From assembly GCA_014138725.1 (NCBI GenBank), contig JACJID010000010.1, positions 186,001 through 250,000 on the forward strand: DNA of 64,000 nucleotides, written 5' to 3'. Every line of letters begins with the position of its first letter. The stretch's first letter is position 1. Of the stretch, positions 1 to 64,000 are shown one piece after another. The stretch comes from Kutzneria viridogrisea (lineage in GTDB: Bacteria; Actinomycetota; Actinomycetes; Mycobacteriales; Pseudonocardiaceae). The notes beneath the pieces were generated by a model. It saw only the letters and a program-made list of their open reading frames with translations. It did not search any database and had not been told where the DNA came from. A program made the position numbers and the translations under genes.

Positions 1-80
1 GACCGGCGCGGCGATGCCGCGGTGACGGTCGGCGCCCAGACTCGGTCGCGCAGGAGCACGCCGTCCCGAGGAGGACCGCC

Positions 81-353
81 ATGTCCGATCTGATCACCGC
101 CTGGCTGCGCACGGTCGTACCGGGCCTGTGGGCCTCGCTGCTCGGCGTGCTGGTGGCGCACGGGCTGCTGCCCGCCTCGCTGGTGGACCAGGCCACGGCG
201 CTGGGCGGCACGCTGACCGTGGCCGCGATCGGGCTCGCGCTGGCCGTGTGGAAGTACGTCTGGTCCACGGTGGAGCACCACCTGCCGCCGTGGCTGACCG
301 CGATCCTGTTGGGCAGCAACAAGACCCCGACCTACTCCAAAGCCACCTCCTAG
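81..353 (+). CDS. Small two-helix membrane protein, holin-like (hypothetical)
   Basis: This 90-residue protein has two hydrophobic stretches (about residues 13-32 and 40-58) and a polar tail ending LLGSNKTPTYSKATS. A GAGGAGGA ribosome-binding site lies five bases before the ATG. Size and layout resemble actinophage holins and similar short membrane proteins placed after cell-wall hydrolase genes, but the upstream gene is outside the window, so this is only a suggestion. No family signature is visible. Its TAG stop and the TAG stop of the convergent lipoprotein gene share one CTAG. Confidence 0.6.
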   Translation: MSDLITAWLRTVVPGLWASLLGVLVAHGLLPASLVDQATALGGTLTVAAIGLALAVWKYVWSTVEHHLPPWLTAILLGSNKTPTYSKATS

Positions 354-1789
354 GCCACCGACACACCCGCGAGGCCGATGCCGCCGAACGGCGTCGCCGC
401 CACGTCGTGCAGCCGCTCCGACCACACCGCGTGACCGTGCGCTGTCCACAGTGGAACAGCGGGCAGGTCGCGGACCAGTTGCGCCTCGACCACCCGGCAG
501 GCCCGGCCCAGTTCCTCCGGGGAACCGGCGCCGTCGGCCGCGGCGAGCAGGTCGGCGAAGCCCTCGTCGGCGTAGCCGGTGGCCTTGGCGATCGCCGCGA
601 ACAACTCGTGCGGGCTCGGGCTCGCCAGCGACACGGTCAGCGCGAAGGGCCCGTCCGCGTCGGCGATCGTGACCGGCACACCCAGCACCCCGTGCACCTG
701 CTCGCCCATCGGCTTGGCCCACACCTGGTCGCCAGCGGCCACGCGAACCGTTGCGGCACCGGTGAACCCGGACTGGCTCACCAGCGCCTTGGCCGCCGCA
801 CCATCGAAGACGCAGGCCCGGCAGGCATCCCCGGCCGGGCCGGGCGAGTCGGCGGGCGGCAGCACCCCGCGCGCCGGGTCGACCTGGCTGCCCAGCGGGC
901 CGGCCGCCAGCTTCGCGCGGTCCACCGCCAGCGCGAACCCGTGCCGCACCGTCGGGTCCTCGAAGCGCTTGTCCGCCACCGGGAACGCCAGGTACGTCGC
1001 CTCCGGCAGCGCCCACATCGCGTGCCGGTCCGGGAAGTCGGTGTGCATCGCCCCGTGGCGGTCGCCGGGGACCTCGGTGGCCAGGTCCAGTTCGCCCGCC
1101 TTGACCTGATCGTACTGTGCGGACGGGTCGCCGACGCGCAGGTCCACCTCGTGTGCCTTGCCGGGCACGTCGGCCACCCGCACCAGCGTGCCGCCCTGCC
1201 CTGGCCGCCAGGGTGCCGTGAGCCGGAACGGCCCGTTGCCCACCGGCTGGCGCGCGAACCCCGCCCAGTCGTGCGAGGTCAGCACGGACGCGGGCAGCGG
1301 TACCAGTCCCGGCGCCGACAGCACGGCGGGCACCTGGCCGAACGGCCGCTCCAGGGTGAGCGCGATCGTGGTGTCGTCGGGCGCGGTGATCTCCTTGGCG
1401 CGCAACGTGTCCGCCAGCAGGCCGGCGGTGGCCCAGTGGCTGGCGGAGATCGCCTGCCAGGTGTCCACATAGGACTTCGCAGTGACCGGCGTGCCGTCGT
1501 GGAACCGCCCACCGGGACGCAGCCGCACCACCCAGTGCACCTGGTCGGTGCTGGTGATCGACTCCGCGGACCGGGGCGTGAGCTTGCCGCTGGCGGGGTC
1601 GTAGTCGGCCAGCGGGGTCCACAGCGCCGAGGTGACCAGCCGACCGGCCTGGTCGCGAACCTCGGCGGGCAGCAGGGTGGCCGGTTCGCGCAGACCCGCG
1701 GTGAGCACCCCGGGCTGGGACGCGGCGGAGGTGCAGCCGCTGAGCAGGAGCAGGGCGAGGACCGGAGCGGCGAGGACGCGCAGACGCAT
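350..1789 (-). CDS. Peptide/oligopeptide ABC transporter substrate-binding lipoprotein (SBP_bac_5 family)
   Basis: This is a 479-residue extracytoplasmic solute receptor. It begins with a lipoprotein signal peptide whose lipobox LLSGC puts the lipidated Cys at residue 19; this fixes the ATG at 1789 rather than an upstream start. The mature part has the family 5 layout: an N-terminal section naming the loaded state (DYDPASGKLTPRSAESI), a central section around RFHDGTPVTAKSYVDTW, which matches the family signature closely, and a C-terminal lobe ending PAVPLWTAHGHAVWSE. Such proteins deliver peptides or nickel complexes to a Dpp/Opp permease; no permease or ATPase gene is adjacent, so this is an orphan receptor here. 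The specific ligand cannot be read from the sequence. Confidence 0.88.
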   Translation of the reverse strand: MRLRVLAAPVLALLLLSGCTSAASQPGVLTAGLREPATLLPAEVRDQAGRLVTSALWTPLADYDPASGKLTPRSAESITSTDQVHWVVRLRPGGRFHDGTPVTAKSYVDTWQAISASHWATAGLLADTLRAKEITAPDDTTIALTLERPFGQVPAVLSAPGLVPLPASVLTSHDWAGFARQPVGNGPFRLTAPWRPGQGGTLVRVADVPGKAHEVDLRVGDPSAQYDQVKAGELDLATEVPGDRHGAMHTDFPDRHAMWALPEATYLAFPVADKRFEDPTVRHGFALAVDRAKLAAGPLGSQVDPARGVLPPADSPGPAGDACRACVFDGAAAKALVSQSGFTGAATVRVAAGDQVWAKPMGEQVHGVLGVPVTIADADGPFALTVSLASPSPHELFAAIAKATGYADEGFADLLAAADGAGSPEELGRACRVVEAQLVRDLPAVPLWTAHGHAVWSERLHDVAATPFGGIGLAGVSVA

Positions 1790-1883
1790 GGAACTGTCAT
1801 AGCAGCAACAGCATCCGACGAAAGCAGGTTGTAGGCGGCTGACTACCGATCGTAGAGTGCGGACGTCTCTCAGGGAGGTCCGT

Positions 1884-3182
1884 GTGCGCAGCCGACTGCT
1901 CCGATCCTGCCTCGTGATGGGCACCGCTGCCGTCACGCTGCTGGCGACCGCGCTCCCCGCCGCCGCATGCGGTGCGGACGACAAACCCGCCGACAGCGCC
2001 CCGCACCTGACCGGGACGCCGGGGGCGGTGCGGGGCGTCAAGACCGTGGGCAGCGTGCCCGACGCGCAGGGCGCCATCTCACTGAACTTCCTGCGCTACG
2101 GCGGCCGCGAGGTCATGGTCGTCTCCGGCGACTTCGGGCTGCGCGTCTACGACCTGGCCAAGCCCACCGCGCCCAAGCTGATCGGCCAGTGGAAGATGCC
2201 CGGGCTGTGGGAGACCGAGAACACCGAGGTCGACGCGCGGCGCAAGCTGGTGTTCCTGGCCCGTGACCCGCGTGCCTTCAAGGGCAACACCCACACCGGC
2301 GAGTCCGGGGTCTACGTGGTCAGCCTGGCCCAGCCGGACAAGCCGGAACTGCTGAGCTACACCCAGATGCCCGCGGGCCACACCACCAGCTGCGTCAACG
2401 ACTGCCAGTACCTGTGGACCGGCGGCCCCGCCAAGGCCGACAACCAGCCCGCGGACTGGGGTGGGCGGCCCATCTGGGTCACCGACGTGCGCGACCCGCG
2501 CCACCCCGTGCTGTCCCCCGAGCCGATCGAACTGGCCCGCAACGACGGGCAGACCGACTACGCGCACGACGTGCAGGTGGACGAGGACGGGGTCGCCTGG
2601 GTCTCCGGCCGGGGCGGGGTCCGCGGCTACTGGACCGAGGGCTGGCACCACGATCCCGTGCAGAACGTGGACCGCGAGGCCACCGCGCTCAAGCCCGTGC
2701 CCTACGCCGGTGGCGGCATCGCCGAGACCGCGGCGCCGTCCAGGTTCATGCACAACAGCCTCCACGACGGCGACCTGCTCTACGCCACCGAGGAGAACTT
2801 CGTGGACGGCTGCGCGGGCGACGGGGTGCTGACCATCTCCTCGCTCAAGGGCTCCTACCACGGCGAGGGCTGGCGCTCCACGCCCGACAAGCCGTTCCGG
2901 CTGCGCGCCCTCGGAACCTGGGGCGTGGCGGGCAAGGAGGGCAGCGACCCCGCCTCCGGTGACTGCTCCGCCCACTACTTCGACATCGACGAGCACGTGC
3001 TCGTGCAGTCCTTCTACGCCCAGGGCACGCGGTTCCTCGACGTCAGCGACCCCACCAACCCCCGGCAGATCGCCTACTTCCGGCCCGCCGACGCCAGCTC
3101 CTGGGCCCCGTACTGGCACCACGGCTACGTGTACGTGGCCGACCACACGCGCGGGGTGGACATCCTCAAGCTGACGGTCTGA
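1884..3182 (+). CDS. Secreted LVIVD-repeat beta-propeller protein
   Basis: This 432-residue exported protein has an N-terminal signal peptide (hydrophobic stretch about residues 9-26, then AAACG). It carries repeats of the LVIVD type, seen as LRVYDLAKPTAPKLIGQW, VYVVSLAQPDKPELLSYT, IWVTDVRDPRHPVLS and RFLDVSDPTNPRQIAYF; each is a blade of a predicted beta-propeller. The GTG at 1884 is preferred over the GTG at 1857 because AGGGAGG lies five bases before it. It is divergent from the solute-binding lipoprotein, with only about 95 bases for both promoters. LVIVD proteins are surface or secreted proteins of mostly unknown role. The last 27 bases of coding sequence before the stop reappear 618 bp downstream. 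Confidence 0.8.
   Translation: MRSRLLRSCLVMGTAAVTLLATALPAAACGADDKPADSAPHLTGTPGAVRGVKTVGSVPDAQGAISLNFLRYGGREVMVVSGDFGLRVYDLAKPTAPKLIGQWKMPGLWETENTEVDARRKLVFLARDPRAFKGNTHTGESGVYVVSLAQPDKPELLSYTQMPAGHTTSCVNDCQYLWTGGPAKADNQPADWGGRPIWVTDVRDPRHPVLSPEPIELARNDGQTDYAHDVQVDEDGVAWVSGRGGVRGYWTEGWHHDPVQNVDREATALKPVPYAGGGIAETAAPSRFMHNSLHDGDLLYATEENFVDGCAGDGVLTISSLKGSYHGEGWRSTPDKPFRLRALGTWGVAGKEGSDPASGDCSAHYFDIDEHVLVQSFYAQGTRFLDVSDPTNPRQIAYFRPADASSWAPYWHHGYVYVADHTRGVDILKLTV
3153..3179 (+). repeat. 27-bp direct repeat, copy 1 (inside LVIVD gene 3' end)
   Basis: This encodes the last residues of the LVIVD protein (GVDILKLTV). The identical 27 bases recur at 3771-3797 just before the KAP NTPase gene. Confidence 0.95.
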
Positions 3183-3265
3183 GCGTTCCCTGTCCAGGTG
3201 GTTCCGCTCACCCGTTGGAGGCTTTCCGGCTGACTGAGCTGGGTGTGGCGCGGTTGACTCCCGGC

Positions 3266-3706
3266 ATGGACACCGCACCTCGGTCCCGAACGCACCGACT
3301 GCTCGCCGCCGCACTGGTCGGCTGCGCCGCACTCCTCGCCGTTCCCGGCACGGCCGCCGCCGCGCCGGTCGCCGTGCACTCACCGGCCAAGAAGCACCTG
3401 ACCATCTCGGCCAAGCCGGTCAAGGACCACGTCAAGGTACACGAGAAGACCCAGGTCAAGGGGCGCCTGGACATCAAGCCCTCGGCGCGCTCGGCCGAGG
3501 ACCTGGAACTGCTCGTCGTGCAGCGGTTGCAGGCCGGGGTGTGGATCGACCTGGGCGGCACCGAAACCCCCTGCCAGCCGAACGGGAACTTCTCCGTCGA
3601 CCTCAGCTTCGACGTCTCGGCCGAGCTCACGTTGCGGGTGTTCCACCCGGACTCCTCGCTGTACGCCGAGTCGTATTCGGACGTGTTCGCCTTCGTCGTC
3701 CTCTGA
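3266..3706 (+). CDS. Small secreted protein of unknown function
   Basis: I do not recognise the family. The 146-residue product starts with a typical Sec signal peptide (basic MDTAPRSRTHR, hydrophobic LLAAALVGCAALLAVPG, cleavage near AAAAP), followed by about 110 residues alternating short polar and hydrophobic strands (LTISAKPVKDHVKVHEKTQV, LELLVVQRLQAGVWIDLGG, LTLRVFHPDSSLYAES). This suggests a compact secreted beta-sandwich, comparable with surface-exposed Ig-like or calcium-independent adhesion domains. The gene sits between the LVIVD gene and a strong terminator, so it is probably transcribed alone or with the LVIVD gene. The ATG at 3266 is chosen because it begins the signal peptide. 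Confidence 0.65.
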   Translation: MDTAPRSRTHRLLAAALVGCAALLAVPGTAAAAPVAVHSPAKKHLTISAKPVKDHVKVHEKTQVKGRLDIKPSARSAEDLELLVVQRLQAGVWIDLGGTETPCQPNGNFSVDLSFDVSAELTLRVFHPDSSLYAESYSDVFAFVVL

Positions 3707-3718
3707 TCGGTCCGGCCA

Positions 3719-3746
3719 GGGGCGCCCACCTCGCGGTGGGCGCCCC
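3719..3746 (+). terminator. Strong GC hairpin terminator
   Basis: A perfect 12-bp inverted repeat, GGGGCGCCCACC and GGTGGGCGCCCC, is separated by a TCGC tetraloop and followed by TTCG. It lies 13 bases after the stop of the small secreted protein gene and before the KAP NTPase gene, so it should isolate the two. Confidence 0.85.
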
Positions 3747-3770
3747 TTCGCATGGGTTCACCGACCGCGT

Positions 3771-3797
3771 GGGGTGGACATCCTCAAGCTGACGGTC
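3771..3797 (+). repeat. 27-bp direct repeat, copy 2 (orphan scrap of LVIVD gene end)
   Basis: This is identical to 3153-3179, the final codons of the LVIVD gene, but has lost the stop codon and lies between the terminator at 3719-3746 and the KAP NTPase start. Immediately left of the repeat the two copies share only a few bases. It marks a duplication or insertion boundary. Confidence 0.95.
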
Positions 3798-3818
3798 GGA
3801 GCCCGTACCCTGCCCCGC

Positions 3819-6446
3819 ATGGGGATCGAGGCCAACAGCGGGTTGCGGAGACTGGGCTCGATCAGCGGGGTGAACTGCTGGATCGCCGTCAGTCGCACGC
3901 CGTGGAACCTGCCCATCGAGGCCATCGTGCTCTCGGTGGGCAGGGGCCTGGGTGATCTCGGCGCCGCCGTGGCCAACCAGTACCGGGGCGTGGACTGGGG
4001 CAGGGTGGACTACGGCCAGATCCGGCCCGATGCACCCGAGTTGCTCCCGCTGCCCGAGGTGCCGGGGCGCAGCCTGGACCTGGCGGTGCTGGCCTCGACC
4101 AAGCCCAGTCCCGGCCTGGATCCCGATGCCAGCTCGATCCAGACAGCGGCGCGGGCCAGTGTCCTCGCGGCGAGCCGGTCCCGGTCGATCGGGATCTCGT
4201 TGCTGGCGGCTGGGGCGCTGGGCTTCCCGGTGACCGAGTCGGCGCTGGCCGTGGTGACCGGGGCCGTGGACGCCCTGCACAGCGCCGAGCACAATGCGCT
4301 GGGCGACCTGGTCTTCCTGTGCGGGGAAGCGGAGGCCTCCGAGGCGGTCCGCGCCGCGTGGCGGACCGTGCCTCCTCCGGAGCTGGCTGGTGGGATCAGC
4401 ACCGACCTGGTGGACCCGAACCAAGCGCTGCCACTGTCGGAGGACCAGCTCGGAATCGCACCGTACGTGTCCATGCTCGCCTCAGTGATCACGGCGCGGG
4501 ACACGCCGCTGCCGCTGTCCATCGGGGTGTTCGGCGACTGGGGCTCGGGCAAGAGCACCTTCATGGCCATGCTGCGCGGCCAGGTGGACGCGCTGGCCGG
4601 GACCGACCCGCGCCGCTGGTGCGGGCAGGTGGTGCAGATCGGCTTCAACGCCTGGCACTACACCGACAGCAACCTGTGGGCCAGTCTCGCCGATGAGATC
4701 TTCACCCGGCTGGCCGGTCCCGGGCAGAGCCCGCAGGACCGCGCCGAGCGGCTGCGCGTGGAGCTGGCCGCCCTGCTGGACGAACGCCGGAGGCTGACCG
4801 CCGCCACCGAGCAGGCCCGCGCCACCGTGGCACGGCTGCGGGCCGAGGTGGACACCAGCCGTTCCCGTTCGGTCCGGGAACTGCTCACGGCGCTGCGCCG
4901 CTCGAAGACCGTGCGGACCGAGGTGGACCAGGTGTGGCGCCAACTGGGCGTCAGCGGGGAGGTGGAACAGGCCAGGCTGCTCGCCGAGCAGCTGCGCGGC
5001 ACGGTGGACGAGGCCGAGGCCCTGCGCCGCGTGCCGCGCACCCGCCAGGGCAAGCTCGTGCTCGCCGCCGCCGCGCTGGTGCTGGGCGGCGGCCTGATCG
5101 CCCCGCTGCTGGCCCCGGCGCTGGGGCCGTGGCTGGCGGGTCTGGGCCTGCTGGGGCTGGGCACCGGGGTCGGCGTGCTGGCCAACGCCCGCGCCGGGCT
5201 GCGCAAGTTGCTTGCCCTGTGCGAGGAACTGCGCGCTGACCTGGCCGAGTCCGCGCCCCTGCGCGAGGCCGAGGCCGAACAGCAGGTGGCACAGGCCCAG
5301 CTGGCCCAGGTACTGGAGCAGGTCGGGGAGCTGGGCAGGCAGCTTGCCCAGCTGGAACCAGGGCAGCGGGTGTACTCCTTCCTGGCGGAGCGGGCCGCCA
5401 GCCCCGACTACTCCGGCAAGCTGGGGCTGATCTCCACCATCCGCAAGGACTTCGGGCAGCTGGTGGAGCTGATGCGGCGCTGGCGCACGGAGCTGGACCC
5501 CGGGGTCAAGCCCATCGACCGCGTGGTGCTCTACATCGACGACCTGGACCGGTGCGGGCCCAAGCAGGTGGTGGAGGTCCTGCAAGCGGTGCACCTGCTG
5601 CTGGCCTTCGACCTGTTCGTGGTGGTGGTCGGGGTGAACCCGCGCTGGCTGCTGCACTCGCTGGGCAGGCACTACGAGGAGATCATCGCTGAGCACGGGA
5701 TCAGTCCCGAGGACTACCTGGAGAAGATCCTCAACATCCCGTTCGTGCTGTCCCGGATGCCCCGGGGCGGCCTCGGGCAGCTGCTGCGCGCGCTGGCCCG
5801 CCCCGTCGACCCGGCGCCCGTGACGCGAACCCCGTTGCCGGCACAGCGGTCCAGCTCAGGGGTGATCGCCATCGAACCCGGCTCCGAGCTGGACACCGAG
5901 CAGCAGCGGCCCGCGCCCGCCCGGCACGCCCCACGCTCGCTGACCGAACCGGAACTGGACCTGCTGGCGGCGCTGGAGCCGCTGATCGCCACCCCGCGTG
6001 CGGCCAAACGACTGTTCAACCTGTACCGGATGATCCGTGCCACCCGGGACCTCTCCAGCAGTTCCCGGTTCCTGGGCGAGGACGAGTCGCCCGGGGAGTA
6101 CCAGCCGGTGGCCCTGCTGCTGGGCCTGCTCACGGCCGACCCGCACCTGTTCGGACCCGTGGTCGAGGCGGCACCAGGTGAGCGGGCCGGGGGGCTGGCG
6201 CACCGGTCCCGTACCGAACTCTGGTCGCGGTTCGTCGCCGACATGGCACCCCGCGAGACCGAACTGGGCTGGGGCAACGGGATCCTGGGCCCGATCACTG
6301 AACGGGACCTGGGCCGGTGGCGGTGCCTGCACCAGGGCATCGCCAGCGCCTCGGAGTCCGCCGACGACCTGGAGCTGCGGTACTTCCAGGTCTGGGTGCC
6401 CCCGATCCGGCGCTTCTCCTACGCACTGGGCTCCTCGGCGGCCTGA
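3819..6446 (+). CDS. KAP-family P-loop NTPase with N-terminal macro-like domain
   Basis: This 875-residue protein is predicted to be a membrane-linked signalling NTPase. Walker A GDWGSGKST is at residues 239-247 and the Walker B region VVLYIDDLDRCGP has its acidic pair at about 574-575. Between them are a coiled-coil region and a hydrophobic hairpin (about residues 414-450), the membrane insertion that defines the KAP group (PifA, Kidins220). Residues 1-185 look like a macro domain: an early IEAIVLSVGRGLGDLGAAVA segment and a later SIGISLLAAGALGFPVTESA segment, comparable with the macro ligand loop usually written GTGxxGFP. The ATG at 3819 is chosen because the longer reading frame would start in the duplicated LVIVD scrap. 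There is no Shine-Dalgarno; TACCCT ends exactly seven bases before the ATG, which fits a leaderless message. Relatives include phage-exclusion proteins, so a defence role is plausible but unproven. Confidence 0.8.
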   Translation: MGIEANSGLRRLGSISGVNCWIAVSRTPWNLPIEAIVLSVGRGLGDLGAAVANQYRGVDWGRVDYGQIRPDAPELLPLPEVPGRSLDLAVLASTKPSPGLDPDASSIQTAARASVLAASRSRSIGISLLAAGALGFPVTESALAVVTGAVDALHSAEHNALGDLVFLCGEAEASEAVRAAWRTVPPPELAGGISTDLVDPNQALPLSEDQLGIAPYVSMLASVITARDTPLPLSIGVFGDWGSGKSTFMAMLRGQVDALAGTDPRRWCGQVVQIGFNAWHYTDSNLWASLADEIFTRLAGPGQSPQDRAERLRVELAALLDERRRLTAATEQARATVARLRAEVDTSRSRSVRELLTALRRSKTVRTEVDQVWRQLGVSGEVEQARLLAEQLRGTVDEAEALRRVPRTRQGKLVLAAAALVLGGGLIAPLLAPALGPWLAGLGLLGLGTGVGVLANARAGLRKLLALCEELRADLAESAPLREAEAEQQVAQAQLAQVLEQVGELGRQLAQLEPGQRVYSFLAERAASPDYSGKLGLISTIRKDFGQLVELMRRWRTELDPGVKPIDRVVLYIDDLDRCGPKQVVEVLQAVHLLLAFDLFVVVVGVNPRWLLHSLGRHYEEIIAEHGISPEDYLEKILNIPFVLSRMPRGGLGQLLRALARPVDPAPVTRTPLPAQRSSSGVIAIEPGSELDTEQQRPAPARHAPRSLTEPELDLLAALEPLIATPRAAKRLFNLYRMIRATRDLSSSSRFLGEDESPGEYQPVALLLGLLTADPHLFGPVVEAAPGERAGGLAHRSRTELWSRFVADMAPRETELGWGNGILGPITERDLGRWRCLHQGIASASESADDLELRYFQVWVPPIRRFSYALGSSAA

Positions 6447-6568
6447 GCTGCCCCTTCACACCGGTTCGCCAGCTGTTCGTCCCGCCTTCAACCCGAACGG
6501 CTGCCGGGGCGGCGCTCGCCCTGGTACACCTCACGGCCGGGAGTTCGCCTGCCGCTGGGAGGAATTCG

Positions 6569-8917
6569 ATGCTGTTACGCAGATCCGCCGGTGTCGCCGC
6601 CGCCGCGGTCGTTGCCGGGGCACTGCTGGTACCGACCGGCGGGGCCGCGCTCGCGGTGTCGCCGGACGTGGTGATCAGCCAGGTCTACGGGGGTGGCGGC
6701 AACTCGGGTGCGCCGTACACCAACGACTTCGTGGAGCTGTACAACCGGGGCACCAGCAGCGTCTCGCTGGCGGGCTGGACGGTGCAGTACGCCTCGGCGG
6801 GCGGCTCGTCCTGGTCGCGGACCAACCTGACCGGCAGCATCGCGCCGGGCCGGTACTACCTGGTGCAGGAGGGTGCGGGCGCGGGCAGCGGCACGGCCCT
6901 GCCCACCCCGGACGCCACGGGCACGATCGCGATGAGCGCGACGGCGGCGAAGGTCGCGCTGGTGACCAACGGCACCGCGCTGACCTGCTCCACGGGCTGC
7001 GCCACGGCCGCTGGGGTGCGGGACTTCGTGGGCTACGGGTCCAGCGCCAGCTCCGCCGAGGGCTCGCCGACGGGGACGCTGTCCAACACCACCGCGGCCG
7101 TGCGCAACGGCGGCGGGGCCACCGACACCGACAACAACGCCGCCGACTTCTCGGTGACCGCGCCGACCCCGCGCAACTCCGCCTCCGGCGGGGGTGGCGG
7201 CGGCACGCGCATCCACGACATCCAGGGCGCCAGCCACCTCTCACCGCGCAACGGGCAGCAGGTCAGCGCGGTACCCGGCGTGGTGACGGCCACCAGCGGC
7301 ACCGGGTTCTGGTTCCAGGACCCGCAGCCCGACAGCGACCCGGCCACCAGCGAGGGCCTGTTCGTCTACACCGCCAGCGCGCCCACCGTGGCCGTGGCCG
7401 ACTCGGTCACCGTCAGCGGCACGGTCAGCGAGTACCGGCCGGGTGGCAGCGGGGGCAGCACCAACCTGACCACCACCGAGATCACCGCGCCGACGATCAC
7501 CACCGTGGCGCACAACGTCGCACTGCCCGCGCCGACACTGGTCGGGTCCGGTGGCCGGGTGCCGCCCGCGACGGTCATTGAGGACGGCACCACCGGTGAC
7601 GTGGAAACCAGCGGCACCTTCGACGTCACCGCGCACGGCATCGACTTCTGGGAGTCCCTGGAGGGCATGCGCGTCGAACTGGACAACGCGGCCGTGGTCG
7701 GCCCGCGCAGCAAGTACGGTGACATCCCGGCGGTCCCCGCGGGCAGCACCACCCGCACCGCCCGGGGCGGGATCGTGCTCCAGGCCAGCGACACCAACCC
7801 CGAGCGGGTGCTGGTGGCCAACGCGCTGGCGCAGACCCCGGTGGTCAACGTGGGCGACACGCTGACCGGTGCGACGGTGGGCGTGCTCGACTACTCGTTC
7901 GGCAACTACAAGCTGGAGGTCACCGCCAGCCCGACCGCGGCCAGCGGGGGCATCGCTCCGGAGGTCACCGCCGCGCCGGGTGCGGGGCAGCTGGCCACCG
8001 CCACGTTCAACGTGGAGAACCTCAACCCGACCAACCCGCAGTCCAAGTTCGACGGGCTGGCCGCGCAGATCGTGACGAACCTGCGCTCCCCCGATCTCGT
8101 CGCGCTGGAGGAGATCCAGGACAACAACGGGGCCACCGACGACGGCACGGTCGCCTGCGACCAGACGATGAGCAAGCTGATCAGCGCGATCAGCGCCGCG
8201 GGCGGCCCCGCCTACAGCTACCGGCAGATCAACCCGACCGACGACGCCGACGGCGGTGAGCCGGGCGGCAACATCCGGCAGGTCTTCCTGTTCCGCACCG
8301 ACCGCGGGCTGGCGTTCGTGGACCGGGCCGGTGGCACCGCAACCACCGCCAACTCCGTGGTCAACACCGGCGGGGTGCCCTCGCTGCGCTACTCCCCCGG
8401 CCGCATCGACCCCGGCAACTCGGCCTGGAACTCCAGCCGCAAGCCGCTGGCCGGTGAGTTCACCTTCGGTGGCAGGACGGTCTTCGTGATCGCCAACCAC
8501 TTCAACTCCAAGGGCGGGGACCAGCCGCTGTTCGGCCACTTCCAGCCGCCCAGCCGCCCCTCGGAGACCCAGCGGCACAACCAGGCCACCGCGGTGAAGT
8601 CCTTCGTGGACCAGATCCTGGCCGTGGACGCCAACGCGGGTGTGGTCGTGCTCGGCGACCTCAACGACTTCGACTACTCCCAGACCACCGACATCCTCAC
8701 CGCGGGCGGCTCGCTCACCGACCTGCCGCGCACCCTGGGTGTCGCCGAGCGGTACACCTACGTCTACGAGGGCAACTCCCAGGTGCTCGACCACATCCTG
8801 CTCTCGCCCGGCCTGTCAGCCAAGGCGTACAGCTACGACGTGGTGCACGTGAACTCCGAGTTCGCCAACCAGCTCAGCGACCACGACCCGCAGATCGTCC
8901 GGATCCCGCTGCCCTGA
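6569..8917 (+). CDS. Secreted extracellular nuclease (lamin-tail domain plus EEP nuclease, ExeM/NucH type)
   Basis: This 782-residue exported nuclease starts at the ATG after a GGGAGGA ribosome-binding site. Order of parts: signal peptide (residues 1-32); lamin-tail domain beginning VISQVYGGGGNSG and containing NDFVELYNRG; a central OB-fold-like stretch; and a C-terminal endonuclease/exonuclease/phosphatase domain. Catalytic motifs of the last are visible: ATFNVENLNP, LVALEEIQDN, IANHFNSKGGD, VVVLGDLNDF, and the closing QLSDHDPQIV with the Asp-His pair. Homologues degrade extracellular DNA and contribute to nutrient recovery and biofilm turnover. It stands alone; the palindrome at 8932-8982 probably ends its transcript. 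Confidence 0.93.
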   Translation: MLLRRSAGVAAAAVVAGALLVPTGGAALAVSPDVVISQVYGGGGNSGAPYTNDFVELYNRGTSSVSLAGWTVQYASAGGSSWSRTNLTGSIAPGRYYLVQEGAGAGSGTALPTPDATGTIAMSATAAKVALVTNGTALTCSTGCATAAGVRDFVGYGSSASSAEGSPTGTLSNTTAAVRNGGGATDTDNNAADFSVTAPTPRNSASGGGGGGTRIHDIQGASHLSPRNGQQVSAVPGVVTATSGTGFWFQDPQPDSDPATSEGLFVYTASAPTVAVADSVTVSGTVSEYRPGGSGGSTNLTTTEITAPTITTVAHNVALPAPTLVGSGGRVPPATVIEDGTTGDVETSGTFDVTAHGIDFWESLEGMRVELDNAAVVGPRSKYGDIPAVPAGSTTRTARGGIVLQASDTNPERVLVANALAQTPVVNVGDTLTGATVGVLDYSFGNYKLEVTASPTAASGGIAPEVTAAPGAGQLATATFNVENLNPTNPQSKFDGLAAQIVTNLRSPDLVALEEIQDNNGATDDGTVACDQTMSKLISAISAAGGPAYSYRQINPTDDADGGEPGGNIRQVFLFRTDRGLAFVDRAGGTATTANSVVNTGGVPSLRYSPGRIDPGNSAWNSSRKPLAGEFTFGGRTVFVIANHFNSKGGDQPLFGHFQPPSRPSETQRHNQATAVKSFVDQILAVDANAGVVVLGDLNDFDYSQTTDILTAGGSLTDLPRTLGVAERYTYVYEGNSQVLDHILLSPGLSAKAYSYDVVHVNSEFANQLSDHDPQIVRIPLP

Positions 8918-8931
8918 CCCACCACCCCATG

Positions 8932-8982
8932 TCATGAAAGTGCCGTTCCTCGCGTTCAGTGCAAGGAACGGCACTTTCATGA
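8932..8982. repeat. Dispersed 22-bp-stem palindrome, copy 1
   Basis: The left arm begins TCATGAAAGTGCCGTTCCT and the right arm is its reverse complement with a single G-U-type mismatch; the loop is 7 bases (8954-8960). It follows the nuclease stop by 14 bases. A near-identical element with a perfect stem lies at 13891-13941. The symmetrical A and T runs at the stem base allow termination in both directions. Confidence 0.92.
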
Positions 8983-9276
8983 CACCGCAAGCACCGGTGT
9001 GTCGCGGGGCAGCGAATTCGGCCCGAAGATCCCTCGGCCCGAAGATCCGTTGACTGTGCCGCAACGGCATGGTGTCTGCTGGAGGGTGGGGCTGTTCGCG
9101 TCGGGCGGCCCGGTGTTCGGGGGAGTGGCGGCCGTGGGGCGCAACACCGGTGGACCTCTCGTGTCCAGACCGGTTTCCGGCTGCTACCAGGGAGGATTGC
9201 ACCCTTCTCGTGGATGTGAGCCAGCCTCGTCCGGGTACCGGGTGGCCGGGGGCGATCGCTGAGCGAGGAGGAAGGC
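8983..9276. other. Intergenic region upstream of the T7SS-associated module
   Basis: About 290 bases have no convincing gene; a short frame from 8999 lacks a ribosome-binding site and family resemblance. The region ends in GAGGAGGAAGG before the YbaB-like gene and presumably holds the promoter of the 9.3-13.9 kb module. Confidence 0.5.
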
Positions 9277-9807
9277 ATGGAGACGGGCCAGTGGCTCAAG
9301 CAGTACTCGGAGAAGCTGGAGGGGCTCAAGAAGGCCGCCGCCGAGGTGACGGACAACCTCGCGGCCTCGACCGTGACGACGAGTTCGCAGGACGGGGCGG
9401 TGACGGTCACGATCGGCCCGAACGGCAGCCTGCGTGACCTGCGGTTCGGCCCGCGCGCGAGCCAGCACAGCCACACCCAGTTGGCGGCGCTGGTGATGAA
9501 GACCGTGGCCCAGGGCCAGCGAGCGGCGGCCGAGAAGGTGGCGGAGGCCTTCGCACCGATCGGGGCCGGTACCAGTGCGATGGACGCGCTCACCCGGTTC
9601 ATGCCCGCCGAGGTGACCGAGGACCGCCCGGGGCCCCCAGCCTACGACGCGCCAGCGGCCTACAACGCCCCCGCGCCGCCCCCTCCCCCGGCCGCCGCAC
9701 CGCCGCCACCGCCACGGCCCGGCCCGGCGCCGGTCCCCGCGGCCCGGCCGCGACCCGCACGCCCGGCCCGCGACGAGGCCGAAGACTTCGATGAGAGGCC
9801 CTGGTGA
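9277..9807 (+). CDS. YbaB/EbfC-family protein with proline-rich tail
   Basis: This 176-residue protein has residues 1-95 matching the YbaB/EbfC fold: a long first helix (LKQYSEKLEGLKKAAAEV), strands carrying GAVTVTIGPNGSLRDLRF, then a last helix (LAALVMKTVAQGQRAAAEK). The rest is an acidic and proline-rich tail. Canonical YbaB binds DNA, but actinobacterial versions often sit beside WXG100 or PPE-like secreted proteins and are thought to act as partners of type VII secretion substrates. A strong GAGGAGG site precedes the ATG. The gene overlaps the next by GTGA, indicating coupled translation with the WXG-type protein. Confidence 0.8.
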   Translation: METGQWLKQYSEKLEGLKKAAAEVTDNLAASTVTTSSQDGAVTVTIGPNGSLRDLRFGPRASQHSHTQLAALVMKTVAQGQRAAAEKVAEAFAPIGAGTSAMDALTRFMPAEVTEDRPGPPAYDAPAAYNAPAPPPPPAAAPPPPPRPGPAPVPAARPRPARPARDEAEDFDERPW

Positions 9808-12101
9808 GCATGCAAGCACTGGCCGACCAGAGCTCCGGCAGCCAGGTCAGCGGCAAGATCTACAGCAACCACGACTCGGCCGTCAGCCAGATCGAGAACT
9901 CCGTTGAGCAGCTCGGGCAGAGCCTCATCGGCCAGTCCCCCTCCGACGCGGTGTCCACCGCCATCTCCTTCGCGACCGACCCGGTCGGCACGGTCATCTC
10001 CTTCGGCCTGGACTTCCTGATGGGGGCGGTCCAGCTGGTCATGGAGCCCCTGCAACACCTGGACGTGGACTCGGGCGAGGTCGGGTCCTCCGCCGACGGC
10101 TTCCACCAGCACGCGCAGGCGCTCGGCCAGCTGGCCCAGGAGCACACCGAGGACGCGAACTCCCTGAGCGGGGACTGGGACGGCGAGGCCGCGTCGAGCT
10201 ACTTCCAGGTGGCCAGCGACACCAGCGACCGGCTGTCCTCCATGGGCCGGGTGCTGACCGGGGCGGGTCAGGTGACCAAGGCCTCCGGCGGCCTGGTCAG
10301 CGGAGTCCGCAGCCTGGTGACCAAGCTGATCAGCGAACTGGTCGAGCGGCTGCTGCCCGGCGGGCTGTCCGCGCTGGCCTCCGCCCCGGAGACCTTCAGC
10401 TTCTCCATCGTCGTGTTCGTGGCCGAGGCGCTGGGCACGGCCATCCAGGTCGGTATGGAGATCGCCAGCAAGATCAGCGAGCTGGTGAACGCCATGAGCC
10501 AGATCGGCCAGTTCATGGACGACCTGGGCGACATGGTGGAGCAGCTGGCCGACAAGCTGTTCGGGGATGGCGACGGCGGGTCCGACTCCGACGAGCAGGG
10601 GCCCCGCGCCGAGGTCGACGGACCGCAGGACCGGCCCGAGGGCCCGATCGGCCGGGTCGGCGGGGTCATCGGGACCGAGGGTGGCATCGGCTGGCCCGAG
10701 GACGAGGACCTCGATGACGAGCTGGACGACTCCGGACCGGAGAGTCCGCGCCCGTTCAACGTGGGCCAGCCCGGACCGGAAAGCCCGCGGCCGTTCAACA
10801 TGGACCAGCCCGCACCGGTCAGCCCACGGCCGTTCAACATGGACCACCCCGCGCCGGAAAGCCCGCGCCCGTTCAACACGGACCAACCCGCACCAATGAG
10901 CCCACGGCCGTTCGAGGCCGTCACTCGCCCGAGCACCGAGAGCCTCACGCCAGCACACGCCGGCAACTCGCCCGAGACGCCCCAGGCGCCCACTCACGCC
11001 GCGCCGAACATGCCCCCTGCGCCCTCGGCTCCCACCATGCCCTCGATCCCGTCGATGCCCACCATCCCGCCCCCGACCGGCGGCGCGGGCCCGAGCGCCA
11101 CGGCTCCCGCCCACACCCCGCCCAGCGTGAGCGTCCCGCCGATCACCGCGCCCACCATGCCCAGTAGCAGCACCCCGGCCGCCACGCCACCCTCGATGCC
11201 CACGCCCCCGACGGCACCCGTGGCCCCCTCGGCCCCACCGCCGAGCACCGGCCCCGCCTCCTACACGCCGCCCAAGATCACGGCGCCGCCCATGCCGTCC
11301 CCGGTGAACAGCACCCCCAAGCCCGTGACCTCGCCGACGCCACCGCCCATTCCGCACCTGACGCCGCCGCGCACGGACCCGGCCACCAGCACCCCGACAC
11401 CCAACAAGACCGAGCCCCGGATCCCGCCGAGCTCCGGCTCACCCAGGCAGCCCGACAGCCTCACCAACGAGACCCTGCACAAGGTGGAGCAGGCCGTGGA
11501 CAAGGCCATCGAGTCCATGCCGGGCTTCACCGACGGCCCCAACTCCGAGGTGCTGCACAAGGTGGAGGAGGCGGTCAACCGCGCGATCGAGTCCACCCCC
11601 GGCTGGCAGCCCGACCCGGCCCCGCCCGCGCCCGCCTCGGTCCACCCTGGCCCTGGCGGCACCACCTCGCTGCCCCACGCCACACCCGGACCCGCCATGC
11701 ACGGCGGTGGCCCGGCCATGCCGGGTGGTGGACCCGCCATGCACGGCGGTGGTCCGGCCATGCCGGGTGGCGGTCCGGCCATGCCCGGCGGTGGCGGTCC
11801 CGGCCAGTCCCCGTCCAGCCCGGGCACGGTCACCGGTGCGGCGCCCGAAGCCCCTGCGCCGCAGTCCGCGCCCGCGCCCGCACCCCAGCAGCACCCGACC
11901 GCCCCGCAGCAGGGCGGTGCGCCGATGGGTGGCATGGGTGGCATGCAGGGTGGCCGAGGTGGCGGGGGCGAGGACCAGACCCGCAAGTCCGCCGGGTACA
12001 TCAAGGGGGACAACACCTTCTTCAAGCCGCAGGGCGAGGAACTGCCGCCCTCGGTCATCGGTGAGCGGCAACCCGGCCGGGCGCAGGACAGGAGCCAGTG
12101 A
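9804..12101 (+). CDS. Large WXG-type, proline-rich protein (probable type VII secretion substrate)
   Basis: This is a 765-residue protein starting at GTG inside the previous stop. The N-terminal 270 residues are helical and alanine/serine rich with a W-x-G turn (W125, in SGDWDGEAA), as in ESX-secreted helical hairpins, then a hydrophobic helix region (about 180-260). The middle and C-terminal parts are disordered: five near-tandem copies of a 16-residue unit around SPRPFN (residues about 312-375), long Pro/Thr stretches, a duplicated helix (LHKVEQAVDKAIES and LHKVEEAVNRAIES), and alternating AMHGGG/AMPGGG repeats. No enzymatic domain is visible. It overlaps the next gene by one base (TGATG). 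A cell-surface or secretion-tether role for the module is inference. Confidence 0.75.
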   Translation: MSMQALADQSSGSQVSGKIYSNHDSAVSQIENSVEQLGQSLIGQSPSDAVSTAISFATDPVGTVISFGLDFLMGAVQLVMEPLQHLDVDSGEVGSSADGFHQHAQALGQLAQEHTEDANSLSGDWDGEAASSYFQVASDTSDRLSSMGRVLTGAGQVTKASGGLVSGVRSLVTKLISELVERLLPGGLSALASAPETFSFSIVVFVAEALGTAIQVGMEIASKISELVNAMSQIGQFMDDLGDMVEQLADKLFGDGDGGSDSDEQGPRAEVDGPQDRPEGPIGRVGGVIGTEGGIGWPEDEDLDDELDDSGPESPRPFNVGQPGPESPRPFNMDQPAPVSPRPFNMDHPAPESPRPFNTDQPAPMSPRPFEAVTRPSTESLTPAHAGNSPETPQAPTHAAPNMPPAPSAPTMPSIPSMPTIPPPTGGAGPSATAPAHTPPSVSVPPITAPTMPSSSTPAATPPSMPTPPTAPVAPSAPPPSTGPASYTPPKITAPPMPSPVNSTPKPVTSPTPPPIPHLTPPRTDPATSTPTPNKTEPRIPPSSGSPRQPDSLTNETLHKVEQAVDKAIESMPGFTDGPNSEVLHKVEEAVNRAIESTPGWQPDPAPPAPASVHPGPGGTTSLPHATPGPAMHGGGPAMPGGGPAMHGGGPAMPGGGPAMPGGGGPGQSPSSPGTVTGAAPEAPAPQSAPAPAPQQHPTAPQQGGAPMGGMGGMQGGRGGGGEDQTRKSAGYIKGDNTFFKPQGEELPPSVIGERQPGRAQDRSQ
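10738..10915 (+). repeat. In-gene tandem repeat (SPRPFN units)
   Basis: Five imperfect units of about 48 bases encode xPESPRPFNxxQPxP-like 16-mers in the WXG-type protein. They are in frame and coding, so this is a protein repeat and not a CRISPR or satellite. Confidence 0.85.
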
Positions 12102-13246
12102 TGCGACGCGGGGGTTTCTCCGTACACGCCCCGTCCCTGCACGAGCACGCGGGCAAGACGAGCAGGCGGGCCGAGCAGGTGTCCCAGGCGGGCAGCGGCG
12201 TGGGCAGCGCGGGCCTGTCCGGCACGGGGCTCGGCCAGGTCGGTGCCTCGACCGCGGGCGCGCACCAGCGGCTGGTCTCGCGGATGCAGTCCTCGCTGGG
12301 GCGCTCCGGCGAGCGGCTGCGCGGCCAGTCCGACCGGCTGCGCCAGAGCGCGGACAGGTTCACCGCGGCTGACGAGGAGCACGCGGGCCAGCTCCGCAGC
12401 ATCCACACCCGGTCCGGCGGACTGCCCACTCTACCCGCGGGCAGCGGCGGGGGCGGACACCAGAGCACGAGCGCCGGTGGCCGCCCGATCCGGCCGCCCC
12501 GGCCGCACCAGACCGGCGCCGGGCGCCACCATCCCTATGCCCGTCCAGGTGGCGGTGGGTCCGGTCGGCCCGGCGGCCCCTCCGGTGGGTCCGGTCGACC
12601 CGGCGGCCCGTCCGGCGGGGCTGGGCGCCCACCGGCTCAACAGCCACCACCACCGCCGCCACCGCAGCAGCCACCACCGCCTCCGCCGCCCTTGCGGCCG
12701 GGGGACCCCGGCTGGCGCCCGTCCAACTTCAAGCCCGACATCCCCGGCGATGTCCACGAACACGTGGCCTACGGCGGCTGGAACGACAACACCGGCAAAC
12801 CGACCGGTGGGCACATGCTGCACACCGATCTGCCGGGTCCGCACCCGAATCCCGCGGGCTACGCGGCCGGTTCCTCGGGCCACGGTTCGAGGCCGTCCGC
12901 GTACGGCACGCACAACATGCAACCCAACGGCGTCTACACCGCCGCCTACCCGGAAGTCAGGTTCGACGAGCAGTACGGCTCCGGCGGGTGGCACTCCAAG
13001 CAGTCGGACAACCACACGTACTTCCCGCAGGGGATCAGCTACCCGGGCAACCAGCAGATGGGCCACAACGCCTGGAACAGCCCCAACGCCCGGATCTGGG
13101 AGAACGGGGACGGATCGGGCGGTGGCTGGACGGGCCCGGCCACGATCCCGCCCGGGTACCCCGGCGCCGGTATGCCCATCAAGATCAACGGCAGGTACGA
13201 CGGGGACGGGTACGTGACCACCTACCACCCCGCCCAGTACCAGTAG
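12101..13246 (+). CDS. Polymorphic toxin with C-terminal EndoU-type nuclease domain
   Basis: This 381-residue protein has an N-terminal helical WXG100-like module (residues 1-95), a Gly/Pro-rich linker (about 110-205) and a C-terminal domain (about 215-381) that I read as bacterial EndoU: VHEHVAYGG, GKPTGGHML with the second His at 238, PNGVYTAAYPEV, then a Lys-containing KQSDNHTYFP and a closing DGDGYVTTYHP. EndoU enzymes use two His and one Lys for metal-independent RNA cleavage; this order fits. T7SS toxins of actinomycetes have the same architecture (helical export module, linker, toxin). The start is ATG 12101 (GTG 12098 possible), overlapping the preceding stop, with AGGAG upstream. The next gene is the expected immunity partner. 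Confidence 0.72.
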   Translation: MRRGGFSVHAPSLHEHAGKTSRRAEQVSQAGSGVGSAGLSGTGLGQVGASTAGAHQRLVSRMQSSLGRSGERLRGQSDRLRQSADRFTAADEEHAGQLRSIHTRSGGLPTLPAGSGGGGHQSTSAGGRPIRPPRPHQTGAGRHHPYARPGGGGSGRPGGPSGGSGRPGGPSGGAGRPPAQQPPPPPPPQQPPPPPPPLRPGDPGWRPSNFKPDIPGDVHEHVAYGGWNDNTGKPTGGHMLHTDLPGPHPNPAGYAAGSSGHGSRPSAYGTHNMQPNGVYTAAYPEVRFDEQYGSGGWHSKQSDNHTYFPQGISYPGNQQMGHNAWNSPNARIWENGDGSGGGWTGPATIPPGYPGAGMPIKINGRYDGDGYVTTYHPAQYQ

Positions 13247-13262
13247 GAGGTGATCTGAGGCG

Positions 13263-13883
13263 ATGTTCGACACCGGCGAGGAAATCAGCTTCGGCTACGA
13301 CCAGTGGCACCGGCTGCGGATCACCATGGTGCCGGACTACCGGCCGCTCGCGGCCTGGCTGCACACCGACGTGCAGCCGAACCTGGCGGCGCTCGACCAG
13401 TTCTCGCGAGTGCTCCGGCAGGCCGCCAGCAACAGGGAGACCGTCAACGGCAACGGCTGCTGGATCGACTTCCAGCCCGCTGGGGTGCTCATCGGCAGCC
13501 TGTACGACCGGTGGCAGCCGCTGCCCGTGCCCGAGGCCCTGTTCTGGCCCGTGCTCTCCGGGCTGCGCGCCTTCCTGCTCAACTCCGCCGCCGACCCCGC
13601 GCTGGCCCGCCCGGACGGGTACCCGGCGGTGGGCCGGATGACCACGCACCGCACCCCGCCCACCGGCGGCCGTCCGGCGCTCGTGGACCGCACCCACTTC
13701 CCACCCGACTGGTCGGCACAGGAGGTGCAGGAGGCAGCCACCGGCGCGTGGCACAGCGCCGAGGCCCGCTACGACGAGCAGACCGGCGCCTGGTCCGGCC
13801 TGTGGCGTGACCTGGAACTGGCCGGGTACTACGACCCGGCCACCGGGGCCGTCCACACCTACTTCCCGGTCCTGGCCCCCTAA
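13263..13883 (+). CDS. Probable immunity protein with an EndoU-tail-like C-terminus
   Basis: This 206-residue cytoplasmic protein directly follows the EndoU toxin gene; the AGGAGGT site overlaps the toxin stop. Residues 1-120 (YDQWHRLRITMVPDYRPLAAW ... WIDFQPAGVLIGSLYDRW) are hydrophobic/charged with no signal, as in immunity proteins. Residues 143-203 resemble the last third of an EndoU domain: THFPPDWSAQEVQEAATGAW and YYDPATGAVHTYFP, parallel to HTYFP...AW and YDGDGYVTTYHP of the neighbouring toxin, but without the catalytic His part. It may therefore be an immunity domain fused to a toxin remnant. No characterised homologue is known to me. Confidence 0.6.
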   Translation: MFDTGEEISFGYDQWHRLRITMVPDYRPLAAWLHTDVQPNLAALDQFSRVLRQAASNRETVNGNGCWIDFQPAGVLIGSLYDRWQPLPVPEALFWPVLSGLRAFLLNSAADPALARPDGYPAVGRMTTHRTPPTGGRPALVDRTHFPPDWSAQEVQEAATGAWHSAEARYDEQTGAWSGLWRDLELAGYYDPATGAVHTYFPVLAP

Positions 13884-13890
13884 CTCGGTG

Positions 13891-13941
13891 CCATGAAAGT
13901 GCCGTTCCTCGCAATGAGTGCGAGGAACGGCACTTTCATGG
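13891..13941. repeat. Dispersed 22-bp-stem palindrome, copy 2 (bidirectional terminator)
   Basis: A perfect 22-bp inverted repeat (left arm 13891-13912 starting CCATGAAAGTGCCGTTCCT, right arm 13920-13941) encloses a 7-base loop. It sits between the convergent immunity gene and gcvP, the place expected for a terminator serving both strands. The stem differs from copy 1 at 8932 by only two bases per arm. Confidence 0.93.
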
Positions 13942-13949
13942 CGTCCGGG

Positions 13950-16841
<2,892 letters not shown>

Positions 16842-16899
16842 TCAGGGCCTCCGGGTACAGGGCACAGGCCGCACACGGGTGTGTGCTGCCGTTGCCCTC

Positions 16900-17103
16900 C
16901 CCCTCTGTCCCCGCCCGGCTACGGGCGCCTGAGAGCTTCACCCGCGAGCGGGCTTGCACCGTCGGCGGGGCCGGCACGAGGCCGACCCGCTTTCCAGAGG
17001 CGTCTCACCCGTGCGGTCCTGGCCGCCTGAGAGGTTCCGGGGAGGGGTTGCTCCTTCGGCGCCGAACCGGCTGGCTACCGGCCCGAACTCTCCCGCACGG
17101 GGT
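16900..17103 (-). ncRNA. Tandem glycine riboswitch (gcvT motif) upstream of gcvP
   Basis: Read on the minus strand, aptamer 1 (17102 to about 17008) contains GCGGGAGAG, GCCGAAGGAGCAA, AACCTCTCAGGC and CAGGACCGC; its ends CCGTGCGG/CCGCACGG pair. Aptamer 2 (about 17007-16901) contains CCTCTGGAAAGCG, GGTGCAAGC, AGCTCTCAGGCGCC and GGGGACAGAGG. Both are the glycine-aptamer signatures in the usual cooperative tandem order. No T-rich terminator follows; instead GGCCT near 16871 can pair with AGGCC overlapping the gcvP ribosome-binding site, which suggests control of translation. This pairing is my inference. Confidence 0.95.
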
Positions 17104-17160
17104 TTACGACTTGCGGGGCAAGCCTACCCCGCGAGTGTTACGACTAGCGAACACCGTGAG

Positions 17161-17748
17161 TCAGCCGGTGCGGCGGGCGCGCCTGCGGTGCGAGAGCTCG
17201 TCCTGGGACAGCGGCTCCAGCTCCTCGACGACCCCGTCGGCCCGTTCGGCCTGGAACTCGTGGATCGTGCCGCTGATCTCGCGCATGGCCCCGCTGACCG
17301 CGATGCCGAACACGCCCTGCCCGCCCTGGAGCAGGTCCACGACCTCTTCCGGGGACGTGCACTCGTACACGGTCGTACCATCGCTGAACAGCGTGATCCT
17401 GGCCAGGTCGCGCACTCCCCTGCGGCGCAGGTGGTCCACGGCGACCCGGATGTTCTGCAGGGAGACCCCGGTGTCCAGCAGCCGCTTGACCACCTTGAGC
17501 ACCAACAGGTCCTTGAAGGAGTACAGCCGCTGGCTGCCCGAGCCGTGCGCGCTGCGCACGGTGGGCGCGACCAGGCCGGTGCGCGCCCAGTAGTCCAGCT
17601 GCCGGTAGGTGATACCGGCGATCTGGCAGGCCGCGGGGCCGCGGTAGCCGACCATCTCGTCGGGCAGCGAGGCGTCCGGGAACAGGGCACCCTGCTCGCC
17701 GGCTGCGGCCCTGCTGGGCCCCTCATTGTCGAGGCTCTGCTCGACCAC
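17161..17748 (-). CDS. MerR-family regulator (Rv1830-like)
   Basis: This 195-residue cytoplasmic DNA-binding protein starts at the GTG at 17748, six bases after GGGGAGG. The MerR winged helix begins GYRGPAACQIAGITYRQLDYW and continues LVAPTVRSAHGSGSQRLYSF; then a coiled coil and a C-terminal segment (ITLFSDGTTVYECTSPEEVV...). It corresponds to Rv1830, which in mycobacteria sits next to gcvB and the BFN gene. Ligand and targets are not readable. An imperfect inverted repeat at 17885-17907 upstream may be its own operator. Confidence 0.9.
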   Translation of the reverse strand: MVEQSLDNEGPSRAAAGEQGALFPDASLPDEMVGYRGPAACQIAGITYRQLDYWARTGLVAPTVRSAHGSGSQRLYSFKDLLVLKVVKRLLDTGVSLQNIRVAVDHLRRRGVRDLARITLFSDGTTVYECTSPEEVVDLLQGGQGVFGIAVSGAMREISGTIHEFQAERADGVVEELEPLSQDELSHRRRARRTG

Positions 17749-17884
17749 GACTGCCTCCCCTCGCCCGGTCTGACGACCGGCGACGACACGGGACGCACTG
17801 GTGGCTGACCACGACGCGCGCCCGACTCCTCCCTGACGGTAAGTCGGGCCATGGGACGGGTCAACGCGACGCGCGGGAGGCCAA

Positions 17885-17907
17885 ACCCTCAATGTCGACT
17901 TGATGGT
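17885..17907. promoter_or_regulatory. Candidate MerR operator
   Basis: ACCCTCAA and TTGATGGT form an inverted repeat (7 of 8 positions) with a 7-base spacer TGTCGAC, about 140 bases upstream of the MerR start. A minus-strand TTGACC (-35-like) lies between it and the gene. Autoregulation is inferred from position only. Confidence 0.35.
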
Positions 17908-17958
17908 GACGCTCCGCAGTGGAGCTTCCCCGAATCGATGAAGCGATCTACGGAGAGT

Positions 17959-18006
17959 GAGGAAAGAGTTTTCCCTGTCAACCAGTACCGGGAAAACTCT
18001 TTCCTC
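17959..18006 (-). terminator. Terminator of the cyclophilin gene
   Basis: A perfect 17-bp inverted repeat GAGGAAAGAGTTTTCCC / GGGAAAACTCTTTCCTC with a 14-base loop begins four bases after the cyclophilin stop. It separates that gene from the MerR gene downstream. Confidence 0.85.
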
Positions 18007-18010
18007 AAGA

Positions 18011-18700
18011 TCACCGAGACGAGATCGACACGTGCCGGAAGCGCACCGAGAGGTTCGGGAAGCCGTCCCCGGGATTGTTCTGGTCGTCCTCACCGGCCGC
18101 GGCGATCTTGCGCAGCACGTCCATGCCCGCGGTGACCCGGCCGAACGGGGTGTAGGCCGGGGACAGCTTGGTGTCCTGCCAGACGAAGAAGAACTGGCTG
18201 CCGTTGGTGTTCGGGCCCGCGTTGGCCATGGCCACCGTGCCCGCCGGGTAGGTCGCCCCGGTCAGGTTCTCGTCGGGGAAGGAGTAGCCGGGGCCGCCGC
18301 TGCCGGTGCCGGTCGGGTCACCGCACTGCAACACGTAGATCCGCTGGGTGGTCAGCCGGTGGCAGTGCGTGCGGTCGAAGTAGGCGTGCTCGGCGAGGAA
18401 GCGGAAGGAGAAGGTCGTGCACGGGGCCTTGTCGGTGAGGGCCTGGAAGGCGATCTCGCCCTGGCTGGTGTGCAGTCTGGCCGTGTACGGCTTGGCGGCC
18501 TTGGCGGCGTCGAACACCGGGATGCCCTTGAACCGGTCGGCGGGCACCGCCTTGGTGTAGGTGCAGGCCGTGTCGGCGGCCGCGGCCGTGGCCGCCTGCC
18601 CCGACTGGACCGTGGCGGGTGCGGCGCTGGCGGACACGACTCCGGTCACGCTCAGTGCGATGGCGAGCGTGGCGATGGCGAGGACCCGGCTCCTGCGCAT
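18011..18700 (-). CDS. Secreted peptidyl-prolyl cis-trans isomerase (cyclophilin type)
   Basis: This is a 229-residue exported prolyl isomerase. The signal peptide MRRSRVLAIATLAIALSVTG ends near SASAAP; the ATG at 18700 with GAGAGG upstream starts it. The cyclophilin core is recognisable in GEIAFQALTDKAPCTTFSFR, FDRTHCHRL, LQCGDPTGTGSGGPGYSF, GTVAMANAGPNTNGSQFFF and TPFGRVTAGMDVL; the SQFFF active-site strand is intact. Its role is folding of secreted proteins. It interrupts the MerR-BFN pair that is adjacent in mycobacteria, together with the hairpin array at 18825-19204. Confidence 0.95.
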   Translation of the reverse strand: MRRSRVLAIATLAIALSVTGVVSASAAPATVQSGQAATAAAADTACTYTKAVPADRFKGIPVFDAAKAAKPYTARLHTSQGEIAFQALTDKAPCTTFSFRFLAEHAYFDRTHCHRLTTQRIYVLQCGDPTGTGSGGPGYSFPDENLTGATYPAGTVAMANAGPNTNGSQFFFVWQDTKLSPAYTPFGRVTAGMDVLRKIAAAGEDDQNNPGDGFPNLSVRFRHVSISSR

Positions 18701-18824
18701 GGGTTGCTGACCTCTCGCTAGACGATGGCGGTCGGCCAGCCTAACCAGCACACCCCACCCCGACAGCCCCCAAAAGTCGGGAGCCCACCCACCCCGCCAG
18801 GAGCGCCAGCCTCGGGGGGCCCGC

Positions 18825-19204
18825 GTCTCCGCGCCGGTCTCTGGACCGCGGGCCCGAGATGATCACATCTGTCCAGTGATCATCTCGGGACAAGGGAAGA
18901 GACCGGTTACGAGCGGAGACGCCGCGATCCGGAGGATCGCCAAGAGCGCAGCGGGCACCGTCTCCGCGCCGGTCTCTGGACCGCCCCGAGTCAGGCCGAC
19001 CGCGTCTGTCCAGCAGTCAAAAGAGACCGGTCACGAGCGAGGACACCCCGCTCCGCCAACCCCGGGGACCGCGTCTTCGCGCCGGTCTCTGGACCGCCGG
19101 CTCAGGATGATCACAATCTTTCCAGTGATCATCCTGAGACAAGGGAAGAGATCGGACCTAAGCGGAGACGCCGCGATCCGGAGGATCGCCAAGAGCGCAG
19201 CGGG
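18825..19204. repeat. Tandem array of three nested-hairpin repeat units
   Basis: Three units (18825-18920, 18960-19044, 19073-19169) each begin with a GTCTCCGCGCCGGTCTCT-type arm and end with a near-complementary AGAGACCGG...AGCGGAGAC arm carrying a short bulge. Units 1 and 3 enclose a perfect 14-bp hairpin (18853-18889 and 19101-19138); its stems differ at three positions, all with matching changes in the opposite arm. A 35-base linker (18921-18955) is identical after unit 3 (19170-19204) and abuts the BFN stop. Unit 2 has lost the inner stem. It lies in the 3' region of the BFN gene and upstream of the cyclophilin gene; function unknown, possibly structured RNA or a palindromic mobile repeat. 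Confidence 0.9.
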
Positions 19205-19678
19205 TCACGTATCGGCGCCGCGGAAGTCCTCTGGGGAGATCGAGTCCAGGAACTCCCGGAACTTCTCGACCTCGTCCTCCTGCTCGTCCGGGATGATCAG
19301 CCCGGCCTCGGCGAGCACGGCCTCCTCGGCGTGCACCGGCACGCCCACGCGCAGTGCCAGCGCCACCGAGTCGCTGGGGCGCGCGGAGACGCGGATGTCG
19401 CCCTCGAAGACCAACTCGGCGAAGTAGGTGCCTTCCTGCAGGTCGGTGATGCGGACCTGCTGCAACTGCCTGCCCAGTGCGCCGATCACGTCCTTGAGCA
19501 GGTCGTGGGTGAGCGGTCGTGCGGGCCGCACACCCTGCAGTTCGATCGCGATCGCCGTGGCCTCGGCCTGACCGATCCAGATCGGCAGGTAGCGGTCGCC
19601 GTTGGCTTCACGCAGCAGCAGGATCGGGCTGTTCGCGGGCAGCTCCACCCGGACGCCGACAACGCGCATCTCACTCAT
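19205..19678 (-). CDS. Bifunctional-nuclease-family (BFN, DUF151) protein, Rv1829-like
   Basis: This 157-residue protein matches the BFN family along its whole length: MRVVGVRVELPANSPILLLR, RYLPIWIGQAEATAIAIELQ, RPLTHDLLKDVIGALG, TYFAELVFEG and RPSDSVALALRVGVPVHAEE. The family is named after a plant DNase/RNase; bacterial function is unclear though crystal structures exist. Position after the FtsR-like MerR gene matches mycobacterial Rv1828-Rv1829. Directly after its stop the hairpin array begins, so the array is likely part of its 3' untranslated region. Confidence 0.95.
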   Translation of the reverse strand: MSEMRVVGVRVELPANSPILLLREANGDRYLPIWIGQAEATAIAIELQGVRPARPLTHDLLKDVIGALGRQLQQVRITDLQEGTYFAELVFEGDIRVSARPSDSVALALRVGVPVHAEEAVLAEAGLIIPDEQEDEVEKFREFLDSISPEDFRGADT

Positions 19679-19780
19679 CGGGTCTCGCCTCCCTCAGTGC
19701 ACGACCGTGGCGTCCCCGTACTCACGAGGATCCCCCACCGTGTGATCCGACGCTACCCGCCATGCGGGCACGACGCTCGC

Positions 19781-19797
19781 CTGTAATACAGTTGCCA
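19781..19797 (-). promoter_or_regulatory. Possible promoter/operator before the BFN gene
   Basis: On the minus strand TTGGCA (-35-like) is followed at once by the palindrome CTGTATTACAG, in the 130-base gap between the MerR gene and BFN. The neighbouring MerR regulators are candidate binders. No clear -10 box can be fixed. Confidence 0.3.
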
Positions 19798-19808
19798 AGA
19801 TCACCAGG

Positions 19809-20522
19809 TCACCCACCGACGGCCCCTCGCAGCCCGGTCTTGACCAGGAGTACGTGCAGTGCCACCGAGAGCGAGGCCAGCTCGCGCACGACCTCGTCGG
19901 CGCGCTGGCGGGCGTCGGGGTCACGCTGGCGGTAGAGCGGGGCGACGATCTGCTGGAGCAGACCGATCTCCCGGTCCGCCGAGGCGCGGAAGGCCCGCAG
20001 GTGACGGGGTTCAACACCGAAGCCGGTCAACGCGACGGCGGTGCGCACCAACTGCGCGGCGTCGGCGTCGTAGAACCCGGCGGCACCGGGCCGGACCAGG
20101 CCATAGGTTTCCAGCTCGGACAGCATGCGCGCGTCCACGCCGGTCTCGGCGAACAGCTCCTCACGGGTCATCCGCACCTCGTGGCCGCCTGCGAAGTCCT
20201 CGGGGATGGGCAGGCCGTCGCCCTCGCGCAGTGCCCGCAACGGCCGCGGCTGGGCTGAGCCGTCCGCTGCGTCCAACTGCTCCTTGATCACCTTCAGCGG
20301 GAGGTACTGGTCCCGCTGGGCCGCCAGCACGAACCTCAGCCGAGCGACGTCGGCCTCGGTGAACTGGCGGTAACCCGAGGGTGTCCTCGCCGGGCGGACC
20401 AAGCCTTCCGACTCCAAGAAACGGATCTTGGAGATGGTCACGTCGGGGAACTCGGGGCGGAGCTGCGTCAGCACCGCCCCGATGCTCAACCCATCGCGCT
20501 GTGGCCGCCCGGCCGAGGTCAC
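19809..20522 (-). CDS. MerR-family regulator, FtsR-like (Rv1828-like)
   Basis: This 237-residue regulator has an N-terminal MerR helix-turn-helix with an early LSIGAVLTQLRPEFPDVTISK and wing ESEGLVRPARTPSGYRQF, followed by DVARLRFVLAAQRDQYLPLK. The long C-terminal half is typical of the Rv1828/FtsR group, which in corynebacteria regulates cell division genes. It overlaps garA by ATGA, so the two are co-translated. Its position gcvH-garA-MerR-BFN is the conserved actinobacterial order. Confidence 0.92.
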   Translation of the reverse strand: MTSAGRPQRDGLSIGAVLTQLRPEFPDVTISKIRFLESEGLVRPARTPSGYRQFTEADVARLRFVLAAQRDQYLPLKVIKEQLDAADGSAQPRPLRALREGDGLPIPEDFAGGHEVRMTREELFAETGVDARMLSELETYGLVRPGAAGFYDADAAQLVRTAVALTGFGVEPRHLRAFRASADREIGLLQQIVAPLYRQRDPDARQRADEVVRELASLSVALHVLLVKTGLRGAVGG

Positions 20523-20983
20523 TGCGCCCCCTGGCCCCCGGAACCCGGGCCGGTGAGGAACACCAGGCGGAACTTGCCGATCTGCACCTCGTCGCCGTTG
20601 GCCAGCACCGCGTGGTCCACCGGCTCCCGGTTGACGTAGGTGCCGTTCAGGCTGCCCACGTCGATCACCAGGAACTCGCCGCCCTCACGGCGGAACTCGG
20701 CGTGACGGCGGGAGACCGTGACGTCGTCGAGGAAGATGTCGCTGTCGGGGTGCCGACCCGCGCTGGTGGTGTCCTGGTCGAGCAGGAACCGGGAACCCGC
20801 GTTGGGGCCGCGCTTGACGACCAGCAGGGCCGACCCGGCAGGCAGTGCGTCGACACCGGCGACAGCCGGTTCCTGGACCGGGGCCTCGACGCCCTCGGCG
20901 TCGGCGAGGAAGTCGGCCCGGAAGATCGTGGTCCGCTCCGGGGACTGCTCCGGCGGAACACCGGGCCCGTCGTTCGTGCTCAC
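20519..20983 (-). CDS. garA: FHA-domain metabolic regulator GarA/OdhI
   Basis: This 154-residue protein is near-identical in its core to GarA: SALLVVKRGPNAGSRFLLDQ, SAGRHPDSDIFLDDVTVSRR, and DVGSLNGTYVNREPV form the FHA domain. The N-terminal phospho-switch is present as ERTTIFRADF (two adjacent Thr, targets of PknG/PknB in mycobacteria). Phosphorylated GarA folds on itself; unphosphorylated GarA inhibits 2-oxoglutarate dehydrogenase and modulates glutamate metabolism. The GTG at 20983 with AGGAGG nine bases upstream gives the family's length; an in-frame ATG at 21097, overlapping the gcvH stop, would add 38 basic residues. Confidence 0.95.
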   Translation of the reverse strand: MSTNDGPGVPPEQSPERTTIFRADFLADAEGVEAPVQEPAVAGVDALPAGSALLVVKRGPNAGSRFLLDQDTTSAGRHPDSDIFLDDVTVSRRHAEFRREGGEFLVIDVGSLNGTYVNREPVDHAVLANGDEVQIGKFRLVFLTGPGSGGQGAQ

Positions 20984-21096
20984 CTGAGCTCGCCTCCTGC
21001 TGGTGGATCCTTCGGGACCGCTCAAACCTACCGTGCCGGACTGATCGCGCCGGGAGCGGCTCCCCATCCAGCCGAACAGCTTCTGAAAGATCGACA

Positions 21097-21480
21097 TCAG
21101 CCCTGGTCCACCAGTTCCCTGTAGCCCGCACCGTCCAGCAGCTCGTCGAGCGCGCTCGCGTCGTCCAGCCGCAGCTCGACCATCCAGCCCGCGCCGTAGG
21201 CATCGGTGTTGATCAGTTCGGGGCTGCCGTCCAGCTCGTCGTTGCGCGCGGTGACCTCACCGGCCAGCGGCGCGAAGATGTCCGAGACGCTCTTGGTGGA
21301 CTCCACCTCACCCAGGGTCTGGCCCGCGGTCACCCGCTCGCCGACCTCCGGTAGCTGGACGAACACCACGTCCCCGAGCTGGTTCTGGGCGTAGTCGGTG
21401 ATGCCGATGCGCACCACTGACTCACCGACCAGGACCACCCACTCGTGCTCGGGGGTGTACTTCAGTTGCTCGGGAACCAC
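21097..21480 (-). CDS. gcvH: Glycine cleavage system H protein
   Basis: This 127-residue lipoyl carrier of the glycine cleavage complex shows the conserved LKYTPEHEWV start, GITDYAQNQLGDVVFVQLP and the lipoylation loop GEVESTKSVSDI with its Lys. It shuttles the aminomethyl group from GcvP to GcvT. It begins with GTG after AGGAAGG and is the first gene of the gcvH-garA-MerR run; gcvP is separated from it by regulators and the cyclophilin. Confidence 0.97.
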   Translation of the reverse strand: MVPEQLKYTPEHEWVVLVGESVVRIGITDYAQNQLGDVVFVQLPEVGERVTAGQTLGEVESTKSVSDIFAPLAGEVTARNDELDGSPELINTDAYGAGWMVELRLDDASALDELLDGAGYRELVDQG

Positions 21481-21972
21481 CTAACGAGCCTTCCTTCTGC
21501 CTGCTGATCACCGGATTGGGCGAGCGTAGAGGACGAGAATCCCATCAGGTCCGCACGCACCGCCGCTCCACGGGCCCCACCGTACCGAGATCGTGATCTA
21601 CCGGGCCAGGCTGAGGCCGCCCGTTGAGCAGTTCGAGCACCCATTGGAGTCGCGGACCCAGCGCGACAGGCCTCTGGGGCGCCGAACCGGACCACTTCCG
21701 CACCGCTCCGCCAACACCGTACAGTAAGTGTGATGCGCGCCACATCTCCAGGTGTTGATTCGACGAGCACGGCGGAATTCTCGCGGACAGATCAGGGCGG
21801 TCGACGACGGACTCCACCAACACCCGGCGAGGTGTTGTGCGAGTTGGCACGAAGTGGCCACGATTCGATTGCCGTGGGGCGACGGCCCGGCATCCCGGGT
21901 GAATGGCCAGCACACCAATGGCAGGCGAGAATTCCTCGCCGAACTCGACTCCAGCCAGGTGATCTCGGCATC
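21481..21972. other. Gene-poor stretch upstream of gcvH
   Basis: About 490 bases show no frame with convincing coding character on either strand. It must hold the gcvH promoter near 21490-21600. It borders the frameshifted pseudogene at 21973. Confidence 0.5.
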
Positions 21973-22544
21973 TCAACGCCGCGACGCGCGCGGCCGGGCC
22001 AGCACCGGGACCGGGTCGGTGGCCGTGACGGTGACGGTGCGACCGGTGCGGTGCCGGAACCGCTGCGCGGAGTCCTCGGCCGCGGCGGGCAGGTCGGTGG
22101 CCAGCTCGACCAACCCCCGGACCAGTTCGTCCAGGGCGCGGCGCCCGCCCCAGCACCAGCCAGCTCACCAGTGCCACCAGCGCGGCGATGACCGCGGTGC
22201 CCCGAGGACGTACTGGAGGAACGCGGTGTCGGTCCGGTCCGCCTCGGTGCAGTCCTGCGCCACCATCGCCGCGCCGCCACCGGGCAGCGGCCTGGTCAGC
22301 AGGCCGTGCGGCTGACCGGCGATGAGCAGGGCCTCCTGCGGGTCGTGCACGCCCTGACCGGTGCGCGCCACCACCAGGTCGGTCGCGGCGGCGGGGTGGC
22401 TCCGGCGCGGAACAGGGTGATCACGGTGTCCGCGCGGTCGCTGAGGCCGCGGTCCAAACGGGATCGACCGGGCAACCCCGTGCGGCGGCTGCCAGTTGAC
22501 CACCGTGGTCGCGGTGCCGTGGCAGGGTCGAAGAAGCAGGACAT
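21973..22544 (-). pseudogene. Multiply frameshifted gene for a membrane protein
   Basis: An ATG at 22544 with GAGGAG upstream starts a protein that can only be followed by switching frame about four times. Successive pieces read MSCFFDPATA, TTVVNWQPPHGVARS, GLSDRADTVITLF, DLVVARTGQGVHDPQEALLI with TEADRTDTAFLQYVLG, then a transmembrane GTAVIAALVALVSWLVLG, then ALDELVRGLVELATDLPAAA and VTVTATDPVPVLARPRASRR before a stop. The pieces join into one plausible product of about 190 residues with one membrane helix. The family is not recognised. Confidence 0.6.
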
Positions 22545-22676
22545 GGTGGGATCTCCTCGAACCGGGAATCCCGACGCCTTCGACACTGCCACGCGCACAA
22601 TCCAGTACCTGAGCCGTGGACTGTCCCGCGACTCGCGATGAGGACGCGGCGGATCCTGGGAGGACCGCGCACGCGG

Positions 22677-23342
22677 TCACAACGGGGGCAACAGATCCGC
22701 GATGGTCGCCACGTCCTTGAGCAGCGCGTCCGACGGACTGCCGTGCACCGGCTCGGTCTCCGCGACAACCACGAGCCGCCCGTCGGAGCGGGACGCGTAG
22801 TGCATTCCCGTGAACTTGATGCCGCCCAGCGCCAGTGCCTCGGTGCCGAACGGGGTCACGTCACCGCTGCCGCCAACGTCCTCAATGGACTTGAACTCAG
22901 CGGCCGACGCGGTTGAGGGCATCGTGACCCACACGACCGATCCGAGGATGTCGTTGCCCTGACCGTCACTGACGAGGAAGAGCAACTGGTCGAGCTTGTC
23001 GCAGGGATGTCCCAGGAAGTACCGCTGGACCGCACCGGTGGACTGGACACCACAGCGGAGCTGATGGGTGACCTGCCTCTTGATCTCCTTGAGGCCAGCC
23101 CGTTCCCAGGCGGTGAGCCGGTCCCCGCGGCCCGCGGCGTCCCGGCTCTTCGCGGTGTTGCCCGAACCCGACCGCGCGCTCGCCCCGGCGTCCAGCGCGG
23201 ACCCGATGGAGGCACTGGTCCCGGCGCCGCTCGCCGTGGCGACCAGTCCGGCCACCACAGCCGCCCCGACGACCGTCCCCGCCGTAGATCCCTTGACCCA
23301 TCTTCCCTTCTCGTCCCTGGGTTGGTCCTGACCGCTGGGCAC
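22677..23342 (-). CDS. Membrane-anchored protein of unknown function
   Basis: This 221-residue protein has a polar start (SGQDQPRDEKGRWVKG), one helix (GTVVGAAVVAGLVATASGAG) and an exposed domain with two Cys (LRCGVQSTG, GHPCDKLDQLLFLVSDG) that could form a disulfide. The end (LLKDVATIADLLPPL) is a helix. The GTG at 23342 is chosen because GGAG sits seven bases before it; GTG 23348 is also possible. I do not recognise a family. Neighbours on both sides are decayed genes, so it may be a leftover of an older island. Confidence 0.6.
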   Translation of the reverse strand: MPSGQDQPRDEKGRWVKGSTAGTVVGAAVVAGLVATASGAGTSASIGSALDAGASARSGSGNTAKSRDAAGRGDRLTAWERAGLKEIKRQVTHQLRCGVQSTGAVQRYFLGHPCDKLDQLLFLVSDGQGNDILGSVVWVTMPSTASAAEFKSIEDVGGSGDVTPFGTEALALGGIKFTGMHYASRSDGRLVVVAETEPVHGSPSDALLKDVATIADLLPPL

Positions 23343-23348
23343 GTGCAC

Positions 23349-23992
23349 TCCTCACGACGGCGGCGGTGAAGGCATCAGCATCGCCAGGGCCTCCGTCGAC
23401 GTGCAGGACATTGGGCTCGGTCCACACGAATGTCGTAACACACCGTTGACCGCTGATTGCTTTGCGCAATAACAATGTCCCGGAGCGGGCTTGCTCCGTC
23501 CCGCTGACCCTTGGGCGGTACAGCAGGGCAGTGCGTGCCAGCTCGAAGGCGCCCGTTGCCGGGTGCGCCCAGTCCAATGGGCAGGGTCAGAGTGGCGCAG
23601 TCCAGGGCGGTGTTCTCCGCACACGGATGTCAGGCGAGCAGGCTCGGTGTCGGCGCGATGGTGTTGGCGAGCAAGGACTTCCCCTTCGTGGCGCGCTCCA
23701 GCCTGGCAGCGGAGAGCCCCCTGGGGTAGTTCCCTCGCCTCCCGGTCGCGCGCATCCTGTTCTGCGGTAAGGGCTTCCCGCCGAAAGGTTCTCCTCGCCC
23801 GAGGACCTGCCCGAAGAGGACTTCCGGCACAGGTGGCGCTGGCGTGGGCAGTGGCTCGAGGTCGGCACGCGGGGCCCGGACGAGAACCGTGGATCCGATC
23901 CGGGTTTCGTTTCGCGGATGGTGTGGCCGCTGGGCTGCCATGACGCGGGTTCGTTTGGCGTGCTGCCCGGAGCGCGCGGGGACGGCAGACTG
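23349..23992. other. Non-coding or eroded stretch
   Basis: About 640 bases hold no frame with consistent codon bias or recognisable domain on either strand. It lies between two decayed loci and may be a remnant of deleted genes. Confidence 0.45.
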
Positions 23993-24720
23993 TCATCTGA
24001 CGGTAAAGGTCACTGGGCAACTCGCCCGGACCGCGTCGCCCCGCCCCCCGGGAGAGCAGACTCCGGACGGTTCCATGCCGCGGTCCGGAGTCTGCTCTGA
24101 GGCGGGCCAGGGTAGGTCGCGGAGCAGGGTCTGGTGGGGCGGTCGGCCGTAGGCTTCGCGGTAGTAGTGGGCGAAGCGGCCGGGGTGTGAAGAAGCCCCA
24201 GCGGGCGGCGACCTGGGTGACCGTGACCCCGGTGCCGGGATCGGTGGCCAGCAGCTCCTGGTGGGCCTGCCGCAGACGGGCCTGGCGGAGGTAGCCCATC
24301 GGACTGGTGTCGAGGTGACGTCGGAAGGCGTACTGCAGCGCACGGATGGTGACGTGGGCGGCCGCGGCGATGTCGGCGGCGCTGATGTCCAGGTGCGCGT
24401 GGTCTTCGATGAGGACGATGGCACACCGCAGGGTGCGCGGGTGGGCGTCGCGCCGGTCCTCGATCGTGGGCTCGGTGAGCGCGGTGTTCGGGAAGATCGC
24501 CAGCACTGTCGCGCTCAGCAGCCGCCCGGCCGCCCCGGCCACGAGCGGTTCCCGCATGGCGCCGTCCAGGTAGTCGATCATTCTTGTCAGCGGGCCCGCG
24601 GCGGCCGATGTGCTGGGGCGCGGCTCGGTGAACCGGAGCGGCGTGTCCTCACGGGCCTCGGCAGTGGTGGCGACCTGGCCCAGCAGGGTGTACCGCGCGG
24701 TCTGTGGTCGGAGGTCTGGA
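23993..24720 (-). pseudogene. Truncated, frameshifted AraC-family regulator
   Basis: The C-terminal AraC DNA-binding domain is readable: LDISAADIAAAAHVTIRALQ, RRHLDTSPMGYLRQARLRQA and VTQVAARWGF, then one extra base near 24189 shifts the frame before HPGRFAHYYREAYGRPPHQT. The first ~140 residues found in the neighbouring paralogue are missing; the homology starts around LRFTEPRPST. It is clearly related to the intact AraC gene just upstream on the same strand (compare LATFPNSTMT with LAIFPNTALT). It is a dead tandem duplicate. Confidence 0.8.
24053..24098 (-). terminator. Perfect 16-bp hairpin at the end of the AraC remnant
   Basis: AGAGCAGACTCCGGAC and GTCCGGAGTCTGCTCT are separated by 14 bases. 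It lies just after the DNA-binding domain of the decayed AraC gene and is probably the old terminator of the AraC tandem. Confidence 0.75.
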
Positions 24721-24760
24721 ACAGCAAGTCCTGGGACGGCGCAGGCGAGGCAGCCACGGA

Positions 24761-25747
24761 TCACTGCTCCTGGACGGTGCAGGACAGCGTGTGGCCGGGA
24801 GACCGGCCGTAGGTCGCGCGGTAGAGGGCGGAGAACCGGAAGAGCGTGCCGAACCCCCAACGACGCGCGATCATCGGGACGGTGTCGCCACTCGCGGGGT
24901 CGGCGGCGAGCAGGTCCTGGTGGGCGCGGTCCAGGCGCACCCTGCGCAGGTAACCCAGCGGGGTGGTGCTGTGGTGGGACCGGAAGGCGTACTGCAACGC
25001 TCTCGGGCTCACCCTCGCGGCGGCGGCGATACCGGACAGCGTGAGCGGCTGGTCGGCGTGGGCCTCGATGAACGCGACCGCCCGGCGCAGCGTGGCCGGG
25101 CCGACACCACCGGGCCCGGGCAGGTAGTCGGCGGTCATGGTGGAGTTGGGGAACGTGGCGAGCGCCAGACCGGCGAGCAGGTCCATCATCTGGGCGTGGA
25201 CCAGCGGCTCGCGCAGCACGCTGTCCGGCTCGCACAGTTGCCTGCGGGCGAAGTCGCCCGCGGACCTCCAGTAGGCCTGCATCTGCGCGCTCACCGGGGC
25301 CATGGCCAGGAAGCGAACCTGGTCGTGGCCGAACCGCTCGGCCGCCACCCGCCGCACCGCGTCGGCGGGCAGTGCCATGACGTACTGGTCCAGGTCCCGC
25401 AGGGTGTAGGCAATCGCATCACGCGTCGGATGCGTGTAGGTGAGCCCGGTCTGGCCGCGCAGTTCCTCCCGCCGGGTGGTGCCGCTCCACCGGCCACTCC
25501 GCAGGAAACCGAACCACAGGTCCCGGAAGGGTTCGGTGTCCATCGACAGCAAGCCGCGGCACCGGACCTGGTCTATCCCCAGATCGCCAACCGCGTGACG
25601 GCTCACCCGCAAGGTGAAGCCACCTCTATTCGAGTGGTGGGTCCGGTTCTTCACGTACAGCTCGCCGATCTTCGCCTGCACGACCTCGGGATCCGAGGTC
25701 GCGAAGTCGAAGCGTTCGACCGCCAGCAGGGCACCGCGTTCGGGCAC
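24761..25747 (-). CDS. AraC-family transcriptional regulator
   Basis: This 328-residue regulator has an N-terminal sensing domain (VERFDFATSDPEVVQAKIGE ... GFTLRVSRHAVGDLGIDQVR, the AraC 'binding-domain-like' type) and a C-terminal double helix-turn-helix: LTLSGIAAAARVSPRALQYA and VPMIARRWGFGTLFRFSALY with ATYGRSPGHTL. The GTG at 25747 follows GGAGGG. It is divergent from the ferritin-like/LodA/LodB operon with about 320 bases between, so it is the likely regulator of that operon; the inducer is unknown. Confidence 0.9.
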   Translation of the reverse strand: MPERGALLAVERFDFATSDPEVVQAKIGELYVKNRTHHSNRGGFTLRVSRHAVGDLGIDQVRCRGLLSMDTEPFRDLWFGFLRSGRWSGTTRREELRGQTGLTYTHPTRDAIAYTLRDLDQYVMALPADAVRRVAAERFGHDQVRFLAMAPVSAQMQAYWRSAGDFARRQLCEPDSVLREPLVHAQMMDLLAGLALATFPNSTMTADYLPGPGGVGPATLRRAVAFIEAHADQPLTLSGIAAAARVSPRALQYAFRSHHSTTPLGYLRRVRLDRAHQDLLAADPASGDTVPMIARRWGFGTLFRFSALYRATYGRSPGHTLSCTVQEQ

Positions 25748-26065
25748 GACCGACTTCCCTCCACTACGACCGGATGATGCAGGGCACCGGTGCGCAATCC
25801 GGGTGAGGCGAGTGAAATCAGCACGGCGTGGAACCCGCGCCCCGGTGCGCCGCACAGTGTTCGCAGCCCGGTTGTACGACACCAGGGCCGAAATCCCCTA
25901 ATCAGGAATCAGCTGCGGAGTCAGTTCGCGTTCCGAGAGCGCACACTCCGGAAAACCGTGTACCAATTCACCTGTTCGGACTCAGTAGTGCATACCACGA
26001 ACGGACCCTGGCGGGCGACACCAAATCGACACTAGGCTGACCGGGACCGAAATTGAGGTAGCCTC
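25748..26065. promoter_or_regulatory. Divergent promoter region, AraC / ferritin-like operon
   Basis: This 318-base non-coding region contains a plus-strand TAGGCT (-10-like) at about 26034, some 30 bases before the ferritin-like ATG, and a separated CCTGTTCG ... CGAACGG inverted pair at about 25971-26006 that could be an activator site. The palindrome TGAGGTAGCCTCA overlaps the start region at 26054-26066. Confidence 0.4.
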
Positions 26066-27262
26066 ATGAATCCCGTAGCGGACACTGCCCAGAATGTCAT
26101 CCTGCCGAGCTCGGTCTTCGACGCGGGCACAACGCTGGAGAAGCTCCTCCAGACGGCTTTGCAGGTGGAGTTCTCGGCCATTCCGCCGTACCTGACGGCG
26201 ATGTACTCGATCACGGACAAGACCTCCCGCGCCTACCAGCTGATCCGTAGCGTCGCCATGGAGGAGATGCTGCACCTGAACCTGGCGTGCAACCTGCTCA
26301 ACGCCATCGGCGGCAAGCCCGAACTCGTCATCAGCGGAAAGTTCCCGCCGCGGTACCCCGCACATCTGTCGGACGAGGCCAGCGGCGGCGGGGTGTACCT
26401 CCAGCTGATGCCCGCCTCCCGGCAGCTGATCCGCGAGGTGTTCATGCGGATCGAACAGCCCGCGCAGCCCGACGCCCCCGCCCAGCCCGCGCAGTTCTCC
26501 ACCATCGGCCAGCTCTACAAGGCGATCAAGGACAGGCTGGCGGACTACCAGGGTGGCTACGACACCAGCAGGCAGACCACGAGCTGGAACTTCGGCAACA
26601 ACGGCGGAACCGTCATCGAGGTCCGCGACAAGAAGTCCGCGATGCAGGCGATCAATGAGATCGTCGAGCAGGGAGAGGGCGCGGACATGGCGCGGGAGCT
26701 GAATCCGGACGAATACCAGATCAGGCAACCATGGGGTCAGTACGAGTACTACGGTCCACGGGCCGACGGCACCTACGGCCCGGTGCTGGGCACCCCGCTG
26801 GAGATGTCGCACTACTTCAAGTTCAAGGCGATAGCCGACGGCACGACCCCGCTTCCCGAGACCTACCCGATGGCCCCCAACCCCTCGGTGGACAAGTTCG
26901 AGAACCAGCTTGCCGTCGAACTGGGCAACCTGTTCAACGCCAGCTACAGCATCATGGTCGACGAACTCCAGAAGGCGCTGCACGGTGACACCGAGGTCTT
27001 CTTCACACACGCGGTGCCGCTGATGCGCACGGCAATGCCCGTCCTGGCAACGCAACTGATGCAGACCCCCGTCGCCGCCAAGGGGTACACCAGTGTCGAT
27101 CCCGCGGCTGGGCCCCCCTTCCGGTACGTGGCGGGCGTGACCGTCCAGGAGATCACCCGGGCAGTCGACCGGCTCGCCGAGGCCGTCACCGAGGGACGGC
27201 ACCCCAGCGCTCCGAGCACGCTCGTGGCCGCGCTGTACAAGGTGCTCAGGAGCCTCTCGTGA
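26066..27262 (+). CDS. Ferritin-like VioB/iminophenylpyruvate-dimer-synthase-type protein
   Basis: This 398-residue cytoplasmic protein starts at ATG with GAGG upstream. The N-terminal half has the ferritin-like motif pair: VEFSAIPPYLTAMYSI (about residue 33-48) and AMEEMLHLNLACNLLNAIGG (about 65-84, ExxH type), as in the C-terminal domain of VioB and StaD/RebD-type enzymes that couple amino-acid-derived imines oxidatively. Downstream NPDEYQIRQPWGQYEYYGP and MSHYFKFKAI follow the same family. It is the first gene of an operon with LodA- and LodB-like proteins, so a role in handling the oxidase's imine product or an amino-acid substrate is reasonable inference. Confidence 0.82.
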   Translation: MNPVADTAQNVILPSSVFDAGTTLEKLLQTALQVEFSAIPPYLTAMYSITDKTSRAYQLIRSVAMEEMLHLNLACNLLNAIGGKPELVISGKFPPRYPAHLSDEASGGGVYLQLMPASRQLIREVFMRIEQPAQPDAPAQPAQFSTIGQLYKAIKDRLADYQGGYDTSRQTTSWNFGNNGGTVIEVRDKKSAMQAINEIVEQGEGADMARELNPDEYQIRQPWGQYEYYGPRADGTYGPVLGTPLEMSHYFKFKAIADGTTPLPETYPMAPNPSVDKFENQLAVELGNLFNASYSIMVDELQKALHGDTEVFFTHAVPLMRTAMPVLATQLMQTPVAAKGYTSVDPAAGPPFRYVAGVTVQEITRAVDRLAEAVTEGRHPSAPSTLVAALYKVLRSLS

Positions 27263-27299
27263 CCGGCGGCACGACCACACACCACGGGAGGTGACGACG

Positions 27300-29075
27300 A
27301 TGTCCAGGTTCCAGGTCTTCCCGGCGATCGGCGTGGCCCGGGTCGGGAACGGCACCAGGGACTACTACCTCGCGCCCGAGACCCCCGGCGGCCTGCCCCT
27401 CCGAACGGACGGACTACCGTTCACGGTGGCCGACTTCCGGGACGAGGACCGCAAGCTGCGCAGGCAGGCGGCCAGGTTCCGGGTCCACCTCACCGGCGGC
27501 GACCTCCCGGTGAAACCCGGGGACACGGTGGACGGCAGGACCGTGCGGCACATCGAGTGGACCGTTCACCTGGCCAACAAGAAGGCGGTCTGGTACCGGT
27601 TCCAGCAGCTGGTCGGCGAGCGGGGCAAGCCACCGGACCGGCCACTGCGCAACCTCGGTGTCACCGGTGCGCAGGCGCGCAAGAAGCTGATCATCGATCC
27701 CGGTCCGCGCACGGTGCGCAGCACCGAGACCGGCACCGAGTCCAAGGAGTTCCACCGTTCCGGCGGCGGCACCTTCCCACCCGTCACCAAGCCGGACGAG
27801 ATCAACACCCTCGGCGAGGTGATCGCCGACCGCAGCGGAACGCTGGTGGTGCTCGGCGGGCACGGTCACACCGGGTCCTGCTACCCCAAGCCCCGGCTCA
27901 CCAGCGACACGAACAACGACGGCTGGTGGGACGACACCTCCGACGGTCCCGTCTCGGCCACGGTCGTCTTCACCGACGGCAGCCGCGTGGACGCGGGCAC
28001 GGCGTGGGTACTGGTCGGGCCGCCCGCGTACGCACCGCAGATCCTCAACATGGTCAGCCTGTACGACACGATGTTCGACCTGCACGTGCGCCATGCCGGG
28101 CTGCGGCCGGCGATGTACCGCGATTCGCACTGGCAGTCCGACTACCGGCCCAGCTTCGACCTGGAGATCAGGCCCATCCTGGAGCGGGCGTCGAGTTACC
28201 GCTGGGTGGTGGCGATGCCGCCGAAGGTCCACACCTTCGACTTCAAGCGACTCGGGGACCCGCGCGCCGAGTACGACGAACTCCGCGGCTACTACTTCGA
28301 GGCGGTGCGGCCACCGGAGAAGACCAACTCCCTGAGTTCGCAGACCACGGGGTACCGGATGATGCCCTACCTGGCCGGGGACGACACGAGCAGCCAGGCG
28401 AGCTCGCGGTACCTGACGGTCACCGAGACCCAGTACTTCCTGCTGATGCAGTGGGCCAACGGGAACTTCCGGACCAGCGGCGTGAACGAGCGGTCCGAGG
28501 TGGAGACCGCGGCCGGGCACCAGCTGACGATCGCGGCACTGGAGAACTGCGTCGGCGGCTCGTTCTCCCCCGGGATCGAGATGGGTTGGCTGTGCCGCGA
28601 CCGCGAGATCTACGCCGAACCGTTCCGCTTCAAGCCGGTCAGCCCGCTCCCGGCGCAGGCCGGTCAGCTCAGCCTCGAATCGGACCTGTCCGCGGGACTC
28701 GAACCGGGTGACGCCACCAAGCAGATGGCCGTGCCGTGGCAGGCGGACTTCAACGGCTGCGGGGGCGACGTGGCCCAGGACCACGTGCAGTGGTGGTGGC
28801 CAGCGCAGCGCCCGATCTTCGTCTACGCGAGGCACGCGGTCGACTCCGAGTGGAACCACGTGCCCTGGATCGGCACCGCTCGCGACCAGCGGGCCGACGA
28901 CTACGTCGCCTTCGACGACAACTTCGACATGGTGACCCAGTGGAGTGAACTGGGGTTCGTCGTGCACAAGGCAACCCCGCGCCGCGGTGACCGCTCGCTC
29001 TCGGCCGGGCCCCAGGATCCCGACTACGTCGAGGTACAGAGGACCCTGCACCGTGACGGCTACCTCAGCGACTGA
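27300..29075 (+). CDS. LodA-like quinoprotein amino-acid oxidase (CTQ cofactor)
   Basis: This 591-residue protein is of the LodA/GoxA type. It starts MSRFQVFPAIGVARVGNG, the family's beginning, after GGGAGG. Features: GHGHTGSCYPKPRLTSDTNN; WVLVGPPAYAPQILNMVSLYD; ENCVGGSFSPGIEMGW; and the cofactor segment WQADFNGCGG (Asp483, Cys487) followed by WWWPAQRP (Trp498-500). In this family a Cys and a Trp crosslink into cysteine tryptophylquinone, which oxidises primary amines with release of ammonia and hydrogen peroxide. Substrate (lysine, glycine or other) cannot be predicted. The LodB-like maturase overlaps its end by 23 bases. No signal peptide is visible. Confidence 0.9.
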   Translation: MSRFQVFPAIGVARVGNGTRDYYLAPETPGGLPLRTDGLPFTVADFRDEDRKLRRQAARFRVHLTGGDLPVKPGDTVDGRTVRHIEWTVHLANKKAVWYRFQQLVGERGKPPDRPLRNLGVTGAQARKKLIIDPGPRTVRSTETGTESKEFHRSGGGTFPPVTKPDEINTLGEVIADRSGTLVVLGGHGHTGSCYPKPRLTSDTNNDGWWDDTSDGPVSATVVFTDGSRVDAGTAWVLVGPPAYAPQILNMVSLYDTMFDLHVRHAGLRPAMYRDSHWQSDYRPSFDLEIRPILERASSYRWVVAMPPKVHTFDFKRLGDPRAEYDELRGYYFEAVRPPEKTNSLSSQTTGYRMMPYLAGDDTSSQASSRYLTVTETQYFLLMQWANGNFRTSGVNERSEVETAAGHQLTIAALENCVGGSFSPGIEMGWLCRDREIYAEPFRFKPVSPLPAQAGQLSLESDLSAGLEPGDATKQMAVPWQADFNGCGGDVAQDHVQWWWPAQRPIFVYARHAVDSEWNHVPWIGTARDQRADDYVAFDDNFDMVTQWSELGFVVHKATPRRGDRSLSAGPQDPDYVEVQRTLHRDGYLSD

Positions 29076-30117
29076 CACCGAGGTGGCCGTCATCGGCGCG
29101 GGCCCGGCCGGTGCCGCCACCGCGCTGGTGCTGCGCCAGGCAGGCCGGGACGTGACCCTGGTGGCGCCGGACGGGGAACTGGACGGGCACCGCACAGTGG
29201 AGTCGGCGCCACCCGCGGTCCACCTCCTGCTCGACGAACTGGGGGCGCCGACAGCGGGGTACGCGGACTGCCTGGGCACGGCCTCGGCCTGGGGCGGACC
29301 CGAGCTGGCGTACCGGGACTACCTGGTCGACGGGCTCGGGAACGGCTGGCAGCTGGACCGGGCGCGCTTCGACCGGTCGATGCTGGACGCCGCGGGGCTG
29401 GCGGGCGCTAGGTTGCTCCGGACCCGGTCGCTCGGCGCGCTCCGGGCGGACGGCCGCTGGTCCTTCCCACACTCCGGTGGGCTGCTGACCGCGTCCTTCG
29501 CCGTCGACGCCACCGGGCGCAAGTCCACGTTCGGGGTTGGTCAGGGCGCGCGACGCCAGGTCGCCGACCGCCTGGTCGCGGTGGCCGCCGTGCACCCGCG
29601 CTCCGGCTACCTCGGCCACAGCGTGGTCGAGGCCGTGGCACACGGCTGGTGGTACGCCGCCGCGCTGCCCGACATGCGGCTGCAAGTCGTCCTGCTGTCA
29701 GACGGTGACCTCGTGCGGCGTGCGGGGTGGGCCGAACCGACCGCACTGGCCAGGGCGTTGCGGGACACCCACCACGTCGGCCGCCTCGTCGACACGATCG
29801 AACCACGGCCCGTCACGGTTCGTGCCGCGAACTCGCAGGTGCTGACCCCGTGCGTCGGTGACGGCTGGATCGCGGTCGGCGACGCGGCGATGGCCGCCGA
29901 TCCCCTGTCCTCAGCCGGTGTCCTGGCAGCGCTGCGGTCGGGCATGACGGCCGGGCGGGCGATCGTGTCCGGCGAACTCGCCGACGCGGCCGCCCGCCAG
30001 GACCACGACCGGTGCAACCGCCAGCGGTTCGCGGCCTACCTCCGGCAGCGGCAGTACTACTACGGTCTGGAACAGCGCTGGGACACCTCCTTCTGGCTGC
30101 GTCGGCGTTCGGCGTGA
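29053..30117 (+). CDS. LodB-like FAD-dependent maturase
   Basis: This 354-residue flavoprotein begins at a GTG within the end of the lodA-like gene. It has the dinucleotide motif VAVIGAGPAGAATAL near the start and WIAVGDAAMAADPLSSAGVL, the second FAD-contact motif of tryptophan-halogenase/geranylgeranyl-reductase-like oxidoreductases. LodB proteins are needed to oxidise the Trp during CTQ formation in LodA; the strict pairing here supports that. Its last 58 bases overlap the convergent MFS gene. Confidence 0.88.
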   Translation: MTATSATDTEVAVIGAGPAGAATALVLRQAGRDVTLVAPDGELDGHRTVESAPPAVHLLLDELGAPTAGYADCLGTASAWGGPELAYRDYLVDGLGNGWQLDRARFDRSMLDAAGLAGARLLRTRSLGALRADGRWSFPHSGGLLTASFAVDATGRKSTFGVGQGARRQVADRLVAVAAVHPRSGYLGHSVVEAVAHGWWYAAALPDMRLQVVLLSDGDLVRRAGWAEPTALARALRDTHHVGRLVDTIEPRPVTVRAANSQVLTPCVGDGWIAVGDAAMAADPLSSAGVLAALRSGMTAGRAIVSGELADAAARQDHDRCNRQRFAAYLRQRQYYYGLEQRWDTSFWLRRRSA

Positions 30118-31310
30118 CGCCCCGCGCTGAGCCGGGTGGCGGCCAGGGTCAGCAGCACGCACCCGACGCCCATCACCAGCAACATGATCCGCGGGCTGCT
30201 GGTCTGCGCGATGGGCGCCAGCAGCGCGGTACCGGCGGGTATCAGGGCACGGTCGGTGTTGGCGATGCCCAGGATGCGGCCGCGGATCCCTTCGGGGAGC
30301 GCGAGTTGCAGTGCCGCGCGGTTCGCGGTGCGGTAGGTCTGGCCCACGATCCCCACGGCGACCATGGTCGCGACGGTCGCGGGCACCGCGGCCGTTTCCG
30401 GTGCCAGCAAGGCAGACAGCAGCAGACCCAGCAGCGCGCCGCCGAGGGCGACACCGGTGACCGCGGCGAGGCGGCCGGGTCTGCGCATGGGCCATCGGCT
30501 CAGGCTGACCGACGCGGCCAGGGCACCGGCCGCTCCGGAGGTGAGGAGCACACCGACGGTGGATGCGTCGCCATGGAGTAGGTCCGTGGCCAGCAGGGGC
30601 ATCAACGAGGTGTAGGGGAAGGCGAACAGCATCGGGCCGACCGCCAACGCCAACTGGGCCCGCACCACCGGGTTGGCCCGGATGAAGTTCCACACCGAGA
30701 CAGCTGCCCCTGCGGGCTTCGATGCCGCGGCCGTATGCGCCCCAACGGGGACAATGGTGAGACAGCACAAGGAGATCAGGCTGCACCCGGCGTTGAACCA
30801 GAAGACGGTGGTCAAGGGGCCGCAGGCCAGCAGCAGGGACCCGATCGCCGGACCCACCACCATCGCCAGGTTCAGGCAGGCGGAGTGCATGGCCACAACC
30901 GTCGCCAGCGGCCGGGTCCCCCGCAGCAACGGCAACATGGTCTGCCTGAGCACTGGTTCCGCACAGCCCGCCAGGGCACGGAACAGGACGGCCGCCAGAA
31001 GAATCCACAGTGGACCGTCATCGGCGACCGCGATGGCCACGCCCAGTGTGGCGGCGAACAACAGGATCCGGGTACCGGCGAGCAGCCGCCTGCGGTCGTA
31101 GCGGTCAGCCAGCCACCCGGCCGGAGCCGTGCAGAACACGATCGGGGCCAGGCGCAGCACGTTGACCAACCCGAGCAGCACCGGGGAGTTCGTGCGCTCC
31201 AACACGTACCAGTTCAGCGCGAGCAGGTCGGCGTTGTCGCCCACGCGTGAGGCCGCTGTCCCGGTCAGGAACACACCGAGCGCCGTGCGGGCGGTTCCCG
31301 TGGCCGTCAC
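30060..31310 (-). CDS. MFS exporter, EntS-like (probable siderophore export)
   Basis: This 416-residue protein has about twelve hydrophobic segments. The start FLTGTAASRVGDNADLLALN, the loop AGWLADRYDRRRLL and the late LPEGIRGRILGIANTDRAL match the EntS/MFS_3 group that exports siderophores. It starts with a GTG that overlaps the stop of the IucA/IucC synthetase gene (GTGA), so it is translationally coupled and is the natural exporter of that enzyme's product. It is the last gene of the minus-strand series. Confidence 0.88.
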   Translation of the reverse strand: MTATGTARTALGVFLTGTAASRVGDNADLLALNWYVLERTNSPVLLGLVNVLRLAPIVFCTAPAGWLADRYDRRRLLAGTRILLFAATLGVAIAVADDGPLWILLAAVLFRALAGCAEPVLRQTMLPLLRGTRPLATVVAMHSACLNLAMVVGPAIGSLLLACGPLTTVFWFNAGCSLISLCCLTIVPVGAHTAAASKPAGAAVSVWNFIRANPVVRAQLALAVGPMLFAFPYTSLMPLLATDLLHGDASTVGVLLTSGAAGALAASVSLSRWPMRRPGRLAAVTGVALGGALLGLLLSALLAPETAAVPATVATMVAVGIVGQTYRTANRAALQLALPEGIRGRILGIANTDRALIPAGTALLAPIAQTSSPRIMLLVMGVGCVLLTLAATRLSAGRHAERRRSQKEVSQRCSRP

Positions 31311-34300
31311 GGTTGGCTGTGGTGCAGCGGGTTGGATAGCCAGCAGTGCTGGGCTTCGCCCGCCCCGGCCAACCGCATTCTGGCCAGCGCCTTCTGCGGC
31401 AGCCTCGGCGCCAGCAAGGCGGTCAGGTCCTCACCTGCCCATGGCATTCCGGCGAGTACTCGCCGCATGGTCTGGCGCACGATGTCCCACAGCGGCCGGG
31501 CCGACGTGTCCGTGATGGTCACGAGCAGGTCGATCACGTCGGCGAGGTTGGCCTGGAGCACGGCGTGCGCGAGCTTGCCGTGGACCTCGCCCAGGTCCTC
31601 GGTGATGGTGACCGACCCCTCGTGCGGGATGAACACGACACCGGCTTGCCGCATCCGGCCGCGGTGCCCGCGCAGTCCAGCGAAGTCGCGCAACAGCAGT
31701 CGAACCGGCCGCCCGTGCCGCACCACCAGCAAGGTGTTCTGCAGATGGGCCTCAAGGGCGATGCCGTAGCGGGACAACAACGGAAGCGCGGCGCAGAGCA
31801 GCAAATCCGCGTAGGAGGTCAAGAACCGTTGTGCGGCAAGGCTGGGATCAGATGTCCGCTGGCAGCCCAGCAGGTCCGCGAGCAGGGGCTGCCCGCTGGA
31901 CGGCGAAATCGCTCGAAGCGCACACGCGGAGAACGCCACCTCGCCGTCGGCGAGCAGGTCTGCGGGGTCCTCCCGGAGCAGGCAGGACAGCCCGCGCAGG
32001 CGAGCATCGGAGGCGAGGGACCCCTCCGGCGAGCGGAAGGCGGATCCGGCGATCTCGGGCACGCAGGCGACCCGATCGCGGGCAAGCGGCTCGTCCGCGA
32101 CCAGGCGGGCGAGCAGGGCGCTCAGTCGCGGCCCGTTGCGGGTGCTGGCCGGGGAAATGGCCCGCCTGGTCGAGGTGATGAGCACGTCCAGCGAGGTCTT
32201 GACGGTCAGTCGACGACCGTGGCGGCCGGGCGCGGCCGTCACCAGGCTGCGCAGGGAAACCGTTGGCCGACAAGCCAATTGTGCCTCGCAGATCGGGACC
32301 ACACACCCCAGCGCCACCTCGTCCGCGTAGTGCCTTGGCAGCGCGTTCCTGACCTGCCAGGGATGCGCCGGGACGAGGTGGTACCGCTCGGGGTCGTACC
32401 CGCGCCGCTGGAGCCCGTTCACCGCCTGCGCGAGGACTCCCGGGTAGTGGTCGCCGATCAGGTCACCGACCGAACGGCCCGATTCGTCGGGGGTGTTCAG
32501 CACCAGGTCGCGGCGAACGGCGACCAGTTGCACGCCAACGGTTTCCGCGTTCTCGGCCGCGTAGGCCGTGGAATCGTCCACATCGAACTCGCCGCGGCCC
32601 CGGCCGCACGGGTGCATCAGGTGTCCCTCGGCGCACAGCGCGTCCAGGTCTAGGATGGTGTCGCTGGCCGAGCGGCCCGTGGACAACGGCTCGAACCACG
32701 CGGCGCGGTGGCCGGTCACCTCGCGCCTGCGCGCCACGCTGGCCCGGGACAGGGCGAGGTTCCTCACGGAGTCCGCCAGGTCCTGGTGGATTCCGGTCGG
32801 GAAGGTGTCAGGCAGCGCGCCGACCAGTCCCCCGACGGTGTCGATCGTCCGGACCTCGGTGCCGTCATCGACCAGTACCGGCCCGGTCACCTCGTTGAAC
32901 CCGAACGCCGCGTCCGCCTTGGCACCGGCCACCAGCACCCCGCCGCCCACGAGGCGCAGGCACAACACTGTGCTCGTCCGACCTTGAACCTGCTCGGCCA
33001 CGGCGCGGAACAGCCGCAGCGGCATCCAGTCCGGCACCTGGGACGCCGAGCACCGCACCCGCTCCACCTCGCCGAGAACACCCTCGCGGATCAGCGCTCC
33101 GAGCGAGCGGTACACAGTGGACAGTTCAGCACCCGCCAACTCGTTCAGCCATCGCGGTGCGAGGTCCGGGTCGGTATCCAGCAGCCGCGCCAGCATCTCG
33201 CGTTGCGGCACGTCGGGTCCGGCGCATTCGATCAACGGACGTGCGTTGCGCAGCGGATTCGGCGCGTCCACGTAACGCTGGTCGGTCACCAGCGAAGCCA
33301 GCCGCATCGCCAGCATGGTCTTGTACCGCCACGGCAGGTTCAGCAGCGCGTCGACGTCCTGCTGTGCGTCGGCGCGTTCCTCGGTGGAGGCGGCCGAGGA
33401 GATCAACCGGTTGGCCGTCGTGACCACGCACTGCCGGACGCCCGCCCACAACTGGTCCTGGTCGCACTGCGCCGCGGTGGCGATGGCGGCGATCAGCTCG
33501 CCGAGGTGGTTTCCGAAGAGCGGGAAGAAGAGCTTGGCACGCAGGGACTCCGCGTCGGTTGCCCGCAGCGCCGAACCCGTTGCCAGTTCGACGGAGAACC
33601 CCCTGCGGGCCAGCCTGGGCAGCAACAGCCGCGCGCCACCGAGATCACGGACCATGATGCGCACAGGCCGCTTGCCGCGTAGAACGACAACGGTGTTCTG
33701 TGGATGAGGTTCCAGGGCGATCCCGTATCGCACCAGCAGGGTGAGCGCCGGCGGAACGCACAGTTCCACGTGTTGGCGCAGCCAGTCCTGGGCGACCTCG
33801 GCCAGGGTCACCGAACCGTCCGCGGTTTCGGCGTGCAACTCGGTGAGCAGGTCGGCGACCACGGAGTTGCCGGTCAGCGGGGAGGTCGCCAGCAGCGCGG
33901 CGACGGGCAGCGCCAACTCGTCAGGCTCCACTTGGGACTCCACGTCCTCGCGGAGCACCGAGCACAGCGAGCGTTGCCGGGCAAGAGCCTTCTCCCCGTC
34001 CAGGGACTCCCACTGCTGGCAGCGCCTTTCCGGTGGGACGTAGCCGATTCCGGCGAGTTCCTCGCACACCGTGAACTGCCTGCGGCCGTCCGCGGTCGTG
34101 CGCGAAAGATCCAGGTCGCCCGCGACGATGCGCCCCAGCAGGGCCGAAACCCTGGGTCCGTTGCGAAGCGCCGCCTGGGAAACCCCGCGCACCGCTCCGG
34201 TGATCTGGACCTCCAGCGCCGTCTTGACGTGCAGCCCAACTGGTTCGGCCGGTTCACGGACCGACAGGGTGCGCACCGACATGAGCGGTTCGGCCGGGAT

Positions 34301-35251
34301 CGTGGTGGTCAGGATGCGCACGGTGCCGTCGGCCAGCGCATCGCTGTGCAACGTGGGCACCGCGTTGTCCCGCTGGTGCGGGTGGACCAGGACGAGCACG
34401 TAGCCGTTCGGGTCGAGGCCGAGTGCGAGCAGTTCGGCCTCAGCGGCCGCGACCGCGCTGGGGAAGGCAATGCGGAGAAGGGCACGAGCGCTGTCCAGAC
34501 AGGCATCCGGGTGCACGTCCTCGCCCGTGACGGCGACCGCCGCGTGTCGTGCCACCGCGATGAGACCGACCCCGAAGGAGGGCGCGAACTCCGGTCCGTA
34601 CCGAACACTGTCCACTGAGGACATGCCAATCCTGATCTTGGCGCCCGGGTGCAGCGGATGGCCGTCGACGACGAGTTGTTCGAAGCAGACCAGCAGTGAG
34701 CCGTGCCCGCCGTCCGCACGGAGCCCGGCGACCAGGCCGGAGAAGGGCGCGCCGCGGTCCACCTGTGGCGCAGACCGGCGCAGGCGGTCCGCACGACACC
34801 CCGCGGCCACCAAGGCCAGCGCCTGCCCAGTGACGCTGTTGCCCACTTCCTCCCGAATCCGTTGCCACCCAGTGGGATCACCCGTCCCCAGGCCGAGATC
34901 GGTGATCACGTCGAGCAGGTGGACCGGATCGGTGACCACCGACTCCGCGCCCGCCCCGTCGCGGACCAGCACCGGTCCGGTCAGCACCAACCGTCCCGTG
35001 CTGGTGGCCTGAGCTACTCGTAGGAGAATTCCGTGTTCTGCTGCCGTGTTCTGGTCGAGTAGGCGCTCCCGGAGCAGGGCTGACACCAGTCGGCACAGTA
35101 TCGATTGCCTGGCATATCCGAGCGTTGCCCGGAATTTGTCGGCCAGTGCAGTTCCGTTCACCGTGTCGTAACGTTCCAGCTCGGCGACTACCCGCTTCTC
35201 GTGGGGGGCGAGTACTTGCGGCCCAGAAATCTGACGCTCTCTGGTCGACAT
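31307..35251 (-). CDS. Double-headed NRPS-independent siderophore synthetase (two IucA/IucC units)
   Basis: This 1314-residue protein carries two complete synthetase units. Unit 1 (about 1-640): GHPLHPGAKIRIG (~195), KTALEVQITGAVRGVS, NGPRVSALLGR, GIALEPHPQNTVVV (~510), MVRDLGGARLL. Unit 2 (about 650-1314): EGHLMHPCGRGRGEF (~875), VPAHPWQVRNALP (~960), KTSLDVLITSTRRAIS, GIALEAHLQNTLLV (~1165), LLRDFAGLRG. Such enzymes adenylate a carboxylate (often citrate) and join it to an amine; aerobactin-type pathways use two separate ones. Unit 1 has HPHQ in place of the usual HPWQ. The neighbouring diaminobutyrate genes could provide the amine. There is no Shine-Dalgarno; a TATGGT box at 35259-35264 ends seven bases before the ATG, fitting a leaderless transcript. 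Confidence 0.9.
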   Translation of the reverse strand: MSTRERQISGPQVLAPHEKRVVAELERYDTVNGTALADKFRATLGYARQSILCRLVSALLRERLLDQNTAAEHGILLRVAQATSTGRLVLTGPVLVRDGAGAESVVTDPVHLLDVITDLGLGTGDPTGWQRIREEVGNSVTGQALALVAAGCRADRLRRSAPQVDRGAPFSGLVAGLRADGGHGSLLVCFEQLVVDGHPLHPGAKIRIGMSSVDSVRYGPEFAPSFGVGLIAVARHAAVAVTGEDVHPDACLDSARALLRIAFPSAVAAAEAELLALGLDPNGYVLVLVHPHQRDNAVPTLHSDALADGTVRILTTTIPAEPLMSVRTLSVREPAEPVGLHVKTALEVQITGAVRGVSQAALRNGPRVSALLGRIVAGDLDLSRTTADGRRQFTVCEELAGIGYVPPERRCQQWESLDGEKALARQRSLCSVLREDVESQVEPDELALPVAALLATSPLTGNSVVADLLTELHAETADGSVTLAEVAQDWLRQHVELCVPPALTLLVRYGIALEPHPQNTVVVLRGKRPVRIMVRDLGGARLLLPRLARRGFSVELATGSALRATDAESLRAKLFFPLFGNHLGELIAAIATAAQCDQDQLWAGVRQCVVTTANRLISSAASTEERADAQQDVDALLNLPWRYKTMLAMRLASLVTDQRYVDAPNPLRNARPLIECAGPDVPQREMLARLLDTDPDLAPRWLNELAGAELSTVYRSLGALIREGVLGEVERVRCSASQVPDWMPLRLFRAVAEQVQGRTSTVLCLRLVGGGVLVAGAKADAAFGFNEVTGPVLVDDGTEVRTIDTVGGLVGALPDTFPTGIHQDLADSVRNLALSRASVARRREVTGHRAAWFEPLSTGRSASDTILDLDALCAEGHLMHPCGRGRGEFDVDDSTAYAAENAETVGVQLVAVRRDLVLNTPDESGRSVGDLIGDHYPGVLAQAVNGLQRRGYDPERYHLVPAHPWQVRNALPRHYADEVALGCVVPICEAQLACRPTVSLRSLVTAAPGRHGRRLTVKTSLDVLITSTRRAISPASTRNGPRLSALLARLVADEPLARDRVACVPEIAGSAFRSPEGSLASDARLRGLSCLLREDPADLLADGEVAFSACALRAISPSSGQPLLADLLGCQRTSDPSLAAQRFLTSYADLLLCAALPLLSRYGIALEAHLQNTLLVVRHGRPVRLLLRDFAGLRGHRGRMRQAGVVFIPHEGSVTITEDLGEVHGKLAHAVLQANLADVIDLLVTITDTSARPLWDIVRQTMRRVLAGMPWAGEDLTALLAPRLPQKALARMRLAGAGEAQHCWLSNPLHHSQP

Positions 35252-35258
35252 GGCGCCA

Positions 35259-35264
35259 ACCATA
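35259..35264 (-). promoter_or_regulatory. -10 element for a leaderless siderophore-synthetase transcript
   Basis: TATGGT on the minus strand is exactly seven bases from the ATG at 35251, so transcription would start at the A of ATG. TGTTCG lies 17 bases further upstream as a weak -35. No ribosome-binding site is present between. Confidence 0.45.
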
Positions 35265-35418
35265 GGTAAGACAAGGGAAATCGAACAGGGCTGAGTAAGA
35301 GCGAGGACTGGCCGAACAGTGCCATGGCCACCCCGCGTCTCCCCCGAAACGCGCACAGGTGAGGAATCCGTCCATCACTTGATCTCGTGGCAGCGCGGCG
35401 AATCCGGGATTCCCGCCC

Positions 35419-36612
35419 TCACGCGGCGGTGACTCGTGCACCCCTCTCACCCAGCAACACCGCGGCCGCGGCGCCGACCTGTTCGCCGGGTATGAGGTAG
35501 TTGGCCGTGTGCCCGCCCGCGAAGCCGGCCAGTACCGGGATCGACGCAACCTGGAGTGCCCGCAGGCCCTCGTGCACCCGTCGTGCGCAGTCACCGTCGT
35601 CCTGGCTGACAACCGACAAGCGTGCACAGTTCGCGGTGGCACCGGTGAGCAGGTCCGAGCAGATCTCGCCCAGCCGCTCCACCCCAGCGCGGGTGAGGCA
35701 GATCAGGACCACCTCGTTCGCGGCTACGGCACTGTCCACCTCCGAGCCCAACCGCGGCAAGGCGGACAGCGCCCGCGAAGTGGGCAGCGGCGCGATCGTC
35801 AGCCCCGTCGTGCAGACCAGCGCCTGCACCCCGGTCCCGGACTCGTCGCTGAACTGGACCCCGTCGGTCACGGTCACCTCCGTTCCGCACTGCGCGCCGA
35901 CCCGTCGCACCAGCATCGGTACCCGGTGGCGCCACCCCGCGGACACGGCTCTGCCCTGCACCACCTGGTTGCCCAACGCGGCGAGCAGGCTCAGCGCCGG
36001 ATAGCTGACCCGGGTCAGCCGCCTGCCCGCGGGGAGCAGGCCCGGATCGCAGGTCAGCACACCGTTGACGTCCTTGACAATCTCCACGCGGGCGCCCAGC
36101 GCCGCCCCCACCGCGACGGCGGTCAGGTCGCTGCCGCCCCGGCCGAGCGTGATGATCTCGCCAGTGCCGTCCACGGCCTGGAAGCCCGCGACGACCGGGA
36201 TGGTGCCCGCGGCGAGGATCGTCCGCAGCCGCTGCGCGGTGGCCGCACTGACGAACGGCTCACTCCGCCGATCGGCTGCGCACAGCACGGCCTTGACCGC
36301 GGCCAGCGCGACCGCCGGCATGCCGCTGGCGGTGAGCAGGTGGGCGGTGAGCGCCGTGGCGATCGCCTCGCCGCAGGACAGCATGAGGTCACGGGTGTGT
36401 CGCGTTGGCCGGACGCCGTTCGCCAGCAACAGGTCCAGCAGCGTATCGGTGGCGTAGGCGTCACCGCGGCGTCCCATGGCCGACACCACGACCACGGGTG
36501 ACAGGCCACGGTGCACCGCCCTCGCCACGTCCTGGACCACCAGTGCGCGGCTGACCTCGTCGGCGAGCACCGTGCCGCCGAACTTCATCACCAAGGGCAG
36601 CACGGGCTTCAC
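35419..36612 (-). CDS. Aspartokinase (cluster-specific)
   Basis: This 397-residue enzyme phosphorylates aspartate, the first step to aspartate semialdehyde. Residues 9-16 read MKFGGTVL (usual KFGGTS, so the final Ser is Val); then [56 protein letters not shown] and [15 protein letters not shown], all kinase-fold signatures. The C-terminal 120 residues carry an ACT-like regulatory region ([20 protein letters not shown]). Its GTG overlaps the aminotransferase stop (GTGA), tying the two together: aspartate to aspartate semialdehyde to 2,4-diaminobutyrate. Aspartate-semialdehyde dehydrogenase is not here and would come from primary metabolism. Confidence 0.9.
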
Positions 36613-37985
36613 GGGGACCCCACGGGGCTGCTCTGTTCCACGGCCGCGATCAGGATGGCGCAGGCGGTCTCCACCACCTCGGCGGTGACGTTGAGCGGCG
36701 GCAGTATCCGGACGACGCAGTCCTCCCGGCCACCGAGCTCGACGATCAGCCCGTTGCGCAGCGCACGAGCCTGCACCCGTGCCGCCAGTGCGCCCGCCGG
36801 GCGGCCGTCGGCCGGGTCGGCGAGCTCGACACCCCACATCAGTCCGCGCCCGCGCACCTCGCGCACCCAGGGGTGCTCGCGCAGTCCCGCGAGCAGGTCG
36901 GCGATCTGCTCCCCGCGTTGCCGCACGTTGTCCAGTATCCGGTCGCGCCGGACGATGCCCACCGCCACGGTGCCCGCGGCGAACGCCAGCTGGTTGCCGC
37001 GAAAGGTCCCGGAGTGGGCGCCGGGCGCCCAGGTGTCCAGCCGCTGGTGGTACAGGATCAGCGACACCGGGGAGCCGATCCCGCTCAGCGCCTTGGACGC
37101 GACGATCACGTCGGGTTCGATGTCGTACTGCTCGAAGGCGAACCACGTGCCCGTGCGCCCGCACCCGGTCTGCACCTCGTCCACGATCAGCGGGATGCCC
37201 AGCTCGCTGGTCAGCGCGCGGACCCGCCGGACGAAGTCCCCGCGGGCGGGCACGACCCCGCCCTCGCCCTGGACCAGTTCCAGGATCACCGCGGCGGGTG
37301 AGGCGATGCCCGCGTTGCCGTCCCGCAGTGATCGTTCGAGGTAGCTGACGCAGTTGGTGGTGCAGGTGTCCCGGACCAGGTCCAGCGGGCACCGTCCGCA
37401 GTAGGAGTACGGGAAGAAGTGCACCCCGGGCAGTCCGTTGGCCACCGGGCGCTTCTGCGCGACCGACCCGGTCAGCGCCATCGCGGCGTGCGTGCTGCCG
37501 TGGAAGCTGCCCTGGAAGGCGAGCACGTCGCCCCGTCCGGTCGCGGTCTTGCAGAGCTTGACCGCGGCCTCGACCGCGTTGGCGCCGGTCGGTCCGCAGA
37601 AGTGCACCTTCATCCGGTCGCGCAGGCCCGGGGGCAGCATGGACAGCTGGGCCTCGCTGAAGGCGTCCTTGGCCGGAGTGGGGAAGTCCAGGCCGTGGGT
37701 GAGCCTGCCGAGCTGGTCGGTGACGGCCCGGACCAGCTCGGGGTGGTTGTGGCCCAGGGACAGCACGCCAGCGCCGGTGAGGAAGTCGATGAACACGTTG
37801 CCGTCGAGGTCGCGGACGAAGCTGCCCGCGGCCTCGGCGATCGCGATGGGCAGACGCCGCGGATAGGCCCGTGCGCTGGATTCCCATCGCTCCTGGCGGG
37901 CGAGCAACTCGGCCGAGCGGGGACCCGGCAGGTCGCAGGTGACGTGCGGGCCCTGTCGGGCCGCGGAGTGGTCGAGCAAGGTCAT
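36609..37985 (-). CDS. 2,4-diaminobutyrate 4-aminotransferase (class III PLP)
   Basis: This 458-residue aminotransferase of the EctB/PvdH/Dat type makes 2,4-diaminobutyrate from aspartate semialdehyde. Signatures: [79 protein letters not shown] and the PLP Lys in [12 protein letters not shown]. The [12 protein letters not shown] segment is typical of diaminobutyrate transaminases. The ATG overlaps the stop of the Pls-type synthetase (ATGA), and its end overlaps the aspartokinase start. The assignment to diaminobutyrate rather than ornithine or GABA rests on these motifs plus the aspartokinase neighbour. Confidence 0.88.
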
Positions 37986-40900
37986 GAGAGCTCCCGGGGT
38001 CGGGCCAGTGGGGCGTGTGCGATGGCTGGTGCCGGAGGCGCACCGATCTGCCTGGCCGGGTTTCCCCGCCACCTGCTGCCAGCGGCGACCTCCTCCCCCT
38101 TCATGAGGAAGGAGTCGGCGTCGAGCACGGCGCCCTCCCCCATCCTCACCGCGTAGTGGACAAGGGCGTTGATGCCCACCGTGCAGTCCGCGCCGATCGT
38201 GATGTGGTCGGATTTGAAGACGCCGTCCTCCAGCGAGTGGCCCTGGATCGTGCTGCCCTCGTTGAGAGTGCATCCCCTGCCCAGGGTGACCAGGGACCGC
38301 TCGGATATGACGCAGCCGTTGTCGAGGACACGGCCGCCCGTCCGCACTCCCTGCAACCGCAGCACCACGTTCTTGAACGTCGTGCCGTTGAGCACCCGCT
38401 GGTACTGCAACGCGCTGAACTTCCAGAACCGTTCGTGCAGCCAGTAGTAGGGATCGTAAATCGAGCAGAACCGCGGTCGGAGCTTCCGAAAGGCCATGGC
38501 CGCGCGTTCCATGAAAACGAAGTACCCGATCGTGACCACCGGGGCGACCACGATGTACAGCGCGAAGGTGGTCGGCCCGAACTCCGGGTAGAGCTCACCG
38601 GCGATCATCACCAGCAGCAGCTGCACGAGGAAATGGACCCAGTGCGCGAACAGGTAGATGCCGATGGTGGCGGCGTTGTGCCGGTTCTTCGCGGCAAGGC
38701 GGCGTCGTCGCAGCGGGCCGCCGGCCAGCTCGGTGAACCGCGCGTCGCGGCGGACCGATCGCGGTATCTCGAAGCTGGGTGATCCCAGCAGCCCGACGCC
38801 CTCGCGGGCCGGACCGTCGACCGGGACCATGACCTTCGTCGCGAACAGGCAGTTGTCGCCGGTCGTGGCGCGCGCGGGGTAGACGACGTTGGTGCCCAGG
38901 AAGCTGCGCGCCCCGATCCTGGCCCGCGACAACCGGAAGGAGCTGCTCGAGTAGTCGGCGTTGATCACCGACAGGCCGTCGGAGACCATCGTGCCGGTGC
39001 CGACGGCGACGTGGAACGGCGTCTCGTGCTTGAGCGCCAGCCCGAAGTTCGACCCCGTCTGCTCCACCACGCCCAGGTCGTACCCGAGCCAGATCAGGTA
39101 GTGCACGATGTAGGAGCTGTCGCCGAACAGGTTCATGAACGCCTGGCTGTTGGTCAGGCGCGCGATGACGCGGTGCGCCCAGTAGTGGAACCCGTAGAGC
39201 GGGTAGACCACGTCCGGGCGGAGCACCAGGTTCAGCACCTTGGGAACCGTGCCCACGAGTACGAGGCCGAGGAGCAGTGCGCCGAGGAACACCACGCCGG
39301 ACAGCACCACGGCATCCCGGTAGAGGACCCAGTTCGACAGCACCGCGGCCGGGGGGTCGGACAGCTCGGTGAAGGTCGGGAACCGCTGCACCAGCTTGAC
39401 CACGAGCCCGACGCCCAACGGCAAGTACAGGCACAGCACGCCGCACAACTGCGCCAGGCAGAACGCGATCCGCCGCACCGAGCCGCAGCCGACGGGGCCG
39501 ATCACCCGGTAGTCCACATCAGACGGTTGCGCGGGCGAGCCGTGCCAGCTCTGCCCGGCGGGCACGGTCTGGGCGGTCTGGAGCGAGGAGTTGTGCCCCA
39601 GCTGGGACCAGTCGCCGAGCGAGGTGCCCAGGTCGAGCACCGTGGCCTCGCCGACGAGCACGTGCCTGCCCAGGTGGACGGGCCCGGTGTGGATCAGCCC
39701 CGACCTCGCGCGGTAGCAGGTGAAGTAGGAGTCCTTGCGGATGACCGTGTTCGCCCCGATGGTGAGCAGGTCGGTACACACCGGCACGATCCTGGAGAAG
39801 ATCACGACCCGTGGACCGATCGTGGCGCCCAGCGCCCTGAGGTAGAGCACGTACAGGGGGGACCCGGTGAACAGCACCAGTGGACTGGAGCGGATCAGCG
39901 CCTTGACCGCCCAGAAGCGCAAGTAGGCCAGGCTCCACACCTGGATCTGCTGCGGTTTCCAGCGGCCGATGAGCAACCATTTCGCGATGATCGGCACGGC
40001 GCACAGCCCGGTGAAACCGGCCACCCCGTACTCGACCGCGCGCAGGTAGGTGGCCAGCAGTCCGTCGCCCTGGGAGATCCAGGCGTACCCCCCGACGGCG
40101 AGCAGCGCGACACCGTAGGAGTAGGCGAGGAAGAACAGGAACTGCAACGCTCCACAAAGGACGTACCTCAGCGTGCTGACGGCCGGCTCGGTGGCCGCCT
40201 GGTCGCCGGGTTCCGGGGTGGCGGGCGTGCCGGGTGGCTGTGCGGCGGCCAGGCTCCGGATGGTCGGATGCAGGTAGACCTCCCGCATCGACACCGGCAT
40301 GAGGTCCCGGTGCGCCCTTGTCCGCGCGCACAGCCGTGCCATCAGCAGCGAGTTGGCGCCGAGGTCGTCGAAGAAGTGGCTGTCCACCGACACCTGCTCG
40401 ACGCGCAGGATCTGGGCGAGTTCCGCGGCGAGGTACCGCTCGGTGTCCGTGGCCGGGGCGACGAGGTGGTGCGGCGCGGCGCCGCCGCGTTCCCCGCTGG
40501 GCGCGGGCAGCCGCTTGCGGTCGGCCTTGCCGCTGGCGAGCACGGGAATGGCGTCGAGTTCCTCCAGATAGGTGGGCACCATGTAGCCGGGCAGGTGGTC
40601 GGCCAACCACTGGCGGACCAGCCCCGGGTCGACGCGGCCCCGGCTCCTGCTGGCGGTGTAGTAGGCGACCAGTTCCGGCATCCCCGGCTCGGGCTCGTAC
40701 GTGCTGACCACCGCCTGCGCGATTCCCGGCGCCTGGGACAGCACCGACTCGATCTCGGTCAGCTCCACGCGAAAGCCCCGGATCTTCACCTGGGTGTCGA
40801 GTCGGCCGTGGTACTCCACCTCACCTTGGTCGTTGACCCGCCCCAGGTCACCGGTGCGGTAGATCCGTCCCGAGGGGTTGTTCCCGATGCCGAGGAAGTC

Positions 40901-42082
40901 CGGCACGAACGCCCGGTCGGTGAGGTCCTCGCGGTTGACGTAGCCCTCGGCAAGGCCCGGCCCGGCGATGCCGATCTCGCCCAGTTCGCCGCGGGCCAGC
41001 GCCCGGTCCTCGACCGGGTCGAGTACCACCACGGAGTAGGTGGGCAGCGGGACACCGATGGTCACCGGCCGGTTGGGGTGCAACGTGGTCCAGGTCGCGG
41101 TGACCGTGGCCTCGGTGGGACCGTAGACGTTGAGGAACCGGCGACCGGGCAGGTGCCAGCGGTTGACCAGGTCCTGTGGGCAGGCCTCGCCGGAGACCAG
41201 CAGGAACCGCAGGTCCGGGAGGTCCTCCTCCAGCGTGGCCAGCAGTGTCGGCACGCAGCACAGCGCCGTGACGCCCCTGGCGGTCAGGAACTGGTGTAGT
41301 TCGGCGCCGATCAGCGGGCCGCCACCGGGTTTGGGGACCAGGGTCGCGCCGGTCACCAACGGCACCCAGATCTCCTCCACGGAGAAGTCGAAGGCGATGG
41401 TCATGCCCTGGTAGACGCGATCCTGTGGGCGCAGCCCGTAGACCTCCGCTGCGACGCGCACGAAGTTGCAGATGCTGGCGTGCTGGATCGCCACGCCCTT
41501 GGGGCGGCCGGTGGACCCGGAGGTGTAGACGATGTAGCACAGCTCGTCGACCGGTTCGCCGCGTTCGGACTCGGTGAGGCAGCTGTCGTCCTGCTCGTCC
41601 ACGAGCCGCTGCGCCTGGTCGAGGCTGACCACCGTGCGGGTTTCGGCGCGCTCGGGCAGGTCCGCCGAGCAGAGCACCATCCGCACGCCGGCGTCCCGCA
41701 GGATGTAGGACAGCCGGTCGGGTGGGAAGCCCGGGTCGAGCGGCACGTAGGCGGCGTTGATCTTGAGCACCGCCAGCATGCCGAGGTAGCAGTGCACCGG
41801 CTGGTCGAACAGCAGGCCGATCCGGTCCCCCGGCCGGGCACCGAGGGCGAGCAGGTGCCGGGCGAGTTGGTTGGCGCGCCGGTCCAGTTGGTCGTAGGTG
41901 AGCGCCTGGCCCTCGGCGTCCACGGCCAGGCGGTCGTGGTGGCCGCTGGCGCGCAGCACCCGGCAGCGCTGCTCGAACAGGTGGTGCAGTCGTTCACCGC
42001 TTCGCCAGCGCGGTCCGCGCTCGCTTGCCGCGCCCACCAGGACCAGCTCCGCGAGCCGAGTGGTCGATTCGATCCCGGTCAC
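37982..42082 (-). CDS. Pls-type single-module NRPS, predicted poly(2,4-diaminobutyrate) synthetase
   Basis: This 1366-residue membrane enzyme has an N-terminal adenylation domain (about 20-520; core [33 protein letters not shown]), a carrier domain with phosphopantetheine Ser578 in [11 protein letters not shown], and then, instead of a condensation or thioesterase domain, a membrane region alternating with three soluble domains. These show acyltransferase-like beta-helix motifs ([59 protein letters not shown]). This is the plan of epsilon-poly-L-lysine synthetase. With diaminobutyrate genes downstream the likely product is poly-diaminobutyrate. GTG 42082 follows AAGGAGG. Confidence 0.9.
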
Positions 42083-42284
42083 CAATCCTCCTTCTGCACA
42101 AGCCGCAACTGAATCCGCAGTCATGCCGGACAGACAGCCCACTGGTCGGCGCACGCGAAACGATCAGAATCAACATCCGACTCGGCGGCTTTAAATTTTC
42201 ATTACCAATTCGCGCCGTATCCGAAAGTAGTAACAATTCACGCGCCAGCGGCGTGACCGCCGCGCACGCCCATTTCCCGCTCGT
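42083..42284 (-). promoter_or_regulatory. AT-rich gap with probable promoter for the Pls operon
   Basis: This 200-base gap between the inositol-phosphate-synthase stop and the Pls-type gene contains the most AT-rich stretch of the region (around 42189-42237, TTTAAATTTTCATTACCAAT). This suggests a separate promoter for 42082-35419. A precise -35/-10 pair cannot be fixed. Confidence 0.4.
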
Positions 42285-43403
42285 TCAGTGCTCCAGTTCG
42301 CCCCGGATGAACCGTTCCACGGCCTGGTGTGCCTCGGCGTCGGAGTACTGCTCGGGTGGGGACTTCATGAAGTAGGAGGACGCGGACAGGATCGGGCCAC
42401 CAATACCCCGGTCGAGTGCGATCCTCGCGGCGCGGATCGCGTCGATGATGATGCCCGCGGAGTTGGGGGAGTCCCAGACCTCCAGCTTGTACTCCAGGTT
42501 CAGCGGCACGTCCCCGAACGCGCGGCCCTCCAACCGGACATAGGCCCACTTGCGGTCATCCAGCCACGCCACATAGTCCGACGGGCCGATGTGCACGTTG
42601 CGGGCACCCAGGTCCCGGTCCACCTGGGAGGTCACCGACTGGGTCTTGGAGATCTTCTTGGACTCCAACCGGTCGCGCTCGAGCATGTTCTTGAAGTCCA
42701 TGTTGCCGCCCACGTTGAGCTGCATGGTGCGGTCCAGCAGCACCCCGCGGTCCTCGAACAGCTTGGCCAGCACCCGGTGGGTGATCGTGGCACCGACCTG
42801 GGACTTGATGTCATCCCCCACGATGGGCACCCCGGCCTGCGTGAACTTGGCCGCCCATGCGGGGTCGGAGGCGATGAACACCGGCAGGGCGTTGACGAAG
42901 GCCACCTTGGCCTCCAGGGCGCACTGGGCGTAGAACCGGTCAGCGTCCTCCGAGCCCACCGGCAGGTAGGACACCAGCACCTCGGCGCCGGTCTCGCGCA
43001 GTACCCGCACCACCTCGACCGGGTCCTCGTCGGACTCCTCGATCGTCTCGCGGTAGTAGCGGCCCAGCCCGTCCAGGGTGTGCCCGCGCCGCACCGGCAC
43101 GCCCAGCGGGGGCACGTCGGCGATGGTCACGGTGTTGTTCTCGCTGGCCACGATCGCCTCGGACAGGTCCCGGCCGACCTTCTTGGCGTCCACGTCGAAC
43201 GCGGCGACGAACTCGATGTCCCGCACGTGGTAGTCACCGAACTGGACGTGCATCAGCCCGGGCACCCTGCTACCGGGCTCGGCGTCACGGTAGTAGTGCA
43301 CGCCCTGCACCAGGGACGCCGCACAGTTGCCCACGCCGACAACAGCCACCCGCACACCCCGACCGCGCCCGTGTACTTCTGGTTCTGTTCGTTGGTTTGT
43401 CAT
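42285..43403 (-). CDS. Myo-inositol-1(3)-phosphate synthase
   Basis: This 372-residue NAD-dependent enzyme converts glucose 6-phosphate to inositol 3-phosphate. The NAD motif [19 protein letters not shown] opens the protein; [60 protein letters not shown] and [20 protein letters not shown] are the actinobacterial Ino1 signatures, including the Lys-rich active site ([11 protein letters not shown]). The gene overlaps the ABC exporter gene by ATGA and follows two ATP-grasp genes, so it is part of a dedicated operon rather than an isolated housekeeping copy; whether the genome has another copy is unknown. Confidence 0.96.
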
Positions 43404-45319
43404 GTGGTCCGCACCCTGCCTTCCCGGTGAGCACTGGCGTGATCACCCAGATCCAGCTCGACCGGTTCGGTCGCGTAGCGGTTCTGCTCGGCGAGCAGCC
43501 GCGCGAACACGCCTGCCCGCGCCTTGAGTTGCCGGTAGGTCCCCCGTTCGACGATCCGGCCGCCGTCCAGCACGGCGATCTCGTCCACGTGGCCGAGCAT
43601 GGCCAGCCGGTGCGAGATCATGATCACCGTGCGGCCCTCGGTGAGCCGTTCGATCGCGCGCATCACCTCGACCTCCGCCTCGACGTCCAGGCTCGCGGTC
43701 GGCTCGTCGAGCACGAGGATGGGCGCGTCGCGCAGGATGGCCCGCGCGATCGCGATCCGTTGTCGCTGCCCGCAGGAGAAGTTGCCGCCGTGTTCGTGCA
43801 CGGGAGCGGCGTAGCCGCCGGGCAGTTCCATGATCATGTCGTGCAGGCACGCCTGGCGTGCCGCGGCGACCACTTCCTCTTCAGTGGCCCCGGGTCTGCC
43901 CAGCAGCAGGTTCTCCCGGACGCTGCCCTCGAACAGCACCGAGTCCTGTAGGACCATGCCGATGTTGCCGCGCAGGAACTCCAGCGGGTGCTCACGGGTG
44001 TCCACGCCGTCGACGGTGATCGAGCCCTGCCACGGCTCGTGCAGGCGCGCCAACAGCTTGACCATTGTGGACTTGCCGCCCCCGGACAGGCCGACCAGCG
44101 CCAGCCGGGTACCGACCGGTACCTCCAGGTCCACCCCGCGCAGCACCGGTTCGCCTGGCTGGTAACCGAAGACCACGCCCGCGAAGGCCACCTCGCCCCG
44201 CGCCCGGCCCGGCAGGACGCGAGCGGGCCCGCCCGGCAGCTGGTCCTCCCTGGGCTGGTCGAGCACTTCCTGGACCCGCTCCACCGCCGCGGCGGCGGCC
44301 GACACCTGCAACATGAGCTTGGACAGGTCGCGCATGGGTTGGTAGAGCAGCTTGGAGTAGGCCAGGAACACCGTCAGCGTCCCCACGGTCAGGCTGCCCG
44401 CCGGGATCGTGACCAGCCACAGCGTGAAGTCGTGCCCGGCGGCGACCCACGCGCCGACCACGACGATCACCGTGTTGCTCACCGTCAGCAGGAGGATGAC
44501 CAGTGGGCTGAACTCCGCCTGCCGCCGGCCCGCCCGCAGCGCGGGCCGGCGCTGCGCCTCGGCGCGCTCGGCGAACACGCGCCCGGCCCACCGCTCCAGG
44601 GTGAACACCTTGACCTCGGCGATGGCGCCGATCATCGAGGCGGCCACCTCGGCGACCCGGCCCGCGGCCCGGGCGGCCTGTTTGGACGCTCGCTTGGTGT
44701 GGTGCGTGTAGCAGGCGACGATCACGAACAGCGGTGGCACCACGCACATCGACAGCACGGTGAACTGCCAGCTGATCGCCAGCATCACCACCAGGATGCC
44801 GACCAGGGTCAGCAGCCCGGACAACAGGTCCACCAGGCCGTCGGTGACCAGCTTGCCGATGTCGGAGATGTTGCCGCTCAACCGCTGCACGACCTCCCCC
44901 AGCCGCTGCCGGCCGTGCCAGGCCAGCGGGGTGCGCACCAGGTGGTCGAAGACGCGGGTGCGCAGTGCCGCCTCCAGGTCCTGGCCGACGAAGGCGGCCA
45001 CCGACCGCCGGACGAACGCCACCAGTGCCTCGGCGGCCCCCAGGAGCAGCAACACCGTCGCGGAGGCAAGGATGACGGCGAACTGCGAGTGCCCCGGGGA
45101 CACCGGCCGCGGCCCACCGGGCGCCAGGCCGTCCAGCGCGGTGAGCAGCGGGGCGAGCGGGGGCAGTCCAGGATCACGGTCGTTGATGATCTTGTCGAGT
45201 ATCCACTTGAGCGGGAACGCGGCCAGCACGCTGCCCGCCACCCCCACGAAGGTCAGGCCGATCGCGGTCAGCACCAGCACCCGGCGCCCGCGCAGGCCGT
45301 GGAACAGGAACCCGATCAT
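43400..45319 (-). CDS. ABC exporter, fused membrane and ATPase domains (ABCB type)
   Basis: This 639-residue half-transporter has an N-terminal six-helix region (from [20 protein letters not shown] to about residue 330) and a C-terminal nucleotide-binding domain with Walker [10 protein letters not shown], signature [17 protein letters not shown] (one residue off the usual LSGGQ), Walker [13 protein letters not shown] and H-loop ISHRL. No peptidase domain precedes it. It is coupled on both sides (ATGA overlaps with the ATP-grasp-kinase fusion and with inositol-phosphate synthase), so its cargo is probably the product of that operon or the polycation made by the next one. Confidence 0.93.
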
Positions 45320-47538
45320 GCCGCACTCACCGCCCCGCTCTCGAAGCGCCGCAAGCAGTCCCATGCCACGGCCAGCGCGGCGTGCAGCGCCCGTGGCCGG
45401 GGGCTGGCGACGCGGCGGGAGTGCCGTGAGGCGATCTTGAGCAGTACGGCGGCCTCGTAGAGGTGGGCACGTCGGCGCACCTCGTCCACCTCCCCCTCGG
45501 CGAGACCGCCGGCGAGCAGGCCGTCGAGGTGCACCTCCAGGAACCGCTGCCGGGCGGCGTGGCACCACGCCCCGCTCTCCGCCTGCCGCAGCGCTCGGCC
45601 CCGTGGCCGCAGGTAGGCCAGGAAGTAGCCCTGGTCCAGCGCCGGGTCCCCCAGGCCGGTGCCATCGAAGTCGATCACCACCGGTCGAGTGGGTCCGCAG
45701 AAGACCACCTGGCTGGGCTTGAAAGCCCCGTGCACCGGGGTCCGCACAGTGCTCGGCGCGGACCGCAGCGCCTCGACCAGTGCGGAGGACAGCCGCGCCA
45801 TCTCGCCCGCGAAGCCGGGGGCGTGTCCTGCCAGCGCCGCCGCCCACCCACGTGCGCGCCGGGCGTACGTGGCACCGCACGTCAGGTCGGCCAGGCCGTC
45901 GGCAGGGCAGTCCACGTGCAGCCGGGCCAGGGCCGTGGCGCAGGCAGCCACCGCCGCCACGGCCGTCTGGGGATCCTCGCTCGCCCAGTGCGGGCTCAGC
46001 AGCTTGTTGCCGTCGACCTGGCCTTGGCGGTCAGCGCCACCAGCGGCCTCGCTCAGCACCAGGTCGAGCTCGCGCACCACCGCCAGCGGCCGGGCCACGA
46101 AGGGCATGCCCGTACACCACAACGCCTCCGCGACCCGGTGCGCCACGAGCCCCACGCCGAGGTCCCGGTACACCTTGCCGTACACGACGAGCTCGCGCAG
46201 GTCGGCGCGATCCCTTGCGGCGGCGGTGATCTGGTAGCGGATGACGCACCGCGACCCCGGCTTGTACCGGATCGGGGTCGCTCGAACGGACACCACCCGC
46301 GCGGACGGATCGTCGAGGACGAGTCGGCACGCGTCGGCCAACCGAGTGCTCAACTGGTCGCCCGGTACGGGGCCGAGCGCGGCGGGCAGACCGGGCAGTC
46401 CCTCGTCACAAGGGAAGGACCGCACGGTAAGGCCGATCGAGGGCAGTTCCACCACGGTTGGCCGCACACCTCGCACCGCCAAGGACCCGACACCGGCCAG
46501 CAGATCGGTGACCCCCGGGTCGGCGGCGGCGTGCTCGGCGAGCGAGGCCAGGAGCACTGGCCGGGACGAGCCCGCGGCATAGCTGACCACAAGCCCCTGC
46601 CCTGGCTTGCGTCGTACGCGGGACACCCGTAGCCGCACATCCGGGTCGCTGACCAGCCTGCCGACCGCGCGGTGCAGGGCGGGCAGGACGGTCGGGGCGA
46701 CTCGAGGCGGTACGACGGGCACTGTCCCCGCCCGCTGAGCACGCCGACTCGCGACCTCGTGGACCAGCGCCGCGAGGGCCTGCGCTGCTCCGGACACGCC
46801 ACGGCATCCAGGAAAGGCATTGATGTCAACGACAATCGGCCCGCGAGCGGTGAGCAGCACGTCAACCCCGTGTACCAGCAAGGAGAAGGTCTCACCGACG
46901 CGGCGGGCCAGCGCCCGCAGGCCGGACTTGAACGCCTCGTCCCCCACCGGGTGCGTCGTTGCCGGGGCATCGGGGTCAAGTCGGCTCCGGCGCCGTGCCA
47001 GGAACACCTCCTCGCCGATCGCCCACAGCTTGTAGTCCCAGCCGTCGTTGGGGAGGAACTCCTGCACCACAACGGGTTCACCGGCCCACCGCGCTTCCAG
47101 CGAGCGCAGCTGGCGGAGGTCGTCCACCTTGGCCACCAGGTCAGCGCGGCGGCTGCGCGTGCTCTTGACCACGACCGGGAACGCATGACTGGACGCCTGG
47201 CGGACGAACTCGGAAAGCCGAGTGAAGGCGTGGGTGGGCGCGAACGGCAGACCCGCCGCGGTCGCGCGCCGGGCCATGCGAAGCCGGTGCTGGCAGTTGG
47301 CGGTGCCCACGGGGTCGTTGACGACCACGCCGCCGCTGCGGCGCAGCGAGTGGCCGAGGGCCACAGCTCGCGCCGAGCGCGACTTGAGCAGGTAGACGTC
47401 GGCGAACCGGACGGGGTCGGCGAACTCGTTGGCGTGGCTGGGATCCAGCACCTCCACGGTGTCCGTGGGCGCGAGGATCTCCGCGAAGGCAGTCAGCGTC
47501 GGGTGGTCCCTGGTGTCGCTCAGTACGCAGATGTGCAT
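45316..47538 (-). CDS. ATP-grasp (ITPK-like) / APH-like kinase fusion
   Basis: This 740-residue two-domain protein starts MHICVLSDTRDHPTLTAF. Residues 1-270 are an ATP-grasp domain: FPVVVKSTRSRRADLV, VVVQEFLPNDGWDYKLWAIG (D168-K170) and VVDINAFPGCRGV (D238-N240). The DINxFPG ending and the YKLxAIG turn resemble inositol 1,3,4-trisphosphate 5/6-kinases more than RimK ligases. Residues 330-740 look like an aminoglycoside-phosphotransferase/choline-kinase fold, but the catalytic loop reads HGAFKPSQ (603-610) where HGDLHPGN is expected, losing the catalytic Asp, while VIDFDGTGLGDPALD keeps the metal Asp. Coupled to ABC exporter and one base from the second ATP-grasp gene. Substrate assignment is inference from motif and neighbouring inositol-phosphate synthase. 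Confidence 0.8.
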   Translation of the reverse strand: MHICVLSDTRDHPTLTAFAEILAPTDTVEVLDPSHANEFADPVRFADVYLLKSRSARAVALGHSLRRSGGVVVNDPVGTANCQHRLRMARRATAAGLPFAPTHAFTRLSEFVRQASSHAFPVVVKSTRSRRADLVAKVDDLRQLRSLEARWAGEPVVVQEFLPNDGWDYKLWAIGEEVFLARRRSRLDPDAPATTHPVGDEAFKSGLRALARRVGETFSLLVHGVDVLLTARGPIVVDINAFPGCRGVSGAAQALAALVHEVASRRAQRAGTVPVVPPRVAPTVLPALHRAVGRLVSDPDVRLRVSRVRRKPGQGLVVSYAAGSSRPVLLASLAEHAAADPGVTDLLAGVGSLAVRGVRPTVVELPSIGLTVRSFPCDEGLPGLPAALGPVPGDQLSTRLADACRLVLDDPSARVVSVRATPIRYKPGSRCVIRYQITAAARDRADLRELVVYGKVYRDLGVGLVAHRVAEALWCTGMPFVARPLAVVRELDLVLSEAAGGADRQGQVDGNKLLSPHWASEDPQTAVAAVAACATALARLHVDCPADGLADLTCGATYARRARGWAAALAGHAPGFAGEMARLSSALVEALRSAPSTVRTPVHGAFKPSQVVFCGPTRPVVIDFDGTGLGDPALDQGYFLAYLRPRGRALRQAESGAWCHAARQRFLEVHLDGLLAGGLAEGEVDEVRRRAHLYEAAVLLKIASRHSRRVASPRPRALHAALAVAWDCLRRFESGAVSAA

Positions 47539-47539
47539 G

Positions 47540-48400
47540 TCAGCACCCGCTCTGGGCGTTCACCGGCCGCTGCGGGACAGGTGGCAGCTCGACACGCCGC
47601 TCGGCGGCCAGCCGCAGCACCCCCCGCGCCACCCGGCCCACCGCGTCCGGGACGCAGCGGAAACTCGGGAAGTCGTTGATGTCGACCACCATCCAGCCCT
47701 CCGGCCCCTCGACCAGGTCGACCCCGAACAGGTCGAGCCCGAACACCGCGCCCACCTCGGTGACCAGTTCGGCGACGTCGTCGGCCAGCGCGATCATCTG
47801 GTCCCGGACCGGGGCGTCGGGGTGCAGCGGAGAGCGTTGGGCAGTCGCGTACAGGGTTCCGCACGCCGCGTAGACCTTGATGTCCGTGCCCGGGTTGGTG
47901 ATGTAGGGCTGGGCCAGCAGGAAACCCTCGCCGAGGACCTTTCCCCGCACCTTGGCCAGTTCCGCGCGGTCGCGCACCAGGTAGACCGAGCGGCAGGAGC
48001 TGCCGTTGGCGGGTTTGACCACCAGTGGGTAGTGCTCCAGCGGGACCTCGTAGAGCAGGTCGGGGGTGGACACGAAGTAGGTCAGCGGGAAGGGCAGGCC
48101 GTGGTGCCTGGCCACCGCCGCGGCCACCGCCTTGTCCCGCACCTTGCGGATCGCCGAGACCTTGTTGATCGTCGTCAGCCCGGCGACCGAGGCCGCCTCG
48201 AGCAGGCTCAGGCCGGGCCCGCCGGAGACCGTCTTGAGCACCCAGGCGTCGTGCTGGCTCTCCCACAGCAGTTCGGTGATCCTGGTGGCCGACCGTTCTG
48301 GTTCCAGGATGTCGACCTGGTGGCCCCAGTTGGCGATCTGTTTGGCCACGGCGATTGGCATGCTGTCGTTCCGATAGCAGTTCTCCACAATGAAGCACAT
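47540..48400 (-). CDS. ATP-grasp protein, ITPK/RimK-like
   Basis: This 286-residue cytoplasmic ATP-grasp enzyme begins MCFIVENCYRNDSMPIAVAK. ATP-binding motifs: YPLVVKPANGSSCRSVYLV, LLAQPYITNPGTDIKVYAAC (D173, K175), FGLDLFGVDLVEGPEGWM and VVDINDFPSFRCVPDA (D240-N242, the metal site). It is related to the N-terminal domain of the downstream fusion, and the pair could act in series or as a heteromer. Nearby inositol-phosphate synthase makes inositol phosphate a candidate substrate; peptide or amide ligation remains the alternative. It is the first gene of the operon; an in-frame TTG at 48406 is an alternative start. Confidence 0.8.
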   Translation of the reverse strand: MCFIVENCYRNDSMPIAVAKQIANWGHQVDILEPERSATRITELLWESQHDAWVLKTVSGGPGLSLLEAASVAGLTTINKVSAIRKVRDKAVAAAVARHHGLPFPLTYFVSTPDLLYEVPLEHYPLVVKPANGSSCRSVYLVRDRAELAKVRGKVLGEGFLLAQPYITNPGTDIKVYAACGTLYATAQRSPLHPDAPVRDQMIALADDVAELVTEVGAVFGLDLFGVDLVEGPEGWMVVDINDFPSFRCVPDAVGRVARGVLRLAAERRVELPPVPQRPVNAQSGC

Positions 48401-48715
48401 CTTCAACTCGCACTCACCCCAACCCGGTTGCCTAGGTCGAACAGGCGATGAAGCCGCACCAGAAAGGGGTGGCCGCACGCGAATCCGCGCATCAGAGAAA
48501 TGGCGATACAGGGCACCAATCGGTTTGACTCGTCATCTTCTACTGACTTTCCGATTTACACCGTCACGTCCCGGACCGCCACCGGCGAACCCATCGCCGG
48601 TAATGTTCTAGGTTACGCCCGGAAAACACGCGACAACCAGGAGGCCAACTGCCTGGCTGCAATGCGTGCGGGGCGCCGGAACAGCCCGGCGCCCCGCCTC
48701 ACTGCCCGGTGGAAC
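48401..48715. promoter_or_regulatory. Intergenic region carrying the operon promoter and an upstream terminator
   Basis: These 315 bases separate the ATP-grasp operon from the phosphatase/phytase unit. The half nearer the operon is relatively AT-rich (around 48495-48560) and must hold its promoter; the other half holds the hairpin at 48668-48697. No gene is supported. Confidence 0.55.
48668..48697 (-). terminator. Terminator of the phytase/phosphatase unit
   Basis: Perfect 12-bp stem GCGGGGCGCCGG / CCGGCGCCCCGC with a 6-base loop, 19 bases after the histidine phosphatase stop. It shows that phytase and phosphatase form a transcription unit separate from the ATP-grasp operon. Confidence 0.85.
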
Positions 48716-49339
48716 TCACGTCCTGGGCAGGTCCCCGTCCAGCAGCGCCTGCACCCGCTGGGTGAAGCCCCAGCCGGTCCCGGTGCGGGTGAACAGCCAG
48801 ACCTGGTCGAACCGGTCGCCCGACCACCTCGTCGGCGGGGCGGGTGACACCGGTCCCAGCAGCTGGCCGATGAGCGGGATCTCCCCGTGCTCCCAGCAGA
48901 TCAGTGTCGTGCCGGTCAGCCTGGCCACCTCGGCGACCAGTTCCGCCTCCTCCCCCTTGGTGTAAGTGGTGTTGACCCGGAGGCCGAGCCGGGCCGCCAG
49001 CGGGGACACCGTCTGCGCCATGCGGTGGCGCTTGCCGTCCGCGGTCGGGGCGGCCGCGTAGATCGCCGTCGGGGCGCGCAACCCGGCCCCCACACCGGTG
49101 AACAGGCCGACCAGTGCGCCCGCCCTGGACCACCCACGCGGGTTCAACGAGGAGCCGTCCTGCCTGCCGTCCGCGGTGACGCCGAAGGGCGGCCCGCTGT
49201 GCGCGGCTTTCTCACCGTGCCTGATCACCATGACGAGGTCCGCCTGGGCAGCGGCTTCGGCCGTGGCGGCGACAGGGAGAGCTGTAGCCAGGCCACCGGC
49301 CGCCAGCATCCGCATCGCGGCACGACGCGAGGCCCTCAT
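48716..49339 (-). CDS. Exported histidine-phosphatase-family protein
   Basis: This 207-residue protein has an N-terminal twin-Arg-containing signal (MRASRRAAMRMLAAGGLATA ... AEAAAQA), suggesting Tat or Sec export. The catalytic RHG motif is in LVMVIRHGEKAAHSG and the second His in ICWEHGEIPLIGQLL, the two key residues of the phosphoglycerate-mutase/phytase superfamily. The fold is the short 'SixA-like' version rather than full-length acid phytase. It overlaps the phytase gene stop by ATGA, so both are made together; a role in finishing phosphate-ester hydrolysis is plausible. Confidence 0.85.
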   Translation of the reverse strand: MRASRRAAMRMLAAGGLATALPVAATAEAAAQADLVMVIRHGEKAAHSGPPFGVTADGRQDGSSLNPRGWSRAGALVGLFTGVGAGLRAPTAIYAAAPTADGKRHRMAQTVSPLAARLGLRVNTTYTKGEEAELVAEVARLTGTTLICWEHGEIPLIGQLLGPVSPAPPTRWSGDRFDQVWLFTRTGTGWGFTQRVQALLDGDLPRT

Positions 49340-50661
49340 CGGCCCGCGGTGGTGTCGACGAGCAGCGGTGACGGGAACGATTCGGCCACGTGCTCCCAGC
49401 CGACGAACTTGAAGTCCGTGTTGTTCCGTTTCCCGCCATTGGGTGCGGCGACCTCTGGCGTGTTGTCGCCGTCGTGCACGACGAGCAATCCCTTGGGGTA
49501 TTTGTCACCGAGTGGCACACCGACGACCGCGGCACCATCGGAGTGCTCGGCCCCGTCGACGGTTTTTCCCGCGGCGACCCGGAACGAGCCAACGTAGGCA
49601 TTTCCGGGCTCACGTCGGTAGACCGCGAACGTGCTGTCCCCCTGACTGGAACAGATCAGGTAGCCGGAACCGTCCCGCCCGTAGTACAGGGTGAGGCCTT
49701 CCACGTCAGCGGAGACGTGACGGCCACCGAAACCGGGATCGCGCGGATTGACGCACTTCCCGCTCTCCGGGTCGTAGGTCTGCGAGACCCCGAATTCCCG
49801 GACCTTGTCGACCAGGACCGGCGTGTCGTCCAGCCGGGCGGACATGCGCCAGATGCCCACGTCCTCCTGCCCGGCGTAGAGCACCCCAGTCTGCGCGTCC
49901 ACGACCATGCCCTCGGCCTGGGGCCCCTCGTCCGGATCGGCGCAGGGCTGCCAGGTGGTGCCGTCGGGCAGCGTGAACCGCGCGGGCAGGTCCAGGGTGC
50001 GCACCACCTGGTAGCCGATCTTGTCCTGCTCGGCGACCAGTCGCAGCAGTGCGAGCCTGGTGCTGTGCCGCTGGGTCACCAGCACGTAGGCCGCGCCCTG
50101 CGCCCGGTCGTACCAGGCGGCCAGGCCGTAGGCGGTGTGCTGCCGGTCGACCTGGCCCTGATCAGCGGAGAAGACCAGCGGCACGTCCGGCGCGGTGAGG
50201 TCGGTCAGCGGCTTGCCGTCCTCGGACTTCCCGGCGATCCGGTAGATCCGGACCTGGTCCAGGCCCCGGTCGGAGACGATGGCGAGGTCCTGCTCCCCGG
50301 CACCGAGGGCGACTCCCTGGAGCACGTCGACGTTGTTGAACCGGCTCGGCTTGCGCGCCGAGGCGGGCGCGGCCGGGGTGGGGATGTGCTGCACGAGCTC
50401 GCCGGACAGCCGGTAGGCGTACAGGCCGCCCTGTTTCGCGGTACCGATCACGAGGCTGCGTTCGCCACGGTCCCGGTCCACCCAGATCCCGATGTCGTCC
50501 GCATCGGCGTACCCGCCCCTACGGTCGTTGAACAGGGCGGGGGTCTCGGCCTCGGCCGAAATGGAAGGAATCGCGGTCGGGTTGTCGTTCGGAGCGGCGA
50601 TCGGGGGTGTCCCGATGCCCAGTAATGCCACGGTGAGCCAAGCGAGGGGTGTGTTTCGCAT
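49336..50661 (-). CDS. Secreted beta-propeller phytase
   Basis: This 441-residue extracellular enzyme hydrolyses inositol hexakisphosphate and lower phosphates, using calcium. A Sec signal peptide (MRNTPLAWLTVALLGIGTPP) follows an AGGAGG site. Beta-propeller-phytase motifs are clear: DADDIGIWVDRDRGERSLVI, GTAKQGGLYAYRLSGELVQH, FNNVDVLQGVALG, DLAIVSDRGLDQVRIYRI, DEGPQAEGMVVDAQTGVLYA, DVEGLTLYYGRDGSGYLICS and SSQGDSTFAVYRREP. It is co-translated with the histidine phosphatase. Beta-propeller phytases usually scavenge phosphate; here the neighbouring inositol-phosphate synthase and ITPK-like genes raise a pathway-specific role. Confidence 0.95.
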   Translation of the reverse strand: MRNTPLAWLTVALLGIGTPPIAAPNDNPTAIPSISAEAETPALFNDRRGGYADADDIGIWVDRDRGERSLVIGTAKQGGLYAYRLSGELVQHIPTPAAPASARKPSRFNNVDVLQGVALGAGEQDLAIVSDRGLDQVRIYRIAGKSEDGKPLTDLTAPDVPLVFSADQGQVDRQHTAYGLAAWYDRAQGAAYVLVTQRHSTRLALLRLVAEQDKIGYQVVRTLDLPARFTLPDGTTWQPCADPDEGPQAEGMVVDAQTGVLYAGQEDVGIWRMSARLDDTPVLVDKVREFGVSQTYDPESGKCVNPRDPGFGGRHVSADVEGLTLYYGRDGSGYLICSSQGDSTFAVYRREPGNAYVGSFRVAAGKTVDGAEHSDGAAVVGVPLGDKYPKGLLVVHDGDNTPEVAAPNGGKRNNTDFKFVGWEHVAESFPSPLLVDTTAGR

Positions 50662-50917
50662 TGGTCCTCCTGTCGCAGTGCACCGCACTGGTGGCGCGGA
50701 GTTCGCACAGAGTGGAGGAGGTGGGCGAACACCGAGTGGTACCCAACCGAACGAGAAGCGACAAACAGAAAGCGCGCGAGCCTCACACACCCGTTGACAG
50801 TTCACACAACATTTCGCGCGAGTTCCAGCCCTCGGACGTTCCCACAGAATTAATCCACAGACAGTGGCGCACGACAGCGAATGCCGCTGCTCGAATCAGC
50901 ACCCCACAGGAAGAAAC

Positions 50918-51544
50918 CTATGTCCAATTCCGGCCGGTGTCCACACCCTGCCAGCCGGTGCACTCCCCCGGCGCCGGAACGAGGACCTCCGCCAGTCGGC
51001 GCTCCACTCGCTCGGCGATCTCGAGCAGATAGGGTCCGCGCACGGCGTGCACCCGGGCGTGCGGGGAATCCGGGCCGTGCCGCCGCAGCACCTCGGCCAG
51101 CCGCTCGCGGATCGCCAGGCGTTCCCCTTGGTGCCCAACGGTCTGGTCGGCACAGGTGAGCGCGTCGGCCACCGCGGAGGACTCCTGCGGGTAGGCGTTG
51201 AGCAGCTCCGACACGCCGAGTTCCCGTGCGATCAACCGGGCGCCCGAGTGGTGGGCGACCAGGGCGCTGATCCGCGGCGGCCAGCCTTGGCGATCGAGGT
51301 AGCGCGCCCCGTCCAGTGGGTGGAACCCGGTGAGCACCAACGGTTCGGCGTATCCGATGTCGTGCAGCCAGGCCGCGGCGACCAGGACGGCGCGCTCGGC
51401 GATCGGGACGGTGAGGGCGAGTTCCTCGGCGCGACCGGCCACGCCCGCGGTGTGCCGCCAGCGGCTGTCCATGCGCGCGAGCAGTCGGTGCGCGAGCTCA
51501 CGGGCACGGTCGACGCCGTAGGGGAAGCTCGCTCCCGTGACCAC
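50918..51544 (-). CDS. HD-domain phosphohydrolase
   Basis: This 208-residue protein has an HD domain: RWRHTAGVAGRAEELAL (first His), LVAAAWLHDIGYAE (HD pair), ISALVAHHSGARLIA and ALTCADQTVG (distal Asp). These metal residues are those of HD hydrolases acting on nucleotides or phosphate esters. It starts at GTG 51544; no regulatory or GGDEF domain is attached. It is a stand-alone gene, and the substrate cannot be inferred. Confidence 0.85.
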   Translation of the reverse strand: MVTGASFPYGVDRARELAHRLLARMDSRWRHTAGVAGRAEELALTVPIAERAVLVAAAWLHDIGYAEPLVLTGFHPLDGARYLDRQGWPPRISALVAHHSGARLIARELGVSELLNAYPQESSAVADALTCADQTVGHQGERLAIRERLAEVLRRHGPDSPHARVHAVRGPYLLEIAERVERRLAEVLVPAPGECTGWQGVDTGRNWT

Positions 51545-51698
51545 CCGGCCAGGCTAACCTCGTGTGTCGTTGCGACACAGAGAACACCGTGGCAACAATC
51601 CGCCAACTTCCACAGCGTCGTGCGCGCTGACGCCATCTGGCGCGCTGTGGCCAGGTCGGAACGATGACCGGCCGGGAGGACCCGGCTAGCCTCGCCCG

Positions 51699-52388
51699 GT
51701 GATCAGATTCCCCGTCCTGGCATTGAAAATCGACGACACCACGGCCGTGTGGATCGCGGTGGGCACCTGGTTCGGGGTGCTGACCCTCGCCGCCGCGGCG
51801 GTCACCGGCTTCTGGTTCGTCCGCAGGCACGCGGCGCGCGCGGACGCGGACCGCAAGCAGGTCTCCGTGCTCCAGGGCCAGCTCGCGACCCAGCAGCAGA
51901 CGTGCGAGCACCAGCTCAGGATGGTGCGGGAACAGTTGGCGGACCGCAAGAAGGCCACCGAAGGGGTGCTGGAGGTGTTGGTGGCTCACCGCGAGGAGCT
52001 GCGCGGGGCCGCCACCGAACGCAGGCGGCACGCCGCTGAGCAGCGCGTGGCGCAGGCGCGGCGGGTGTTCCTGTTCTGCGAGCGCCCATCCTCCGGGGCG
52101 AAGTCGGGTGTGGTCACCGTGTCGGTCTACAACGACAGCCAGGAACCGATCCGCGAGGTCCGGCTCCGCTGGCACAGCGGCACCGGGCCGTGGCTGGTCA
52201 GGGGCACCGACATCGACGAGGTCCGGCTGCTGTCGGCCGACGAGTCGTTCGAGCGCGCCCGCGCGTGGCCGGGCGGCGGCGAGGTGGCCGAGGCCGGGGC
52301 GGTGCTGGAGTTCACCGACGTGGCCGGGGTGCGCTGGCAGCGCCGCGAGCACGGTGCGCCGATCGAGGTCGCCGAGCGCGATGCGTGA
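51699..52388 (+). CDS. Membrane-anchored coiled-coil protein of unknown function
   Basis: This 229-residue protein has one N-terminal membrane helix (AVWIAVGTWFGVLTLAAAAV, about residues 16-40), a cytoplasmic coiled coil (about 45-115, rich in Q/E/R) and a C-terminal beta-rich domain (RVFLFCERP, VVTVSVYNDSQEPIREVRLR, EFTDVAGVRWQRREHG). The latter resembles the domain of small actinobacterial proteins with an Ig-like strand pattern around a conserved Trp-Arg (VRWQR). It starts with GTG. I do not recognise a named family; neighbours give no functional link. Confidence 0.65.
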   Translation: MIRFPVLALKIDDTTAVWIAVGTWFGVLTLAAAAVTGFWFVRRHAARADADRKQVSVLQGQLATQQQTCEHQLRMVREQLADRKKATEGVLEVLVAHREELRGAATERRRHAAEQRVAQARRVFLFCERPSSGAKSGVVTVSVYNDSQEPIREVRLRWHSGTGPWLVRGTDIDEVRLLSADESFERARAWPGGGEVAEAGAVLEFTDVAGVRWQRREHGAPIEVAERDA

Positions 52389-52468
52389 TCGGGCGTTCAG
52401 GTGTCGAGTTCCCGGCGGGTCAGGACGAAGTCGTTGCGCGCCAAGGTGTTCGAGAGATCAACCCCACC

Positions 52469-53110
52469 TCACCGACGGGTGCTGAGCACGTAGCGGACCG
52501 CGTCGGCGCGGGAGTGGAACCCGCCCTTCGCGAACAGGTTGTTGATGTGGGTCTTCACCGTCGCCTCGCTGATGACCAGTCGCGCGGCGATCTCCGGGTT
52601 GCGCAGCCCCTCGCCGATGAGGCCGAGGACCTCCTGCTCGCGCGCGGTCAGGCCGAACTGCTGCTCCTGCCCCGCCGCCGGTGCCGGCCGACGCGTGGCC
52701 AGGTGCAGCAGCCTGCGCTGCACCTGGGGGTCCAGCACCGCCTGCCCGTGGCTGGCGCTGCGCACCGCCTGGAGGATCGTCGCCCGGTCGGCCTCCTTGG
52801 TCAGGTACCCGCTCGCACCGGCCTGCAGGGCCGCGAGGATGGACTCGTCGTCCTCGAAGGTCGTCAGCACCAGGACCTGCACCCGCGGTGCGATGCCCCG
52901 GATGCGCTCGGTCGCCTCGACCCCGGTCAGCACCGGCATGTGCAGGTCCATCAGCACCACGTCGGGCCCGTGCTCGGCGACCGCGGCGACGGCCTGCTCA
53001 CCGTTGGTCGCCGTGGCGACCACCTCGATGTCCTCGGCCAGCCCGAGCATCACCGCGAGCGCCTCGCGGACCGATGCCTGATCGTCGACGACAACCAGCT
53101 TGACACTCAC
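52469..53110 (-). CDS. NarL/FixJ-type response regulator (DevR/DosR-like)
   Basis: This 213-residue regulator has a receiver domain (acidic VDD near residue 8, phospho-Asp in VVLMDLHMPVLTGVEATE, Thr in VLVLTTFEDD, Lys in SGYLTKEADRATI) and a LuxR helix-turn-helix (LTAREQEVLGLIGEGLRNPE, SEATVKTHINNLFAKGGFHS). The GTG at 53110 gives the normal start MSVKLVVVDDQ. No histidine kinase is adjacent; the closest candidate is the DevS-like kinase at the window's right edge. The stress genes around it look like a DosR-type regulon. Confidence 0.9.
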   Translation of the reverse strand: MSVKLVVVDDQASVREALAVMLGLAEDIEVVATATNGEQAVAAVAEHGPDVVLMDLHMPVLTGVEATERIRGIAPRVQVLVLTTFEDDESILAALQAGASGYLTKEADRATILQAVRSASHGQAVLDPQVQRRLLHLATRRPAPAAGQEQQFGLTAREQEVLGLIGEGLRNPEIAARLVISEATVKTHINNLFAKGGFHSRADAVRYVLSTRR

Positions 53111-53194
53111 GGGGTGGACCTCCAACTCGACATGCGGGACCACCGACAAGGCTATGGGTGGGGACGGGCGGCTGTCCTGGGGCCCACGCCGTAT

Positions 53195-53225
53195 CCTCCG
53201 GGTGGAGACGGACTCCACCCGGAGG
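53195..53225. promoter_or_regulatory. 13-bp inverted repeat between response regulator and ldh
   Basis: CCTCCGGGTGGAG and CTCCACCCGGAGG flank a 5-base loop ACGGA in the 176-base divergent region, 61 bases before the ldh start. It could be an operator or a leader hairpin of ldh; a terminator is unlikely because genes diverge here. Confidence 0.6.
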
Positions 53226-53286
53226 GTGCCGGGCAGAGGAATCCGGCCCTGTCCGGAGCACGCCCCGGGCGTGGACCCTTCGCCGT

Positions 53287-54243
53287 GTGTCCCAGTTGAC
53301 GGCAACGCGCAAGGTCGCCATCGTCGGCGCGGGCGCGGTGGGCTCGACCATCGCCTACGCCTGCCAGATCCACGCCGTGGCGAGCACGATCGCGCTCTAC
53401 GACATCGACTTCGCCAAGGTCAACGCCCAGGTGCTCGACCTGCGGCACGGCAGCATGTTCGCGCCGCCGGTGACGATCGTCGGCAGTGACCGGGTCGCGG
53501 TCTGCGCGGACGCGGACGTCGTGGTGATCACCGCGGGCGCCCGGCAGCGGCCGGGGCAGAGCCGCATGGCGCTGGCGGGCCGGAACGTGGCGCTGTGCCA
53601 CGAGCTGGTGCCGCGCCTGCTGGAGGTGGCGCCGGAGGCGATCCTGCTGCCGGTCACCAACCCGGTGGACGTGATCACCACAGCGGTGCTCGAGGCCAGC
53701 GGGCTGCCCGCGCACCGGGTGATCGGCTCGGGCACCGTGCTGGACTCCTCGCGGCTGCGCGCACTGATCTCCGAGCGGGCCGGGGTCGGTGTGCCCAGCG
53801 TGCGCGCGTACATCGCCGGGGAGCACGGCGACAGCGCGGTGCCGCTGTGGTCGGGGGCGTACATCGGCTCGGTGCCGGTGTCGGACTGGGTGGCCGGGGG
53901 CGTGCGGGTCTTCACGGACCAGGTGCGCGGGGACATCGCGCGGGCGGTCACCGCCGCGGCGTACGAGGTGATCGCGGGCAAGGGCGCCACCAACTACGCC
54001 ATCGGGCTGGCGATGGCGCACCTGCTGGAGGTCATCCTGCGCGACCAGCGCCTGATCCTGCCGGTGAGCAGCCTGGTCGAGGACTTCCACGGCATCACCG
54101 GGACCTGCATGTCGCTGCCCCGGCTGGTCGGCCGTGCCGGTGCGGGCGCGGTGGAACCGGTCGTGCCCGCACCGGAGGAGATCGAGCAGTTGCGCTGCTC
54201 GGCGGCGCAGATCACCAAGGCGTGCCGGGATCTGCGGCTGTGA
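53287..54243 (+). CDS. ldh: L-lactate dehydrogenase
   Basis: This 318-residue NAD-dependent enzyme interconverts pyruvate and lactate. NAD motif VAIVGAGAVGSTIAYA, ITAGARQRPGQSRMAL with the substrate Gln/Arg loop, LPVTNPVDVITTAVLE, GSGTVLDSSRLRALI and the active-site His in YIAGEHGDSAVPLWS are all present. The Gln in the specificity loop favours lactate over malate. Starting at GTG 53287, it is divergent from the response regulator and would regenerate NAD+ during oxygen limitation. Confidence 0.95.
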   Translation: MSQLTATRKVAIVGAGAVGSTIAYACQIHAVASTIALYDIDFAKVNAQVLDLRHGSMFAPPVTIVGSDRVAVCADADVVVITAGARQRPGQSRMALAGRNVALCHELVPRLLEVAPEAILLPVTNPVDVITTAVLEASGLPAHRVIGSGTVLDSSRLRALISERAGVGVPSVRAYIAGEHGDSAVPLWSGAYIGSVPVSDWVAGGVRVFTDQVRGDIARAVTAAAYEVIAGKGATNYAIGLAMAHLLEVILRDQRLILPVSSLVEDFHGITGTCMSLPRLVGRAGAGAVEPVVPAPEEIEQLRCSAAQITKACRDLRL

Positions 54244-54264
54244 GTCGGGGGCGGCACGGCACCC

Positions 54265-54278
54265 GGGCCGTTGGTCCC
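54265..54278 (-). promoter_or_regulatory. Candidate DosR-like box upstream of hsp20
   Basis: On the minus strand this reads GGGACCAACGGCCC, 11 of 14 matches to the DosR core GGGACTWWAGTCCC. A site with the same deviations (GGGACCTTCGCCCC) lies at 59993-60006. It is about 130 bases before the hsp20 start. Confidence 0.4.
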
Positions 54279-54409
54279 TGCGGGACAGGGAAGGGTGACC
54301 CTCGCGCCCCTGGTGCGCGAGGAGTGTCCTGAGCGTGGGGGCGCCGCGACCGGCACCCCGAGGATTCCGAGCCATCATCACGAATTCGAGACGTCAGGAG
54401 ATCAGCGCA

Positions 54410-54868
54410 ATGGCACAGCACCTCGTCCGGCCACACAGTCCCTTCGGCAGCTGGGATCCCCTCCACGAGTTGGAGGACCTCTACGGCCAACTGGGCCGGT
54501 GGATGGACTCCTTCACGGACCGGGGCGAGGACATCTCGCAGACCGCGTGGTCACCGCTGGCCGACGTGACCGAGACCGCCGAGGACTACCTGATCGAGAT
54601 CGACCTGCCCGGGGTGCGGCGTGAGGACGTCACCATCGACCTGGCAGGCAGCGAACTGACCGTCAGCGGGATGCTCGAGCAGGCCGAGCGGCGCGGGGCA
54701 CACCGGCGCCGGGCACGCCGCACCGGGCGGTTCCTCTACCGCGTGAGCCTGCCGCAGGACCTGGCCGCGGACAAGATCGACGCCAAGCTGCGGGACGGGG
54801 TGCTCACCATCCGGGTGCCCAAGAGCGAGGTCGCCAAGCCGCACCGCATCGCCATTTCCGCGAAGTGA
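54410..54868 (+). CDS. Small heat-shock protein (Hsp20/alpha-crystallin)
   Basis: This 152-residue holdase chaperone has the alpha-crystallin domain at about residues 45-150: SPLADVTETAEDYLIEIDLP, GVRREDVTIDLAGSELTVSG, RRTGRFLYRVSLPQDL and IDAKLRDGVLTIRVPK with the closing VPKSEVAKPHRI. The ATG after CAGGAG gives the usual length. Mycobacterial HspX, a DosR target, is the analogue; the DosR-like site upstream and the response regulator nearby support hypoxia or stress control. Confidence 0.95.
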   Translation: MAQHLVRPHSPFGSWDPLHELEDLYGQLGRWMDSFTDRGEDISQTAWSPLADVTETAEDYLIEIDLPGVRREDVTIDLAGSELTVSGMLEQAERRGAHRRRARRTGRFLYRVSLPQDLAADKIDAKLRDGVLTIRVPKSEVAKPHRIAISAK

Positions 54869-54902
54869 CCGCTGGGTCAGCCGAGCACTGGTGGAGGACG
54901 TT

Positions 54903-55373
54903 GTGGTGTCGTACCTGGTGCAGCTCAAGGAACTCCCGCCGAGTGTCGTGCTGCGCGTGCGCAGCAGCGTGCCCGCGGAACAGATCGGTGAGGCGGTCCG
55001 GACCGCGTTCGCCCAACTCACCTCCGCCGCCGTGCAGGCCGGGCTCGATCCGGTCGGTCCGACCGAGGTGACCTACCTGAGGCAGTTCCGCCCCGGTGAG
55101 GTGGCGGAGATCGAGGCGGACCTGCCGGTGAGCGCGGACCCCGTGCGCGCCGGGGTCGGTGGACTCGTGCGGCGGCCGGGACGCATCGTCGCGCACGTCT
55201 TCCACAAGGGGCCCTACGAGGACATCACGGGCGCCTACCAGGCCCTCATCGACTGGATACAGCGCACCGGGCACCGAACGGTGGGGCATCCCACCGAGGT
55301 CTACCTGGTGGGGCCGAACGAGGACCCGCTGCCGGAGAACTACCTCACCGAGGTGGTCATCCCCGTCGAGTGA
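54903..55373 (+). CDS. GyrI-like effector-binding-domain protein
   Basis: This 156-residue stand-alone domain is of the AraC effector-binding/GyrI-like type: YLVQLKELPPSVVLRVRSSV, GPTEVTYLRQFRPGEVAEIE, PGRIVAHVFHKGPYEDITGA, HPTEVYLVGPNEDPLPENYL and the terminal TEVVIPVE. Such domains bind small hydrophobic cations or act as antitoxin-like partners. The start is one of two GTGs (54903 or 54906) placed five to eight bases after GGAGG. Its stop overlaps the next gene's GTG (GTGA). Confidence 0.85.
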   Translation: MVSYLVQLKELPPSVVLRVRSSVPAEQIGEAVRTAFAQLTSAAVQAGLDPVGPTEVTYLRQFRPGEVAEIEADLPVSADPVRAGVGGLVRRPGRIVAHVFHKGPYEDITGAYQALIDWIQRTGHRTVGHPTEVYLVGPNEDPLPENYLTEVVIPVE

Positions 55374-57103
55374 GCGGGAAGCCGCCACCGGTGTGCCTGT
55401 CCGATCGTTCGGCGGACATCGGGTCGGACCCGTGGCAGCATGGGGCCGTGCGCGTTCCCAAGGGGTTGACCACAGCGGTCGCAGAAGCCTTTTCCGCAGT
55501 GCTGGCAAGGATTCCAGGCCCACCAGCGGCGGATTTGGGCCGACACCGGTTCGACGGCACGCACGATCAGCACCAGACGCTCGTGCAGGCGGCGCAGCGT
55601 TCACTGGGCCCGCTGCTGGCGACCCGGCTGCTCGGCGCACTGGAGCTGACCGTGGCGGAACTCCACATGGGAGCGCCTGGTGGACTCACCACCGGTCTCG
55701 TGCAGCGGACCTCGGGCATGTTCGCCTTCCTGTCCTCCGACCACGAGCCCGAGACGACCAAGGCCCTGTCCCTGCTGGAGATCACCCATCCCGGCGCGAC
55801 CGACCTCGTGGTCGAGCTGACCCGGTGCCTGGCGCGCAAGGCGGGCATCCGGGAACTGCTCACCGTCGACCCGGAGGTCACGGGTGAGCAGGAGATCATG
55901 GCGCGACACGGCAGGGCCTACCTGGCGCTGGCGGTCACCACGGCCAGCGCGGTGTTGCGGGAACTGGACGTCGACTCCCCCGCGGTGATCGGGACGGCGC
56001 TCGGCGCGGCCGTGCTGGTGCTGCGCGAAACACCCGAACCGCCCGCCTACGCCGCGGCCATGCTCGACAAGCGCCGGGCGGAGTACCTCGTGCCGCGGAT
56101 GTCCACCGTGCAGGCGGAGATCACCGACAGCCGCTACGCGTTGGCCGAACGCGGAGTTCTCCCGGAGGTGGACTTCACGGAGAACGGCCTCGTGGCGGCG
56201 ATCCCCGGCGGGCTGGCGGTCCGCGTGGGCGCGGAAACGGGCCGGGTGCCGGTCGGACTGAGCGTCCTGGCCGAGCCGCCGTCCGAGGTCATGCTCGCGA
56301 TCTGGGACGAGGTCGTGGAGGTCAGCTGGACGGCGGACACCGGGTTCGCCACGATCACCGGCGGCCGGCAGGAGGATTGCGCGCCACCGTGGCCGGGTGA
56401 GTACCGGGCCAGAGTGCACGCCCGAGGCCGCGACGGTGACGACGCGGAGCGGTACGAGGTGGTGGTGTGGTCGGCGCCCGCCGCGCCACCGATCGTGCAC
56501 AAGCGCACGGACCGGCTCGGGCACCGGCTGCGAGGTGAGGCCGAACCGCCCGTCGTGCTCGCGCCCGAGGCCGAGTTCCGGTGGATCGAGCAGAGCCAAC
56601 TGTCCGTGGCGGCCACCGTCACCGTGGTCGACGGGTTGACCCCGGAGGAGGTCGTGGCGGCCTTCGGCGCCGATCCCGAGGACCCGTTGTCCCTGTGGGA
56701 ATGCCTGGAATCCGGGGACTGGACCCCGGTAGTCGCCGTGCAGGCCTGCGACGGGGTGGTCTTCGCGGTCGAGGTGAACGGGTTCCAGGGCTCGAACCAC
56801 GAGGTGCTGCGAGAGCTGTCCCGCAACGGCAGGGCGGCCAGCATGTTCTGGAACGTCAACGCCCTCACCCAGTTGTCCTTCGCCCGCGGCGGCGAGGTGC
56901 TGTGGGCGGAGGAACTGCTCGGCGAGCTCCCGGCCAGCGAGGACCCCGAGGTCGCGCGGGCGCTGGCGGGGCTGGACTTCGAGGACCACCGCCACCTCGA
57001 AGCCAAGGGGGTGACGGCCGTTGCCCGGTTCACCGGACGCGGTCCGACCGAACGGGAGGTGGACCGCCTCCTGTACGAGGACGTGGGCTACCAGACCCCC
57101 TGA
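55370..57103 (+). CDS. Hypothetical protein with C-terminal DUF6461-like domain
   Basis: This 577-residue cytoplasmic protein has an N-terminal helical region (about 30-230), a central beta-rich part (VLPEVDFTENGLVAAIPGGL, EYRARVHARGRDGDDAERYE) and a C-terminal domain (about 400-577) like DUF6461: WIEQSQLSVAATVTVVDGLT, PEEVVAAFGADPEDPLSLWE, VVAVQACDGVVFAVEVNGFQ, NHEVLRELSRNGRAASMFWN. The role is unknown. The GTG overlapping the previous stop is used; GTG 55448 (MRVPKGL) is an alternative. The coupling to the GyrI-like gene suggests that both are used together. Confidence 0.75.
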   Translation: MSGKPPPVCLSDRSADIGSDPWQHGAVRVPKGLTTAVAEAFSAVLARIPGPPAADLGRHRFDGTHDQHQTLVQAAQRSLGPLLATRLLGALELTVAELHMGAPGGLTTGLVQRTSGMFAFLSSDHEPETTKALSLLEITHPGATDLVVELTRCLARKAGIRELLTVDPEVTGEQEIMARHGRAYLALAVTTASAVLRELDVDSPAVIGTALGAAVLVLRETPEPPAYAAAMLDKRRAEYLVPRMSTVQAEITDSRYALAERGVLPEVDFTENGLVAAIPGGLAVRVGAETGRVPVGLSVLAEPPSEVMLAIWDEVVEVSWTADTGFATITGGRQEDCAPPWPGEYRARVHARGRDGDDAERYEVVVWSAPAAPPIVHKRTDRLGHRLRGEAEPPVVLAPEAEFRWIEQSQLSVAATVTVVDGLTPEEVVAAFGADPEDPLSLWECLESGDWTPVVAVQACDGVVFAVEVNGFQGSNHEVLRELSRNGRAASMFWNVNALTQLSFARGGEVLWAEELLGELPASEDPEVARALAGLDFEDHRHLEAKGVTAVARFTGRGPTEREVDRLLYEDVGYQTP

Positions 57104-57117
57104 CCGAGGTCCTCGGT

Positions 57118-59391
57118 TCACGAGGTGCTCGGCGAACCGGGCGTGAGGCTGAAGTAGCCCTGCTCCTCCTGAGCGAAGTGCAGGGCCAGCACGGCGCCGA
57201 GACCGTAGAGCGTCGCGCGCAGGTCGTCGACCTGGCTTGGTTCGAGGTGCCCGGCTGACAGGTGCCGGGCAAGCCTGCGCACGAGGCGCTCGATCTCGGC
57301 GTGCCCGCGGCTCATGGTCGTGGTGGTCTCGGCGGTGCCGAACAGTTCGCCCAGCGCGGGGTACAGCTCGTGCTCCTCGGCGCGTTCGTGTGGCAGCAAG
57401 TGGTCCACGAGCAACTGGTACGCCCGCCGGACCTGGACCTCGGCCTGCTCGGTGGGCCCGTCCGACAGCGAGTCGGCCGCACTGCGCACGGCCGAGAGCA
57501 CCGGCATCAGCAGCCGGTGTTCCTCGGCGAAACGCCGCAGCAACTCCTGGTCGCGCTGACCGAGGCGCACGGCCTTGGCAGGCAGCACGGCACGCAGGCT
57601 GTTGAGGATCACGGCCACGTCGATGACCTCCTGCACGAGGGCACCGACAACCGGGGCCAGCACACCGAACGCGGCCAGCCCCATGGCGAGCACGGACAGC
57701 CCGAGCCCCGCGCCCGCGCTCTGCACCGCGATCCGGCGGGCCCGCGCAGCCGTCTCGACCGCCCCGGCCAGCGGATCGATCCGGTCGCTGAGCACCACGG
57801 CGTCAGCGGCCTGGGCCGCCGCGGTCGCGCCCCGTGCGCCCAGTGCCACACCGACATCGGCCGCGGCGAGCGCCGGTGCGTCGTTGAGGCCGTCGCCGAC
57901 CACCACGGTCACGCCGCGGCGGCGTTCGGCCTCGACTCGACGCACCTTGCTCGCGGGCGTGCAGTCGGCCCGCACCTCGTCCAGACCGAGCAGACCGCCG
58001 ACCTCGGCCGCGGCACCGGCGCGGTCGCCGGTCAGCAGCACGATGCGCCGCAGGCCCACCGCCCGCAGCCGGCGCAGCGTGCGGGCGGCGTCCGGCCTGA
58101 TCTCGTCCCGGGCGAGCAGGGCCGCGACGGGCTCGCCGTCGACCGTGACCCAGATCGGTGTGGCGCCGTCGAGTTGGGCGCGCCGCAGTGCCGAGGCCGC
58201 CCACCCGGTCGCGGGCTCCTCGGTCCACGGTGGCTTGCCCACGGTGACAACCGCGCCGTCGACGATGCCGGTGACGCCCGTACCGGGTTCCTCGCGGACG
58301 TCGACGGCCGGTGTGCCGCCCAGTGACCGCGCGGCCCGCACGACCGCCCCCGCGAGGACGTGGGACGACAACAACTCCACGGAGCCCGCCATGCGCAGCA
58401 CCACCTCGCGGTCCCAGCCCGGCGAGGTGAGGACCTCGGTCACCGAGGGCGCGCCCGCGGTGACGGTGCCGGTCTTGTCCAGCACCGCGATCTCGGCCCG
58501 GCCCAACGCCTCCAGCGCGCGGCCGTCACGCACCACCACGCCCTGCCTGCTGGCGCGGGACATGCCCGCGGTCACGGCGATCGGCACGGCCAGCAGCAGC
58601 GGGCAGGGCGTGGCGGTCACCAGCACGGCGACCGCGCGGACCGGATCACCGGTCACCAGCCACGCCAGCCCGGCGACCGCCACCGCGAACGGCAGGAAGG
58701 CGGCCGCGAACCGGTCGGCCAACCGCGCGACCGGCGCACCGCGTGCCGCTGCCGCACCCGCCAGCCGCACGACACCCGCGTAGGTGCTCTCGGCGGCGGG
58801 TCTGCTCGCGACAAGGTCCACGGCGCCACCGGCGTTGACCACACCGCTGCTGACCTGCTCGCCCGCCGCACGGTCCACGGGCAGCGGCTCACCGGTCAGC
58901 GCCGACTCGTCGAACGTGCCGGTCCCCACCAGGCAGCCGTCCACCGGCACGACCTCGCCGGGCAGCACGACCACCCGGTCACCGGCCGCCACGCGGTCCA
59001 CGTCCACCGCAACCAGGTCCCCACCGACCCTGCGCCTGGTCCGCGCCGGTGACCGGTCCAGCAGCGCGGTCAGGTCGTGACCGGCGCGCCGCTCGGCACC
59101 GGACTCCAGGACCCGGCCGGTCGCGAGCATCACGCCGATCACCGCACCAGCGAGGTGTTCACCGACCAGCAGCGTGCCGCCCAGCGCCAGCACCGCGAGC
59201 ACGTCCGCGCCCATGCGGCCCGCGCGCAGGTCCGCCGCCGCCCACCAGACGGCGGGCAGCAGGGCCGCCACCGCTCCGGCGGCCCACGCCACCTCGGCCG
59301 ACGGGGACCCGGCAGCCCACAGGACGCCGCCGCCGACAGCCGCGGCGAGGGTCAGCGCCAGCAGCACCCAGGCGAGGCGTTCCGGTCGCAT
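57118..59391 (-). CDS. P1B-5-type metal-transport ATPase with C-terminal hemerythrin domain
   Basis: This 757-residue pump has about eight membrane helices. It shows TGEPLPV in the actuator domain, DKTGTVTAG phosphorylation Asp, GDGLNDAPAL hinge, and in the metal-site helix ATPCPLLLAVPIAV, i.e. TPC instead of the CPC of Cu/Zn pumps. The motif LVQEVIDVAVILNSLRA (QExxD) and a C-terminal hemerythrin-like domain (about 600-757, His/Glu-rich: HLLPHERAEEHELYPALGEL, MSRGHAEIERLVRRLARHL, LHFAQEEQGYF) complete the P1B-5 pattern, reported to export nickel/iron. The ATG after GGAGG lies 11 bases from the stress-protein stop. Confidence 0.9.
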   Translation of the reverse strand: MRPERLAWVLLALTLAAAVGGGVLWAAGSPSAEVAWAAGAVAALLPAVWWAAADLRAGRMGADVLAVLALGGTLLVGEHLAGAVIGVMLATGRVLESGAERRAGHDLTALLDRSPARTRRRVGGDLVAVDVDRVAAGDRVVVLPGEVVPVDGCLVGTGTFDESALTGEPLPVDRAAGEQVSSGVVNAGGAVDLVASRPAAESTYAGVVRLAGAAAARGAPVARLADRFAAAFLPFAVAVAGLAWLVTGDPVRAVAVLVTATPCPLLLAVPIAVTAGMSRASRQGVVVRDGRALEALGRAEIAVLDKTGTVTAGAPSVTEVLTSPGWDREVVLRMAGSVELLSSHVLAGAVVRAARSLGGTPAVDVREEPGTGVTGIVDGAVVTVGKPPWTEEPATGWAASALRRAQLDGATPIWVTVDGEPVAALLARDEIRPDAARTLRRLRAVGLRRIVLLTGDRAGAAAEVGGLLGLDEVRADCTPASKVRRVEAERRRGVTVVVGDGLNDAPALAAADVGVALGARGATAAAQAADAVVLSDRIDPLAGAVETAARARRIAVQSAGAGLGLSVLAMGLAAFGVLAPVVGALVQEVIDVAVILNSLRAVLPAKAVRLGQRDQELLRRFAEEHRLLMPVLSAVRSAADSLSDGPTEQAEVQVRRAYQLLVDHLLPHERAEEHELYPALGELFGTAETTTTMSRGHAEIERLVRRLARHLSAGHLEPSQVDDLRATLYGLGAVLALHFAQEEQGYFSLTPGSPSTS

Positions 59392-59402
59392 CCGGCCTCC
59401 GA

Positions 59403-59912
59403 TCAGTACAGCGGCTCCGGGGCTGCCTGGACCACCACCGGGTTGGGACGCTCCTGCTGGACCGGCTTGCGGGCCGGGACGACCACGACGGGGCAGCGCG
59501 CGTGCCGCAGGCAGTACGCGCTCACCGATCCGAGCAGCTTCTCCGCCACCCACGAGTGGCCTTGCCGCCCGAGGACGAGCAGGTCGGCACCGGTCGACAG
59601 GTGCACCAGGGCGCGCGGCGGCCACTGGCCGACCATGTGCCGGTACACGGTCATGCCCTGTGCCTCGCCCGCGACACAGGCCATGGCCTGGTCCTGCTGG
59701 GCCTGCTGCGCCGTCAGCGCTTCCTCCGCCGCGTGGTAGGGCATGCCGACCACCGGTGGCGGGCCCTCGACCGGTGGCGGATCGGTGTGCCACGCCGTGA
59801 CGACGTGCACCTCAGCGTCCCTGCGTCTGGCCTCCTCCAGTGCCCAGCGCAGGGCGTCCACGCTTGCCTGGGAGCCGTCCACGCCGACTACGACCTTTCC
59901 CTTGGCATCCAT
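59403..59912 (-). CDS. Universal stress protein (single UspA domain)
   Basis: This 169-residue protein shows VVVGVDGSQASVDALRWALE, DAEVHVVTAW and the ATP-binding motif GADLLVLGRQGHSWVAEKLLGSV(S), with CPVVVVP before a polar tail. It is ATP-binding type by the GxxGxxxxxxxxGS pattern. The ATG at 59912 fits the family start. It is co-transcribed with the P1B-5 ATPase and divergent from the CtpF-like ATPase across a DosR-like site; many mycobacterial Usp proteins are DosR targets. Confidence 0.93.
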   Translation of the reverse strand: MDAKGKVVVGVDGSQASVDALRWALEEARRRDAEVHVVTAWHTDPPPVEGPPPVVGMPYHAAEEALTAQQAQQDQAMACVAGEAQGMTVYRHMVGQWPPRALVHLSTGADLLVLGRQGHSWVAEKLLGSVSAYCLRHARCPVVVVPARKPVQQERPNPVVVQAAPEPLY

Positions 59913-59992
59913 CACTGTTCCCCTTCCCGAATTCGGTCCCACAGTGGCCGCAACAGTGCCCCGCGCACAGCGGCGGCAGGCCCTGCCCAGTC

Positions 59993-60006
59993 GGGACCTT
60001 CGCCCC
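59993..60006 (+). promoter_or_regulatory. Candidate DosR-like box between usp and the ctpF-like gene
   Basis: GGGACCTTCGCCCC matches the DosR core GGGACTWWAGTCCC at 11 of 14 positions and the site at 54265-54278 in form (GGGACCWWCGNCCC). It is 80 bases upstream of usp and 120 bases upstream of the P-type ATPase start. Confidence 0.45.
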
Positions 60007-60126
60007 TCCGCAGGGGTTCACGCCGTTCGGCCGGACCGCGCCGGGGCTTTGTCCTCTGCTGGGCGGGCCCGCGGTCGAGTGCGATAAGTCGAGTGCGACA
60101 AGGCGCACGGGTCGAAGGAGGCTGCC

Positions 60127-62664
60127 ATGAGCGGGTCGCCGATCGTTGACGGCGGCGGTGGCCGTGAGGTGGCTGCGGCAGCGGCACCAACCGGTCTGTC
60201 CAGCCAGGAGGCCGCACTGCGCCTGACCGCGCACGGGCCCAACCTGCTGCCTGCCCCGCCGCGTCCCGGCGCGTTCGCGGGTTTCCTCCAACAGCTGAGG
60301 GATCCGCTGGTTTACGTGCTGCTGGCGGCCGCGGCCGTCTCGGTGCTGCTGGGCCAGCCGGTCGACGCGTCGGTGATCCTCGGCGTCGTCCTGGTCAACG
60401 CCGTGATCGGGCAGGTGCAGCGAGCACGCGCCGAGCACGCGCTCGCGGCGTTGGTCCGCATGTGCCCGACGTGGGTCCGCGCCCTGCGCGACGGTGTCGT
60501 CACCCGCGTGCGGGCCGAGGACCTGGTCCCCGGCGACGCGGTGCTGCTGGCCCCCGGCGACCAGGTGCCCGCGGACTGCCGGGTCCTGACGGCCACCGGT
60601 CTGCTGGTCAACGAGTCCGCGTTGACCGGTGAGTCGGTGCCGGTCCTCAAGCAGCCGGGCGACCTGCCTCCCGGCACGCCGGTGGCCGACCGGACGGACA
60701 TGGTGCACGCCGGAACGCTGGTGACCGGCGGGGACGGGACCGTGCTGGTCACCGCGACCGGTGGGGACACCGAGTTGGGCGCGATCAGCGACCTCGTGGC
60801 GGCGGCACGGCCACCGGTCACCCCGCTGACCCGTCAGCTGGCCCGGTTCAGCCGCCAGCTCGCCCTCGCCATCACGGTGCTGGCGGCGGTGACGTTCGTG
60901 GTCGGCCTGCTGCGCGGGCAGCCCGTCGGCGAGGTGTTCACCGCCGCCGTCGCGATGGCGGTCGGCGCGATCCCGGAGGGACTGCCCGCGGCGGTCACCA
61001 TCGTGCTGGCCGTCGGCGTCGTGCGGATGGCGGGCCGCCACGCCATCGTGCGCCGCCTGCCCGCCGCCGAGACCCTGGGCAGCACAACGGTGATCTGCAC
61101 CGACAAGACGGGAACCCTGACCGCCAACCGGATGACGGCGCGGACCGTCCTGGCGGAGGACGAGCACGAGTGCCTGCTGGCCGGTGTCCTGTGCAACGAC
61201 GCCGCGATCGGCTCGGACGCGGAGGTGATCGGCGACCCGACCGAGGGCGCGCTGCTCGGTGCGGCGTCCTCGGCGGGGCTGTCCGTCGAGCGGGTGCGGG
61301 CGCGCTACCCGCGGCTGGCGAGCCTGCCCTTCGACGCAAGCGCCCAGCTCATGGTCACCGTGCACGACGGTCCGGCGGGACTCGTCGGCTACGTGAAGGG
61401 CGCGCCCGAGCGGGTGCTGCCGCTGTGCGACCGCGAGCTGGGACCGAACGAGGTCATCGGCCCGGTCCGAACCGCGGTCGCGTACACGCGGGCCGAGCAG
61501 GAGGCAGCCCGCGGTCTTCGCGTGTTGGCGCTGGCCAGGTTCACGCCGCAATCCGTCGAGGACCTCATACCGCACAACCTCGTGCTGGTGGGTTTCCAGG
61601 CCATGCTCGATCCCGCGCGGCCGGAGGCGATCGCAGCCGTGGCCGCGTGCCGGGAGGCGGGCGTCGAGGTCAAGATGATCACTGGCGACCACGCGGCGAC
61701 GGCGCGGGCGGTGGCCACCGAGTTCGGGCTCCTCGGCCCGGAAGACACCGTGCTGTCCGGGCCTGAGGTCGGCCGCGCGGACGAGGAGGAGTTGCTGGCC
61801 GCGAAGGTGCTCGCGCGGGTGTCGCCGGAGCAGAAGCTGCGGCTGGTGGAACTGCTGCAACGGCGCGGGCACGTGGTGGCGATGACCGGGGACGGCGTGA
61901 ACGACGCGCCCGCCCTGCGCCGCGCGGACATCGGGGTGGCGATGGGGCTGACCGGCACCGACGCCGCCAAGCTGGCCGCGGACGTGGTGCTGGCCGACGA
62001 CAACTTCGCCAGCGTCGAGGCCGCGGTCGAGCAGGGCCGCGCCGTGTACGACAACCTGCGCAAGTTCATCGCCTGGACACTGCCGACCAACATCGCCGAG
62101 GGCGTGGTCCTGATGGTCGCCGTGCTCGCGGGCGTGACGCTGCCCCTGCTCCCCGTACAGGTGTTGTGGATCAACATGACCACTGCCGTGCTGCTCGGCC
62201 TGCCGCTGGCGTTCGAGTCCGTGGAACCGGGTGTGATGGCCCGGCCGCCGCGACCACCCGGCCGGTCGCTGCTGTCCGGCGATCTGGTCCGCCGGATCGT
62301 GCTGGTCGGCCTGCTGCTGGTCACGGCCTCGTTCGCGGCGTTCCAGTGGCAGCTGTGGACCGGAGCGAGCGCCGCAGCCGCGCGCACGACCGCGATGGCG
62401 GTGTTCGTGGTGGCTCAGATCGGCTACCTGCTCAGCTGCCGCAGCCTGGACCACCTGCGCGCGGTGGGCCGCAACTGGTGGCTGATCGGCGGTGTCGGCC
62501 TGATGGCGCTGCTCCAGGCCGCGATCACCTTCCTGCCGGTGGGCAACGAGCTGTTCCACACGGCGCCGCCGAGTACCGGTGCCTGGCTGGTGGTGGCGGT
62601 GATCGGCGCGGCGACGTACCTGGTCGCCCAGGCGGACAAGCTGCTGTGGGCGCCTCGTCGCTGA
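60127..62664 (+). CDS. P2-type cation-transporting ATPase, CtpF-like
   Basis: This 845-residue pump has the N-terminal cation-ATPase domain (GLSSQEAALRLTAHGPNLLP), actuator TGESVPV, phosphorylation DKTGTLTANRM, hinge MTGDGVNDAPALRRADIGVA, TM4 motif PEGLPAAVTIVLAVGVVRMA, and late LWINMTTAVLLGLPLAFES as in mycobacterial CtpF, a calcium-type exporter of the DosR regulon. Ten helices are expected. The ATG is preceded by GAAGGAGGC. Substrate is likely calcium or another divalent cation; the exact ion is inference. Confidence 0.93.
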   Translation: MSGSPIVDGGGGREVAAAAAPTGLSSQEAALRLTAHGPNLLPAPPRPGAFAGFLQQLRDPLVYVLLAAAAVSVLLGQPVDASVILGVVLVNAVIGQVQRARAEHALAALVRMCPTWVRALRDGVVTRVRAEDLVPGDAVLLAPGDQVPADCRVLTATGLLVNESALTGESVPVLKQPGDLPPGTPVADRTDMVHAGTLVTGGDGTVLVTATGGDTELGAISDLVAAARPPVTPLTRQLARFSRQLALAITVLAAVTFVVGLLRGQPVGEVFTAAVAMAVGAIPEGLPAAVTIVLAVGVVRMAGRHAIVRRLPAAETLGSTTVICTDKTGTLTANRMTARTVLAEDEHECLLAGVLCNDAAIGSDAEVIGDPTEGALLGAASSAGLSVERVRARYPRLASLPFDASAQLMVTVHDGPAGLVGYVKGAPERVLPLCDRELGPNEVIGPVRTAVAYTRAEQEAARGLRVLALARFTPQSVEDLIPHNLVLVGFQAMLDPARPEAIAAVAACREAGVEVKMITGDHAATARAVATEFGLLGPEDTVLSGPEVGRADEEELLAAKVLARVSPEQKLRLVELLQRRGHVVAMTGDGVNDAPALRRADIGVAMGLTGTDAAKLAADVVLADDNFASVEAAVEQGRAVYDNLRKFIAWTLPTNIAEGVVLMVAVLAGVTLPLLPVQVLWINMTTAVLLGLPLAFESVEPGVMARPPRPPGRSLLSGDLVRRIVLVGLLLVTASFAAFQWQLWTGASAAAARTTAMAVFVVAQIGYLLSCRSLDHLRAVGRNWWLIGGVGLMALLQAAITFLPVGNELFHTAPPSTGAWLVVAVIGAATYLVAQADKLLWAPRR

Positions 62665-62697
62665 CCGCCCAACCCCGGGACGCGGGCGGGATCCAGC

Positions 62698-64000
<1,303 letters not shown>

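What the first reader, a model, noticed from the sequence alone, without database searches (positions are those of the whole stretch)
42285..50661. Inositol-polyphosphate locus: synthase, two ITPK-like ATP-grasps, exporter, phytase and phosphatase
Inositol-phosphate synthase sits in one coupled operon with two ATP-grasp proteins whose metal motifs (DINDFPSF, DINAFPGC) and YKLWAIG/IKVYAACG turns resemble inositol trisphosphate 5/6-kinases, plus an ABC exporter. Directly upstream are a secreted beta-propeller phytase and histidine phosphatase. Bacterial synthesis of inositol polyphosphates is hardly documented, so a build-export-degrade set is unusual. Motifs are seen; the pathway is inferred.
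Basis: partly seen in the sequence, partly recalled or inferred. Interest (0 to 1): 0.85.

Follow-up and report, generated by a model that had tools for sequence, protein, structure and literature searches.

The report
Bacterial inositol-phosphate operon with kinase-like ATP-grasps
A bacterium, probably an actinobacterium, carries a four-gene operon that appears to make inositol phosphate, modify it (most likely by adding phosphates) with two enzymes whose active sites resemble the inositol-phosphate kinases of eukaryotes, and export the product; if confirmed, bacteria too build inositol polyphosphates.

Summary
The genes and motifs are real. The operon is four coupled minus-strand genes: ATP-grasp 1, an ATP-grasp fused to an APH-like domain (the fusion was missed), an ABC exporter and inositol-3-phosphate synthase (INO1). 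The phytase/phosphatase pair lies 309 bp upstream as its own unit and was found beside no related locus. A second full block exists in this genome; in two genomes of another family the ATP-grasps stand 1.1-1.3 kb from INO1. Of 15 two-ATP-grasp loci, 4 have INO1 within 5 kb, 4 lack it with both sides visible, and 7 are cut by contig ends. Six distant operons pair two or three related ATP-grasps with a mannitol-1-phosphate-dehydrogenase-like enzyme, so different hexitol-phosphate makers recur beside the same kind of enzyme. By overall sequence the window proteins are closer to RimK/LysX amide ligases than to ITPK. At diagnostic active-site positions 41 of 41 relatives read as ITPK does (D-x-K, D-x-N/S-x-F-P), not as RimK does (DIR, EVN). 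Best reading: a new ATP-grasp family acting on polyol monophosphates, most likely as kinases, feeding an exporter.

The parts
47540..48406 (-). ATP-grasp 1 ('GRASP1', ~287 aa; TTG start 48406 or ATG 48400); ATP-grasp residues K129, D173-x-K175, D228, D240-x-N242 present (numbering from ATG 48400)
   Evidence: RimK 28.6 bits, Ins134_P3_kin 18.0 bits, below its cutoff 23
45316..47538 (-). ATP-grasp 2 fused to an APH-like domain ('GRASP_APH', 740 aa): ATP-grasp residues 1-270, APH-like residues ~310-735 with HGAFKPSQ in place of the canonical HGDxxxxN (canonical motif recalled)
   Evidence: RimK 36.1 bits, Ins134_P3_kin 28.6 bits (cutoff 23), APH 37.7 bits
43400..45319 (-). ABC exporter (639 aa, MsbA-like half-transporter with its own ATPase)
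   Evidence: best NCBIfam TIGR02203 376.8 bits, below its cutoff 602
42285..43403 (-). INO1, inositol-3-phosphate synthase (372 aa), last gene of the operon; about 98% identical in DNA to two further copies in the genome
42238..42256 (-). terminator-like hairpin between INO1 and the next same-strand gene (consensus match only; weak)
   Evidence: 7 such sites found in the region, mean 2.8 in shuffles
48716..49339 (-). histidine-phosphatase-like protein (RHGEK; secreted by eye), coupled to the phytase; probably not part of the conserved system
49336..50661 (-). beta-propeller phytase (secreted by eye); the only phytase found in this genome, not found beside the ATP-grasps elsewhere

Best explanation
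The operon 42285-48406 encodes a small pathway. INO1 turns glucose-6-phosphate into inositol-3-phosphate (shown by family membership). Two ATP-grasp enzymes then modify the INO1 product, most likely by transferring phosphate from ATP to ring hydroxyls, giving an inositol bis- or polyphosphate (inferred). The APH-like domain lacks the usual catalytic Asp and probably assists rather than catalyses (inferred). The MsbA-like ABC protein exports the product (inferred). The ATP-grasps form a bacterial family that sits between RimK-type ligases and eukaryotic ITPKs. Its distant members stand beside a mannitol-1-phosphate-dehydrogenase-like enzyme in place of INO1, so the general module would be: hexitol-phosphate synthase + 2-3 ATP-grasp polyol-phosphate kinases + exporter. 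The phytase/phosphatase pair is a neighbour, not a conserved part.
For: Coupled operon, gaps 1, -4, -4 bp. Same four genes in the same order at C1 of this genome. INO1 1.1-1.3 kb from GRASP1-GRASP2-APH in G186 and G951, in a different arrangement, with a GDPD gene between. Six of 7 distant loci carry a mannitol-1-phosphate-dehydrogenase-like gene beside 2-3 ATP-grasps, and 5 of 7 an MFS transporter. The only scaffold-making enzyme in the operon makes a polyol phosphate without a carboxylate. Active-site signature: D-x-K and D-x-[NS]-x-F-P in 41 of 41, N-x3-4-GG in 0 of 41 (one row was mis-parsed by the pattern and read by eye). Printed ITPK segments of man, maize and Entamoeba read K and DxNxFP; the five printed RimK/LysX-type chains read DIR, EVN and N..GG. 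Ins134_P3_kin exceeds RimK for L046:6503-7342 (50.7 against 47.4) and L031:8950-9774 (38.0 against 27.3), 2 of the 6 ATP-grasps given to Pfam; the best solved structure for L031:8950-9774 is maize ITPK1 (E 5.7e-6; best ligase 2.6e-5). All 5 RimK-model hits of the genome at E<=0.001 are these proteins.
Against: The window's own two proteins, used singly, find amide-ligase-type ATP-grasps and no ITPK at E<=0.01, and profiles score RimK-type above ITPK: 114 against 72 bits, 67 against 46, 73 against 40, 60 against 54 in the core. In Pfam, RimK exceeds the ITPK model in 4 of 6. In block scores the nearest reference is an ITPK for only 13 of 41. INO1 is within 5 kb in 4 of 15 two-ATP-grasp loci; 4 lack it with both sides visible, and in 7 more none is seen in the part not cut off by a contig end. 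PF05770 did not list G000 at E<=1e-5. No structure could be predicted. The INO1 copies are far more alike than the rest of the blocks, so the linkage could be recent.
Confidence: 0.5

Rival explanations
1. The ATP-grasps are amide or ester ligases of RimK/LysX type. They activate an amino acid and attach it to inositol phosphate (ester) or build a small peptide; INO1 supplies the polyol part and the ABC protein exports a natural product.
For: Highest overall similarity is to RimK/LysX. The downstream same-strand group is natural-product-like (Pls-type NRPS, diaminobutyrate aminotransferase, aspartokinase, NIS synthetase).
Against: RimK/LysX signature residues (DIR, EVN, N..GG) are absent in all 41 relatives. 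No small ORF (20-150 aa) within 800 bp upstream of GRASP1 is shared between lineages, so there is no sign of a precursor peptide (11 of the 15 loci examined). The C1 block lacks the NRPS/NIS neighbours. The scaffold made in the operon has no carboxylate.
Confidence: 0.3
2. The INO1 copies are only extra housekeeping supply (mycothiol, phosphatidylinositol). The ATP-grasp/APH/ABC set does something unrelated and INO1 came in by a recent duplication.
For: INO1 copies are about 98-99% identical in DNA (dS 0.03-0.07) while ABC and ATP-grasp genes of the two blocks have dS 0.40-0.74. Four of 15 two-ATP-grasp loci lack INO1 within 5 kb with both sides visible, and 7 more show none in the visible part.
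Against: INO1 occupies the same place in two diverged blocks and is separately linked in G186 and G951. The differences between the window copy and the C5 copy cluster at the gene ends, as expected if an old INO1 is being homogenised by gene conversion. Distant operons carry another hexitol-phosphate enzyme instead.
Confidence: 0.15
3. One reading: a build-export-degrade locus in which the upstream phytase and phosphatase recycle the exported inositol polyphosphate.
For: Adjacent and same strand; the one phytase found in the genome is placed exactly here.
Against: Separated by 309 bp, a coupled pair on its own, and found beside no other ATP-grasp locus. Beta-propeller phytases are ordinary phosphate-scavenging enzymes of soil bacteria (general knowledge).
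Confidence: 0.05

Closest known systems
RimK / LysX-type carboxylate-amine ligases (PF08443, TIGR00768)
   Same: ATP-grasp family with the best overall scores; ATP-binding Lys, Asp and Asn of the metal site
   Different: DIR replaced by D-x-K, EVN by D-x-N, N-x3-GG loop absent, Phe before the Pro; all below the TIGR00768 cutoff
Inositol tris/tetrakisphosphate kinase, ITPK (PF05770)
   Same: Lys of the YK/FK-V-F/Y turn, an R-R-S-like stretch after it in many close relatives, D-[IV]-N-x-F-P metal motif; linkage to INO1 fits a lipid-independent route
   Different: Lower overall score than RimK for the window proteins; bacterial, paired and in an export operon; no activity known
PPIP5K/VIH inositol-pyrophosphate kinases
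   Same: Also found by the profile over the same core (40 bits)
   Different: Weaker match than RimK or ITPK; no phosphatase domain fused. Their active-site letters were not printed by any search, so not compared
APH / LxmK-like phosphotransferases
   Same: PF01636 over its cutoff; weak LxmK match in the G951 homologue, 34.1 bits against a cutoff of 315
   Different: H-G-[AS]-[FY]-K-x-[SG]-Q in 11 of 11 examined (catalytic Asp missing), DFD or DLD kept

Membership tests
ITPK (PF05770) | Curated Pfam score over the gathering cutoff (23 bits) | tested here: inconclusive
   4 of the 6 ATP-grasps given to Pfam are over the cutoff: GRASP_APH 28.6, L046:3575-4477 37.7, L046:6503-7342 50.7, L031:8950-9774 38.0; not GRASP1 18.0 or L046:5700-6506 20.5. 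RimK scores higher in 4 of 6
ITPK (PF05770) | Active-site signature: Lys in the turn and D-x-N-x-F-P | tested here: met
   41 of 41 D-x-K and D-x-[NS]-x-F-P (Ser in one row), compared with printed ITPK segments
ITPK (PF05770) | Nearest solved structures by sequence are ITPKs | tested here: not met
   Window proteins hit no ITPK at E<=0.01; L046:6503-7342 has RimK first; met only for L031:8950-9774, narrowly
ITPK (PF05770) | Phosphorylates inositol phosphates | not testable with these tools
   needs purified enzyme
RimK family ligase (TIGR00768) | Score over the curated cutoff (143.4 bits) | tested here: not met
   GRASP1 92.2, GRASP_APH 40.4, G951 GRASP2 61.7, G951 GRASP1 92.6, L046:6503-7342 86.3 bits: 0 of 5
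RimK family ligase (TIGR00768) | DIR, EVN and N-x3-GG residues (as printed for five RimK/LysX-type chains) | tested here: not met
   0 of 41 with N-x3-4-GG; Lys for Arg and Asp for Glu throughout
Inositol-3-phosphate synthase (TIGR03450) | Equivalog score over cutoff (638) | tested here: met
   687.2 bits
Beta-propeller phytase (PF02333) | Score over gathering cutoff (21) | tested here: met
   176.5 bits
APH phosphotransferase (PF01636) | Catalytic H-G-D motif (recalled) | tested here: not met
   H-G-[AS]-[FY]-K in 11 of 11, although the PF01636 score is over its cutoff

The most novel reading that the evidence does not exclude
Bacteria have a sporadic but far-flung export module for polyphosphorylated hexitols: a hexitol-phosphate synthase (INO1 or a mannitol-1-phosphate-dehydrogenase relative), two or three dedicated ATP-grasp kinases, and an exporter. 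Its ATP-grasps are the bacterial sister group, perhaps the source, of the eukaryotic and Asgard inositol-phosphate kinases ITPK and PPIP5K.
Probability: 0.3. Interest if true: 0.88.

Novelty: new variant of a known kind. Interest (0 to 1): 0.68.

Why it matters
Synthesis of inositol polyphosphates is treated as a mainly eukaryotic trait. [quoted passage not shown] A bacterial INO1 operon with ITPK-signature ATP-grasps makes the question of bacterial inositol polyphosphates directly testable with four genes, and offers a possible bacterial root for ITPK. The mannitol-1-phosphate-dehydrogenase operons would extend ATP-grasp kinase chemistry to other polyol phosphates. If the ATP-grasps turn out to be ligases, the operon would still be, as far as I could find, an undescribed inositol-phosphate natural-product pathway.

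Tried and rejected
Structure prediction: not available. RiPP reading: 98 small ORFs upstream of GRASP1 in 11 of the 15 loci; protein matches only among the related genomes G186/G951/G976/G980 and G079/G153, plus a 22-bp DNA match of L045 with G951 and G980. Phytase as a conserved partner: rejected. NRPS/NIS group downstream as part of the system: rejected, because its likely start near 42082 (read) leaves about 200 bp with a terminator-like hairpin and the C1 block lacks these genes. Control of the E/D position in other ATP-grasps of the genome: only 2 of 7 PF13535 loci gave a readable motif, both E; too few to count. Block scoring against printed PDB segments: nearest reference an ITPK in 13 of 41, a RimK/LysX-type chain in 28 of 41, so similarity alone does not decide. 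PF05770 scan of 396 genomes listed only 3, all distant-type loci, not G000.

Literature: the listings show no title or abstract start on bacterial inositol-polyphosphate kinases (searches list only 15 of 20, 15 of 27 and 15 of 67 papers); others (six exact phrases) returned 0 papers; (phytate and siderophores) was listed only and not used. The library holds only CC0, CC BY and CC BY-SA papers. Papers: PMC8024741, PMC7614388 and PMC10765375, passages only; PMC10897400, passages and Introduction; all others, search listings only. PMC6900528 was not held.
Full report
What is there. The window lies in a 10.2-Mb genome (G000:C10:186001-250000). On the minus strand four genes follow one another with gaps of 1, -4 and -4 bp: ATP-grasp 1 (GRASP1, 47540-48406), an ATP-grasp fused to an APH-like domain (GRASP_APH, 45316-47538), an MsbA-like ABC exporter (43400-45319) and inositol-3-phosphate synthase (INO1, 42285-43403). 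Upstream, 309 bp away, is a second coupled pair: a beta-propeller phytase and a histidine-phosphatase-like protein. Downstream a separate same-strand group starts near 42082: a Pls-type NRPS, a diaminobutyrate aminotransferase, an aspartokinase and a tandem NIS siderophore synthetase.

Recurrence. The genome holds three INO1 genes and three GRASP_APH genes. One of the latter, at C1, lies in the same four-gene block GRASP1 - GRASP_APH - ABC - INO1; the third stands alone at C10:272043. The family is sporadic: a match to GRASP_APH or a part of it in 7 of 298 genomes of the order, to GRASP1 in 6 of 396 of the phylum, four of these being distant relatives, and in 1 of 297 of the family, the window's own genome, all at E<=1e-20. 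In another family of the order, 7 of 112 genomes match its GRASP2, six closely (77-100%) and one at 32%. There, in G186 and G951, the order is PadR - INO1 - GDPD (divergent) - GRASP1 - GRASP2 - APH, with GRASP2 and APH as separate genes.

INO1 linkage counted. Of 15 loci with both ATP-grasps, INO1 is within 5 kb in 4 (window, C1, G186, G951). It is absent with at least 5 kb visible on both sides in 4 (L023, L025, L045, G079). In 7 a contig end cuts the 5-kb span (L024, G933, G976, G202, G107, G980, G153), and none is seen in what is visible; G980 and G153 show 4.7 and 12 kb upstream without it. In G976 and G933 an INO1 lies on the same contig, about 15 and 18 kb away. With 1-3 INO1 genes in 3-10 Mb, a 10-kb neighbourhood would hold INO1 in well under 1% of loci by chance (arithmetic, not a test). 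The two arrangements differ, so I read them as two separate associations.

A parallel set. Seven more distant loci (L046-L050, L077, L078) come from five genomes listed as same phylum only (G526 twice, G323, G407, G559, G496) would be six loci, plus G959 of the same order. Six of the 7 loci carry two or three related ATP-grasps beside a gene of the mannitol-1-phosphate 5-dehydrogenase family (for L046: PF08125 92.6 bits, best NCBIfam 154.9 bits against a cutoff of 356), and 5 of 7 an MFS transporter. L078 has one ATP-grasp and neither. INO1 makes a hexitol phosphate from glucose-6-phosphate, and mannitol-1-phosphate dehydrogenase makes one from fructose-6-phosphate (established knowledge). The same kind of ATP-grasp beside two unrelated hexitol-phosphate makers, mostly with a transporter, is the strongest hint that the substrate is a polyol phosphate. 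Caveat: the mannitol dehydrogenase family also holds uronate reductases, whose products do have a carboxylate.

Kinase or ligase. Overall similarity favours RimK/LysX: the window proteins used singly hit amide-ligase-type ATP-grasps and no ITPK among solved structures at E<=0.01, and profiles score RimK-type above ITPK by 6 to 42 bits. The relative L046:6503-7342 also has RimK first. The relative L031:8950-9774 has maize ITPK1 first (E 5.7e-6), with an S6-modification-type ligase at 2.6e-5. The Pfam ITPK model passes its cutoff in 4 of 6 proteins and beats RimK in 2 of 6. At the active site the picture reverses. All 41 relatives have Lys where the five printed RimK/LysX-type chains have Arg (DIR), Asp where they have Glu (EVN), and Phe before the Pro; none has the N-x3-4-GG loop (one row by eye). 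Printed ITPK segments of man, maize and Entamoeba share the Lys and the D-x-N-x-F-P. In a block comparison the family scores 83-112 on average against ITPKs, more than RimK itself does (60-84), but 99-114 against RimKs; its nearest reference is an ITPK in only 13 of 41. So it is a family of its own between the two, with ITPK-like catalytic residues.

The APH-like domain. Eleven of 11 homologues examined read H-G-[AS]-[FY]-K-x-[SG]-Q instead of the canonical H-G-D motif (recalled), while the later DFD or DLD is kept. I therefore do not count it as a working kinase.

INO1 copies. The three INO1 genes of G000 are 97.8-98.9% identical in DNA (dS 0.03-0.07). The ABC, GRASP1 and GRASP_APH genes of the two blocks have dS 0.40, 0.53 and 0.74. 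Between the window copy and the C5 copy, 17 of 23 differences lie in the first 100 or the last 168 aligned bases. Either INO1 joined both blocks recently, or old copies are kept alike by gene conversion; dN/dS near 0.1 suggests that the copies are kept functional.

The phytase. It is the only phytase found in G000. Of 16 genomes searched, 4 have a phytase (G000, G186, G202, G638), and only in the window is it beside the ATP-grasps. It is an ordinary scavenging enzyme placed next door, or a local addition.

Literature. In the texts I could see, ATP-grasp inositol-phosphate kinases are reported from eukaryotes and Lokiarchaeota (PMC8024741 passages; PMC10897400 Introduction). My searches for bacterial ones listed none, in a library that holds only openly licensed papers.

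Verdict. The biosynthesis-and-export part of the reading is plausible, with INO1 linkage shown and kinase chemistry inferred. The degradation part is not supported.

Noticed in passing
31307-42082: Minus-strand group: tandem IucA/IucC NIS siderophore synthetase with FhuF-like domains, aspartokinase, diaminobutyrate aminotransferase and a Pls/PosA-type single-module NRPS; looks like a diaminobutyrate-based siderophore or poly-diaminobutyrate cluster.
   Followed up: partly
26066-30117: Ferritin-like protein, LodA-type lysine epsilon-oxidase and a flavoprotein of the tryptophan-halogenase family (LodB-like by position only): probably an amino-acid oxidase set.
   Followed up: no
57118-59367: P-type ATPase with a C-terminal hemerythrin domain (PF00122 + PF01814 in one 749-aa frame).
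   Followed up: no
L026:8607-9677, L028:8777-9847, window 42285-43403: Three INO1 genes almost identical in DNA inside otherwise diverged surroundings: a possible case of ongoing gene conversion between operon and housekeeping copies.
   Followed up: partly
L074:11782-15228; also L073:1459-4932 and L076:8231-11785: Near the ATP-grasps in G933, G951 and G976: ~1150-aa proteins with an ABC exporter first and a long C-terminal part with local similarity to the APH-like domain; in L074 it keeps HGDFDPSQ. Pfam sees no APH in the L073 one.
   Followed up: partly
L031:6740-7504, L073:12060-12836, L075:3560-4414, L076:191-973, L032:6024-6827, L034:6945-7679: A glycerophosphodiester phosphodiesterase gene recurs near GRASP1-GRASP2-APH in two families; it might release inositol phosphate from a lipid headgroup.
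   Followed up: partly
L052:11992-12858: Nocardia plasmid NZ_CP109567.1 carries a lone GRASP1 relative (47%) near DISARM genes, an integrase and protein phosphatase/kinase genes.
   Followed up: no
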